From contig CAJTEM010000039.1 of NCBI GenBank assembly GCA_910575255.1, positions 1-46,963 on the forward strand: DNA of 46,963 nt, written 5' to 3'. The position numbers and the translations under genes were made by a program. Positions 1 to 46,963 of the stretch are shown one piece after another. The stretch's first letter is position 1, and the number at the start of each line of letters is the position of its first letter. This DNA is from Lachnospiraceae bacterium (GTDB taxonomy: Bacteria; Bacillota; Clostridia; Lachnospirales; Lachnospiraceae). The notes below the pieces were generated by a model. That model had not been told where the DNA came from, made no database searches, and saw only the letters and a program-made list of their open reading frames with translations.

Positions 1-402
1 TCTGGTTGTGCTGTTGTCGCCTGCTTTGTAAGCCTTACCATTGGACTGCATATAGTAGTAATTATACTCAGCCGGATCCTCGTCATCATCCTGATCCTCG
101 TTGATGACTTTTACCCAGGTATTACGAACCATAACACCGTTGGAATCTACATAGTAGTAGTTATCGTCGTCATCCACCAGCTTATCCGAAGCCATGGCGC
201 CGCCCTCTTCGCTGTCCAGCCAGTACCAGTTATCGCCGGATTTCTTCCACTCGTCTTCCACCCGGTTGCCATCTTTATCATAGAAATACCAGGTTCCATC
301 CTCTTCCACCCAGCCGGTAGCTGCGAAGGAAGTCATGGAAGCGCCGATGGCCAGCAGGGCTGCTGCAGATGCGACTGCAACTACTTTTGTCTGCTTTCTC
401 AT
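1..402 (-). CDS. Secreted choline-binding-type repeat protein, 3' end outside window
   Basis: This reading frame of 134 codons runs off the left edge of the window, so the C-terminus is missing. It starts at an ATG at 402-400 with an AAGGAG-type ribosome binding site 8-13 bases upstream. The first 28 residues are a signal peptide: MRKQTK, a hydrophobic Ala/Val/Leu stretch, then a probable cleavage after SFA. The mature part consists of aromatic repeats of the choline-binding (CW_binding) type, with GW, WYFYD, NWYWLD and NYYYVD cores. They are unusually rich in Asp and Glu, including a DDDD run and a loop dominated by acidic residues. It is divergent from the Lic fusion gene, and two more proteins of the same repeat family follow that gene. 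This suggests a surface protein held by phosphocholine-bearing polymers. That role is inferred, and no enzymatic domain is visible in the part present. Confidence 0.85.
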   Translation of the reverse strand, partial: MRKQTKVVAVASAAALLAIGASMTSFAATGWVEEDGTWYFYDKDGNRVEDEWKKSGDNWYWLDSEEGGAMASDKLVDDDDNYYYVDSNGVMVRNTWVKVINEDQDDDEDPAEYNYYYMQSNGKAYKAGDNSTTR

Positions 403-467
403 AATGAATGCACTCTCCTTTTCCTTTTTGAAATTCCTGAAATTGCTTGGTTTTACAACTCGATGGT

Positions 468-496
468 ATTATACTTCCTATAAGGGGAATTATCAA
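468..496 (-). promoter_or_regulatory. Sigma-A type promoter of the left-edge repeat protein
   Basis: On the minus strand a TTGATA -35 (496-491) is separated by exactly 17 bases from a perfect TATAAT -10 (473-468). The start codon lies about 65 bases downstream. The rest of the 403-815 gap is AT-rich and holds only this promoter and the divergent one near 706-734; I see no gene in it. Confidence 0.8.
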
Positions 497-705
497 TAGT
501 TTTTTTACATTTTTTCAATTTTTTGAAATCATGCATAACTTTTGATTTCCTGTTGGAAGATACCATCTCTCCATCACATTGACAGTATAATACACTTTTT
601 CGATAAATGCTATAACAAAACCCTAAGCGTTTTCTTACGAAAGTATTACAAGAAACGAATTTTTTGCAAAAATTGTATTAATATTCGTACAATCTCTTCT
701 TGGAC

Positions 706-734
706 TGGGTTTTCCCCGGTACATGTGCTATAAT
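706..734 (+). promoter_or_regulatory. Extended -10 promoter of the Lic fusion gene
   Basis: A perfect TATAAT (729-734) is preceded by TGC (726-728), making an extended -10. A weak -35 (TGGGTT, 706-711) sits 17 bases upstream. The untranslated leader to the ATG at 816 is about 75 bases. The gene's own N-terminal winged helix would be a candidate to bind here, which is inference. Confidence 0.65.
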
Positions 735-815
735 GTTCACATCCTTTTGATATTTTTCTATTTTGAACATATTATTATAAAATTAATGTCACACAATCTG
801 GAAAGGGGTAATGAT

Positions 816-2594
816 ATGGATCGAATCGGACTTGTCTGCCGTTACATCAGAGAGCATCCTTATTGTACTCAGCGGGAGCTTGCACAGAAACTGGACCTCT
901 CTCTGGGCACGATCAACACCTTATTAAAAGAATGCTGCCGGAGAAGATTGCTGGCGCAGGGTAAGAGTATTGCCAATACTTATGAGCTGACTGGAGCTGG
1001 AGATGCTTACCTGGATGACCGGTATCAGGTGGACGGCGCCCTGATCATCGCTGCCGGATTTGGTTCCCGCTTTGTCCCGCTGACCTTTGAGACACCGAAG
1101 GGACTTCTGGAAGTATTCGGAGAGCGTATGATTGAGCGGCAGATTTGTCAGCTTCACCAGGTCGGCATCACAAATATCACGATTATGGTTGGATATCTGA
1201 AGGAAAAATTCGAATATCTGATTGACAAATATGGGGTGACTCTTCTTTATAATCCGGAATATTCCCACAAGAATACGCTGGCTACGATCTATCATGCAAG
1301 GGAAGTTCTGCGAGGGCGCAACATGTATGTACTGTCTTCCGACAACTGGCTGCGGGATAATATGTTTCATCAATGGGAAATCGGCGCCTGGTATTCCTCT
1401 GTATATATGAAAGGCGACACCTCAGAATGGGCGCTTCTATTTAATAAGAAGAAACTCATTACTAAGGTCTCTGTCGGCGGCAAGGACTGCTGGGTAATGT
1501 ATGGTCCGGTCTGCTTCTCCCGGGAGTTTTCGGAACGATTTCTTCCTCTTTTGGAGGACGCTTATGCCACACCCGGGACGGAACAGATGTATTGGGAACA
1601 TGTTTTGATGAATCATATTCAGGAACTGGAGATCTCGATTAACTGCCAGCCAGACGACCAGGTCTATGAGTTTGAAAATCTGGAAGAGCTGAGAAGCTTT
1701 GATCCCAAATATCAGACACGTTCGGACAATAAGGCCCTGGAGCTTGTGGCCAAAGTCTTTCAGTGTCCCGAATCGGAGATTCATGACATCCGCTGCCTGA
1801 AATCCGGCATGACCAATAATTCTTTCTTATTTTTATTGAAGAATCAGCATTATATCTGCCGGATTCCGGGACCGGGCACCGAACTTTTGATCAATCGCTC
1901 GGAAGAGGAACAGGTCTATCAGGTGATACAGACGCTGGGAATTTCCGAGAAAGTTGTTTATCTGGATGGAAAGACCGGATACAAGATTGCCGAGTACTAT
2001 GAGGGCGCCCGCAATGCTGACGCTGCCAGCGATGGGGATATGGCCGCCTGCATGAAGGTCTTGCGAAAGCTTCATGACTCGGGTCTCTCGGTAGAACATA
2101 ATTTTGATATTCAGGAACGAATTGAATTTTACGAGCGGCTTTGCCTGGCAAATGGCGGAACCCGTTTTGAGGATTATAACAGTGTCCGGCAAAAGATGGA
2201 TGAATTGCTGGACGGCTTAAGAGTGCTTGCCCGTCCGAAGGCCCTTGCTCATATTGACAGCAATGTAGATAACTTCCTGATTCTTCCGGACGGAACAGTC
2301 CATTTGATTGACTGGGAATATTCCGGGATGTGTGACCCTCTGATCGATCTGGGAATGTGCGCTATCTATTCCTATTATAAGGAAGCGGATACGGAACGGT
2401 TAATGGAACTCTATTTTGGACGGCCGGCTACGAATGAAGAGCGCCTGGTCGTATACAGCTATATGGCGCTGGGGGGCTTTCTGTGGGCACTCTGGGCTGT
2501 TTATAAAAGCTCTCTGGGGGAAGAATTCGGGGATTACACTTTGATTATGTACCGCTACGCAAAAAGGTATTATGAAAAGATTAAAAAAATGTAA
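816..2594 (+). CDS. Winged helix - LicC-like cytidylyltransferase - LicA-like choline kinase fusion
   Basis: This 592-residue protein has three parts. Residues 1-65 form a winged-helix DNA-binding domain. Residues 72-290 form a nucleotidyltransferase with the AAGFGSR..P.....PK signature of LicC-type CTP:phosphocholine cytidylyltransferases. Residues 310-592 form a choline/aminoglycoside kinase fold with HIDSNVDNFL (479-488) and IDWEYSG (498-504) catalytic and metal motifs. It would phosphorylate choline and activate it to CDP-choline for decorating a surface polymer. The start at 816 was chosen over an upstream ATG because AAAGGGG lies 7 bases before it and the frame then begins in the winged helix. 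In Haemophilus and Streptococcus licA and licC are separate genes. No licB transporter or licD transferase is in the window. The neighbours are choline-binding-type proteins, which fits the role. Ethanolamine or another aminoalcohol as substrate cannot be excluded. Confidence 0.88.
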   Translation: MDRIGLVCRYIREHPYCTQRELAQKLDLSLGTINTLLKECCRRRLLAQGKSIANTYELTGAGDAYLDDRYQVDGALIIAAGFGSRFVPLTFETPKGLLEVFGERMIERQICQLHQVGITNITIMVGYLKEKFEYLIDKYGVTLLYNPEYSHKNTLATIYHAREVLRGRNMYVLSSDNWLRDNMFHQWEIGAWYSSVYMKGDTSEWALLFNKKKLITKVSVGGKDCWVMYGPVCFSREFSERFLPLLEDAYATPGTEQMYWEHVLMNHIQELEISINCQPDDQVYEFENLEELRSFDPKYQTRSDNKALELVAKVFQCPESEIHDIRCLKSGMTNNSFLFLLKNQHYICRIPGPGTELLINRSEEEQVYQVIQTLGISEKVVYLDGKTGYKIAEYYEGARNADAASDGDMAACMKVLRKLHDSGLSVEHNFDIQERIEFYERLCLANGGTRFEDYNSVRQKMDELLDGLRVLARPKALAHIDSNVDNFLILPDGTVHLIDWEYSGMCDPLIDLGMCAIYSYYKEADTERLMELYFGRPATNEERLVVYSYMALGGFLWALWAVYKSSLGEEFGDYTLIMYRYAKRYYEKIKKM

Positions 2595-2694
2595 TAAAAT
2601 TGTTATCACTTCTTTTGTTGGCTTATGATATAATGGTTTTTATTGAATGTGAATATTGTCCGGCATAGAGCCGGTATATAAGGAGGTATCAGGT

Positions 2695-3783
2695 ATGAAG
2701 AACACAAGATGGCTGGCTGCTGCTGCCTTTGCCAGCGTATTGGGAACCGCAGTCCTCGGCCTCAACATGACGGCTCTGGCCGCTACCGGATGGGTGCAGA
2801 ACGGCAGCAACTATGTCTACTACGACTCGGACGGTTCCCTGCATAAGGGATGGATTAACACGTCCAACGGATATTACTACATGGATCTTTCCTCTGGTGT
2901 GATGAGCGTCGGCTGGAAGAAGATCAATGATAAGTGGTATTATTTCAAGTCAGACGGCCTGATGGCCACTGGCTGGGTCAATGATAACGGGAAATACTAC
3001 TACACACTCAGCGACGGCACGATGGTAGTGAATCAATGGTTGAATATCGGCAGTGACTATTACTATATGCGCAGCGACGGCTCGATGATGCTTGGCTGGC
3101 GGAACATGGATAATGCCTGGTATTACTTTGATCCGAGCAGTGGGAAGTGCGTGCTGAACACTGCGACCGAGATTGGCGGCAGCTATTATCTGTTTGGCTC
3201 GGACGGTAAGATGCTTACCGGATGGCAGCAGTATAATGGGAATTATTATTATTTTAATATGAATGCTACGGCAAGCCTGCCACTGGGCAAGATGCTCACC
3301 GGATGGCTCAGTGATGGTACGAATAAGTATTATATGGATCCGGCGAATGGTATTATGTCCACTGCCTGGAAGCAGATCGACGGCTATTATCACTATTTTA
3401 ACAATTCCGGCCATATGCAGACCGGATGGATTCAGGTGAACGGTACTTATTATTATCTGGATCCGTCTGCTGACGGACGCATGGTAGCAGGCACCACCCG
3501 CACGATTGACGGCGTAGCCTATCAGTTTGCCAGCAATGGCGCCTGCAATACGAATGTGAACACGAACAATGTATATAATGGCTCTTCCGGCAATAGCGGA
3601 AGCGGCTCCTCCACTCCGGTTGTGGGCGGCGGCAGCTATTCCAGCGGCGGCCCCGGAGCTTCTTCTTCCGGCAACGGCAGTACGGCTCCCTCTCCTGGCG
3701 GTTCTACCCCGGGAGGATCCTCTTCCAGGCAACAGTCAGGGGATTCCCTTCAGGCCGGCCTTACCGGCGGACCAAAGCCGTAA
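2695..3783 (+). CDS. Secreted choline-binding-type repeat protein with Gly/Ser-rich tail
   Basis: This 362-residue protein has a signal peptide (MKNTRW, hydrophobic core, cleavage after ALA near residue 29). About eleven aromatic repeats of the CW_binding/choline-binding type follow (residues 31-295, GW...YYY..DG pattern). The last ~65 residues are a Gly/Ser/Pro-rich low-complexity tail ending in GLTGGPKP. The start at 2695 follows an AGGAGG at 2681-2686; an in-frame upstream ATG has no such site. A TATAAT lies at 2629-2634, about 60 bases upstream, with a weak -35. A terminator follows. There is no catalytic domain, so it is probably a structural or adhesive surface protein bound to choline-bearing polymers. 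Together with the adjacent Lic fusion and GH25 genes it makes a coherent cell-surface locus. Confidence 0.87.
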   Translation: MKNTRWLAAAAFASVLGTAVLGLNMTALAATGWVQNGSNYVYYDSDGSLHKGWINTSNGYYYMDLSSGVMSVGWKKINDKWYYFKSDGLMATGWVNDNGKYYYTLSDGTMVVNQWLNIGSDYYYMRSDGSMMLGWRNMDNAWYYFDPSSGKCVLNTATEIGGSYYLFGSDGKMLTGWQQYNGNYYYFNMNATASLPLGKMLTGWLSDGTNKYYMDPANGIMSTAWKQIDGYYHYFNNSGHMQTGWIQVNGTYYYLDPSADGRMVAGTTRTIDGVAYQFASNGACNTNVNTNNVYNGSSGNSGSGSSTPVVGGGSYSSGGPGASSSGNGSTAPSPGGSTPGGSSSRQQSGDSLQAGLTGGPKP

Positions 3784-3804
3784 CACAATTTGATATTCTG
3801 GAAT

Positions 3805-3853
3805 AAAAAAGGCTTTAGCTGCCAGTCCCGGAAGTTGAAGCCTTTTATTTTTT
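3805..3853 (+). terminator. Intrinsic terminator after the repeat protein
   Basis: An AAAAAAGGCTT arm pairs with AAGCCTTTT across a loop of about 20 bases and is followed by ATTTTTT. It separates the repeat protein from the GH25 gene. Confidence 0.75.
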
Positions 3854-3946
3854 CAGGCAAAATTCCGCTCGCATAGACAATCGCAGCCCCAACCAACTGT
3901 CTTTGCAAGCTTTCACACATGATTTGAAGAAAGGAAGGAACTACGA

Positions 3947-5629
3947 TTGAAGAACCATCGCCAAAAAACATTTTCTATCAAAGTACACCCCCGTCGATTT
4001 GCCGCTCTGGGGATCGCTGTGGGCATGTCCCTGTTATCCCCGTTCTCCTCGGTTTATGCAGCCTCCAGCCACGGCCGGATCGGAGAGAACACTTATCAGC
4101 TTAAAGACGGCACCCCAATACCTGGTGTTTTGGCCAGAGGTATTGATGTCTCTCACTGGCAGGGTCCGATCGACTGGCAACAGGTAGCTCAAAATGACAT
4201 TTCCTTTGCCATGCTGGGAACCCGGTACAAGGGCCAGGTAGATCCACGCTTCCATACCAATGCCACCGAGGCTTCCAATGCCGGAGTTCAGCTGGGAATT
4301 TACATATATTCATACGCAACGAATCCTGCCATGGCAGAGGCGGAGGCGGATTTTGTACTGGATCTGATTAAGGATTATCCTGTCTCTTATCCTGTTGCCT
4401 TTGATGTGGAGGATTCGGTTCAAAGCACACTCTCTCCCCAGGAGCTGGCTGATATTATCAATGCCTTTTGCCGCAAGATTAGTGCTGCCGGTTATCATGC
4501 GATCTTATACGCCAACGATTACTGGCTGGCGAACAAGCTCGATCTGTCTCTTCTGGATTATGATGTTTGGGTAGCCCGTTACGAAACCCGCCATGCCTTT
4601 GAACATCCGGTCATGTGGCAGGCAACCAATACCGGATCCGTGGACGGCATCAGCGGTAATGTGGATATTGATTTTCAGTTTCGGGACTTCTCGGATGTGA
4701 TTCATCCAAATCTCTGGAGAACTATTGGCGGCAACACCTATTATTATCAGGATCATCGGATGCAGAAGGATACCTGGATTCACGACGGAACCGGTTGGTT
4801 CTTTATGGATACGGACGGACTGGCTGTCAGCGGATGGCTTTCCCAGAATGACGCCACCTATTATCTGGATCCGGATTCCCGGCGGATGACAGTAGGTTGG
4901 CTGGCATTTCCAGAAGGCTGGCGGTATTTTGACAGCAGCGGAGCCATGCAATCCGGATGGATCCATGACGGAAATGCCCGGTATTATCTGAATCACGATG
5001 CTCTGATGCAGACCGGATGGCTGCAGGATGGGGATGTCTGGTACTATCTGAGAGAATCCGGCGCCATGGCAGATGGATGGAATCAGATCAATGGAATCTG
5101 GTATTACTTTAACGGCAATGGGATCATGCAGACCGGGAGACAGCAGATCGATGGCAGCTGGTATTATTTTGATAATAACGGAGCCATGCAGACCGGCGCA
5201 CTTCAGATTGGTGAAAACTGGTACTATTTTGAAGACAATGGCGCTATGGGCACCGGGCGCAGGCAGATCAATGATGCATGGTACTATTTTAATGACAGTG
5301 ACGGAACCATGGTCAGCGGCTGGAAACAGCTTGATGGACTCTGGTACTACTTTGGCGATGACGGAAAGATGCAGACCGGCTGGGTGGGAGATGAATCTGC
5401 CTGGTATTATCTGAATCCGGAGAATGGCGTTATGTATGCAGATGCACAGATTACCGTGAACGGTGTGACCTATCAGGTTGACGCAAGCGGTGTCTGCCGA
5501 GAGGTCATTCCGGAAGAACAGCCGAAAGAAAATAGTGAAGAGTCCGCCACAGATGCTCCCTCTGCAGAAAATGCAGAAGCTGGCAGTCTTCCTGACGGAC
5601 CCGGCCGCTTAGCCGGACCAGGAATGTAA
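3947..5629 (+). CDS. Secreted GH25 lysozyme with choline-binding-type repeats
   Basis: This 560-residue protein starts at TTG (3947) behind AAGGAAGG; no better ATG exists in frame. Residues 1-38 are a signal peptide. Residues 62-245 are a glycoside hydrolase 25 muramidase domain, with GIDVSHWQG (Asp67) and the catalytic pair AFDVED (Asp153, Glu155), plus the terminal MWQATN and DIDFQF strands. Residues 255-520 are about a dozen aromatic repeats of the choline-binding type. A Glu/Ser-rich tail ends in GRLAGPGM, loosely like the GLTGGPKP end of the preceding protein. This is the architecture of pneumococcal-phage lysozymes of the Cpl-1 type, except that here it has a signal peptide. It should cleave peptidoglycan glycan strands while anchored to choline-bearing wall polymer, in wall turnover or competition. 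Confidence 0.92.
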   Translation: MKNHRQKTFSIKVHPRRFAALGIAVGMSLLSPFSSVYAASSHGRIGENTYQLKDGTPIPGVLARGIDVSHWQGPIDWQQVAQNDISFAMLGTRYKGQVDPRFHTNATEASNAGVQLGIYIYSYATNPAMAEAEADFVLDLIKDYPVSYPVAFDVEDSVQSTLSPQELADIINAFCRKISAAGYHAILYANDYWLANKLDLSLLDYDVWVARYETRHAFEHPVMWQATNTGSVDGISGNVDIDFQFRDFSDVIHPNLWRTIGGNTYYYQDHRMQKDTWIHDGTGWFFMDTDGLAVSGWLSQNDATYYLDPDSRRMTVGWLAFPEGWRYFDSSGAMQSGWIHDGNARYYLNHDALMQTGWLQDGDVWYYLRESGAMADGWNQINGIWYYFNGNGIMQTGRQQIDGSWYYFDNNGAMQTGALQIGENWYYFEDNGAMGTGRRQINDAWYYFNDSDGTMVSGWKQLDGLWYYFGDDGKMQTGWVGDESAWYYLNPENGVMYADAQITVNGVTYQVDASGVCREVIPEEQPKENSEESATDAPSAENAEAGSLPDGPGRLAGPGM

Positions 5630-5694
5630 GTGCACAGTCACAACCCCGCTGCAAGCAGCGAGGCATCAAGCTTTCTGCGCTGCAGAGCAGCGGG

Positions 5695-5767
5695 GTATGT
5701 GACCATCGCGGCATTCGCCAAATGCTCATGCAGGCATGGCACTTGACTCATTGCTCGCGGGAATCAT
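5695..5767. repeat. 73-bp dispersed intergenic repeat, copy 1
   Basis: This stretch matches 11185-11257 over its full 73 bases without gaps, with blocks such as GCATTCGCCAAATGC and GGGAATCAT identical. A diverged inverted copy lies near 22464. It follows a separate hairpin (GTCACA..CCCCGCTG at 5636-5650 pairing with CAGCGGGG..TGTGAC at 5687-5702). It holds no ORF. Confidence 0.7.
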
Positions 5768-5768
5768 A

Positions 5769-5806
5769 AAGCTCCGGAATCCTCCTGAAAGGATCCCGGA
5801 GCTTTT
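5769..5806. terminator. Bidirectional intrinsic terminator between GH25 and leuA
   Basis: AGCTCCGG.ATCC pairs with GGAT.CCGGAGCT around a TCCTGAAA loop, with a TTTT run on the plus side and AAA (read as TTT) on the other. It lies between two convergent genes and can serve both. Confidence 0.8.
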
Positions 5807-5862
5807 CTGCTCACTCATCTGTCTCTTATGATAACAATTCAAAGTGGATCTGAACTGTTGCC

Positions 5863-7536
5863 TTATGAATAAAACAACCGATTCACTGCACTGAAAATCC
5901 CCCGTACGGAAGCTCTGGTAATATTAGAGCTGATACCTACACCATAAGTTACCTTACCACTGCTTTGATCCATCAGATGAATGTAAGAAGCAGCCTGCGC
6001 ATTTGAACCGATCTGAAGTGCGTGCTCATTATAGTCCAGTACCTTAATCTGAATGCCGAGCTCCTCTTCCAGCCCGCGCTGCACGGCGTCAATCGGGCCG
6101 TTACCCACACCTTCAAAGACCTTCTCGATTCCGTGATCTGTATAAGTCACCTTAGCCAGTGTCGCATATACGTTCTTCTCCACCTCAGTATCGGTAATCT
6201 GGCATTTTCTAAAGTGCATGGGTTCCTTCCGTTCCAGGTAGTTGCGCCGAAACTCATCCATGATCTGCTCCGGAGCTACTTCTCCCTGTTTCTCGGAAAT
6301 CTTTTGAATGACATCTGCAAATTCCTTATGCATCCCCTTCGGAAGCTTAAATCCATAGAAGGTATCCATTACAAAAGCTACCCCGCCCTTGCCGGACTGA
6401 CTGTTAATCCGTACAATCGGCTCATACACTCTCCCGATATCGGACGGATCGATCGGAAGATAAGGAACCTCCCAATGATCCCCGCCTCTCTCCTTAAGCG
6501 CCTGCATTCCCTTGTTGATCGCATCCTGATGGGAGCCGGAAAATGCAGTAAATACCAGCTTCCCTGCATAAGGATGCCTCTCGTCAATCTGCATTTTGGT
6601 GCACCGCTCATATACCTCTGCAATCTCACGTACATTCTCAATCTGCAGATTCGGATCGATCCCCTGCGAGAACATATTGTAAGCCAGAGTCAGAATATCT
6701 ACATTCCCGGTACGCTCGCCATTGCCAAACAACGTTCCCTCCACACGGTCAGCTCCTGCCAAAAGCGCCAACTCTGTGGCCGCCACACCGGTTCCCCGGT
6801 CGTTATGGGGATGGACGCTTAAAATAATGCTGTCCCGGTCCTTGAAATGCCGGTCCATCCACTCAATCTGATCCGCATAAACATTCGGTGTCGTCATCTC
6901 TACCGTAGATGGCAGATTAAAGATAATCGGCCGCTCCGGCGTTGCCTGTCCCCAGGTATCCTGCACTGCCGTGCAGATCTCCAGGGCATAATCCAGTTCC
7001 GTTCCGGTAAAGCTCTCCGGAGAGTACTCCAACAGCAAATCTCCGTCATAACCAGCCGCATATTTCTTCACCAACTCCGTACCTTCAATAGCAATCTGCT
7101 TAATCTCTTCTTTATTCTTATGGAACACCACATCACGCTGCAAAATAGATGTGGAATTATAAATATGCACAACAACCTTTTGGATCCCTTCAATGGCCTC
7201 AAAGGTTCTCTTGATCAGATGCTCCCGGCATTGCACCAGTACCTGTACCCGCACATCCTCCGGAATCAGTCTCCGCTCCACCAGCTGGCGGAGAAAATCA
7301 AACTCAATCTGAGAAGCTGCCGGAAAACCGATCTCAATCTCTTTAAAACCAAGCTTTACCAGCATATTGAAAAATTCAATCTTCTCTTCTACAACCATGG
7401 GTTCAATCAATGCCTGATTGCCATCTCTCAGGTCCACGCTGCACCACATCGGAGCCTTTTCTATCTGTCTGTTCGGCCATTCACGCTCCGGATAATCCAC
7501 CACGGGTACTCTCTGATATCTCTTATAATTTAACAT
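5863..7536 (-). CDS. leuA: 2-isopropylmalate synthase
   Basis: This 557-residue protein condenses acetyl-CoA with 2-oxoisovalerate, the committed step of leucine synthesis. The N-terminal TIM barrel of the HMGL/DRE metallolyase family shows SVDLRDGNQAL near residue 34 (metal and catalytic Asp), EIGFPAAS and the metal-binding HPHNDRGTG. The C-terminal ~130 residues are the LeuA regulatory domain expected for leucine feedback. The length and the early MLNYKRYQRVP sequence fit the long actinobacterial-type LeuA branch. An AGGAGGAAAG site precedes the ATG. It is transcribed separately from glmM from a promoter at 7741-7769, with a leader of about 200 bases. No other leu gene is in the window. Confidence 0.95.
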   Translation of the reverse strand: MLNYKRYQRVPVVDYPEREWPNRQIEKAPMWCSVDLRDGNQALIEPMVVEEKIEFFNMLVKLGFKEIEIGFPAASQIEFDFLRQLVERRLIPEDVRVQVLVQCREHLIKRTFEAIEGIQKVVVHIYNSTSILQRDVVFHKNKEEIKQIAIEGTELVKKYAAGYDGDLLLEYSPESFTGTELDYALEICTAVQDTWGQATPERPIIFNLPSTVEMTTPNVYADQIEWMDRHFKDRDSIILSVHPHNDRGTGVAATELALLAGADRVEGTLFGNGERTGNVDILTLAYNMFSQGIDPNLQIENVREIAEVYERCTKMQIDERHPYAGKLVFTAFSGSHQDAINKGMQALKERGGDHWEVPYLPIDPSDIGRVYEPIVRINSQSGKGGVAFVMDTFYGFKLPKGMHKEFADVIQKISEKQGEVAPEQIMDEFRRNYLERKEPMHFRKCQITDTEVEKNVYATLAKVTYTDHGIEKVFEGVGNGPIDAVQRGLEEELGIQIKVLDYNEHALQIGSNAQAASYIHLMDQSSGKVTYGVGISSNITRASVRGIFSAVNRLFYS

Positions 7537-7769
7537 AGTTCTTTCCTCCTGCGATCTGTCTGTTATCCTTTCATTGAGCTGTCATCCAATTCTGTCTTCA
7601 GCCTCGCAGTCGGTAAATCACGCCATAATTCTCGACAATAAAAATTGTCACGCTCTTAGGCCTAACCCCATCCGTCATCATTCCTTTTCTGGTATATTAT
7701 ACCGCCGCAATCCAAAGAACTGCCATCGGCATTAGCATAGATTTTATCACAATTTTTCACCTCTTGCAA
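7537..7769 (-). promoter_or_regulatory. leuA promoter and ~200-base leader
   Basis: On the minus strand TTGCAA (7769-7764), 17 bases and TAAAAT (7746-7741) form a good promoter. A further TATAAT occurs at 7700-7695. The leader contains a perfect hairpin with GACAAT arms and an AAAA loop (7634-7649), lying within an open frame of 27 codons (7598-7681, beginning MMTDGV). That frame has only one Leu codon, so it does not look like a classical leucine attenuator peptide. No T-box sequence is visible. Confidence 0.5.
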
Positions 7770-7784
7770 GCAATTCCTGTATCT

Positions 7785-9161
7785 TTATTCACACAGCACA
7801 TGCCCCTGCGCCTTCATTACCGCAATCACCTGATCCACATATGTCTCGCACTGCTCCCTGCTGGCAGCCTCAACCATCACCCGCACCACAGGCTCCGTAC
7901 CAGACTGACGAAGCAGGATTCGCCCGTCACTTCCCAAAGCCTCCGTGACCTTGTTCACTTCCTCCTGCACCTTACTGTCATCCTGCGCCAGCTGCTTATC
8001 CTGGACCCGGACATTCTTCAGCACCTGTGGGAATATCTCTACCTCGGATGCCAGCTTACTTAAAGATTCCTTCTTTTCCAACATTACCTCCATCACCTTC
8101 AAGGAAGTCAGAATCCCGTCACCGGTAGTCGCATGCTTGCTGAAAATAATATGTCCTGACTGCTCACCGCCCAGGCAATTCCCGTATTTTGCCATATTTT
8201 CATAGACATATTTGTCGCCCACGGCTGTCTTTTCATAGGAAATTCCCTCACGATCAAAGGCCTTATAGAGGCCGAAATTCGACATGATTGTGGTCACCAC
8301 GGTGTTATTCACCAGAGCATTGTTCTCCTTCATATATTTCCCGCAGATGTACATAATCTTATCTCCGTCGACCACTTCCCCATTCTCGTCAACCGCGATA
8401 CAGCGATCCGCGTCGCCGTCATAGGCAAAACCCACATCACAGCCCATATTCTTCACAAACTCCTGCAGAACCCCGATATGTGTTGAGCCACAGTCCGTAT
8501 TAATATTCAGTCCGTTTGGATTATTATTGATCACATAGGTCTCTGCTCCCAGGGCATCAAAAACATTCTTCGCTATGGCAGAGGCACTTCCGTTAGCACA
8601 ATCCAGAGCCACTTTTCTGTTTTTAAAAGATCGTGTCGCAATGGAAATCAGATAACCGATATAGCGGTTGCGTCCTGCTGCGTAATCCACCGTGCGCCCC
8701 ACCTTATCCTTCAGGGCAAATGGAATCTCCCCCAGCTCCCCATCCAGATAACGCTCAATCTCTTCAATCACATCCTCTTCCAGTTTCTCTCCTTTACCAT
8801 TGATCACCTTGATACCGTTGTCATAATAAGGATTATGGCTGGCGGAGATCATAATGCCACAGTCGAATTCCTCAGTCCGCACCACATAAGATACACTGGG
8901 CGTAGTCGTCACATGAAGCAAAAATGCATCCGCGCCGGAGGCTGTCAGCCCTGCCACCAGGGAATACTCAAACATATAGCTGCTTCTTCTGGTATCCTTG
9001 CCGATCGCCACCCGGCACCTGCCTTCCGGATTCTCAGGTGTCACTCGGCTCTTTTTCCCATAATACCAGCCCAGAAAACGTCCCACCTGATACGCATGCT
9101 CAACGGTCAGATTCACATTCGCCTCACCGCGAAAACCATCCGTTCCAAAATATTTTCCCAC
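7785..9161 (-). CDS. glmM: Phosphoglucosamine mutase
   Basis: This 458-residue enzyme interconverts glucosamine-6-phosphate and glucosamine-1-phosphate, feeding UDP-GlcNAc and so peptidoglycan synthesis. Four-domain phosphohexomutase features are present: FGTDGFRG at residues 5-12, the phosphoserine loop ISASHNP (Ser108), the metal loop DGDADR, and the C-terminal RQSGTEPVVRVM phosphate-binding loop. The start is GTG, with GGGAGG 8 bases upstream. It follows rfbD by 36 bases, so it is probably the last gene of the rfbA-rfbB-rfbD-glmM operon, linking rhamnose and amino-sugar precursor supply. Confidence 0.96.
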   Translation of the reverse strand: MGKYFGTDGFRGEANVNLTVEHAYQVGRFLGWYYGKKSRVTPENPEGRCRVAIGKDTRRSSYMFEYSLVAGLTASGADAFLLHVTTTPSVSYVVRTEEFDCGIMISASHNPYYDNGIKVINGKGEKLEEDVIEEIERYLDGELGEIPFALKDKVGRTVDYAAGRNRYIGYLISIATRSFKNRKVALDCANGSASAIAKNVFDALGAETYVINNNPNGLNINTDCGSTHIGVLQEFVKNMGCDVGFAYDGDADRCIAVDENGEVVDGDKIMYICGKYMKENNALVNNTVVTTIMSNFGLYKAFDREGISYEKTAVGDKYVYENMAKYGNCLGGEQSGHIIFSKHATTGDGILTSLKVMEVMLEKKESLSKLASEVEIFPQVLKNVRVQDKQLAQDDSKVQEEVNKVTEALGSDGRILLRQSGTEPVVRVMVEAASREQCETYVDQVIAVMKAQGHVLCE

Positions 9162-9197
9162 AATGATTGCCTCCCTTTTTCGTCTTGCCGCTATCGG

Positions 9198-10052
9198 TTA
9201 TTCGTTGATTGCCCTCAGAAATCTCCTCAGCGCATCCTGCCAGTCCGGCAGCCGCTTAAAACCATTCTCTGTCAGCTTTTCTTTACTCATCCGACTGTTT
9301 GCCGGGCGCTTTGCCTTGGCCGCAAATGCCTCACTGCTGACCGGGGTCACTTTCACTTCATCCATACCGGCCTGACGAAAGATCTCTCTGGCAAATTCAT
9401 ACCAGCTGCACTCCCCCTCATTTGTCGCATGATAGCAGCCATAACGGTCTGTCTGAATCATATCCGTCAAAAGCCGCGCCAGATCATAGGTATAGGTAGG
9501 GGAACCCACCTGATCATCCACCACACTGACTGCGCCCTTCTCTCTGCCCAGGCGCAGCATGGTTTTGATAAAATTCTTTCCTGCCACACCGAATACCCAG
9601 GCAATGCGTACAATAAAATACCGATCCACCAATTCCTCAATGGCGATCTCACCTTCGTATTTTGTCTGCCCGTATACATTCAGAGGAGCCCGTTTATCAT
9701 CCGGTTCCCACGGGCGCGTTCCTTTACCGTCAAATACGTAATCCGTGCTGATATACATCAGCTTCACCCCTGCCTCCCGGCAGGCCACGGCCACATTGCG
9801 GGTTCCCTCTCCGTTGATTTTCCGGCAAAGCTCCACCTGATCCTCAGCAGCATCTACTGCAGTATATGCTGCACAATGAATCACTGCGTCAGCCTTTGCC
9901 TGAGAAATCACACGGCGGCAGGCATCCGCATCCGTAATATCCATCTCCTCTACGTCCACGCCGATACCTTCCAGCCCCTGCCGTGCCAGCTCATTCATCA
10001 AATCCGTGCCAAGCTGTCCCTTGGCGCCAGTCACCAATACCTTCATGCTCAT
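9198..10052 (-). CDS. rfbD: dTDP-4-dehydrorhamnose reductase
   Basis: This 284-residue short-chain reductase carries out the last step of dTDP-L-rhamnose synthesis. The Rossmann motif VTGAKGQLGTD begins at residue 6. The STDYVFDGKG stretch and the YGQTKYEGE Tyr/Lys pair form the catalytic site typical of RmlD. AGGAG precedes the start by 8 bases; an alternative ATG lies two codons in. It is 27 bases after rfbB on the same strand and is probably cotranscribed. Confidence 0.95.
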   Translation of the reverse strand: MSMKVLVTGAKGQLGTDLMNELARQGLEGIGVDVEEMDITDADACRRVISQAKADAVIHCAAYTAVDAAEDQVELCRKINGEGTRNVAVACREAGVKLMYISTDYVFDGKGTRPWEPDDKRAPLNVYGQTKYEGEIAIEELVDRYFIVRIAWVFGVAGKNFIKTMLRLGREKGAVSVVDDQVGSPTYTYDLARLLTDMIQTDRYGCYHATNEGECSWYEFAREIFRQAGMDEVKVTPVSSEAFAAKAKRPANSRMSKEKLTENGFKRLPDWQDALRRFLRAINE

Positions 10053-10079
10053 TCTTGTCTGCTCCTGTTTTCAAGCCTG

Positions 10080-11102
10080 TTACAGTCTCTCTCCATACAT
10101 CTTCTGGAAATAATTGCTGTATTCACCGCTGATGATATGCTCCCACCACTCGCGGTTCTCCAGATACCACCGGATCGTCTGCTCAATCCCGGTATCAAAA
10201 TTATAAACCGGTTCCCAGCCAAGCTCCTTCTCCAGCTTTGCCGGATCAATCGCATACCGCATGTCATGTCCCGGGCGGTCTGTTACATATTTGATCAGGC
10301 TCTCCGGCTTATCCAGGGCGCGCAGGATCGTCTTCACTACCTCCAGGTTCGTCCGCTCGTTATGGCCGCCGATATTATAGACACAGCCGTCCTCTCCCTT
10401 GCGGATGATCAGGTCGATCGCCTGGCAATGGTCATAGACATGAAGCCAGTCACGGACATTTGCCCCGTTTCCATACACCGGAAGCTCCCCGTCTGCCAGC
10501 GCCCGGCTGATCATCAAGGGGATCAGCTTCTCCGGAAACTGATAAGGCCCATAGTTATTCGAGCAGCGGGAAATCGAGACCGGAATGCCGAAGGTCCGAT
10601 GATAAGCCATCACAAACAAATCCGCACTTGCTTTGGAGGAAGAATAGGGGCTGGAGGTATGCAGCGGCGTCTCCTCCGTGAAGAACAGATCCGGCCGGTC
10701 TAGCGGCAGATCTCCGTACACCTCGTCTGTAGATACCTGATGAAAACGCTGAATGCCAAACTCCTTGCAGGCATCCAGCAAGGTTGTGGTTCCCATCACA
10801 TTCGTCCTCACAAAAATCCCCGGATCTGTGATAGAGCGATCCACATGGCTCTCTGCCGCAAAATTCACCACCACATCCGGCTTTTCCTTTTCAAACAGGC
10901 CGAAGATAAATTCCCGGTCTGCGATGTCACCCTTAACAAAACGGTAATTCGGCTTATTCTCTACCGGCTTTAAAGTTTCCAGATTACCGGCATACGTAAG
11001 GGCATCCAGATTGATAATCTCATCCCCCGGATACTTTTCTGCCATATAATGTACAAAATTTCCGCCAATAAAACCAGCTCCGCCTGTTACAATAATCTTC
11101 AT
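10080..11102 (-). CDS. rfbB: dTDP-glucose 4,6-dehydratase
   Basis: This 340-residue extended short-chain dehydrogenase converts dTDP-glucose to dTDP-4-keto-6-deoxyglucose. It has GGAGFIGGNF at the N-terminus, STDEVYGDLP (catalytic Thr-Asp-Glu) and YSSSKASAD (Tyr-x3-Lys), all as expected for RmlB. The start at 11102 is preceded by AAAGGAAAC. It lies downstream of rfbA, with a 73-bp dispersed repeat in the 159-base gap. Confidence 0.96.
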   Translation of the reverse strand: MKIIVTGGAGFIGGNFVHYMAEKYPGDEIINLDALTYAGNLETLKPVENKPNYRFVKGDIADREFIFGLFEKEKPDVVVNFAAESHVDRSITDPGIFVRTNVMGTTTLLDACKEFGIQRFHQVSTDEVYGDLPLDRPDLFFTEETPLHTSSPYSSSKASADLFVMAYHRTFGIPVSISRCSNNYGPYQFPEKLIPLMISRALADGELPVYGNGANVRDWLHVYDHCQAIDLIIRKGEDGCVYNIGGHNERTNLEVVKTILRALDKPESLIKYVTDRPGHDMRYAIDPAKLEKELGWEPVYNFDTGIEQTIRWYLENREWWEHIISGEYSNYFQKMYGERL

Positions 11103-11184
11103 ACTATCTGTTTCCTTTCTCTATCTGTATTAAATATTGCTGCATAATTACACCATATCAGCATCTCCGATGCAAAGCAACAGT

Positions 11185-11257
11185 GTATGCGGCCCTCGCA
11201 GCATTCGCCAAATGCGCATACAAGCACAGCGCCCGGCTCATTGCCCACGGGAATCAT
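11185..11257. repeat. 73-bp dispersed intergenic repeat, copy 2
   Basis: This is the ungapped second copy of the element at 5695-5767, in the same orientation. It sits between rfbA and rfbB inside the transcription unit, so it would be present in the mRNA. Confidence 0.7.
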
Positions 11258-11261
11258 TTCT

Positions 11262-12155
11262 TCAGAAATTGTGGATTCTGTCAATATATTTGCCATCCAG
11301 TACATCCTTCAGGTACTGTCCATACTGATTCTTTTTCAAAATCTCATAAGTCTTAAGCACCTGCTCCTTATCGATCCAGCCGTTCAGCCAGGCAATCTCC
11401 TCCAGGCAGGCAATCTTGCGGTGCTGATGCGTCTCAACCGTCTTCACAAAATTAGTCGCCTCCACCAGTGACTCATGTGTCCCGGTATCCAGCCAGGTAA
11501 ATCCCTGGCCCAGCAATGTCACATCCAACTCACCATTCTCCAGATAGATCCGGTTCAGATCTGTGATCTCCAGCTCACCGCGGGCAGAGGGCTTCAGATT
11601 CCGTGCATATTCCACGACACGATTATCATAGAAATACAGGCCAGTCACACAATAATTGGATTTCGGCTTTGCCGGCTTTTCTTCAATGGAAACAGCCTTA
11701 CCGTTCTCGTCAAATTCTACAATACCAAAGCGCTCCGGGTCATCCACATAATAGCCGAATACGGTTGCCCCCTTCTCTTTTGCTGCCGCAGCACGCAGCC
11801 GTTTCTTTAAGCCCTGTCCGTGAAAAATATTATCTCCCAGCACCATGGCAACCGAATCATCTCCAATGAAATCCGCGCCAATGATGAAAGCCTGGGCCAG
11901 GCCATCCGGACTGGGCTGCACCGCATAGTGAAGATGAATGCCAAACTGGCTTCCGTCGCTCAGCAATGCCTCAAAACGAGGCGTATCCTCTGGTGTCGAA
12001 ATAATCAAAATATCCCGGATTCCCGCATTCATCAGCACAGAGAGCGGATAGTAGATCATCGGCTTATCATAAATCGGCAGCAGCTGCTTGGAAGTCACCT
12101 TGGTCAATGGATAAAGACGTGTACCGGATCCTCCGGCCAGAATAATTCCCTTCAT
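11262..12155 (-). CDS. rfbA: Glucose-1-phosphate thymidylyltransferase
   Basis: This 297-residue enzyme makes dTDP-glucose from dTTP and glucose-1-phosphate, the first step of dTDP-rhamnose synthesis. The N-terminal [11 protein letters not shown] with later [15 protein letters not shown] and [13 protein letters not shown] are RmlA signatures. The start at 12155 was chosen because AAAAGGAG lies 7 bases upstream and the family begins MKGIILAGG; a longer in-frame extension to 12212 has no conserved residues. The operon order is rfbA-rfbB-rfbD-glmM. The epimerase rfbC is absent here and must be elsewhere if rhamnose is made. Confidence 0.96.
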
Positions 12156-12242
12156 CTGTAATCTCCTTTTCTGCGGATCTGAGCTGTCCTGCTTATCGGT
12201 ATAATTCCGCATTTTTCCTGTTTTTCCTGATTTATCTTTTGT

Positions 12243-12271
12243 ACTATATCACACAATAGCTTAGAATTCAA
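12243..12271 (-). promoter_or_regulatory. Promoter of the rfbABD-glmM operon
   Basis: On the minus strand TTGAAT (12271-12266), a 17-base spacer and TATAGT (12248-12243) lie about 90 bases before the rfbA start. Confidence 0.7.
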
Positions 12272-12293
12272 TTAAGGTTTCTTAAAATTATCC

Positions 12294-13097
12294 TTAGTTC
12301 TCCCCTTCGTTACGGTTCACAGGCACCCTTTCTTCCACCTCCACAGCAAATAGCAGAGTCCGCGCATTGGCCATCTCATAGCTGCAGGTCACCAGTACGA
12401 ACATGGAATCCACGGATTCTTCCGGAACCTCCGCAAACGCACAGGGCTCCAGCCGCTTGGCCATCCACTGATCGAATTCCTCCCGGGAATGAAACTGCGT
12501 CTTTCGGACAATGCCGTCCGCACTGCTGTAATAGCAGGCAACTGCCTTAAGGTGAATGGTTCTTTCTGGCGTATAGATCTCAAAATACTGGTGATCTTTA
12601 AAAAAATCCTCCTCTTTAAATCTTTCCAGAGCTTTGAACATGGAACCATCTTTCATATGATGCCCGTAAATCGGGTTGTTCCATCCCGAAAAATCCGGTT
12701 TGCTGTCGCAATCCAGATAAATAGCCCCGTAAGCACTGGAATTCCCGTCAAAATCCACATGCAGATAATGCTCATTATCCTCCGGATCATGTACGATCGG
12801 ATAATCAATCACCGTATCCGGAATCCGGATCCATCCCACAGTGTCCGGATTTCTGTCCCGCAGCTCTTCAAAATTGATCGGTGACACATAGGGCGCCTCT
12901 GTCTCCTCCACTGATGTCTCTGTCTCGATTATAATCTCCTTTGTAACCTCTGCGGATGTCTCTGGCTGCTCTTGCTCCTTTTTAAAAAAGCTTCCCGTCA
13001 AAGCTGCTGCCCCGATTCCTGCCACCGCAAGCAGCAACAGCAGAATCCAAAACGCTCCTCTTCCCTTCCCCCTGCCGGAATCCATGGAATCTCTCAT
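12294..13097 (-). CDS. Class B-type sortase
   Basis: This 267-residue protein has one N-terminal membrane segment (about residues 13-33, WILLLLLAVAGIGAAALTG), a Glu/Thr-rich stalk and a sortase domain from about residue 85. Sortase catalytic residues are visible: the His in NPIYGHHM, the Cys in FVLVTCSYE and the Arg in NART. The IYGHH...SMFKAL pattern and the downstream FFKDHQYFEIYT fit class B. Sortases join a C-terminal sorting signal of a secreted protein to the wall; no LPXTG-like substrate is visible in this window. The start at 13097 follows AGGGGAG by 10 bases. An in-frame extension upstream to 13226 overlaps the cls end and looks non-coding. Confidence 0.88.
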   Translation of the reverse strand: MRDSMDSGRGKGRGAFWILLLLLAVAGIGAAALTGSFFKKEQEQPETSAEVTKEIIIETETSVEETEAPYVSPINFEELRDRNPDTVGWIRIPDTVIDYPIVHDPEDNEHYLHVDFDGNSSAYGAIYLDCDSKPDFSGWNNPIYGHHMKDGSMFKALERFKEEDFFKDHQYFEIYTPERTIHLKAVACYYSSADGIVRKTQFHSREEFDQWMAKRLEPCAFAEVPEESVDSMFVLVTCSYEMANARTLLFAVEVEERVPVNRNEGEN

Positions 13098-13174
13098 CTT
13101 AACCTGTCTCCCCTCTGATTTTGCCAGCTTCTCCAATGCTGGTACTGTATTCACCGTTATTTCCGCGATAAATC

Positions 13175-14785
13175 CTACAGCAGCGGCGAAAGCAGTCGGC
13201 TTCCCTGCTCCCGGATTCTCATACACAGGCCTCTTGCCCGATAGATTTCCCGGGTCACCTCCCTGCAGTTTACCAGATCATCCAGAAAAATCGCTTCCAG
13301 ATGTTCTGTCGTCTCTTCATCATAGATGGTTGCATTGACCTCAAAGTTCAGTTCAAAGCTGCGGATATCCATATTCGCCGTACCATAACAGCTGACCCGT
13401 CCATCCACCATCACACCCTTTGCATGCAGAAAACCATTCTCATAAATGTAGCATCGGGCGCCGGCATCCACCAGCTCTCCCATATAAGAACAGGTTGCCC
13501 AATAGACAAACGGGTGATCCGGCTTGCAGGGAATCATCAGCCGCACATCAATCCCGGATCCTGCTGCAATCTTCAATGCGCTGAGAACCGCATCATCCGG
13601 AACAAAATAAGGCGTCTGAATATAGATATGATGCCTGGCTTTATGAAAAAGCTGCAGATAATTGTCTCTTACCTGCCGCTGCTTGGAATCCGGTCCGCTG
13701 GCAATGATCTGAATCCCCAACAGTCTTCCCAGAACATGCTTATCCGCTATCTCCTCTTTCTCTATATCTTCCCCTGCTTCTGTTTCCGCTTCCGTTCCTG
13801 TTCTCACCGCTTTCTTCTCCGACAAAGTCCTTTCTGCCTCAGCAGTCCGCTTTTCCCCCTCCTTCGGCACTCCAAAGCCAGACAGGCAGCTGCAATCGGA
13901 AAAATACCAGCCATTTAAAAACAGATTTTCCTTCCCCGCATAATTCCAGTCCAGGGCAAACCGAATCTGCAGGCTGATCACCGCGTCTCCGGTAATCTTC
14001 AGATGGGTATCCCGCCAGTATCCCATACGCGGATTCTTCCCCAAATACTCCCGGCCAATGTTAAAGCCTCCCACATAGCCGGTTCTCCCGTCAATCACTA
14101 CAATCTTCCGGTGGTTCCGATAATTCACCCGCAAATTCAGCTTTCCCAGAAACGGCGGAAAAAAGCTGACAGTGCGAATTCCTGCCCGCTGCAGTTCATG
14201 CCACCGGAAGCGCGGCATCAGCCTGCTTCCCATGCCATCGTAAAGAATCCGGATCTCCACCCCTTTTTCTGCCCGTTCCTTCAGAATCGGCAGCAGAGAA
14301 CCAAACAGCTCATCATCCTTAATGATGTAATACTGCATATGAATAAAATGCTTTGCCTCTGCCAGTTCCCTGCGCAGATCCGCAAACTTTTCTTCCCCAT
14401 CCGTAAATATCTCTACCTGATTCTCCAGAGTCAGCACAGCACCGGCCTGTTCCAGATTGTAGCAAACCAGATCCCCATAATCAGCAGCGAGAGGATCCTC
14501 CAGATACAAAAAACCGTTTTTCAGAATACGCTCCTGCTGCCTGGCGGAGGCGCTCAGACGATCCTCCACCTCCTTAATCCGGAACATCTTGCTTTTGCGG
14601 TAATCCTGGGCAAATATCAAATAAAAGAAAAAACCGAATACCGGAACAAAATACAGAACCAGAAGCCAGGTCCACACTGCTTTCGGATCCCGCCTCTGAA
14701 AAAACACAATCACCACCGACAGGATCAGATTCATATACAGCAAATGCTCCATCAGCCAATCCCACACCACTAACACCTGCGTCAT
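13175..14785 (-). CDS. cls: Cardiolipin synthase, phospholipase D family
   Basis: This 536-residue membrane enzyme joins two phosphatidylglycerols to make cardiolipin. Two N-terminal membrane helices (about residues 15-29 and 37-58) are followed by two PLD active sites, NHRKIVVID (His225) and LHAKGVMVD (His454), each followed by G-T/G-N context. A Glu/Lys-rich low-complexity insertion (about residues 305-350) lies between the two PLD halves and is not usual for the family. The start at 14785 is chosen because the first membrane helix begins there and AAGG lies 9 bases upstream. The longer frame to 14893 would overlap the DUF4250 gene, which ends 14 bases before this start. Confidence 0.93.
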   Translation of the reverse strand: MTQVLVVWDWLMEHLLYMNLILSVVIVFFQRRDPKAVWTWLLVLYFVPVFGFFFYLIFAQDYRKSKMFRIKEVEDRLSASARQQERILKNGFLYLEDPLAADYGDLVCYNLEQAGAVLTLENQVEIFTDGEEKFADLRRELAEAKHFIHMQYYIIKDDELFGSLLPILKERAEKGVEIRILYDGMGSRLMPRFRWHELQRAGIRTVSFFPPFLGKLNLRVNYRNHRKIVVIDGRTGYVGGFNIGREYLGKNPRMGYWRDTHLKITGDAVISLQIRFALDWNYAGKENLFLNGWYFSDCSCLSGFGVPKEGEKRTAEAERTLSEKKAVRTGTEAETEAGEDIEKEEIADKHVLGRLLGIQIIASGPDSKQRQVRDNYLQLFHKARHHIYIQTPYFVPDDAVLSALKIAAGSGIDVRLMIPCKPDHPFVYWATCSYMGELVDAGARCYIYENGFLHAKGVMVDGRVSCYGTANMDIRSFELNFEVNATIYDEETTEHLEAIFLDDLVNCREVTREIYRARGLCMRIREQGSRLLSPLL

Positions 14786-14799
14786 AACTTCTGACCTTC

Positions 14800-14979
14800 T
14801 CACATAAACTGATTTTTCTCTCTGCTGTAGTGATAATCCACCGCTCCCAGCTTCTTCTCCAGCTCCTCCTGCTTTACTCCAAGCCCTCCGCACAATTCCT
14901 CAAGGGAAGAATAAAAATCCCTCAGCTGAGTATTCACATAACTCAGCAGCATCCATGGATCCTTTGGAATCTTTGCCAT
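14800..14979 (-). CDS. DUF4250 family small protein
   Basis: This is a 59-residue protein beginning MAKIPKDPWMLLSYVNTQLR. The sequence matches the conserved start I know for the DUF4250 family of Firmicutes (PKDP.MLLS..N..LRD.Y.SL..LC). Its function is unknown. AAGGAG lies 8 bases upstream of the ATG at 14979. The stop is 14 bases upstream of the cls start, so the two are probably cotranscribed. The C-terminal half (EELEKKLGAVDYHYSREKNQF) resembles a small helix-turn-helix-like fold, which is inference. Confidence 0.85.
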   Translation of the reverse strand: MAKIPKDPWMLLSYVNTQLRDFYSSLEELCGGLGVKQEELEKKLGAVDYHYSREKNQFM

Positions 14980-15093
14980 AATTTTCTCCTTCTTAAGTAT
15001 TTCCTGTTGTCTGAAAAATACGAGTTATGGTAATATTGTTATTAAGAAATCATACAACGTTTTTTTTAAAATGTAAAGGAAAGGAAATCCCTG

Positions 15094-16104
15094 ATGATGA
15101 AAAGAATCCTGATGATTGCCACTGGCGGCACGATTGCCTGCAAAAGCAGTGAGGCCGGGCTGAAGCCGTTGATTACCTCTGATGAACTTTTAAGTTATGT
15201 CCCGGATACCCGCGAATTCTGTCAGGCCGATACGCTTCAGCTTATCAACATTGACAGCACGAACATGCAGCCCTGCCACTGGCTGAAAATTGCTGCCGCC
15301 ATCCGGGAACATTATGATGCCTATGACGGCTTCGTCGTCTGTCACGGTACAGACACCATGGCCTATACTGCCGCAGCTTTGTCCTATCTGATCCAGAACT
15401 CTCCCAAGCCCATTGTCATCACCGGAGCCCAAAAGCCCATTGATCTGGAAATCACAGATGCCAAGACCAATTTAACCGACAGCCTGCGCTTTGCCTCCCA
15501 TGATAAAGCCTATGGAGTTACCATCGTTTTTGACGGCAAGGTGATCGCCGGCACCCGGGGCAAAAAGGAACGCACCAAAAGCTATAATGCCTTCTCCAGC
15601 ATCAACTTCCCTTATATTGCCACGATTCAGGACCAGCAGGTGATCTTTTATCTGGATGATAAAGCACTGCTGACAGACTCCATCCGGTTTTATGACCGGC
15701 TGAATCAGAAAATCGCACTCCTGAAGCTGATCCCCTCCCTGGAAGCAGGAGTTCTCACCTACCTTGCCGACCACTATGATGCCGTGATCATTGAAGCCTT
15801 CGGTGTGGGAGGCCTTCCCTCCTATGATTCCGGGGATTTCCATAAGGCAATCCGTCAGTGGACCGAAACCGGAAAGACCGTGGTCATGACCACCCAGGTC
15901 ACCAATGAAGGCAGCAACATGTCTGTCTATGAAGTGGGGAAAACCATCAAGCAGGAATTCGGTCTGCTCGAATCCTATGACATGACCTTAGAGGCAACCG
16001 TCACCAAGCTTATGTGGATCTTAGGCCAGACCAGAGAACCCGGGCAGATCCGGGAGCTGTTTTACAGAACCATCAACCGGGATATCTTATATACTGCCAG
16101 ATAA
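15094..16104 (+). CDS. L-asparaginase, cytoplasmic type I
   Basis: This 336-residue protein hydrolyses asparagine to aspartate and ammonia. Both Thr-containing active-site motifs are visible: ATGGTIA at residues 9-15 and CHGTDTM near residue 89. The Lys of the TDAKTNL stretch is also present. There is no signal peptide, so it is the cytoplasmic AnsA type rather than periplasmic. GGAAAGGAAA lies upstream of two consecutive ATGs (15094 and 15097), and either may be used. A plausible promoter (TTGTCT at 15007, 18 bases, TAATAT) precedes it. It is divergent from DUF4250 and convergent with the GerA-family gene. Confidence 0.92.
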   Translation: MMKRILMIATGGTIACKSSEAGLKPLITSDELLSYVPDTREFCQADTLQLINIDSTNMQPCHWLKIAAAIREHYDAYDGFVVCHGTDTMAYTAAALSYLIQNSPKPIVITGAQKPIDLEITDAKTNLTDSLRFASHDKAYGVTIVFDGKVIAGTRGKKERTKSYNAFSSINFPYIATIQDQQVIFYLDDKALLTDSIRFYDRLNQKIALLKLIPSLEAGVLTYLADHYDAVIIEAFGVGGLPSYDSGDFHKAIRQWTETGKTVVMTTQVTNEGSNMSVYEVGKTIKQEFGLLESYDMTLEATVTKLMWILGQTREPGQIRELFYRTINRDILYTAR

Positions 16105-16147
16105 CAAGAGAAATCCCATGTTTTCTTTTCCCGCCGGTCGCCTTTCC

Positions 16148-17554
16148 TTATCTCTCCATGGGCAGCCGTCCCCGCAAAAACCTCTTTTTCAGCTCGCTCC
16201 ATTTAAAGGGAATCAGGGGATAAATATAGCTCTTCCCTGCTATGGTCTTGTTAAATATAATCGCGCACAGGGAGATAACAACCCCGGCCCCGTATCCCCA
16301 CACATTTAACAGCGCTGTCAGAATCAGGATCATTACCCGCATGAACTTCAAAGCATAACCCAGTTCAAAGCTGGACTGGCTGTAATTGGCAACGGTGACA
16401 AATGCCATATAAAGCATAGTCTCGGAGTTGAACCATCCGGATTTTACCGAGTATTCTCCCAGCACGATACCGGCAATCACACTTAAGGGTGTAGTCAGCA
16501 TATTGGGGGTATTGATAGCTGCCAGCCGCAGGCCGTCAATGGCAAATTCCAGAATTAAAAGCTGCCAGATCAGCGGCACATAGTAGGGGTCTGCCAGCTG
16601 GATAAATTCCAGCCAGGGAGGAATCATCCCCGGATTCATCATGAAAAGCAGCCAGGTGGGTGTTAAAAGCAGGCACAAGGCAGCGGTTACCATCCGGGAC
16701 AAACGGAGATAAGTGCCGGTAACAGGCGGAAAATAATAGTCGTCCGCCTCCTCGATAATGTCAAATACCGAGGAGGGAAGAATCATGGCTGCCGGAGAAT
16801 TATCCACCAGAATCACGATATTTCCCTCCAGAATACAGGCCGCCGCTGTGTCCGGACGCTCGGAGAATTTGAATTTGGGAAAGGGATTGTACCATTTATG
16901 AGGATAGATACACTCGGCCAGGCTCTCCTGGTTCATGGTCAGGGCATCCACCTTCAGTCCCTGAATCTGCTCCTTAACCTTTTTTAACAAATTCTCGTCC
17001 TGCCTGCCGTCCATATAGCAAACGGCAATATCCGTGCGGGAGCTCTCTCCTGCTGTCAGGATCTCCATGGTCAGCTTCGGATCCCGGATCCGGCGGCGGA
17101 TCAGGGCTGTATTAAAAATCAGCGTCTCCACAAAGCCGTCCCGCGAGCCGCGCATGACCTTATCCTTCTCTGGCTCCCCCACACTCCTGGCCGGATAGGT
17201 ACGGCAGTCAATGGTCATGCATAACTCAAAACCGTCAATAAACAGACAGGATATACCGGCCAAAAGCTGTACCAGCATATCCTCCTCTTCTTTTACCAGT
17301 CCGATCTCTCCGTAAGGCAGGTATTTTTTAGAAAATCCGTGGGCATCCTCAGGCATATCCGCCTCCTTGATGGCCCACCAGGACTGCATCATTTTCAGCA
17401 ATACCTCATCCTTGGTAAAGCCGTCCACAAAGAACAGCGCCGCCTTCCTTCCTGCAATCTCAAAGGTCCGGTAAACAATATCAAAATTTTTATCTGTCTG
17501 CAGAACCCTCTTTAATCGTTCCACATTATCCGATAAGGACTTTGAAAATTCCAT
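16148..17554 (-). CDS. GerA-family spore germination protein (possibly SpoVAF-like)
   Basis: This 468-residue protein has a soluble N-terminal half and a C-terminal half with about five membrane helices. Features include the family's DCRTYPARSVGEPE.DKVMRGSRDGF stretch and the following RRRIRDP. GerA proteins form inner-membrane nutrient receptors in spores together with GerB and GerC partners. Neither partner is nearby, so a SpoVAF-like role may be closer; this is uncertain. GGAGG lies 4 bases before the ATG. This gene is the best evidence in the window that the host forms endospores. It converges on the asparaginase gene with 43 bases between them. Confidence 0.88.
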   Translation of the reverse strand: MEFSKSLSDNVERLKRVLQTDKNFDIVYRTFEIAGRKAALFFVDGFTKDEVLLKMMQSWWAIKEADMPEDAHGFSKKYLPYGEIGLVKEEEDMLVQLLAGISCLFIDGFELCMTIDCRTYPARSVGEPEKDKVMRGSRDGFVETLIFNTALIRRRIRDPKLTMEILTAGESSRTDIAVCYMDGRQDENLLKKVKEQIQGLKVDALTMNQESLAECIYPHKWYNPFPKFKFSERPDTAAACILEGNIVILVDNSPAAMILPSSVFDIIEEADDYYFPPVTGTYLRLSRMVTAALCLLLTPTWLLFMMNPGMIPPWLEFIQLADPYYVPLIWQLLILEFAIDGLRLAAINTPNMLTTPLSVIAGIVLGEYSVKSGWFNSETMLYMAFVTVANYSQSSFELGYALKFMRVMILILTALLNVWGYGAGVVISLCAIIFNKTIAGKSYIYPLIPFKWSELKKRFLRGRLPMER

Positions 17555-17692
17555 GCTGCCTCCTCCGCATCCATTAATCCTTTGTTACGGTTCGCCGGCA
17601 TCCTGACATACAAGCTGCCACAGGCTATCCGCCACGCCTTCCCCGACATCCGGCCCGGCCGTATGAACCATAACAAGACTTCTTCACATTCA

Positions 17693-17704
17693 GTATGTAC
17701 ATAC
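17693..17704. promoter_or_regulatory. Perfect 12-bp palindrome upstream of the GerA-family gene
   Basis: The perfect palindrome GTATGTACATAC lies about 140 bases upstream of the GerA-family start. It may be an operator or chance. A CATACTG that weakly resembles a forespore sigma -10 overlaps it on the minus strand, but I cannot find a convincing -35. Confidence 0.3.
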
Positions 17705-17757
17705 CAGATAAAAATTATCCTGCCTGAAAATGATTTTAATGTAGAATCCGTTAAATA

Positions 17758-17930
17758 AGAATCCTGCTCCGCAGGATTCTCTGCCTGCGGCGGTTCGCTT
17801 CAGCGACATCATTCCTTTCCGCCGCAGCGTGATCCTCGCGGAGCGTTTTTATATCATAGGATGCACTTTCCTATGATATAAGAAATACCCTTTCCAGGCA
17901 GGAACATATATTCCTTGCCCGGAAAGGGTA
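17758..17930 (-). terminator. Cluster of four hairpins after the FabK-like gene
   Basis: Read on the minus strand from the flavoprotein gene, the first hairpin (17930-17886, TACCCTTTCC with GGAAAGGGTA arms) is followed by TTTCTT and is a likely terminator. Next are 17880-17850 (11-bp ATAGG-containing arms), 17827-17785 (CTGCGGCGG arms) and 17780-17758 (10-bp GAATCCTGC-type arms, 3-base loop). The 17555-17943 gap contains no gene that I can see. Confidence 0.6.
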
Positions 17931-17943
17931 ATGATCTAAGCTT

Positions 17944-18918
17944 TTATACGGCATTTGAGATTTGTCCCAGCCGTCCCACAGTCTCCTCCAGCTCCTGCAT
18001 CAGCTCCTGCATAATATCCTTCACCGGCTTTATCTCCTTGATCAGGCTGCACCCGGTTCCCACCGGAAATATGCCGCTGTCCACCCAGCCGGTGGCGTAG
18101 GCGTCCCTTCCTCTCTCACCGGAAATAACCGGCATCAGCTCCTTTAAAGAAGCTCCCTCTTCCTCCAGCCGCAGACACTCTCTGGCCGCCTGGTTGTCGG
18201 CAGCCCGCATCATATTATGGATGGATTTCTGAATAAGAACCGTACTTCTTTCTGTTGCATCCAAAAGCCACTTTTTGTGGTTATCGCTGACGGGTGCCTC
18301 GGCGGAGGCCAGAAACCGAGTGCCCATGATCACTGCCTCTGCCCCCAGGGCCAGGGCGGCCCCGATGCCTCTGCCGTCCACAATACCGCCTCCGGCAATC
18401 ACCGGAATCCTGAGCGAGCGGGCGGCCTCATTGACCAGGACCATGGTTCCGATTCCGTCCATCCCCGGATGGCCGCCGCACTCATAACCTACCGCCGTGA
18501 CTGCATCCGCCCCGCATTTTTCTGCACTTAAGGCATATCGGGCAGCCGGGACCTTATGAATATGGAGAATTCCTGCATCATGAATCAAAGATGTCAGCGC
18601 ATCTGGTTTTGTACCTGCCGTCTCGATCACCTTTACCCCTTCCATCCCGCAGATATGGATATAATACCGAATCTCATCTCCCACCTTCACATCCGGAAGA
18701 AGGCTCATATTTATGCAGAAGGGTTTGTCCGTCAATGACTTCATCTGCCGGACGGCCTGCCTGAATTCCTCTCCGTTTTTATAGAGAGTTGCATTGATGG
18801 TGCCCAGACCTCCGGCATTAGAAACCGCTGCCGCCAACTCCGGATAGGATACGTACTGCATCCCACCCTGGATAACCGGATACGTGATTCCCAACATTTC
18901 CGTTATTCGCGTTTTCAT
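17944..18918 (-). CDS. Nitronate monooxygenase / FabK-like FMN protein
   Basis: This 324-residue TIM-barrel flavoprotein of the NMO/2-nitropropane dioxygenase family also includes the FabK enoyl-ACP reductases. PVIQGGMQYVSYPELAAAVSNAGGLG near residue 14, ECGGHPGMDGIG, and GGGIVDGRGIGAALALGAEAV followed by MGTRF form the FMN phosphate site. Sequence alone does not separate nitronate oxidation from enoyl reduction. GGAGGAG lies 6 bases before the ATG. Immediately upstream are two gene remnants, one from an adenylation domain, so the gene may be what is left of a larger biosynthetic locus; that is inference. Confidence 0.85.
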   Translation of the reverse strand: MKTRITEMLGITYPVIQGGMQYVSYPELAAAVSNAGGLGTINATLYKNGEEFRQAVRQMKSLTDKPFCINMSLLPDVKVGDEIRYYIHICGMEGVKVIETAGTKPDALTSLIHDAGILHIHKVPAARYALSAEKCGADAVTAVGYECGGHPGMDGIGTMVLVNEAARSLRIPVIAGGGIVDGRGIGAALALGAEAVIMGTRFLASAEAPVSDNHKKWLLDATERSTVLIQKSIHNMMRAADNQAARECLRLEEEGASLKELMPVISGERGRDAYATGWVDSGIFPVGTGCSLIKEIKPVKDIMQELMQELEETVGRLGQISNAV

Positions 18919-18933
18919 CCCAGGCTCCTCCGG

Positions 18934-19029
18934 CTATGATTCCTGGCGATGGGTAAAAAGCCTCATGGCCTCTTCCATGATCTCATCGCTGATACCGGAA
19001 TCGATCTCCACCCCTTTAATCTGAGAAGA
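18934..19029 (-). pseudogene. Unidentified C-terminal gene remnant
   Basis: An open frame ending in TAG at 18934 encodes QIKGVEIDSGISDEIMEEAM and then RLFTHRQES. It looks like the protein-like C-terminus of a lost gene just upstream of the flavoprotein. It has no start, and further upstream the frame runs antisense into the adenylation remnant and reaches a stop. I do not recognise the family. Confidence 0.35.
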
Positions 19030-19279
19030 GGTAGCTGCCAAGGCCTTTATAGACGATGGGGGCTGCAATGTTCTGTGTGCTTATTTTACCGCGGATGAAA
19101 AGCTGGATGTAAAAGCAATCAAGGAACGCCTAAAGGAAAGAATCCCTTACTATATGGTTCCCACCGGCCTGATCCAGCTGAATTCCTTTCCTCGCAATCT
19201 CAACGGAAAGATTGACCGGAAATCCATTGAACCCCCGAAGGAAATAAATGACCATAAGCTTTTGGAACAGCTGTATTGA
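19025..19279 (+). pseudogene. Remnant of an NRPS-type adenylation domain C-terminus
   Basis: An open frame of 84 codons without a start encodes the end of an AMP-forming adenylation domain. LCAYFTADEKLD is the hinge/C-subdomain strand, followed by RIPYYMVP and the signature LNGKIDRKSI, which contains the catalytic lysine (NGKIDR). The frame ends in TGA at 19277-19279 after a short tail. The N-terminal ~450 residues expected for an adenylation domain are absent. The fragment is opposed by an unrelated remnant on the other strand, so a deletion junction lies near 19025-19035. It could derive from an NRPS or a standalone amino-acid ligase. Confidence 0.75.
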
Positions 19280-19382
19280 AAATTGACGACGGCAGAACAA
19301 AGATGTCTGAATTCTCTTTCTGTAATAAATACCAGATGTAAGAATAACACTTGTTTTTTTGATGTATTTTGCACAATTTTTC

Positions 19383-19411
19383 TTGACTATTCTCTCAAAA
19401 AATGTTATATT
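19383..19411 (+). promoter_or_regulatory. Promoter of the GH5 gene
   Basis: TTGACT (19383-19388), a 17-base spacer and TATATT (19406-19411) form a strong sigma-A promoter about 170 bases before the GH5 start codon. Confidence 0.8.
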
Positions 19412-19550
19412 CTACTCAGTAAGACGCACACCGTGCTGATTACATCTATCTGGTATGGGGATGCCAGGAAAAGCTTTATAATGTAACGGTTTAGGATCGT
19501 GACTGGAGGGACTGCTTTCTGTGGGGGAAAAGCAGTTCTTTCTTTTACCG
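19412..19550 (+). promoter_or_regulatory. Structured leader with terminator before GH5 (candidate attenuator or riboswitch)
   Basis: Between the promoter and the GH5 gene the leader can fold a long-range helix (TTACAT near 19440 with ATGTAA near 19481) enclosing a hairpin with CTGGTAT and ATGCCAG arms around GGGG. It ends in an intrinsic terminator: ACTGCTTT (19511-19518) pairs with AAAGCAGT (19529-19536), followed by TTCTTTCTTTT. The gene's AGGGAGG lies beyond it. A terminator between promoter and gene implies conditional read-through. I do not recognise the fold as a known riboswitch class. Confidence 0.55.
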
Positions 19551-19581
19551 GAAAATTCTTACTATCAGGGAGGGATTCTTC

Positions 19582-20625
19582 ATGAACATTTCAGGTAACA
19601 AAAAACAGAAAGGATTTCTGATCGGCCTCTTATTCTTGATCCTGACGGCATGCGGATTGCTTCCCGGCATGCCGGCCAATGCCCTGGGGGCACCTCCCCA
19701 GCCTGCTCCGGATTCAACCCCGGTGGCACTTCACGGAAGACTCAAGGTAGAGAACGCCCGGCTGACCGACTGTCACGGAGAGCCCTTTCAGCTTTACGGT
19801 ATGTCCACCCATGGCATTGCCTGGTTCCCTCAGTATGTAAACCAGGACGCCTTTTGTACTCTCAGGGATGACTGGAATACCAACTGTATCCGTCTGGCCC
19901 TGTACACCGATGAATATAACGGCTATTGCAGCGGCGGAAATCAAAAGGAACTGAAGGAACTTGTAAAAAACGGGGTTGACTATGCCACCGGTCTCGGTAT
20001 GTATGTAATCATTGACTGGCATGTTTTAAATGACCGGGATCCCAATGTCCACAAGACAGAAGCGCTGGAATTTTTCAAGGAAATGTCTGCTCTGTATAAA
20101 GATCATGACAATGTGCTCTACGAGATCTGCAATGAGCCTAACTCCGGGGTCTCCTGGGACAGTATCAAAAGCTATGCCCGGGAAGTGATTCCTGCCATCC
20201 GGGCCAATGACAAGGATGCCGTGATACTGGTAGGAACTCCTACCTGGAGCCAGGATATTGACCAGGCTGCTGCTTCTCCTTTGGAATATGACAATCTTTT
20301 ATACACCCTCCACTTCTATGCCAATACCCACACCGACTGGCTCCGCAAACGGCTGGAATCCTGCATTGCCCAGGGTCTTCCGGTGTTTGTCAGTGAGTTT
20401 GGCACCTGCGATGCCTCCGGTAATGGCGGGAATAACTTTGACCAGACCTCCCAGTGGCTGGATCTGTTAGACCGGAATCAGATCAGCTATTGCTGCTGGA
20501 GCCTGGCCAATAAGGCTGAGACCAGCAGTGTCATTGATCCTTCCTGCAACAAGACTTCCAGGTGGGAGGCGGAAGAATTAAGCGAGACAGGAAGGTGGAT
20601 TCGGGAATATTTCCTTCGAAAGTAA
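19582..20625 (+). CDS. Secreted GH5 glycanase (endoglucanase-like), possible lipoprotein
   Basis: This 347-residue protein has an export signal in which LTAC (Cys24) forms a good lipobox, so it may be lipid-anchored. The rest is a (beta/alpha)8 glycoside hydrolase family 5 domain. It has the acid/base Glu in EICNEPN, the nucleophile Glu in FVSEFGTC, MSTHGIAWFP near the start of the barrel and the CCWSLANK strand. Family members cleave beta-1,4-glucans such as cellulose, and some cleave mannans; the substrate is not decided by sequence. GGGAGG precedes the ATG by 8 bases. No carbohydrate-binding module is present. Its leader suggests regulated expression. Confidence 0.92.
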   Translation: MNISGNKKQKGFLIGLLFLILTACGLLPGMPANALGAPPQPAPDSTPVALHGRLKVENARLTDCHGEPFQLYGMSTHGIAWFPQYVNQDAFCTLRDDWNTNCIRLALYTDEYNGYCSGGNQKELKELVKNGVDYATGLGMYVIIDWHVLNDRDPNVHKTEALEFFKEMSALYKDHDNVLYEICNEPNSGVSWDSIKSYAREVIPAIRANDKDAVILVGTPTWSQDIDQAAASPLEYDNLLYTLHFYANTHTDWLRKRLESCIAQGLPVFVSEFGTCDASGNGGNNFDQTSQWLDLLDRNQISYCCWSLANKAETSSVIDPSCNKTSRWEAEELSETGRWIREYFLRK

Positions 20626-20670
20626 TTGCCCTTTACTCTTCACGGGTGTGGTGAGATTCCAGAAGGTACG

Positions 20671-20912
20671 CCTTGGAACAAGGGGAGGGCCGCAGCGGAA
20701 AATGGTCTGCGGATGTTTCCGGTTTCGAGATCAAGAATTCCTAAAATTTCCGATTTTTGCTAAAAGCGAAACGAAAATTCACAAACTCGCTGCGCTCAAA
20801 CAGTGTGCATTTTCGTTTCCACGCAAAACTCAGAAATTTAAGGACTTCTAAATCTCTGCAAAGTCAACATCCGCAGACCATTTTCCGCTGCGGCCCTCCC
20901 CTTGTTCCAAGG
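20671..20912. repeat. 242-bp palindromic element with perfect 47-bp arms
   Basis: Bases 20671-20717 are the exact reverse complement of 20866-20912 (47 of 47). The inner 148 bases continue as imperfect inverted arms (GAGAT..AGAA.TCCT.AAATTTC..A.TTTTGC) down to a core near 20780-20800 containing CTCGCTGCGCTC. As RNA or single-stranded DNA the whole unit would fold into one hairpin. It lies 46 bases after the GH5 stop and has no credible ORF. Confidence 0.9.
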
Positions 20913-20956
20913 CTGGACATCCCGTTCTCTGTTCTTTCAAGGCTGGTAGATACCAG

Positions 20957-21154
20957 CTCTGGAAAAAGGCTTCCCCGGCTTGCGTTTGCAGGATGCATAG
21001 AAACTCTTAGCTCGCAGGAATCTGCGTCAGTGTCAAAAATACAGCTGTCTGAGCGAAGCGAGTTCTGTATTTTTGACACTGCTTTTAGCAGATTTCTGCA
21101 AGCTTAGAGTTTCTGCATCCGAAACCCGCAAGCCGGGGAAGCCTTTTTCCAGAG
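20957..21154. repeat. 198-bp palindromic element with perfect 28-bp outer arms
   Basis: The outer arms (20957-20984 and 21127-21154) are perfect reverse complements. Imperfect pairing continues inward (GGATGC, AGAAACTCT, GCAG.AATCTGC). An inner perfect 15-bp stem (GTGTCAAAAATACAG with CTGTATTTTTGACAC) surrounds a loop with GAGCGAAGCGAG. It is unrelated in sequence to the preceding palindrome except for that loop motif. The remaining part of the 20626-21325 gap shows nothing else clear. Confidence 0.9.
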
Positions 21155-21325
21155 CCTACCCTCCGGAACCCCGCCCCGTGAAAAGCAACAATCGCCCGAA
21201 GGAATAAAAATCAGCAGGCTGTACTGGCTTGTATGGTTCTGTAAAATATGATAAGATATTCTCAGGTTTTGATGCCATAACCACATATCCTTACCAATCC
21301 TAACACCAAAGGAGGACACTTCTCT

Positions 21326-22363
21326 ATGTCAGACATTACTTTAGGAAGAACCGGCATTACGGTTGACCGGAATGCCTTTGGCGCACTGCCCATCCAGCGG
21401 ATTCCCATGGAGGACGCCGTAAAGCTTCTCAGAAAAGCCTATGATGGCGGCATTACCTTTTTTGACACAGCGCGTGCCTACACAGACAGCGAGGAAAAGA
21501 TCGGCTGTGCACTCAGCGATATCCGCAGCCACATCTATCTTGCTACCAAAACCGCGGCCAAGACTGCCGAAGATTTCTGGAAGGATCTGGACACCAGCCT
21601 GACGTTTTTAAAGACCGATTACATAGACATTTATCAATTTCACAATCCCTCCTTCTGCCCAAAGCCTGAAGACGGGAGCGGATTGTATGAGGCCGCGCTG
21701 AAAGCAAAAGAGCAGGGGAAGATCCGCTTCATCTCCATCACCAACCATCGTCTCGCTGTGGCTCAGGAGGCTATTGACTCTGGTCTCTATGATACCCTGC
21801 AATTTCCCTTCTGCTATCTCTCCGGCGAACCAGAGCTTGGCCTGGTCCGGGGCTGTCAGGAGCATGATATGGGCTTTATCGCCATGAAGGCCTTATCCGG
21901 CGGGCTGATCACCAACTCGGCTGCTGCTTATGCCTTCCTTTCCCAATATCCGAGTGTGCTTCCGATCTGGGGGATCCAAAGGGAGCATGAGCTGGATGAA
22001 TTTTTAAGCTATATCCCCCATCCGCCAGTAATGACTGACGAGATCCGCTCCCTGATCGACCGGGATCGCAAACAGCTCTGCGGCAGCTTCTGCCGTGGCT
22101 GCGGCTATTGTATGCCTTGTCCTGTCGGCATTGAAATCAACACCTGCGCACGTATGTCATTGCTGCTGCGCCGCTCCCCCTCTGCCTCTCATCTGTCTTT
22201 AGAAGGACAAGAGCTTATGAATAAGGTCAGGGAATGCCTCCACTGCGGCCAGTGTGCCGCCAAGTGTCCTTATGGCCTGGACACCCCGGAGTTGCTGGCG
22301 CGGAATCTGAAGGATTATGAAGAGGTCCTGGCAGGGAAGGAAATGACTGCCACCAATTTCTAA
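21326..22363 (+). CDS. Aldo/keto reductase with C-terminal [4Fe-4S] ferredoxin domain
   Basis: This 345-residue protein has an aldo/keto reductase barrel over residues 1-255 with the catalytic set Asp/Tyr (FDTARAYTDSE), Lys (LATKTA) and His (QFHNPS). Residues 250-335 form a cysteine-rich iron-sulfur region: CRGCGYCMPCPVGI and a second CLHCGQCAAKCPYGL cluster. This fused type is common in strict anaerobes; its substrate and electron partner are not known from sequence. AAAGGAGGA lies 10 bases before the ATG. It is followed by strong hairpins and converges on trmL. Confidence 0.9.
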   Translation: MSDITLGRTGITVDRNAFGALPIQRIPMEDAVKLLRKAYDGGITFFDTARAYTDSEEKIGCALSDIRSHIYLATKTAAKTAEDFWKDLDTSLTFLKTDYIDIYQFHNPSFCPKPEDGSGLYEAALKAKEQGKIRFISITNHRLAVAQEAIDSGLYDTLQFPFCYLSGEPELGLVRGCQEHDMGFIAMKALSGGLITNSAAAYAFLSQYPSVLPIWGIQREHELDEFLSYIPHPPVMTDEIRSLIDRDRKQLCGSFCRGCGYCMPCPVGIEINTCARMSLLLRRSPSASHLSLEGQELMNKVRECLHCGQCAAKCPYGLDTPELLARNLKDYEEVLAGKEMTATNF

Positions 22364-22381
22364 GCTTTCCCCCCAAATACA

Positions 22382-22456
22382 ATTGCCTGTTTTTTCTGGC
22401 ATTATTTGAAAAAGCAGGCAATATCGCGGCTTCTGCCCTCGATATTTCCTGCTTTT
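22382..22456 (+). terminator. Two overlapping, mutually exclusive hairpins after the aldo/keto reductase
   Basis: The first hairpin pairs ATTGCCTG.TTTTTC (22382-22396) with GAAAAA.CAGGCAAT (22408-22422). The second uses AGCAGG.AATATCG (from 22413) with CGATATT.CCTGCT and ends in TTTTT, a canonical terminator. The two share the AGCAGGCAAT segment, so only one can form at a time. The simplest reading is a composite terminator. Confidence 0.6.
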
Positions 22457-22463
22457 TGATCTC

Positions 22464-22561
22464 CGCGAGCAATGGTCCTAAGCGCCAGTGGCGCTTGTTT
22501 AGGACGGACCGAAACGGAGTGAAGACCCAAGTGCCGTGCCTGCTGCGCTGCAAATTGGATG
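22464..22561. repeat. Diverged, inverted copy of the 73-bp intergenic repeat with a hairpin insertion
   Basis: CCGCGAGCAATG and AAGTGCCGTGCCTGC match the reverse complement of the 5695-5767 repeat in the same order. They are separated by an extra ~55 bases containing a hairpin (GTCCTAA.CGCC with GGCG..TTTAGGAC). It lies just beyond the trmL stop. Confidence 0.45.
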
Positions 22562-22571
22562 TCCTGTCAGC

Positions 22572-23090
22572 TTACTGCAGGGTATCTGACTGCCATTCCA
22601 GCCGGTGCAGCTTTCCTTTTGTTGTCATTTTCTCAAACCCGTTCTGCCGTAATGCCTCATACAATACTACTGCCACAGAATTCGCCAGGTTCAGCGAACG
22701 GATATCTCCCCACATCGGAATACGTACACAGTTCTCCTGATTCTGTACCAGAATCTCCTCCGGAATCCCTGCGCTCTCCTTTCCGAACATCAGAAAACAC
22801 CCCGGCTCATAAGCTGCCTCCGTATATATCTTTGATGCCTTGGTGGTCGCCATATAAATCCTTGCCCCGGGATTCCTGTCCAAAAATTCCTGATAATCGC
22901 AGTAAACTGTCACATCCAGCTTATCCCAATAATCGAGTCCTGCCCGGCGAACTGCCTTCTCGTTCAGCTTAAAGCCCAGCGGTTCGATCAGATGCAGGCG
23001 GCTGTTTGTCGCCACACAGGTCCTTCCGATATTACCGGTATTCAGAGGCATTTCCGGCTCAAATAATACGATATTCATTCTGTCTGACAT
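22572..23090 (-). CDS. trmL: tRNA (cytidine(34)-2'-O)-methyltransferase
   Basis: This is a SPOUT-class methyltransferase of the TrmL (YibK) group, which 2'-O-methylates the wobble base of certain leucine tRNAs. It begins MNIVLFEPEMPLNTGNIGRTC after a short leader and ends in the knot region (LMFGKESAGIPEEIL, IPMWGDIRSLNLANSVAV). About 172 residues are predicted from the ATG at 23090; an ATG at 23078 would give the more usual length, so the start is uncertain. It lies 1 base after the aminotransferase stop and is probably translationally coupled. Confidence 0.92.
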   Translation of the reverse strand: MSDRMNIVLFEPEMPLNTGNIGRTCVATNSRLHLIEPLGFKLNEKAVRRAGLDYWDKLDVTVYCDYQEFLDRNPGARIYMATTKASKIYTEAAYEPGCFLMFGKESAGIPEEILVQNQENCVRIPMWGDIRSLNLANSVAVVLYEALRQNGFEKMTTKGKLHRLEWQSDTLQ

Positions 23091-23091
23091 G

Positions 23092-24261
23092 TCATTTCCC
23101 ATCCAGCCGGTTCACAAAACGCTCAATCCTTCCCAGCGCTTCCTTCAGGCTTTTCAAAGAATAGGCATAGGACACCCGCAGATATCCCTCCCCGCTGTCA
23201 CCAAATGCGGTGCCTGGCACTACGGCCACCTTCTCCTCCTGCAGCAGACGGTTGGCAAATTCATCCGAGGTCATGCCAAACCGCTTAATACTGGGAAACG
23301 TATAGAAAGCCCCCATGGGTTCAAAGCATTCCAGCCGCATCTCCTCAAAGGCATGAAGAAGATACCGCCGCCGCTGATCATAAGATTCCCTCATATGGTC
23401 TACATCATCATCGCTGTTTTTCATGGCGTCAATAGCCGCGTACTGGCTGGTGGTCGGCGCACACATGATGGCGAACTGGTGAATCTTGAGCATTTGCTTT
23501 AAAATCACCTCCGGCGCACAGGCATAGCCCAGACGCCATCCGGTCATGGCAAAGGCTTTGGAAAAGCCGTTGATCAGTACCGTTCTCTCCTTCATTCCTG
23601 GCAGAGAGGCAATCGATACATGGGCTTCCCCTCCATAGGTCAGTTCACTGTAGATCTCGTCTGAGAGCACAAACAGATCGTGCTCCTCCACGATTCTGGC
23701 AATCTCCAGCAAATGCTCCCGCCTCATGACAGCCCCGGTCGGATTGTTGGGAAACGGCATTACTAAAAGCTTGGTCTTCGGTGTGATCTTCTCCAGAAGC
23801 TTTTCCGGTGTCAGACGGAATTCATCCTTCTCCTCCAGCTCAATCGGTACAGCTACCCCGCCGGCCAGAACCGCACAGGGCACATAGGAGACAAAACTGG
23901 GCTGAGGCACCAGCACCTCATCACCGGGATCCAGCATAGCGCGCATGGCAATGTCTATCGCCTCACTGCCGCCCACGGTCACCATAATCTCTTTATCCTG
24001 ATGATAGCTCACCTCATATTTGCGCTTCAGATAGTTATGTATCTCCACCCGCAGATCACGCAGTCCTGCATTCGCCGTGTAAAAGGTACGTCCCTTTTCC
24101 AGGGAATAAATCCCTTCCTCCCGAATATGCCATGGGGTATCAAAGTCCGGTTCTCCCACTCCCAGGGAGATCGCATCCTTCATCTCACTGACGATGTCAA
24201 AAAATTTCCGGATCCCGGAGGGCGGGATTGTCACAATCTTCTCTGATAATGGATTTCTCAC
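23092..24261 (-). CDS. Class I/II PLP-dependent aminotransferase
   Basis: This 389-residue fold-type I aminotransferase starts at GTG. The PLP lysine lies in GFSKAFAMTGWRLGY, with FPNNPTGA (substrate-binding Asn) and DEIYSELTY also visible. The overall sequence resembles aspartate/aromatic aminotransferases of the PatA/AspC type; substrate specificity cannot be read. The start codon overlaps the stop of the upstream Lrp-family gene by four bases (GTGA), a strong sign of translational coupling and of regulation by that regulator. Confidence 0.92.
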   Translation of the reverse strand: MRNPLSEKIVTIPPSGIRKFFDIVSEMKDAISLGVGEPDFDTPWHIREEGIYSLEKGRTFYTANAGLRDLRVEIHNYLKRKYEVSYHQDKEIMVTVGGSEAIDIAMRAMLDPGDEVLVPQPSFVSYVPCAVLAGGVAVPIELEEKDEFRLTPEKLLEKITPKTKLLVMPFPNNPTGAVMRREHLLEIARIVEEHDLFVLSDEIYSELTYGGEAHVSIASLPGMKERTVLINGFSKAFAMTGWRLGYACAPEVILKQMLKIHQFAIMCAPTTSQYAAIDAMKNSDDDVDHMRESYDQRRRYLLHAFEEMRLECFEPMGAFYTFPSIKRFGMTSDEFANRLLQEEKVAVVPGTAFGDSGEGYLRVSYAYSLKSLKEALGRIERFVNRLDGK

Positions 24262-24746
24262 GGTGTAATCAACATCCTTTCATCCTGGAATTCGTCACAG
24301 AGAACTGTGCCGTGATCCTTGTATTTCTTCAACACAAAATGCGTGGCCGTACTGAGGACAGATTCCAGAGGAGACAGCTTATCGGAAACGAACTGTGCCA
24401 CCTGACGCATACTCTTGCCTTCCAGAATTACAGTAAAATCATATGCGCCGGACATCAGATAAACGGCATTCACCTCGCTGTACTGATAAATCCGTTCCGC
24501 AATTTTGTCAAATCCCATTCCGCGCTGCGGCGTCACCTTTACTTCTATCAGGGCAATCACCTTCTCCTCACTGGTATTCTCCCAGTTGATCAGGGTATGG
24601 TATCCGCAGATAATGTGCTCTCTCTCCATCTCAGCAATCTCGTTTGCAACTGCCACTTCACTCTCTCCCAACAGAATCGCCAGATCCCGGATGTCAATCC
24701 TGCTGTTCTTCTCTATCACTGCCAGTATTTTCTCTCTCATAACCAA
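24258..24746 (-). CDS. Lrp/AsnC-family transcription regulator
   Basis: This 162-residue protein has an N-terminal winged helix (residues 1-55, IDIRDLAILLGESEVAVANEI) and a C-terminal RAM/ligand-binding domain (EVKVTPQRGMGFDKIAERI...VYLMSGAYDFTVILEG). Such proteins sense amino acids and often control a neighbouring gene. The four-base overlap with the aminotransferase supports joint regulation. GAGGAGG precedes the ATG. Confidence 0.92.
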   Translation of the reverse strand: MVMREKILAVIEKNSRIDIRDLAILLGESEVAVANEIAEMEREHIICGYHTLINWENTSEEKVIALIEVKVTPQRGMGFDKIAERIYQYSEVNAVYLMSGAYDFTVILEGKSMRQVAQFVSDKLSPLESVLSTATHFVLKKYKDHGTVLCDEFQDERMLITP

Positions 24747-24761
24747 CTGCCTCCTCGTTTT

Positions 24762-25406
24762 TTATCCGTTTTCTATCACATCGGACCCGCCATTCTCTGC
24801 CAGAGCATTCAGAGCACTCTCCCTTTTCCAGTCCGGAAACACCCTTTCCAGCTCGTCCGGCTGCGGACGGTTCAGATAGCTGCGCTCACCGCCGTCTGTT
24901 ATCACCCGGGCGATCCCTGTCGTGATGCCGCCGATGACAGCAGCCGCTATCCCCTTCTCCCTCAGATCATGTACCAGCCGCCCCCCATTGTCTGAGGCCA
25001 TCAGCCAGCAGCCTCCACTGTAGAGCCGATAGGGATTAATCCCCCAGAGCTCACTGATTTCGATCACCCCCTGCCGGACGGGAATCCGGCGCAGAGAGAA
25101 CTCCACCCCCAGACGACAGGCCCCGGTAAGTGACCAGACGGCCGACAGAATGCCTCCCTCTCCTGCCGGCTCACACTCAGCCACCCCCAGGGACATCCGG
25201 TATTTTGCATTCTGCAGCAGAACCGAGCCTCCATCTTCCGCAATCAGATCCTCCAGATAATCCGCTGCAAAACGCTTTTCCAGCTCCTCTCTTCTGGCTT
25301 TCACCAAAATTCGTATCCCTGCCAGCCCTGCATAACCGGCAGCCACCAGATCCTGTCCTGCCATCAACCGGCCGGAATCCTTATAGCCTTTGTCATCCGC
25401 CCTCAT
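24762..25406 (-). CDS. AIR synthase-related C-terminal domain protein
   Basis: This 214-residue protein contains a stretch like the C-terminal domain of the AIR synthase/HypE/ThiL/SelD superfamily: SGGCWLMASDNGGRLVHDLREKG followed by IAAAVIGGITTG. The N-terminal ATP-binding domain with its usual Asp/Gly motifs is short or missing. Its function is unknown, and it may be a degenerate or specialised paralogue. AAGGAG lies 10 bases before the ATG, which directly abuts the stop of the VanW-family gene. It is part of the run vanW - this gene - lrp - aminotransferase - trmL. Confidence 0.6.
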   Translation of the reverse strand: MRADDKGYKDSGRLMAGQDLVAAGYAGLAGIRILVKARREELEKRFAADYLEDLIAEDGGSVLLQNAKYRMSLGVAECEPAGEGGILSAVWSLTGACRLGVEFSLRRIPVRQGVIEISELWGINPYRLYSGGCWLMASDNGGRLVHDLREKGIAAAVIGGITTGIARVITDGGERSYLNRPQPDELERVFPDWKRESALNALAENGGSDVIENG

Positions 25407-27080
25407 CTATGCGGCTTCTCCTTCCGAAGAAGCCGCCGGACTGCCCTCCGGGGACGGAGCTGCCGAAGCAGGCGGCTCTGTCTGGGCAGGGCTTTTGGTC
25501 GGCGCCGCAGACTCCGGCGGTGCCGGTGCTGCCGATTCCGGAGCGGTTTGCACAGGCTCTGCTGTCTCCGGCTGTGCAGGCGTTTCTTCCGATGCCGTCT
25601 CCGAATGAGCCGGGGTCTGTGCCGGCCTGGAGATTCCCGGTCCGCCTTCGATACCCTCTGCCTTTGACGGCTCTGTCGCCTCCGGCTGTGCAGGAGGAAT
25701 CGCGGGCATCTCCGGCTGTGCCGCAGCTGTGGGGGCCGGAGCCGGAGCCGGAGGTCCTACCAGTACAATCGCCTTGGAAGCATTGTAGGTGTCCGTATGA
25801 AGCAATGTCCGTTCCGTCTCCACCCCATCCACGGTTACCACCTTCCAGAGCCTGGATTTCACCCCGCGATGCGCAGACTGCACCTGTCTGCGGCTTCCCG
25901 GCGCCATCGAGGGATCCACCTGCTCGGTCGGCTCCCCGGCACTAAAAGAACTGAGGGTCTCAGACACATACTCCACCGACCGGTTCGCTGGCCTGGTCTC
26001 TTTTCCATAGATAGTAAAGGTCAGCTTGCGGCTCTCTGTATATCCCTCCACGTAAATCGGTGTGCTGTAATTATTTGTAATCTTGATATCCTTTACTGTC
26101 CCGGCTATCGCCGCGTCCATCGACGGCTTCACATAACCGACAATCATCGAATGATTCTGACGCTGGGTAATCTGAAGCTCTGCCCGCAATGCCGCATTGT
26201 AAAGTGTGGTGGCAATCTGGCAGACCCCGCCGCCGATGCTGTCCACCACCCTCCCTCCTTCATAGGCTGCCGCCGTATAATAGCCATTTGCCGTTGTAAA
26301 AGGATGCATGCACTCATAACCGGACAAGGTCTCTCCCGGCATCAGTACATGGCCGTTTATCTTAGATGCCCCGTTGGCCAGGTTGCCGGAACGGGAAGCG
26401 CCGCTGCTGCTGAAATCCGTAGTAAAGCTCCCCAGAACGTCACCGATGGATGCCAGATCCTCTTCGCGGATCTCCGGCTCCCTCTCTGCCACGACCGCCT
26501 CTGCCATCACCTCGTCCTTTGCAGCGCTTTGCAGTGCATGCTCGAGCGCTTCCCTTGTGGCAGCAATATCCACTACCTTGCCAGATACTCCCGGCGTGAT
26601 CCGAAATGCTCCGTTTTCCCGAATGATTGCGGCATTCTGCGGTTCTTCCATCTGCCCGTCCGTCTCCCTGCGGATAAATTCATCCACCTTGCCATCCTCC
26701 AGCGCAGTCTCCATCGGCACATGAACCGGGCTTTTCTCCATATCCTTGCGGGTCATATAACGCTGTACCAGATTTCCCTCCACCGCCTTGTCCAATGCCT
26801 CATCCGCAGCTTCCCGGTTGCTCCAGGACAGTCCCAGCTCTCCTGCCGTTGTCGTCGCTGTCTTCCCCGCAATAGTAAGCGTAACCTTCCGTGCCATTAG
26901 CCGCTCCTCTTCGGCCGTGATCATCTGCCTGGCCTCTCCTTCTGTCATTCCTCCCAGAGACGCCTCGCCCACAAACAACCCTTCCGGCATGGTCTGCTCC
27001 TTTGCGTAGGCCGGCACAGAGAAAAATACAGCCGCGGCAGCCGCGGCCAAAATTATCCTTTTTATATCAGATTTTCCCAT
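25407..27080 (-). CDS. VanW-family protein with PG-binding and G5 domains and Pro/Ala-rich tail
   Basis: This 557-residue exported protein has a signal peptide (cleavage after AYA near residue 26). Next is a YoaR-like putative peptidoglycan-binding region (residues 30-215), a VanW domain (about 220-370, with SFTTDFSSSG, GASKINGHVLMPGE and GGGVCQIATTLYNA), and a G5 domain (about 385-450). The final ~110 residues are a Pro/Ala/Glu-rich low-complexity tail that could span the wall. VanW function is unknown; the domain mix suggests a cell-wall role. AGGAGG lies 3 bases before the ATG. Confidence 0.9.
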   Translation of the reverse strand: MGKSDIKRIILAAAAAAVFFSVPAYAKEQTMPEGLFVGEASLGGMTEGEARQMITAEEERLMARKVTLTIAGKTATTTAGELGLSWSNREAADEALDKAVEGNLVQRYMTRKDMEKSPVHVPMETALEDGKVDEFIRRETDGQMEEPQNAAIIRENGAFRITPGVSGKVVDIAATREALEHALQSAAKDEVMAEAVVAEREPEIREEDLASIGDVLGSFTTDFSSSGASRSGNLANGASKINGHVLMPGETLSGYECMHPFTTANGYYTAAAYEGGRVVDSIGGGVCQIATTLYNAALRAELQITQRQNHSMIVGYVKPSMDAAIAGTVKDIKITNNYSTPIYVEGYTESRKLTFTIYGKETRPANRSVEYVSETLSSFSAGEPTEQVDPSMAPGSRRQVQSAHRGVKSRLWKVVTVDGVETERTLLHTDTYNASKAIVLVGPPAPAPAPTAAAQPEMPAIPPAQPEATEPSKAEGIEGGPGISRPAQTPAHSETASEETPAQPETAEPVQTAPESAAPAPPESAAPTKSPAQTEPPASAAPSPEGSPAASSEGEAA

Positions 27081-27104
27081 AATCCTCCTGCAGTTCCCTC
27101 CTGA

Positions 27105-27209
27105 TTACGAAAACATGGTCAATGCACTTGCCACTGTAGGTATAATCATGGCCAGCACCAAAATAATCACAATGATTGTGGAAATCATTTTTCTCTTTTT
27201 ATTATTCAT
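27105..27209 (-). CDS. 34-residue single-span membrane peptide
   Basis: This short frame starts at an ATG (27209) with AGAGGTG about 12 bases upstream. It encodes MNNKKRK, a continuous hydrophobic segment of about 22 residues (ISTIIVIILVLAMIIPTVAS), then ALTMFS and a TAA stop. The positive N-terminus and single helix look like a genuine small membrane protein or a leaderless signal-like peptide. It lies between the exonuclease and VanW genes on the same strand, 33 bases after the former. I do not recognise the family. Confidence 0.65.
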   Translation of the reverse strand: MNNKKRKMISTIIVIILVLAMIIPTVASALTMFS

Positions 27210-27242
27210 AGATTGAAATTCACCTCTTTCACTGTTGAATGT

Positions 27243-27950
27243 TTACCGAATCCTGCCATATTGGGAAATGATCCGATCCTGGAAGCGGGAAATTTCATTG
27301 CGGCTCAGGTCTTCTATCTCCACAGGCAAATCTATTTTATGATATTTTAATAAATACCGCAAGTCCTCTTTTTGCTTTTTCGAGGCAGGCTGCTCCTTTT
27401 TTACCTTGTAAATCATGGGTTTTGCCACAAACGCTTCCCCGGCCTCCGGAAAACGTCCGGCCAGCACCTGATAGAGGCGATGGGCATCCCCGGCATCTCC
27501 CAATGCCCGGTGTGCACCTGCTCTTGCTATTCCAAAGAACGCACATGCTGCCTCCAGACTTTTGGACTCTTCTGCGGGCATCAGCTGACGGCACAGCTTC
27601 AAAGTGTCAATGCCGTCCTTATCAAAGGCAATTCCCCGATTAACCGCCGCCCGTTTCAGAAAGCTGTAATCAAATATCACATGATGCCCAAGAAGCGGCA
27701 GTCCATCACAGAAACACACAATCCCGGCAATGATATCCCCAATCTCCGGAGCCTGTACTACCATCTCATCCCGGATTCCGGTCAGCTCCCGGATCTGCGG
27801 ATTCAGCCTCCGCCTCGGATTTACCATGGAATGAAAAGTCTCTTCCGCCGCACCGCCCCGCACCCGGATTGCTCCCACTTCAATAATTCTGTCCCTCTTG
27901 GCATCCAGTCCTGTCGTCTCCAGATCAATCGCCACATAGTCCTGTACCAA
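27243..27950 (-). CDS. DEDDh 3'-5' exonuclease (DnaQ/PolC-epsilon type)
   Basis: This 235-residue protein starts at TTG (27950) behind a strong GGAGGGGG. The DEDDh nuclease core occupies residues 5-165: AIDLETTGLD (Asp, Glu), GHHVIFDYSFL (Asp) and HRALGDA (His, Asp). The C-terminal ~50 residues form a small basic helical extension with KKQKEDLRYLLKYH, possibly a substrate-binding module. It probably trims DNA in repair; it is not fused to a polymerase. It lies 13 bases after the radical SAM gene, so it is likely in the same operon. Confidence 0.88.
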   Translation of the reverse strand: MVQDYVAIDLETTGLDAKRDRIIEVGAIRVRGGAAEETFHSMVNPRRRLNPQIRELTGIRDEMVVQAPEIGDIIAGIVCFCDGLPLLGHHVIFDYSFLKRAAVNRGIAFDKDGIDTLKLCRQLMPAEESKSLEAACAFFGIARAGAHRALGDAGDAHRLYQVLAGRFPEAGEAFVAKPMIYKVKKEQPASKKQKEDLRYLLKYHKIDLPVEIEDLSRNEISRFQDRIISQYGRIR

Positions 27951-27963
27951 ATCTTCCCCCTCC

Positions 27964-29877
27964 TCACAGCAATCGCCTCACGGAAGCATTTCTTGTCAGC
28001 GGATCCCGTATCCGGTAATCAAAAAGCCAGACGGCTCCGGAGCGAAATACTTCTGCATGCACCTGCGAACCCAAACTGCGCTGCTGTGGCGCCAAGCTCC
28101 GAAGCATATCCTTATACGGTCCCAAATCCAAGGCAAATCCCGGCCTGCTCTTACAGTTTTCGCGAAGGTAACAATCATATACCAGGGAATCCGTTAACAG
28201 CTCCTGCTTTTTCCTGCTCCCGCACTGCTGTCCCAGGCACTCCCGGATAAAATCCTCCAGGATTTCATATCTTGCCATACGGCTGTGATTTCTGCCATTC
28301 AGGCCCTTTTTCTCATAGTACTCCGCCAGACATTCATACAGCTCAAACGGTCCTGAAAACTCCCGAACCAGCAGCCGCAGGGTGTTGGCAAACTGACCGC
28401 TGTTATAGTAGGTCTCCACCATCGCCTCAATCCCCTTCAGACGGCAAAGCTCTTCATATGACAGCCAGCGGGTGGAAAGCACCTCGTATGGCGGCTTTTC
28501 CCGGTAAACCAGCTCATACCCCTTTGCCTTCCCGTACATATAGGATCCTTTCAGTACCTTCAGAAATCCCAGCTGCAGCTGATCCGGGACCATGGCATAC
28601 ACCTCATCAAAGGAACGCCGGAAGCTGTCATAGCTCTCGAAGGGTAGCCCGGCAATCAGATCCAGATGCTGATGAACATTGTGTCCCTGACGGATCCGTG
28701 CCAAAACCTGCCGCACCCGTCCCAGATCCATCCGCCGGTGAATCTCCCGGATCGTATCCGGATTGGTACTCTGCACTCCGATTTCCAGCTGAATCAGGCC
28801 TGGCCGCATCCTCCCGATCAGAGCCAGCTCTTCCTCATCCATTAAATCCGCCGCTACCTCAAAATGGAAATTCGTCACCCCATTGTCATGCTGCAGGATA
28901 TGCTGCCAGATTGCCATGGCATGCTCCTTATTGCAGTTGAACGTCCGATCCACAAACTTCACCTGCAAGACCTTCTGCTCCAGAAAGTAGTTCAGTTCCT
29001 TCCTGACCAGACCGAGGTCCCGAAAACGAACGGATTTCTCAAGGGAAGACAGACAGTAGCTGCAGGAAAAGGGACAGCCGCGGCTGCTCTCATAATAGAC
29101 AATCCGATGCTCCAGCCCGTCCAGATTCGAATACAGAAAAGGAATCCGGCTCAAATCCTCAGGCGGACGAATCCCCGTCTCCCGGACCCGGCCATCCCCG
29201 CCGCGAAAGGCTATCCCCGAAAGCTGCTGCAGGCTCTGCCAGAATTCCTGTTTTGCCTCATCGGAACAAGAAAGCTTCGGCTGCCCGCCCATTGTCTCAG
29301 CAGAAACCGCTTCCGGACGCCTGCACATCGTTCCTGCAGAAACCGCTTCCGGACGCCTGCGCACCGCTCCTCCCAGGATACAATAACATGCCAGCAATCC
29401 GGCAAACGTCGCCTCGCCCTCTCCCTTCATAATTCCCAGCACTTCCGGCTCTTGTTCCAGTAACAGCGGCGCATCGTAGCTCACCTCCGGCCCGCCCAGC
29501 CAGATGTCCGTATCCGGCAATACCTTATGCAGATCATGAACCAGCTCCCGCACATAATCAATATTCCAGATATAGCAGGAGAATCCGATCACATCCGGCT
29601 TTTGCCGGTAAAGATCCTCAAGAACTTGTTCCGGCTGATGGTTGATCGTATATTCGGCAATCCGGATATCCATGTCCTTTGCCGGCTCCCTGCCAGATCC
29701 GGCGGAAAGCCCCGGCTCTCCTCTGGTTTTGCATCCCTGCTGTACCGATTCTTCCAAAACCTGGCCTGACAGTATTCTTCCGGCGCCTTCTTTCTCCTCT
29801 GCATACCTTTTGAGGCTGTACACTCCCGGATTGGAATGAATATACTTGGCATTCACTGCCGCCAGTAAAAATCTCAT
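27964..29877 (-). CDS. B12-binding-type radical SAM protein (DUF4080 type)
   Basis: This 637-residue protein has an N-terminal cobalamin-binding-like Rossmann region (about residues 1-190), a radical SAM domain with the CPFSCSYC cluster motif, and a C-terminal DUF4080-like region. The substrate is unknown. Between the first two parts (about residues 170-205) is a low-complexity insertion with a duplicated RRPEAVSA peptide, encoded by a 25-bp exact direct repeat of 36-base period at 29300-29360. It leads a run of minus-strand genes with the exonuclease; its start follows GGCGGGG. Confidence 0.85.
   Translation of the reverse strand: MRFLLAAVNAKYIHSNPGVYSLKRYAEEKEGAGRILSGQVLEESVQQGCKTRGEPGLSAGSGREPAKDMDIRIAEYTINHQPEQVLEDLYRQKPDVIGFSCYIWNIDYVRELVHDLHKVLPDTDIWLGGPEVSYDAPLLLEQEPEVLGIMKGEGEATFAGLLACYCILGGAVRRRPEAVSAGTMCRRPEAVSAETMGGQPKLSCSDEAKQEFWQSLQQLSGIAFRGGDGRVRETGIRPPEDLSRIPFLYSNLDGLEHRIVYYESSRGCPFSCSYCLSSLEKSVRFRDLGLVRKELNYFLEQKVLQVKFVDRTFNCNKEHAMAIWQHILQHDNGVTNFHFEVAADLMDEEELALIGRMRPGLIQLEIGVQSTNPDTIREIHRRMDLGRVRQVLARIRQGHNVHQHLDLIAGLPFESYDSFRRSFDEVYAMVPDQLQLGFLKVLKGSYMYGKAKGYELVYREKPPYEVLSTRWLSYEELCRLKGIEAMVETYYNSGQFANTLRLLVREFSGPFELYECLAEYYEKKGLNGRNHSRMARYEILEDFIRECLGQQCGSRKKQELLTDSLVYDCYLRENCKSRPGFALDLGPYKDMLRSLAPQQRSLGSQVHAEVFRSGAVWLFDYRIRDPLTRNASVRRLL
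29300..29360. repeat. Tandem direct repeat inside the radical SAM gene
   Basis: Two identical 25-base units (29300-29324 and 29336-29360, period 36, GCAGAAACCGCTTCCGGACG core) encode a repeated RRPEAVSA peptide. The period is a multiple of three, so changes in copy number would keep the frame. Confidence 0.85.
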
Positions 29878-29888
29878 ATTTTCCCCGC

Positions 29889-30389
29889 CTACACCTGTAT
29901 TTTGATCATCCGTCCCGTCAGCTCATACTGGTAATATCTCACTCCCGCCGCATTCAGCATTCGCTTGGAGGCCCGGACAGAAGGAGAATCCGGATACTTA
30001 TCTTCTTTATAAATTACGGTCTTGATTCCTGCCTGAATGATCGCCTTGGCACATTCATTACAGGGAAACAGCGTCACATATAATTTGCTTCCCTCCAGAC
30101 TTCCTCCGCGATAGTTAAGAATGGCATTCAGTTCGCTGTGCGTCACGTACAGGTATTTTGCACTGTACGGATCCGTATTTTCCTGCTCCTTTCCCCAGGG
30201 GAATTCATCATCCGAGCACCCCCGCGGAAAACCATTATAGCCCATGGACAGAATCTTGTTGTCCTCACTCACAATGCATGCCCCTACCTGTGTGTTCGGA
30301 TCCTTCGAACGCCTGCCCGACAGATCCGCCACCCCCATAAAATACTCATCCCAGGAAATATAATCGGTTCGTTTCTTTATCTCTTCCAT
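29889..30389 (-). CDS. dCMP deaminase-like cytidine/deoxycytidylate deaminase
   Basis: This 166-residue zinc deaminase has the zinc ligands HSELN (His, catalytic Glu) and PCNECA (two Cys). The length and the SKDPNTQVGACIV...MGYNGFPRG pattern match dCMP deaminases of the ComEB type, which feed dUMP to thymidylate synthesis. The start at 30389 was chosen because GGGAGGA lies immediately upstream and homologues begin here. A longer frame to 30464 would overlap the TsaC gene's end. Confidence 0.92.
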   Translation of the reverse strand: MEEIKKRTDYISWDEYFMGVADLSGRRSKDPNTQVGACIVSEDNKILSMGYNGFPRGCSDDEFPWGKEQENTDPYSAKYLYVTHSELNAILNYRGGSLEGSKLYVTLFPCNECAKAIIQAGIKTVIYKEDKYPDSPSVRASKRMLNAAGVRYYQYELTGRMIKIQV

Positions 30390-30453
30390 CCTTCCTCCCT
30401 CTCCCTTCGTCCTCTGCAGACACAGGACATAATGCCTCTTATGTCTGATCCGG

Positions 30454-31512
30454 CTACTCTGCATGGATTCTTTGGTATCCGGCCGCCTTCATCATCCGGT
30501 TCATAATTGCATAACCAAGATGGCTTTCCGAAAAGCTTTCCGAGTAAATCGCATCCACTTGCAGATCATCAAACTCCCGCAATACAGCAAATAAATTATG
30601 AGCAATCGTTTCTTCCCGGCTTCGTGTTCCCACACAGCGCAGAATTCCCTGGGGATAGCTCTCTTTAGTCTCCTCCGTGCAGATAACACCCACCCGCCTG
30701 CCAGCCATCGTCTGTTCCTCCACCCGCCTTCGGATCTCTCTGACCACAGCCCCTGTCTCACCGTCCACCAGAGTCATCTTCGCCCTGGGAGCATAATGAC
30801 GATACTTCATTCCCGGAGCTTTGGGACGAACCGCCGGATTCGGCTCCCCCTTCATGGCCGGATCTACCTCCACATGCCCAACTGCATTCTCCAGCATCTC
30901 CAGTGTCACTGCCCCCGGCCGCAGCAGAGTCAGCGTTCTCCCGGACACATCCACAATCGTCGATTCCACGCCGATTCCTACCGGTCCGCCATCCAGAATC
31001 ATCTCGATGCGCCCCGCCAGATCCTGCCATACATGCTGCGCCGTCGTTGGGCTCGGACGGCCTGACAGATTCGCGCTCGGCGCCGCTATCGGAACTCCTG
31101 CCAGGGCAATCAGCCTGCGGGCCACCGCGATTTGCGGCATTCTCACTGCCACCGTGTCCAGTCCTCCCGTCGTTCCATACGGCACACGGCTGCTCTTGGG
31201 AAATACCATCGTGAGCGGTCCCGGCCAGAATGCCTCTGCCAGCCTTCTTCCCACATCCGGGATCTCCGTCACCAGTGGTTCCAGCTCCTCAATCGATGAG
31301 ATATGGGCAATTAAAGGATTATCCGACGGACGCCCCTTGGCCGCATAAATCTTTCCCGCCGCTTTTTCATCCAGTGCATTCGCCCCCAGCCCGTAAACCG
31401 TCTCCGTCGGAAATGCTACCAAACCGCCGTTTTTCAAAATCAGCGCTGCCTCCTGCAGTTCCTCTTCACAAAGCTTCTCTGAAGAATCAATCCGCACCAT
31501 CCTGGTCTCCAT
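30454..31512 (-). CDS. tsaC: Threonylcarbamoyl-AMP synthase (TsaC/Sua5)
   Basis: This 352-residue enzyme makes the threonylcarbamoyl-adenylate used for the t6A37 modification of ANN-decoding tRNAs. The N-terminal YrdC domain (about residues 15-205) has FPTETVYGLGANA, KGRPSDNPLI and PSANLSGRPSPT. The C-terminal Sua5 domain (about 240-350) begins after the PGMKYRHYAP linker. The long Sua5 form fits Firmicutes. GGGGAAATGGAG precedes the ATG. The gene ends 64 bases before the dCMP deaminase start. Confidence 0.94.
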   Translation of the reverse strand: METRMVRIDSSEKLCEEELQEAALILKNGGLVAFPTETVYGLGANALDEKAAGKIYAAKGRPSDNPLIAHISSIEELEPLVTEIPDVGRRLAEAFWPGPLTMVFPKSSRVPYGTTGGLDTVAVRMPQIAVARRLIALAGVPIAAPSANLSGRPSPTTAQHVWQDLAGRIEMILDGGPVGIGVESTIVDVSGRTLTLLRPGAVTLEMLENAVGHVEVDPAMKGEPNPAVRPKAPGMKYRHYAPRAKMTLVDGETGAVVREIRRRVEEQTMAGRRVGVICTEETKESYPQGILRCVGTRSREETIAHNLFAVLREFDDLQVDAIYSESFSESHLGYAIMNRMMKAAGYQRIHAE

Positions 31513-31590
31513 ATCTCCATTTCCCCTTTTTCCCCGGCATCCTCCCTGATTCCCTGGTTCCCGGCTCTGTTACGGCTTATCATAGCACAA

Positions 31591-31637
31591 GTGCCGGAAC
31601 GGCGCAAGCGGTAAAACCGCCGCGCCGTTTCCGGCAC
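31591..31637 (-). terminator. Strong GC hairpin after ribU
   Basis: TGCCGGAA.CGGCGC pairs with GCGCCG.TTCCGGCA in a 47-base hairpin between ribU and tsaC. The T tail on the minus strand is short (TTGTGCT), so termination may be partial. Confidence 0.55.
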
Positions 31638-31661
31638 CAAATCCGAATTTTTCTTCTGTTT

Positions 31662-32300
31662 TCAAGCCTGAACGCTGCGCTTGCTCCTTCCTCCTTCTGT
31701 TCCGATACTGCGAATCATCACACTGACTCGCTTATAAACCAACGCCGTGATCAGCGACACAAGGATGCCCTTTACAATATTGAACGGGCCTACGCAAAAT
31801 ATTGCGAATGTCCATACATTACCCACCGCCGGGTTGATCGCCGCACCCGCTGCCAGAATGCTCTCCAGCGGCATAAAATTCGAATAAAACGGAAGCATTA
31901 CCAGCGCATTACCAGCCACACCTACCACTGCCATTATGACCGTACCTGCAGCCATGGCAAACATTGCCCCTTTCTTCGTCTTATGGAAACGATAGATCAG
32001 TCCTGCCGGCAGCACCATGGAACAGCCGAATACCAGATTGGCAAACTCACCCACAAACCCCGTGCTGGTCGGCTTTAATACCAGCTTAATCAGGATCTTA
32101 ACTACCTCCATCACGGCCCCGGCCAGAGGTCCCAGAGCAAAGGTTCCCACCAGAATCGGAACTTCGCTCAAATCCAGGCCGTAAAAGCTGGGCGCAATAA
32201 ATGGAAGCGGCACCTCAAACAGCATCAGTACGGCCGATAAAGCGCCAAGCATTCCCATCACCGCAATGTTTCTCGTGGACAGCAATCGATTCTCTCTCAT
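31662..32300 (-). CDS. ribU: Riboflavin ECF transporter S component
   Basis: This 212-residue membrane protein with about six helices has the RibU-type N-terminus (TRNIAVMGMLGALSAVLMLF, PLPFIAPSFYGLDLSEVP). It works with the shared ECF energising module (EcfA, EcfA', EcfT, not in this window) to import riboflavin. The start at 32300 was chosen because AGGAGG lies 7 bases upstream; the in-frame extension to 32339 is not conserved. The FMN riboswitch and terminator upstream strongly support the assignment. Confidence 0.95.
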   Translation of the reverse strand: MRENRLLSTRNIAVMGMLGALSAVLMLFEVPLPFIAPSFYGLDLSEVPILVGTFALGPLAGAVMEVVKILIKLVLKPTSTGFVGEFANLVFGCSMVLPAGLIYRFHKTKKGAMFAMAAGTVIMAVVGVAGNALVMLPFYSNFMPLESILAAGAAINPAVGNVWTFAIFCVGPFNIVKGILVSLITALVYKRVSVMIRSIGTEGGRSKRSVQA

Positions 32301-32359
32301 TTTCTTTCCTCCTGATATCATAATGTAGCGCCCCCTCACGTTCGTTCGGCGGCATGTCG

Positions 32360-32437
32360 TCAGAAGACATCTAAAAATGCTTCGTATTTGTCTTCCTCCT
32401 CATATTGCCCGGTAAGTTCATCGTACGGAGGAATCAT
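32360..32437 (-). CDS. Possible 25-residue peptide between the riboswitch terminator and ribU
   Basis: An ATG at 32437 with GGAAGG 6 bases upstream opens a 25-codon frame, MIPPYDELTGQYEEEDKYEA then FLDVF and a TGA stop. It is very acidic and tyrosine-rich. It lies downstream of the riboswitch terminator, so it would be made only when ribU is expressed. It could be a real small protein or a chance frame. Confidence 0.35.
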   Translation of the reverse strand: MIPPYDELTGQYEEEDKYEAFLDVF

Positions 32438-32486
32438 GTGTATCCTTCCGATGAAGAAAATCCTGCCTGAGAACCTCCTCAGACAG

Positions 32487-32522
32487 CAAAAGACCCCGAA
32501 TGTCTTGAATCCATCCGGGGCA
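32487..32522 (-). terminator. Terminator of the FMN riboswitch expression platform
   Basis: On the minus strand GCCCCGGATG and CAT.CGGGGTC form a stem, followed by TTTT. It lies about 50 bases after the FMN aptamer and before ribU, as expected for transcription attenuation by FMN. Confidence 0.8.
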
Positions 32523-32571
32523 TAAATCTTCATCATGAAACGGCGCAGCCTCTTGCGGCCGCCACACAATT

Positions 32572-32680
32572 TCTTCTCTCATCCAGACTATACTGTCGGT
32601 TCCGGAATCACACCGGATCGGCCGCTTACGCGGTTCGCGGACTTTACCGCCGGTAGGGACTCTCACCCTGCCCCGAAGAA
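32572..32680 (-). promoter_or_regulatory. FMN riboswitch (RFN element) controlling ribU
   Basis: The RNA read on the minus strand has the conserved RFN blocks in order: TTCGGGGCAGGGTGAGA, TCCCTACCGGCGGT, AAGTCCGCGA, a variable stem, GGTGTGATTCCGGAACCGACAG and AGTCTGGATGAGAGAAG. All paired regions of this class are present. Binding of FMN should favour the downstream terminator and reduce riboflavin import. Confidence 0.96.
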
Positions 32681-32702
32681 CTTATTCTTTCTTATGTGAT
32701 TC

Positions 32703-32731
32703 ATTATAAGGGGTTTTTAATGAAAAATCAA
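32703..32731 (-). promoter_or_regulatory. Promoter of the FMN riboswitch/ribU transcript
   Basis: TTGATT (32731-32726), 17 bases and a perfect TATAAT (32708-32703) lie about 25 bases before the aptamer. The integrase gene ends about 80 bases further upstream, so the mobile region was added just behind an intact host promoter. Confidence 0.85.
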
Positions 32732-32797
32732 GGGGATTTCGGGTTTTCAGAGATATTTTTAGCTAAATTTTTACTTAGAAATATATTAAACTTCACG

Positions 32798-32817
32798 TAA
32801 GTCTCCATAAGTCTACA
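32798..32817. repeat. 10-bp tandem repeat at the end of the integrase gene
   Basis: TAAGTCTCCA and TAAGTCTACA stand side by side and overlap the integrase stop codon (32813-32815). Tandem short repeats beside an integrase gene are typical of arm-type integrase binding sites near an att end. The exact crossover site cannot be set from one end. Confidence 0.4.
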
Positions 32818-34036
32818 TAACTTTTCTTGAAAATGGTGTAAAATTTGGTGTAAAAATTTCCCCTCCGCAATCCAGTATTTTCAACCTGTCCATCTCTCTT
32901 TTCACCCTCCCAACATCCACATGATTATACACTCTCATTGTAGTTCTGATATCCGTCTGTCCCATAAGGTATTGTAGCACCTTAATATCACAACCAGATT
33001 CCGCAAGCCTACAACATGCGGTATGTCTTAAAATATGAGGACTTATGTTCGGCAACTGAATTTCTCTTTCACTGTTCATCGCCACGATCGTTCTCATCAT
33101 CCTTCTTACACTGTTATGACTCATACATTTTCCTGTCATATGAGAGATAAACACAAAATCCTTATACCCATCTACAACAAAACCAGGGGCTTTCTCTGTC
33201 ATTAACCAAATCTTCCTCTGCTCTATAAACAAAGAGTATAATTGATCCGTCATAGGGATCACCCTTTTCCCCGCGCTTGTCTTTGTGGTATTCGCATACA
33301 GCTTCATATCTCCCTGTACCTTTCGATATTGTACCTGGTGATTTACATAAATTTCTTTTTTCTCCATGTCAACATCATCCCAAGTCAGACCAACCACTTC
33401 ACTTATACGCAGACCTGTCTGGAGCATAATTGCATACATGGGATAGTATCGCTTCATTCTTGGACGCATTTTAATTCTGTCTAAAAACTCTTTTTCTTCT
33501 TCAAAAGTAAGTGCGTACTTCTTTTCCATATCTTCTGCATATTCTCTTGTACAGCCATCTGCCGGATTTTTCATAATTACATCATCATCACATGCAAGCT
33601 GTAATGCCGGACGGATGATCTTATGAATGATTTTTATTGTTCCTGCACTCAGGCCATGTTCGGTCAATGAATGATAGAAAATTAATATGTCCGACTTTCT
33701 TATGTCTACAACCTTTGCTCTCCCGATTGGGCTGTTCTTAATGATATGTTCAAAATAGTATCGATAATTTTCTCTCGTTGAATTGGCCAGCCTTATTTTT
33801 GTTTTTAAATATCTCTCAATCTGCTCATTTACTGTATACGACTTCCTGCATACTCCTATTGCTACTTCTCTGCCAATTTCTTGCTCCATTTCACGTAAAT
33901 CAGCCAATGTCTGTGCATACACACATTCTCTCTTCCCGGCAGGATTTCCCCAGCGGTACATATAAGTGCCATCCTTCCTTTGTGTTTCCCCCTTTCTCAA
34001 TACTCTTCCTTTATTATCCTTTCGTTTATTTGCCAT
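32813..34036 (-). CDS. int: Tyrosine recombinase (Tn916-type integrase)
   Basis: This 407-residue integrase has an N-terminal arm-binding domain (residues 1-65, KGETQRKDGTYMYRW), a SAM-like core-binding domain and a C-terminal catalytic domain. The latter has the Arg in TGLRISEV, HILRHTACC (His-x2-Arg), the later GQTDIRTTMRVY and the nucleophile Tyr. An AAAGGAG lies 7 bases before the ATG. The excisionase lies immediately upstream on the same strand, as in Tn916. It marks one end of an integrated element whose other end is beyond or inside 46.9 kb. Confidence 0.94.
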   Translation of the reverse strand: MANKRKDNKGRVLRKGETQRKDGTYMYRWGNPAGKRECVYAQTLADLREMEQEIGREVAIGVCRKSYTVNEQIERYLKTKIRLANSTRENYRYYFEHIIKNSPIGRAKVVDIRKSDILIFYHSLTEHGLSAGTIKIIHKIIRPALQLACDDDVIMKNPADGCTREYAEDMEKKYALTFEEEKEFLDRIKMRPRMKRYYPMYAIMLQTGLRISEVVGLTWDDVDMEKKEIYVNHQVQYRKVQGDMKLYANTTKTSAGKRVIPMTDQLYSLFIEQRKIWLMTEKAPGFVVDGYKDFVFISHMTGKCMSHNSVRRMMRTIVAMNSEREIQLPNISPHILRHTACCRLAESGCDIKVLQYLMGQTDIRTTMRVYNHVDVGRVKREMDRLKILDCGGEIFTPNFTPFSRKVM

Positions 34037-34115
34037 AATCGTGCTCCTTTCGTATTGAAAGAGCCTTAATATGATAATTATATTTTATCATATTAATCTC
34101 TTCCCTTCTATCTTT

Positions 34116-34328
34116 TTATATTGAAAATTGTCTTTCCACATACTCGACAAATTTTTTTCTCTTAATTAATCTTTTGTTCCCTACCCATAATACAAATGAA
34201 CATTTATCATCATTTGACAATTCCCGGATCCGATTTATACCAATTCCAGAATAGGCAGCAGCTTCCTCCACCGTCAAATTTAATTTTTCCCAGATTGGTA
34301 CTTCTTTTATCTTTTCTGTACTTCGCAA
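34116..34328 (-). CDS. xis: Tn916-type excisionase
   Basis: This 70-residue DNA-binding protein has VPIWEKLNLTVEEAAAYSGIG followed by INRIRELSNDD and GNKRLIKRKKFVEYVE, matching the Tn916 Xis pattern. It directs excision with the integrase 79 bases downstream. It starts at ATG 34328; an AGGAGG lies upstream in the 34330-34340 stretch. Confidence 0.92.
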   Translation of the reverse strand: MRSTEKIKEVPIWEKLNLTVEEAAAYSGIGINRIRELSNDDKCSFVLWVGNKRLIKRKKFVEYVERQFSI

Positions 34329-34365
34329 ATCACGCCATCCTCCTGTTAAATATCATTTCCTAAAA

Positions 34366-34449
34366 TAAAAAGGACTTGCCGAATTCGCAAATCCTTGCAC
34401 ATTCCCCACCCATAACAGCAAACAGGCTACCTTATATTGAGGTAGCCTG
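34366..34449 (-). terminator. Double terminator after the tape-measure C-terminal module
   Basis: Read on the minus strand, a perfect 10-bp stem (CAGGCTACCT with AGGTAGCCTG, 34449-34423) is followed by a second hairpin (AAGGA.TTGC arms around GAATT, 34397-34371) and TTTTTATTTT. These end the tape-measure transcript before xis. Confidence 0.75.
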
Positions 34450-34470
34450 CCCATCCAATATTTTACTATT

Positions 34471-37400
34471 TCATACTATAACGGAGCTGCTTCTTAATTC
34501 ACCTGCCATACGATTCTTTGCAAAATCATCAATCGCATTCTGAATCAATCCTACTGTCCGTTCACTGGCGTCTCCCTGTACAACAACAGAGTTATTAATA
34601 TTAATGTTTGGTTCAATGCTTCTAATAATAGATGGATCTATTAAACTCTGATTCGGACTCTGATTCAGACTCTGATTCAGAATATGCTTTTGATTCCGGT
34701 TCCATGGAGCGTCCTCTAATAACTGGTCACTCATTCGGGCTAACCGTTCATAGTTCTCCTTCCAGGAAGCCTTCGACTCAAACGGGTCACTCGTTTGAGA
34801 TAATTTCCAAAGCATGTCAACCTGGTCGGAATTAAACACACGGTCACCATAGTCTAACTGTCTAAGTGCTCCGTCTTTGGTAATCAGAACTTCGGAACCA
34901 AGTTCCTCTTCATCTGTCAACGCAATACCCTTTTGTGCATGTTTCGTCCCACTCCGATAGGCAATATCATAACCAAGTTCATCAAACTGCTTCTTGGTCA
35001 AAATTCCATCCGATTCTCTCCAGGCACCATCTTCGTCAACAAGGTAATAACCATTCCCGTCTTTTGCTTTGACTGCTGCATCCCTTGCCATGGAACCATC
35101 CGCAGTTAAATAATACCATTCACCACGTTTTCCCTGAATCCATTGAGATTTCTGCATCTCACCTGTATCTTTGTCGAAGTAATGCCAGTCACCTTGGGAA
35201 TCATCCCATTCTGTTTTCATATAACCGTCTTCATCGAAGCCGTATGTTTTTCCATTGATGTTGTAATAACCATCTTCTGCATACCAGTAATCACCGTCTT
35301 CCTGGTAGTCTTCACCAAACCACCATTTGCCACCCTTGCCTTTTTGCCATTTTCCCTGACTGGAGATATCCTCATAATCCCCATCACTACCATATCCTCC
35401 ACCTAATTCATCCATTCCCCTGGTCATATTGCTCCAGTCAATGCTGTTAATCTGGTATTGGATAGAAGCGATTGTATCAGCAAACACGCTTTGGAAAGAT
35501 TGAGTTGCCATTTCAGCAGAAGAGAAGGGGCTGGTCAGGTCTTCCGTTACTGCCATATTATACTCATCGGCGTAAAGTGTAAGAGTATCATATACTGTAG
35601 AGTAATTATTAGTAACCTGACCAAGATATTTCTTAATTACTTCTTCCTGAGCATCTAAATTAGTTCTAAGGTCTTCCAGTTCTTTTTCCTTAGCTTCCTT
35701 ATATGCATCCCCTTCTTCCTCTAGGGCATTCTTTTGTGACTCTACGGAATGTTCTCTCTGATATTCCGCTAAATCTTCTCTTGCTTTTGCAAGCTCCGCT
35801 TCCAACTGTAGACGCTGGGCAATATCAGCCCGGTCACTGGAAAGGGATAATACCTGAATTTGACGCTCCAACATAGCAATATTCCGGTTGTCGCTTGCAA
35901 TCTTTTTCTGGTATTCGTAAAGCTCTTTTTCTTCATCCAGTAAATCAATTTTAGCCTGGATTAGTTCTTCCATGGCATCGATTTCTTGGTTGATTGCTTC
36001 CTCCCGCAAGGCAATGATAGCATCCCTGGCCTCTTTAGTAGCCAGAGCGGCCTCCTGTTGGGCACTTCGATATTCATACAATTTTTCATTGTATTCTTCT
36101 AAAGTAATGTCTCCATTCCGGTAAGTTGCATTTAAGGCTTTAATAGCGGCCTTATATTCCTCAGCTTCCTTTTTGGCATTGATGATCTGCCTGGAATACA
36201 TAGCAACGGTAGTAAGACCACGGTCGGTCAACATTCCATCTTTTACCAGTCCATCATCACCAATCAGGGAAACCATATTAGAAAGTTCATTGTTAACCGA
36301 ATCCAGCTTCGATACAAGATCTTCTAATGGTTGAAACCGTAGTTCAAAAATCTGGTCTTTGAAATCCTCAACCGCATTGGCACAATTAATCATCTCTGAC
36401 TTAATACCAATCAGTTCTTCCTTCATTTCATACCATTTTTCCGTACCTTGCTCAATTCCTCCGGAATTCAGTTCATTATTCAATTCTTCATATTTCTCAG
36501 CCAGGGTATCATAGATTTCCTGCTGGTCGTAAATTAATTCCTGGTAATCATCCTGGTCTAAACGCTCACCCATCCGGTCACGTACACTAACCAGATCTTT
36601 CCGGTAATCCGTATACGCTTTCATGAGGCTGACAAGCTGATCGTAATCCTTGATGATGTTATCCAGTTTTATCTCTCTGGTTTTCTTTGCTTCGTCATTG
36701 ATTTCTTCGATTGCTTTTTCGCATTCTTTTGCTTTTTCATACCACTTTTGATAATCCTTAATCATTTCCTTGAGATTATCATCTTTTACCTCTTCAATGT
36801 CAAGCTCGCCATTCTGAATCTTATTGACATAGATATCAGACAGGCCTACAGAATTTGCTTCCTGCATATAACGATCATAGGCTGACTTGGACTGCTCCAG
36901 TTTTGCTTGCAGTTCATCAAACACAGTATCCTGAATTTCATTCTTTGCCCGCCAACCTTTTGCATCGGTAGCTTTCTTCTGTAATTCATCGATCTTTTCA
37001 TCGGTACGCTTGATTAGGGTTTCAATCCAGTCGTAAACTTCAGCAGCACTCTTTTTCTCTTTACTTCCGGAACCACCGCCAGAGCCACCGGAACCTCTTG
37101 AGGATTTGACTCCCCCACCTGTAAATTTAGTGTTTTTAAAGTTTGCTTCCAAATCTTCGGCAAACTGTTTTTGGTGAATTGCAGCAATGTCTGCATACTG
37201 GGATAGCACTTCATCCTTTGATACTACACTACCATCTTCATTGTAAGATTGGTAACTGGGATCATTAGCAATTGCTTCCATCCTGGCTTTAGTAGCGTAA
37301 TACTGCCGCCATGCATTCGTAGCAATTCCCAGAGAGTTGACAATGCTGGCTAATGCAGAGATGTCTCCACTTGGGTCAAGGGCTGCTTCTGCCATCATCT

Positions 37401-39219
37401 TTTGTACGATGTAGGAAACAAATGCATCTTCTGCTGTCCCTACGGCACCCGCCTCTTCTGCTAAAGCAAGGATTTCATCCGCAGTAGCATTGGTTAAATC
37501 CCTAGACTTCCATGCGGCCTCTGCTTTCCGCTCTGCTAAGGATGCATCCACTAATTCCTGTGCATTGGCAACGCCCATATTGGAGAGCATAGCTGTCGTT
37601 AAATCCGCAGTGCTTTCACTTACATGGTCAAGAACCCCAATGCTGTTAATCCATTCTGTCAGTAAACCATCAAAAGCAGACTGACAAGCAGTAATATCAC
37701 TGGGTGAATTTGAAATTGCATCAATAAAATTGGTATAAGCATCCCCTAATCCGGAGAAAGTTTCTTTGAATTTGTCATCATCTAACAGTTTATAATCAAA
37801 TGGTTCATAATCTGAGATGCTGGAATAGATTTTATCCAGTTCCTCAAATCCTTCTGACATCTCATTGATTGCGGAGATCATTTCCTCTTTGTTGAATGGA
37901 AGGATGGGAGAGGAAGCAGTGCCAGCATTTCTTTCCGCATCAACTAAAGCATTAATGTGTGATACTGTTTCTTCAGCAGTCTTACCAGTTTCATCTAATA
38001 ATTCTTTATACTCTTCATTCGATTCCAATACTTCCGGTGTCAATTCCCCTGCTTTTGATAATTCCTCTAATTGTTTTCGGGCAGAAGAGAAATCCGCAGA
38101 TTCCCACACTTCATTAAATTTATCGGTTACGTTTTCACCAGCACCACCAAACAGATTAGCATATCTATCCACAATCTCATTAATAGAATCCATATAAGAC
38201 TGGTCATAGTCTGGATTTAATGATGCCCTAAATTGGTCTAATTCTGGAACGGTTTCATATAATGTAGTTTTCAATCCATGGAGTGCGTCATCATAGGAAT
38301 TTAATTCCATGGTTAAATTTGCGAATCGGCCTTTTTGCTCTGCCGTATATTGATCGGCATCGGGATTTGCTAATTGGAAATCCTGGATCCGTTTTTCCAC
38401 ATCTTCTTTCCGCATCAATAAGTCTTCGTATTCTGACAATTGGAGTTTTGCTACCTCTAATTGGTTCCCTTGAAAGATCTCACCTGCATTACGTTGTCCA
38501 TAATTGCTATTACCGTTAAGGACTTGTGATGTATCCCATTCCCCGTATTGCTCATAGGTTGTTTTCTTATTTAAAAAGTCTAATGCGGTATCTCTGGCTT
38601 TCCCTTCCGCAACATCAAGTAAAACCTTATTTAGCTCAATTTGATGTTCTAACTCTTCATTTGCCTCTTTAAGTTTCTTCAGTTCTTCTTGTTCAACAAA
38701 GGTGAGGTTGGGTTTCTTTTCTAATTCCTCAATCCGATCTCCGGTACTCTTTAACTCAGAATTCAGCGATTCACTTTTAGATTTCAGGTTATTGAATTCT
38801 TCTGCCGCATTAATAGCAGTTTCTTTTAATTCTTGATAGGTAACTACTACTTGGTCAATAACATATGCAATAGCCTTAAACGCTAATGTAGTCGCCAAAG
38901 CAATTCCCATATTTGCTGCTACGTTTTTTAGAGTGGAGGCAAATTTTGAAGTAGAAGTGGAGGCTTGCTGTAGGTGATTTTGGTATGATTCTGCTATGTC
39001 ACCTGTTCCATCCCAGGTTTGGAGGAAAGATTTTAAACTATCATTTGTAATTTCCATTTCACCTACAAAACCATCTGAAAAGTCAAATTCGAAACCATCA
39101 TTAATAGAAGATTGTATGTCTAAAATTATTTTTTTAGTTTCTTCACTTATTTCTGGTAATTTCTTTTTAAAGTTATCAAGAAAATTTGTCCATCCGTCAT
39201 CACTGTCATAGTTTACAAC
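34471..39219 (-). pseudogene. Phage tail tape-measure protein, C-terminal module, 5' truncated, with choline-binding-type repeats
   Basis: The frame is open from about 39219, but the first ATG (39057) lies inside conserved sequence and has no ribosome site, so the 5' end is missing. From that ATG it gives 1528 residues. The order is a hydrophobic helix pair (about 40-70), long coiled coils, a Gly/Ser-rich break near residue 650, more coiled coil, then about 105 residues of choline-binding-type repeats (about 1230-1335, DNA 35060-35370). Next comes the tape-measure C-terminal signature (SGTKHAQKGIALTDEEELGSE, DYGDRVFNSDQ) and the NININNSVVVQGD tail. Tape-measure proteins set phage tail length and can act on the wall during injection. 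Three 12-bp tandem repeats (34645-34680) encode NQS-type residues. It could still be translated by coupling, but nothing upstream supports that. Confidence 0.75.
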
Positions 39220-39286
39220 GATTTTAATATATGATATACTTTTTATAAATTACTTGGAATAATTTATAAAAATGAGGATAAGACAA

Positions 39287-39760
39287 ATGGATAATGATAG
39301 ATTAGTAATTTGCCGGAAATGTATAGAAGATTTCAAATCTATACCTTATACAACACCATTTCAATATAGAGGTTTATATACAAATTTTAAAGTTCCAGAT
39401 GATAATTTATGTAATATATGCAAAGAAAAATTATATATTACAGAGGTTACAAAAGATGAGATAAAGATTCTGTATTCAATATCTCATGATAATTCTTTTC
39501 TTCATGAAATGATAAAACTCAAAGAAACCGATCCAATTGAGTATCAATTAAAATTATCTCAATTCAAAAACCATGTGCAACAACAAAAGATGGCGCAAGA
39601 AGAACAAAATACCAATAGATTAAAATGCCCATACTGCAATAGTACTAATGTAAGAAAAATTGGTAGTGGCGAGAGGGCAATGTCTGTTTTAGGGTGGGGA
39701 TTATTGAGCAAAAAAATCAATAAATCATTTAAATGTAATAATTGTGGGGGAACCTTCTAA
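39287..39760 (+). CDS. Zinc-ribbon small protein 1, divergent from the tape-measure C-terminal module
   Basis: This is a 157-residue protein of unknown function. The N-terminus has two Cys pairs (VICRKC and NLCNICKEKL), the middle is a charged helix, and the last ~45 residues are a zinc ribbon (CPYCNSTNVRKIGSGERAMS to CNNCGGTF). The start at 39287 follows GAGGA by 9 bases; an ATG at 39272 overlaps that site. Three more proteins with the same end are at 40876, 41512 (truncated) and 45615. It begins 67 bases from the broken 5' end of the tape-measure module, facing away. Very AT-rich. Confidence 0.7.
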   Translation: MDNDRLVICRKCIEDFKSIPYTTPFQYRGLYTNFKVPDDNLCNICKEKLYITEVTKDEIKILYSISHDNSFLHEMIKLKETDPIEYQLKLSQFKNHVQQQKMAQEEQNTNRLKCPYCNSTNVRKIGSGERAMSVLGWGLLSKKINKSFKCNNCGGTF

Positions 39761-39796
39761 GTCATAAAAACACCTTCTTTCAAATTATTAGAATCA

Positions 39797-39857
39797 AATA
39801 AGGCTGCTCTATAAAATACACTGTGTTAATAATGTGTTTTATACAGAAGCCTTATTT
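39797..39857 (+). terminator. Long terminator after zinc-ribbon gene 1
   Basis: AATAAGGCT.CT.TATAAAA.ACAC pairs with GTG.TTTTATA.AG.AGCCTTATT across about 10 bases, followed by a TTTT run. It abuts the stop codon of the alternative tape-measure module on the other strand and could serve both. Confidence 0.75.
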
Positions 39858-40751
39858 TTACTGTTTACTAATTAATTCCTCATATACCGCAATCTGACCT
39901 GCAAGATCAGGTGCATAGAAATCTGTGATTACACCTGAATAATCGATGTAGTCTTTTTCGTTTTTAACACGGGTATCAGATAACTCATATTTGCCAAATT
40001 CTTTCTTATAAGCATCTACCGTATCATCAGCTGCTTGTTTGGCATTGGATTCTAATTCTTTTTCCTTAAGAGCCTGTTGCATAGTAAGCTCTTTTGTTAT
40101 CTCTTGTAACCGTTCCAGTTCGCCTTTTTCTGCATAGGTGAGATGGTCTTTCGCATTAAGTTCATCTATCCTTTCCCCTTGAGTTTTCAATTCAGAAGAT
40201 ATAGATTCTAATTCTGATTTTACAGACTCATAAGAGGAAACAGAATTATCCATTTTCTCCTTAGCAATCTCAACACGATTAATATAGTTACTAATAGCAG
40301 TAGCTGCTAATTCTATCCCTTTTGTTATCGCGAACATTGCTGCCATGTTGAGTGCGGTTGCGAGGGCCTGGAAAGCAATAGTGGCTGCTTTAGCAGAGAA
40401 GGACATAGTATTTAAGGATGCTCTGAATCCCTCAGTTGTCATTTCTCCATTTTTACAGGTTTTAGCATAGTCAATGATTCTCTCATCGATATTCTCCATC
40501 TGTTCTGCTAATGCTTCTGCGCTGAGAGATGAGGTGTTGAATTTTTCTTTGAACTCATCAAACTGTGATAATACTTCTGGTGTTAGGGTGCTTTTTTCTT
40601 TTTTATTACTGAAAAGTGAAGCAAATGCTCCGTCTTCACCAAATAGGTTACCAATCTTAACATTTTTGACAAATTCATTCCATTTTTTCTTTATTTCATC
40701 TATTGTACTTCCAAATATAGCAAGTTCGTTGTTTACTGTTGAAAAAATCAT
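39858..40751 (-). pseudogene. Alternative tape-measure middle module, truncated at both ends
   Basis: This frame of 297 residues is paralogous to the N-terminal part of the 34471-39219 module. It has a similar paired hydrophobic helix (residues ~128-165), then SELKTQGERIDELNAKDHLT against SELKSTGDRIEELEKKPNLT, and both reach a Y-EEL/Y-EDL segment. This copy stops there with TAA. No ribosome site precedes the first ATG (40751), which lies in tape-measure-like sequence. It therefore looks like an orphan cassette rather than a complete gene. A zinc-ribbon gene starts 125 bases away, divergently, as for the larger module. Confidence 0.7.
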
Positions 40752-40875
40752 ACAATTTATATATATGTTGTGGAGACATACGGTGCGTTTGTGGAGAACG
40801 CAGTTTTATACCATGTGGGGTGGTATTTTTGTTTTAAATATGCTATAATTTAGAAAAACTTTGAGGTGAATAAGT

Positions 40876-41448
40876 ATGGGAAAAGTAATGTATTGCGAAA
40901 AATGTGGAGACGTTGGATATATTTTATTTCGTAAAAGATGTAAAAACTGTGGTATACAATTAAAAATATTATCAAAGGAAATGAAACAAAAATATAATAT
41001 CTTTAATGACAGTTGGTCGGAAATTTTATCACAATTAAACGGTTTCTCTAATAATACTATTATTGGAACTATTAACGAGGAACTTGCTTTAAGAGAAGAA
41101 CTGATTTCTCGTACTAATAATTTTGTCATGAATGAACTTGCTGATAATCCTATATTTTCTTTAGAAACTTATAACATTCAGATTGAAAAAGAACGTGAAA
41201 CAAATAAAGATCTTGCAGAGTTTCATCATCAACAAAGTCGTAAGCAACAAGCAAAAAATCTAGCCAAAATGCAACAAGAAAAAGATAAGCAAAATTGTAT
41301 TCCTAAATGTCCCATTTGTGGTTCAACAAATATAAATAAGATTACAATAGGAAATAGGGCAGTAAAGACCGCAGTTTTTGGTGTTGTTGGAGCAGTAGAT
41401 GATGCTGGAAAAACATATAAATGTAATAATTGTGGTAGTAAGTTTTAA
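40876..41448 (+). CDS. Zinc-ribbon small protein 2, divergent from the alternative tape-measure module
   Basis: This 190-residue protein has an N-terminal pair of Cys pairs (YCEKCGD, CKNCGIQLKIL), a charged helical middle and a C-terminal zinc ribbon (CPICGSTNINKITIGNRAVK to CNNCGSKF). The ribbon is clearly related to that of 39287-39760. GAGGTG lies 8 bases before the ATG. A hairpin plus T run (40814-40837) and a TATAAT at about 40848 lie in the divergent gap. Function unknown; nucleic-acid binding or partnering with the adjacent module are guesses. Confidence 0.7.
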   Translation: MGKVMYCEKCGDVGYILFRKRCKNCGIQLKILSKEMKQKYNIFNDSWSEILSQLNGFSNNTIIGTINEELALREELISRTNNFVMNELADNPIFSLETYNIQIEKERETNKDLAEFHHQQSRKQQAKNLAKMQQEKDKQNCIPKCPICGSTNINKITIGNRAVKTAVFGVVGAVDDAGKTYKCNNCGSKF

Positions 41449-41511
41449 ACAATCAATTGGAAAAATATGATAAAATGAATTTTATAATAAGTTGATTCGG
41501 AGGAAGCATTA

Positions 41512-41838
41512 ATGCTTTGTTACTGTAAAAAATGTGGGAGAGTAGTGCAACGAACTTCTAAAAATTTGGAAAAGCCATGCGACTATTGTAATAACAGTTT
41601 AAAAATAGTTCCAAAAGAATTTACGGCAAGTGGGTTAGAAACATGTTTAGAAGATGAATTAAAACAACAATTTATTGATGAATATATCAAATCATCTCCT
41701 GAATTTGACCAATATCTATTCGAACATCGAGATGAAGATTTAGCAAAGCGTAGGATGGAAAATAAAACAAAGCTAGATCACGGAAAACAAATCCTAGAAG
41801 AACAATCTCGTCTACCAGGATGTCCAACTTGTACTTGA
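41512..41838 (+). pseudogene. Zinc-ribbon small protein 3, truncated in its C-terminal ribbon
   Basis: This frame of 108 residues begins like its neighbour (YCKKCGR, CDYCNNSLKIVPKEF) behind a good GGAGGAAG site. It breaks off at GCPTCT just where the ribbon should continue. The TGA arises in unrelated DNA that belongs to the end of the minus-strand gene at 41812-42183, so a recombination junction lies near 41830. It is 63 bases after zinc-ribbon gene 2, making a tandem pair. Confidence 0.65.
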
Positions 41839-42183
41839 ACCATCATACTTTAAATATTCTGGGATATAGTAACACATAATATGATTAAAATTACTATCTC
41901 TTAGACAACTAATATAAAATATGGGAGAATTATCTAATTCAAATTGTGTCTTTTCTAAATCAATTTGTACTTGAACCAATCTATTAGCTGATATTGCTAC
42001 CCATATAGAGGCAATAGATAAAGATGCCATTACAATGGTTTCAAAATATATCTTTAAATGATTTAATAGCGGGCAGATAATATTATCAATTTTTTTAATT
42101 GGCTTTTTAAAAATATAAGTTATAATAAAAATCCAAGATATAATTGTAAACCCAAGAAAAATATTTCTAAATATAAAGATCAT
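41812..42183 (-). CDS. Membrane protein of unknown function, C-terminus altered at a junction
   Basis: This frame of 123 residues has two or three hydrophobic segments (IFIFRNIFLGFTIISWIFII near the N-terminus, ETIVMASLSIASIWVAISAN in the middle). AAGGAA lies 6 bases before the ATG. It ends in a Ser/Thr/Trp stretch that is antisense to the truncated zinc-ribbon gene, so the natural C-terminus has probably been lost. It follows 42288-42620 on the same strand. Family not recognised; AT-rich. Confidence 0.5.
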   Translation of the reverse strand: MIFIFRNIFLGFTIISWIFIITYIFKKPIKKIDNIICPLLNHLKIYFETIVMASLSIASIWVAISANRLVQVQIDLEKTQFELDNSPIFYISCLRDSNFNHIMCYYIPEYLKYDGSSTSWTSW

Positions 42184-42287
42184 AGATTATTCCTTTGTCA
42201 AAATCACATGATTTAATGAATATTGTTATTTTTTAAATATAAAAATTGTTTTACATAATCATTCCAATTCAAATGATTTGGACTTTA

Positions 42288-42620
42288 CTACTTAGATTTT
42301 TGATCTCCTATTATATATCCGATCACTAATGTTAATAGTGGTACAAATATTCCCCAGATTTCTTTTACCAACTCAAAATTATCTCTGAAAAAATACGAGC
42401 AAAATGTACCTACTAATAAAATAAGAAACGATATAAGTAAAGCAATATATAATTCTGGATTTCGATTTCCAAATATTCTATCAAACAAACTTTCATTACC
42501 TCCTGGTATATTATTAATTACTTGATGAATCAAATCTGTTTTTATGTCTGTATTCAAATCAGAAGATGTAAGTTCTGTTATCATTTTAGCGGTGCTTTCG
42601 CTTTTCTTTTTCGTAACCAT
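42288..42620 (-). CDS. Small membrane protein with two transmembrane helices
   Basis: This 110-residue protein starts at ATG 42620 (GGTGG 5 bases upstream) rather than at the upstream GTG. The N-terminal half is soluble and charged. The second half has two membrane helices (ALLISFLILLVGTFCSYFF and IWGIFVPLLTLVIGYIIG) and ends in GDQKSK. Its stop is 104 bases before the next minus-strand gene. Function unknown. Confidence 0.6.
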   Translation of the reverse strand: MVTKKKSESTAKMITELTSSDLNTDIKTDLIHQVINNIPGGNESLFDRIFGNRNPELYIALLISFLILLVGTFCSYFFRDNFELVKEIWGIFVPLLTLVIGYIIGDQKSK

Positions 42621-42634
42621 ATTACCCACCTTAT

Positions 42635-43003
42635 CTAATAAATATATAATGTATAATACATCATTCTAGGATTATTTGAATTTGGTCTGCTAAAATGATA
42701 GTGACAGAATAATATTTTTCCATCTGTAAATGTTGCTATTCCTGTTGGGTTTTGGGTTCCATTCCCAAAAGGATTGCTTCCATTAGTAATAATTAATTCT
42801 AAAAAATTTTCATTATGTCTTCCTAAAGAAACATTAACATCTTCATCGGGATTTCCTGATTTAAAAGTCCATAATAAATCTAATTCAAAATCATATTCTG
42901 GTTTTAAATCAATATGTAATTTTGCATTTGATATACTTGATTTTAATATAAAGTTACCACTAGCAATAACTTTAATATCATCACTATATTGTTCAACTTT
43001 CAT
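42635..43003 (-). CDS. Hypothetical protein, DUF6864-like
   Basis: This 122-residue soluble protein is rich in beta-strand-like sequence. The ...ITNGSNPFGNGTQNPTGIAT... core and the C-terminal YYTLYIY resemble the DUF6864 pattern as I remember it, so the family is a tentative call. GGAG lies 8 bases before the ATG. It is 14 bases from the two-helix membrane protein, so the two are probably cotranscribed. Function unknown. Confidence 0.55.
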   Translation of the reverse strand: MKVEQYSDDIKVIASGNFILKSSISNAKLHIDLKPEYDFELDLLWTFKSGNPDEDVNVSLGRHNENFLELIITNGSNPFGNGTQNPTGIATFTDGKILFCHYHFSRPNSNNPRMMYYTLYIY

Positions 43004-43093
43004 AAGAATATCTCCAAATGGTAAGTTTTGGTAAGTTTTCTTATATTATACTACAAGCATTTGGATAATTCTACAAAAAATTACTCAATTTAA

Positions 43094-43574
43094 TCTTTTA
43101 TTGCTTATTTCTTTTCATCACCCTGTTTTCCAAGCCAGCAGTGATGTTGTGTAATTTGTGCCAATAGAGCAGTAGTGATTGTGCAATAAATTGTAAGGTT
43201 AATTGTATGTCACTAAAGTTCGTTCCTCTGTTGGCTCCACATAGCCTTTCGCTATGGTTACGGACTGTATATTGTAGCAACGAGACACAATTACGCCTGT
43301 GCCCCTCTATGTCTTGTCAGCCTCTCGCACGATATATTATGACATTACACTATCAATCTAACACATACCGTGTCGGGATTACCATTTTTGTACTATATAC
43401 TTATTCTCTCATGAAGCATAGAAAATCTATACCTTTTATTTCATCAATCAAGTACCTGTTACCAGGCTTACGGCTTCCCCCGATATTCGACAATTTTAGT
43501 TTTAAAACTAAGGTTAGTCTGTTTAATAAACGATTATTTTACAGAACACTCTCTATGTTGGCTACATGGCATTA
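43094..43574 (-). ncRNA. Transposase-less IS110-like non-coding region (possible orphan bridge-RNA relic)
   Basis: There is no credible gene here. On the minus strand the order CCATAG-hairpin-CTATG, GGAGC, ACAG, GG, ACGAA and TTTAGTGAC (43258-43207) parallels the IS110 3' region (46399-46320: CCATAGGG-hairpin-CCCTGT, GGAGC, ACAGG, CGGGACGAA, AGTTAGGAC). A GGCTGACAAGACATAGAGGG stretch lies upstream, like the GTCAGTAAGAC of the IS110 copy. It directly follows the broken tape-measure middle piece. The alignment was done by eye, so the call is tentative. Confidence 0.35.
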
Positions 43575-44309
43575 TTATGCAGCTTTATAAAAAGGGACTT
43601 GTAAACTATGAAATTTTGTAACATTGTTTGTTAATCCTAACCCATTTGCGCCTAAGATACCACTAGCTCCAATACTAATAGTTCCTAGACTTCCTAGTGT
43701 AGATGTTAATGTTTCTACTACACTTAAAACAGAATTAAACCCGTTTGTAACACTAATTAAAGCATCAGTATCAATTACATTATTTACAATAGAAGTCCAT
43801 GTATTGCCAAGCCTATTTAAACTTCCAGAAAGGTTATTGGCAGATTTCATAGCTTCTTCCATTGCTGAGCCAGATCCCTGATTATATAAATCCAGCATAT
43901 TATAGTAGCTGTCAAAATCTGATAAAATAGCAGCAAGAGTATTTGCATGATATTTTGAACCAATATCATTTAAAATGTTAGATCTTAATATAGAACCTTC
44001 TGGCAGTTCAGTAAATGATTCTGATAGTTCTTTTAATAATTCGATAGGTGTTTTTAATATTTCTGCTCCATTGACAAATTTTGTCATTGAAATATCAAGT
44101 TCATCAAATACATCTACAATCGGCTGTTTAGTAGTATCTTGAAGATTAATAAAAATACTTTTTAATGCATTACCAACTTCTGAACCAGATTCTCTTGTCT
44201 TGGAGACAGCAACCGCAGTTAGTGCAGATAATTCATCAATTTGAACACCATATTGAGCAGCGATTGAAGCTGCCTCAGATGTTGCCTGTGCCATATCCTT
44301 CATCCTCAA
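43575..44309 (-). pseudogene. Tape-measure protein, middle piece, broken at both ends
   Basis: This frame of 244 residues is tape-measure core sequence: DELSALTAVAVSKTRESGSE, VGNALKSIFINLQ and LKELSESFTELPEG, then a hydrophobic Gly-rich stretch. It ends in KFHSLQVPFYKAA, which comes from non-tape-measure DNA. Its beginning overlaps the preceding N-terminal piece by 35 bases in another frame and repeats a homologous segment (compare QMGNAFKGILMNL with EVGNALKSIFINL). The junction therefore looks like recombination between two tape-measure copies, not a simple frameshift. Confidence 0.75.
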
Positions 44310-45531
44310 CTTCGCCTGTCACCTGCCACAAGTTCATTAATATCCCTTTGAAAGCATTTCCCATCTGACTTCCTGACTGCTGAGTTACCGCAATCATCGT
44401 TGCTAAAGCCGCTGTCGTTTCGTCTACTTCCATCCCTGAACTTGCTGCCTGAGAACCAACAATGCTCATTGCTTCTGCTAAATCAGACATCGATAGTGCA
44501 TTATGATTTGTAATGTTATTGGCACCGTCTAATGTCGTCGTTAATTTTTCTATGGATCCGTTCATTTGGAACGCCTTATCAGTTGCAACGATATATTTGT
44601 TTGCCAGCTCAGCAGTCATATCACCTGCACCTTGTACTTTCGTGCTTAACTCTGCCATAGTATCAGAATTCCCATATCCAGCACGAGCCATTTCCTGCAC
44701 TCCAAGCAAATAATTACTGGAAAGTTTTCCATATTTGCTGGCAATCTTAAAGGATTCATCCCCAATCTCTTTCAACTGCTGCTTTGTAAGGTCAGAAGTC
44801 TTTGATATTTCGGTGAGAATTGTATCATTTGATTTTAGCGTCTTTAATGATTTAACAAAGTTATTTACGGCCATGCTGGCTACCCCAAAAGCACTGGATA
44901 TCTTTGAGATATGTCCCAGCATATTTTTAATTTTATCTGTTGTACTTTTTGTGTTAAATCCAGTAGCCGCAACTTCTGATTTGTATAATTGGAAGGCGTC
45001 CGTCGCTTCTCTTAAAGTCTTCTTATCTCCAACTGAATTAATAAGTTCCCGGACTTTTTCTGCTTCCTTTAGTAGTGTTGAGGACTCATTAATTTTTGTA
45101 TTTTTGTTCAGATAAGTTGTCAAGTCATTGTCTAATTTTTGCTTTTTATATTCAACATTTACGCCTATAGGCACTCTATCGGCATAAGACCGGAGGTCAG
45201 CAACTACCTTCCGCATTTTAAGCTTTGTTTTATTTTCATTAATATTTAATGCATCAATTTCTTTAAAAGATAAGTTGCTTAAGGTTTTATCAATTTCACT
45301 CTTTAGCTCTTTACTATCCATCTTTGCTTTTAGTTTAATCATGGATAATTGATTCGATAACTGACTAATATAGTCATTCAATTCTTTCTTAGTATCCCCT
45401 TTTGCAAAAGTTCCGGTAAGGCGTAACATATTAATTGTTTTTTCGAGCACCTTAATATCGGAATTGATTTGCTTCCTGCTCTTGTTTTGGTCTAATGCGC
45501 TGATAAGTTCTAATGTAAAATCCTCGTTCAA
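44275..45531 (-). CDS. Phage tail tape-measure protein, N-terminal piece
   Basis: This frame of 418 residues starts at TTG (45531) with AGGAGG 9 bases upstream. The N-terminal ~150 residues are coiled coil. The rest is the TP901-type tape-measure core (SSAFGVASMAVNNFVKSLKT, LTEISKTSDLTKQQL, LGVQEMARAGYGN, VGSQAASSGMEVDETTAALA, NAFKGILMNLWQV). It then leaves the family pattern after GEVEDEG and stops. A complete tape measure would continue for more than 1000 residues. The missing parts exist as separate pieces downstream, so this gene is truncated although its start is intact. Confidence 0.8.
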   Translation of the reverse strand: MNEDFTLELISALDQNKSRKQINSDIKVLEKTINMLRLTGTFAKGDTKKELNDYISQLSNQLSMIKLKAKMDSKELKSEIDKTLSNLSFKEIDALNINENKTKLKMRKVVADLRSYADRVPIGVNVEYKKQKLDNDLTTYLNKNTKINESSTLLKEAEKVRELINSVGDKKTLREATDAFQLYKSEVAATGFNTKSTTDKIKNMLGHISKISSAFGVASMAVNNFVKSLKTLKSNDTILTEISKTSDLTKQQLKEIGDESFKIASKYGKLSSNYLLGVQEMARAGYGNSDTMAELSTKVQGAGDMTAELANKYIVATDKAFQMNGSIEKLTTTLDGANNITNHNALSMSDLAEAMSIVGSQAASSGMEVDETTAALATMIAVTQQSGSQMGNAFKGILMNLWQVTGEVEDEGYGTGNI

Positions 45532-45614
45532 ATTTGTTTTCCTCCTATTTTTTGCTTAATAAAAGAGAGACTATGATTATAATCCCTCTAATCTTTCATC
45601 TTCCCTATTCAGTT

Positions 45615-46085
45615 TTAAAACTTCCTCATACACTTAGCACATACTCGTTCTAATTTATTTGTTGCAAATCCTGTTAACAAACTAAACTTTTTGGGTACTA
45701 TTTTTATATCAGTACACCCACAATAAGGACATTTTACGGTTGTTTCTGATGGTGTTTTATTAACAAATGCATCTGGGACATAGGTTCGTAAGATTTCTTT
45801 TGCTTGTTCTGAACTTCCTTTTGAATCTCTTGGTGGTGCTTTGAATTCTTTGATAAGTTGCGTATCTACCCATTTATCTAAATCAATTGCTTCGTCTCTT
45901 AATGTAAAACAATTAGTTTCTATATCCTTATAATAATACCAAGTAATCCAATCCGGATGTTCATCTTCATCCTGAAGCTCTCCACCACACACAGGACAAA
46001 CATCTGCATTCCCCTGCTTCCCCATGAGAAACATCCTATTAAAACTACTTCCACATTTTAAACACTTTACATTGTTAACCTCCAT
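45615..46085 (-). CDS. Zinc-ribbon small protein 4, upstream of the tape-measure N-terminal piece
   Basis: This 156-residue protein has two N-terminal Cys pairs (KCLKCGS, CPVCGGEL), an acidic and aromatic middle (PDWITWYYYKD) and a C-terminal zinc ribbon (CPYCGCTDIKIVPKKFSLLT to CAKCMRKF) like the three plus-strand zinc-ribbon genes. GGAGGATAGTA precedes the ATG. Unlike those genes it lies on the same strand as, and 83 bases before, the tape-measure start, so the two may be cotranscribed. Function unknown. Confidence 0.75.
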   Translation of the reverse strand: MEVNNVKCLKCGSSFNRMFLMGKQGNADVCPVCGGELQDEDEHPDWITWYYYKDIETNCFTLRDEAIDLDKWVDTQLIKEFKAPPRDSKGSSEQAKEILRTYVPDAFVNKTPSETTVKCPYCGCTDIKIVPKKFSLLTGFATNKLERVCAKCMRKF

Positions 46086-46139
46086 TACTATCCTCCCTAT
46101 TTAGTCAAGTCTTTTTTCCTTATTTTTCAAGGAATTTTT

Positions 46140-46613
46140 AGTTTCATATCTCAGATGAATGAGCCGGGAAGATGGACATCTCTCTGTATCTGGTACGAAA
46201 ATAGAGGATTTTGAGTATACGAAGCAGAACGTCATTGCCCTCGCTCTACATGGCCTTTTGTATACCCATCCATCTACGGCAGCGAACCTCCCGTGTCTAC
46301 CAGGATCACCAGCATCTCTGCCGGGTCCTAACTTCCTTCGTCCCGCCTGTCCATAACCAGGGTGTCAGCTTAGCTCCTTTACAGGGTCTTGCCCTATGGT
46401 GATTATTCCTGCTGACTACCGGCTCATTCTTTGTTTTAAGTCTTACTGACCTGTCTGTATGTCCTCTGCAACGGCACCTTGCGGTGGACGTTTTCCCGAT
46501 ACAGCCTCCATACTTTCCAGCTTCTGCCACAGCTGGATTCAGCATTTGATACCGACAGATGTTCAAACACTCAATCCGGCTGTGGCAGGTTGGTAATTCC
46601 CTGAATCTTTTAC
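46140..46613 (-). other. IS110-family 3' non-coding region, candidate bridge RNA
   Basis: About 470 bases after the transposase stop contain no gene but many small hairpins, for example AGGG-TCTTG-CCCT near 46384-46396. IS110-family elements carry a structured RNA in a non-coding end. In the IS1111 subgroup it lies 3' of the recombinase, which fits this position. The element boundary toward 46.1 kb is not obvious. Confidence 0.45.
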
Positions 46614-46963
46614 TTATGCTGCCTGCACCTGCGGTCTCCGGATGTCGCCCAGCAGCTTATTCCCATCATAGTCCACACCTTTTGTCAGGATTGTATAAAA
46701 TACTCTTATGATCTTGCACGCAACGGCTATCACTGACGGCATCTTTTTTAACGGATTTTTCCCCCTTGTCCGATAGTATTCATGGATTTCTTTGAATTCA
46801 CGGTTCTTTCCTATCAGCGAGATTGCCGCTTCGTACAATACATACCTGAGACGTTTCCGGCCACGGTAGCTGATCCGGCTTTCGCCGTTATGCTTACCGG
46901 AATCGTTGGACACGATTGCGTATCCTGCCAGCTTCTGCAGTTGTTTGGGGTTATCAAAACGTC
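46614..46963 (-). mobile_element. IS110-family transposase, C-terminal part, 5' end outside window
   Basis: The frame is open to the right edge and encodes RFDNPKQLQKLAGYAIVSND, then SGKHNGESRISYRGRKRLRY and YYRTRGKNPLKKMPSVIAVA. This is the Transposase_20 (IS116/IS110/IS902) domain of IS110-family DEDD recombinases, including the catalytic serine region typical of the family. The protein ends LLGDIRRPQVQAA. The N-terminal DEDD domain lies beyond the window. Confidence 0.9.

Follow-up and report, generated by a model that had tools for sequence, protein, structure and literature searches.

Tape-measure gene pieces and zinc-ribbon genes at the locus

The window (the whole 46,963-nt stretch of Lachnospiraceae DNA analysed here) carries the pieces of a phage tape-measure protein (TMP) gene on its minus strand, interspersed with zinc-ribbon genes and followed by a Tn916-type excisionase and integrase. 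The features are given below in minus-strand order; ribbon profile matches are to profile A7, which was built from TMP-linked ribbons and includes window sequences 40876..41448 and 39272..39760.

45615..46085, minus strand: zinc-ribbon ORF upstream of the TMP and co-directional with it (Zn_ribbon_8, 6.8e-07, below cut-off)
44275..45531, minus strand: TMP 5′ part, of the lineage of the uninterrupted TMP L031 (PhageMin_Tail, 1.4e-13; 59% to L031, 409 aa)
43575..44309, minus strand: second half of the TMP 5′ exon, L045-like (68% to the L045 5′ exon; L031 homology stops at residue 564)
41512..41838, plus strand: antisense zinc-ribbon ORF, the third ribbon, C-terminal part lost (50% to the L057 ribbon; one TGA within the profile match)
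40876..41448, plus strand: antisense zinc-ribbon gene beside the trapped 3′ exon (59% to the L059 ribbon; profile match 2.3e-46)
39858..40751, minus strand: truncated extra TMP 3′ exon of class A/B type, with an IFSTVN start (64% to the start of the L045 3′ exon)
39272..39760, plus strand: antisense zinc-ribbon gene beside the long 3′ exon (profile match 2.6e-43; near the L108 ribbon)
34471..39219, minus strand: TMP 3′ exon of class C type with choline-binding repeats (42% to the L045 3′ exon over 1531 aa; Choline_bind_3, 4.1e-12)
34116..34328, minus strand: Tn916-type excisionase (PF09035, 1.7e-22)
32813..34036, minus strand: Tn916-type integrase (Phage_integrase, 1.3e-31; Integrase_DNA, 3.7e-19)

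The four TMP pieces reported by the first-pass annotation are real, since the minus-strand ORFs 44275-45531, 43575-44309, 39858-40751 and 34471-39057 all match tape-measure PHROGs, and the first two also match the Pfam family PhageMin_Tail. The longest ORF begins at ATG 39057, its reading frame stays open to 39219, and the exon has a VVNYDSD start at ~39190 that resembles the starts at L137, L108, L109 and L129. It overlaps the 39858-40751 piece by homology (32.7% over 147 aa), as had been noticed. The two N-terminal pieces, taken earlier as successive parts of one gene, are not simply consecutive: each belongs to a different TMP lineage, they match each other over 60 aa (43%), with ~60 residues of homology present twice, and their junction is out of frame. 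An assembly artefact at this junction was judged unlikely, the two sides sharing only ~8 bases by eye. The 5′ exon ends at ~43640-43600. On the uninterrupted homologue L031 the exons adjoin, the window 5′ piece stopping at residue 564 and the 39858-40751 piece, which has a 3′ boundary motif at ~40753 and sits trapped within the intron described below, starting at residue 563. Judged by these homologies, two lineages are joined in the 5′ exon, with a broken frame, and three in the patchwork of the window TMP as a whole; this copy is probably not working.

The zinc-ribbon genes had been described as starting 67-125 bases from their modules in the divergent direction. The divergent orientation holds for both 3′ modules and the distances only roughly: the ribbon that starts at 40876 is 124 bases past 40751, and the one that starts at 39272 is 52 bases past 39219 (214 when counted from ATG 39057). 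The ribbon at 45615-46085 runs in the same direction as the TMP; it scores 56% against the ribbon that precedes the uninterrupted TMP of L036 and clusters apart from the intron zinc ribbons.

A probable group I intron between the tape-measure pieces

After the break in the N-terminal part lies a structured RNA of ~550 nt that the first-pass annotation had missed; several small ORFs come after it:

43060..43620, minus strand: predicted class C group I intron ribozyme, outer limits approximate (alignment with L122 and L126; compensatory P3 and P8)
42635..43003, minus strand: cargo ORF, DUF6864 (PF21732, 2.9e-12)
42288..42629, minus strand: cargo ORF without family
41812..42183, minus strand: cargo ORF without family

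The RNA aligns with the introns of two phage records, L122 and L126, and in the window the paired elements are placed at ~43492-43489/43313-43310 (P3), 43483-43479/43377-43373 (P4), 43322-43318/43267-43263 (P7) and 43305-43298/43289-43282 (P8). Across relatives, three or more group I classes can be told apart among the TMP introns (here A, B and C), and their cores show compensatory changes. In class A, two pairs in P3 and three in P7 are doubly changed; in class B this applies to all four P3 pairs (4/4) and to none in P7. In class C, which includes the window, all four P3 pairs differ between two groups (by eye) and P8 has five compensatory pairs, P7 showing one-sided changes and no double change. 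One hallmark of group I introns is a pseudoknotted P3/P7 core with compensatory changes, and such a core is what the alignments predict. Another is a 5′ exon whose final U pairs with a G in P1, together with a G as the last base of the intron. P1 and the splice sites were read for class A, where the 5′ splice site is a U.G pair in 8/10 cases (with one C-G and one unpaired), a G precedes the 3′ exon and the exons join in phase (the latter two by eye).

Library and single-sequence searches recovered little of this. Rfam gave no group I intron (RF00028) for the window, nor for those class A/B regions that were scanned, its only group I match being a sub-threshold one at L107 (20.4 bits, E 0.055), and a gathering-threshold scan of ten further loci returned skipping-rope RNA only. 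An Rfam match is a usual aid for recognising group I introns and not their defining feature. A home-made group I descriptor applied to the window alone scored near background and was not significant (20/400 shuffles; 21 loci over the whole window). Among 397 genomes of the family no genuine homologue of the window RNA was found, the G148 match falling in an unrelated coding region, and a pattern derived from its 3′ piece matched no viral contig.

Group II intron and IStron readings were also considered and dropped, because the scanned ORFs include no gene family that would fit them: there was no reverse transcriptase match among these ORFs and no IS605-family transposase or TnpB match among the intron ORFs scanned (part of the cargo). 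The Rfam scans that were run gave no group II match either, and the core is that of a group I intron. IStrons combine a group I ribozyme with IS605-type genes; the TMP introns resemble them in having the ribozyme at the 5′ end and protein genes between ribozyme and 3′ boundary, and differ in that the scanned ORFs match no IS605-type transposase family. Taken together, we regard it as likely that the main gap between the TMP pieces holds a group I intron with cargo and is not just a product of decay.

Split tape-measure genes in relatives

A split TMP gene in which an opposite-strand ORF precedes the 3′ part is also present at other Lachnospiraceae and phage loci, among them L066 of Clostridium sp. 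MCC353, and is thus more than a chance arrangement. Scans with the RNA motifs placed the match after a truncated TMP-N ORF in 13/13 genome loci with upstream sequence and, among viral matches, in 4/4 of class A/B and 9/11 of class C, TMP identity being partly judged by eye; the remaining two class C matches are chance coding matches. A first viral scan with the raw middle protein as query found no relative, and the phages collection gave distant TMP matches only and no match to the zinc ribbon. The insertion site is largely shared, as homology to the uninterrupted TMP stops at residues 559-566 in 10/11 distinct 5′ exons tested; introns off this hot spot occur at L058, L053 and a second L137 site. 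At L050 and L130, a class C block follows the class B or A RNA. The cargo occupies the stretch from the ribozyme to the 3′ exon and is often an antisense zinc-ribbon gene; the class A intron of L062 has none.

Recombination is evident as well. In G178, two TMP loci have 4978 bp in common (99.3%) and are unrelated further upstream, although, G178 being a MAG, the two might derive from different strains. At L107, the unit of TMP 3′ piece and zinc ribbon is present in two tandem copies, the tail of the first being uncertain because aligning the locus with itself points to a scaffold gap at 10567-10664 (flipped coordinates). The repeated unit noted in the window is also found elsewhere, and the TMP gene family is organised and mobile.

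These data bear on the plainest alternative, namely that a prophage tail region has decayed by recombination and frameshifts and that the window holds no functional intron. The frame-broken junction of the N-terminal pieces, the truncated 39858-40751 ORF and the truncated third ribbon are all compatible with decay, as is the fact that the integrase is reached with no distal tail genes between it and the TMP. However, the window has kept the ribozyme core, and many loci with otherwise open exons show the same split layout with an intron and an antisense ribbon, so that we consider simple decay unlikely. The first-pass annotation had proposed that a close relative with one intact TMP gene and no such modules would point to decay. 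Uninterrupted relatives exist (L031 and L036), yet together with the ribozyme they argue for intron insertion instead.

Zinc-ribbon genes and the probable exchange of 3′ exons

Similarity among the zinc ribbons follows that among the 3′ exons (r=0.50, p=0.0002, 18 loci, with the 3′ exons cut to their starts following a first run in which untrimmed exons gave r=0.39, p=0.0002), and does not correlate with that among the 5′ exons (r=0.03, p=0.40, 14 loci). This supports the earlier proposal that C-terminal modules travel with a partner gene, as does the recombination of TMP C-terminal DNA in G178. It had also been argued that a ribbon family spread at random relative to TMP genes would speak for decay. 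The loci do not show such a spread: among ribbon-profile loci with context inspected, found with a profile made from TMP-linked ribbons, opposite-strand TMP pieces are nearby in 12/22 and absent in 10/22, a count that leaves out 14/51 places and five further loci known beforehand as TMP-linked. Physical linkage by itself could produce a correlation between ribbon and 3′ exon.

In polymorphic toxins, orphan cassettes consist of a C-terminal part, which is a toxin domain, and a small partner gene for immunity; the two move jointly and can be stacked. A resemblance to arrays of this kind had been suggested for the window. If the array stored C-terminal modules with protecting partners for swapping into a master gene, the co-variation of ribbon and 3′ exon, the stacked units in the window and at L107 and the C-module exchange in G178 would all fit. 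Against this, the modules are themselves 3′ exons of the TMP, preceded by an intron in which the partner lies antisense, no toxin domain was found in the C pieces, which are TMP with choline-binding repeats, and linkage alone could account for the correlation; as a mechanism, the analogy therefore appears quite improbable. A truly split TMP, with N and C parts as separate proteins and the RNA as a non-splicing regulatory or mobile element, is very improbable: ATG 39057 is preceded by AGGTG (by eye; outside the motif list), but no SD-preceded start is among the starts listed for ten 3′ exons, and the covariation of the group I core and the in-phase class A exons with their splice-site U.G and G speak against it.

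A probable intron-split tape-measure gene

The explanation we favour, and consider probable on comparative grounds, is that a large group I intron interrupts a phage TMP gene, the window copy of which recombination has rearranged and stacked. Against it speak the Rfam scans without a group I intron, the near-background descriptor score of the window, the class C P7 with no double change, the introns off the hot spot, the class C blocks at L050 and L130 and the out-of-frame 5′ exon of the window. A tail-operon transcript would contain 5′ exon, ribozyme, cargo and 3′ exon, and the ribozyme would cut itself out together with the cargo and join the exons; we infer splicing of the TMP exons from sequence. 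Expression of antisense cargo, the zinc-ribbon gene for instance, could be separate from that of the late operon and would leave the phage its tail. Because the zinc-ribbon gene adjoins the 3′ exon, recombination would move the two as one cassette, and exchange of that cassette would change the C-terminal part of the TMP, as the comparison of loci supports. In the window such events would have been stacked, so that a truncated class A/B-type 3′ exon and its ribbon now follow a class C ribozyme and precede a class C-type 3′ exon that has a ribbon of its own. More tentatively, group I introns at the TMP hot spot might play two roles, offering defence and host-interaction genes a protected landing pad and forming a joint for exon shuffling, with stacked 3′ exons used in alternative splicing or kept as an exon reserve.

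Many tape-measure genes that look "truncated" in gut Firmicutes phages may be split by introns, with ribozyme classes missed by Rfam and cargo islands hidden in an essential structural gene. Swapping of 3′ exons through the intron, if it occurs, would be a rare instance of a bacterial virus shuffling exons by means of an intron. Searches of the open-access PMC literature listed no paper that describes tape-measure genes split by introns with cargo of this kind.

Relation to known systems

Group I introns in phage structural genes are described for Cluster J mycobacteriophages, in the capsid gene of LittleE and tail genes of BAKA and Optimus, where splicing was demonstrated by RT-PCR and the LittleE intron has an opposite-strand reading frame (PMC3706429). 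The passenger there is reported to be a homing endonuclease or nothing (PMC3706429), whereas the TMP introns carry varied cargo, including antisense zinc ribbons and, once, a Septu pair; they further differ in lying in the tape-measure gene, in their several classes, in the exchange of 3′ exons and in that splicing is here predicted. The Septu pair is the intron cargo of L129, where predicted PtuA and PtuB (445 and 289 bits) are adjacent as in the Septu defence system but sit inside a phage tape-measure intron.

Layout of the tape-measure locus

The tape-measure protein (TMP) gene of the window lies in pieces on the minus strand, interspersed with zinc-ribbon ORFs and a structured RNA.

Features of the TMP locus in minus-strand order
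46085-45615, minus: zinc ribbon, upstream of the TMP pieces
45531-44275, minus: N-terminal TMP piece; PhageMin_Tail and TMP PHROG match
44309-43575, minus: second N-terminal TMP piece; PhageMin_Tail and TMP PHROG match
43620-43060, minus: structured RNA, about 550 nt
43003-41812, minus: three small ORFs
41512-41838, plus: zinc ribbon
40876-41448, plus: zinc ribbon
40751-39858, minus: TMP piece; TMP PHROG match
39272-39760, plus: third plus-strand zinc ribbon
39219-34471, minus: long TMP piece; TMP PHROG match, choline-binding repeats
beyond the long TMP piece: Tn916-type excisionase and integrase

Elsewhere in the genome, searches at E 0.001 found neither the N piece nor the long-piece start again. 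The contig stops inside an IS116/IS110/IS902-type transposase (46614-46961; 6.2e-14) and thus lacks the element's upstream part.

Relatives carry a split gene with a recurrent insertion point

The N piece has matches in 7/61 relatives and in 14 of 299 family genomes, at 17 places; the open frames there are shorter than 650 residues in 13 (some cut by contig ends), about 800 residues in two, and long and uninterrupted in two (L031 and L036). ORF maps of the relatives share one order, which points to an organised gene: tail genes are followed by the TMP 5' part, then 0.7-2 kb with no TMP sequence, the TMP 3' part (up to about 2000 aa) and more tail genes. Immediately upstream of the 3' part are opposite-strand zinc-ribbon ORFs (L034, L035, L045), other antisense ORFs (L033) or nothing (L039). 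In L031 numbering, 10/11 distinct 5' exons end at residue 559-566, the exception being that of the viral locus L137 (587 on L031, 566 on L036); in the window the 5' part stops at residue 564, and the 39858-40751 piece starts at 563. Other insertion sites occur near residue 134 (L058), 508 (L053) and, as a second site in L137, 348. This second interruption holds a zf-FCS ORF (L137 1346-4491), and the junction of the two N-terminal window pieces falls close to its counterpart. In none of 10 3' exons did the first six in-frame starts listed include one with a motif from our SD list; AGGTG, the sequence ahead of the window ATG at 39057, is outside that list. In six loci (L030, L032, L037, L038, L040, L044) the contig runs on for no more than about 1.3 kb downstream beyond the TMP-N match, a hint of repeated intron or exon sequence left unresolved by assemblers.

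The gap is a predicted group I intron

From its sequence and covariation, the gap between the TMP parts is a putative group I intron. Stretches of about 210-610 nt within it align at 70-81% identity inside classes, whereas the TMP 5' parts compared are 30-41% identical to that of L045, apart from the window piece at 66%. In class A (10 sequences, also run through RNAalifold), 97.2% of cells are paired and 14 pairs have both sides changed (shuffle mean 7.3, 0/500 shuffles), two of them in P3 and three in P7; the 5' site has U.G in 8/10 sequences. In class B (9 sequences), 90.3% are paired and 17 pairs have both sides changed (shuffle mean 6.7, 0/500 shuffles), including P3 4/4 and none in P7. 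A pattern search with the RNA 3' motif returned 14 genome loci, in records titled Lachnospiraceae, other Clostridia or 'bacterium', four of which are not independent because their contigs (L033, L034, L035, L046) had been met earlier. A truncated TMP-N ORF precedes the motif in 13/13 genome loci with upstream sequence (judged partly by eye) and in 4/4 viral matches, two of them near-identical. The sole Rfam group I match was a weak, full-length one (L107; 20.4 bits, gathering 50, E 0.055).

The window intron matched neither class A nor class B, and a group I descriptor applied to it alone was near background (20/400 shuffles; 21 loci over window). Comparison with more loci revealed a P7-P8 block common to the window and further loci (class C). 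Its pattern matched 11 viral contigs, nine after a truncated TMP-N ORF (including two near-identical, one known beforehand); the other two were chance coding matches. The 165,772 bp record of L122/L137 and the 136,782 bp record of L126 give alignments to the window that run along the intron. By eye, P3 reads UGUC/GACA in L122, L126 and the window; L038, L127, L121, L124 and L128 have AACC/GGUU, and J3/4 GAAUA is constant across both groups. Across 11 class C sequences, P7 and P8 are paired in 97.6% of cells. Changes on both sides affect 18 cells (shuffle mean 6.1, 0/500) and five pairs, all in P8 (shuffle mean 3.2, 18/500). Class C blocks also directly follow a class B RNA in L050 and a class A RNA in L130, possibly as tandem or nested introns.

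We infer that these introns are spliced. Cluster J mycobacteriophage introns are a precedent (PMC3706429), and Clostridium clostridioforme prophage phi2, for which two tape-measure ORFs are tabulated (PMC11318856), might be another split TMP.

Intron cargo

Several introns carry further genes, which would be expressed separately. GmrSD_N or NsnA-like proteins occur in L051, L048, L052 and L129, and GmrSD_N adjoins the 3' exon in L103; an HNH endonuclease lies within the L053 insertion, M23-LysM downstream of the RNA in L065, and GNAT and PemK-like proteins in L137. In L129, on a 122-kb viral contig, neighbouring predicted PtuA (445 bits) and PtuB (289 bits), a Septu pair by homology, lie between the class C ribozyme and the TMP 3' exon (3683-5703 with neighbours, minus); the same stretch of this intron also holds NsnA-like and capP-like/Peptidase_M78 ORFs. 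PADLOC gave no match for the window ribbon at 40876 or the window DUF6864 ORF. The intron region between the TMP 5' and 3' parts of L101 contains an Rfam skipping-rope RNA (9499-9581, minus; 74.7 bits).

The window holds two 3' exons and mixed lineages

By eye, 3' exons start VNYDSD- or AVQYNS-like in class C loci (L137, L108, L109, L129) and in the long window piece, and IFTTxN-like in most class A/B loci and in window piece 40751-39858. Its class C-like start makes the long piece the likely partner of the window ribozyme; the short piece with its zinc ribbon, having a class A/B-like start, would be a surplus 3' exon lodged in the intron. Three TMP lineages are combined in the locus: piece 45531-44275 is 59% identical to L031, and pieces 44309-43575, 40751-39858 and the long piece are 68%, 64% and 42% identical to L045. 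The first junction (45531-44275 / 44309-43575) breaks the reading frame and repeats 60 residues, so this copy is unlikely to yield a full TMP.

Zinc ribbons vary with the 3' exon

A profile of seven TMP-linked ribbons, three from sampled genomes and two from the window, matched 28/299 genomes at 51 places. We viewed the context of 29 places in 22 loci; a further eight (5 loci) had a TMP link known beforehand, and the remaining 14 matched more weakly. Opposite-strand TMP pieces are near the ribbon in 12/22 loci and absent in 10/22, nine of which score below 82 bits, the tenth (L104, a 6.8-kb contig) reaching 100 bits. Loci with similar ribbons tend to have similar 3' exons (r=0.496, p=0.0002, 18 loci; r=0.544, p=0.001 on 14 loci), whereas ribbon and 5' exon similarity are uncorrelated (r=0.034, p=0.40, 14 loci); the correlation between 3' and 5' exon similarity is weaker (r=0.298, p=0.025). 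Being closely linked, ribbon and 3' exon could correlate on that ground alone.

Exon swapping may be the function of this arrangement. Tandem ribbons occur in L045 (87.5%), L035 (86%) and L042 (100%), and by eye the inner L035 copy retains a degenerate 3' boundary and RNA 3' domain. In the metagenome-assembled genome G178, the uninterrupted TMP locus (L036) and an intron-split one (L101) have 4978 bp in common at 99.3% (12399-17373 in L036), covering about 880 C-terminal TMP residues, with unrelated upstream parts; apparently the C-terminal end of the TMP was exchanged recently.
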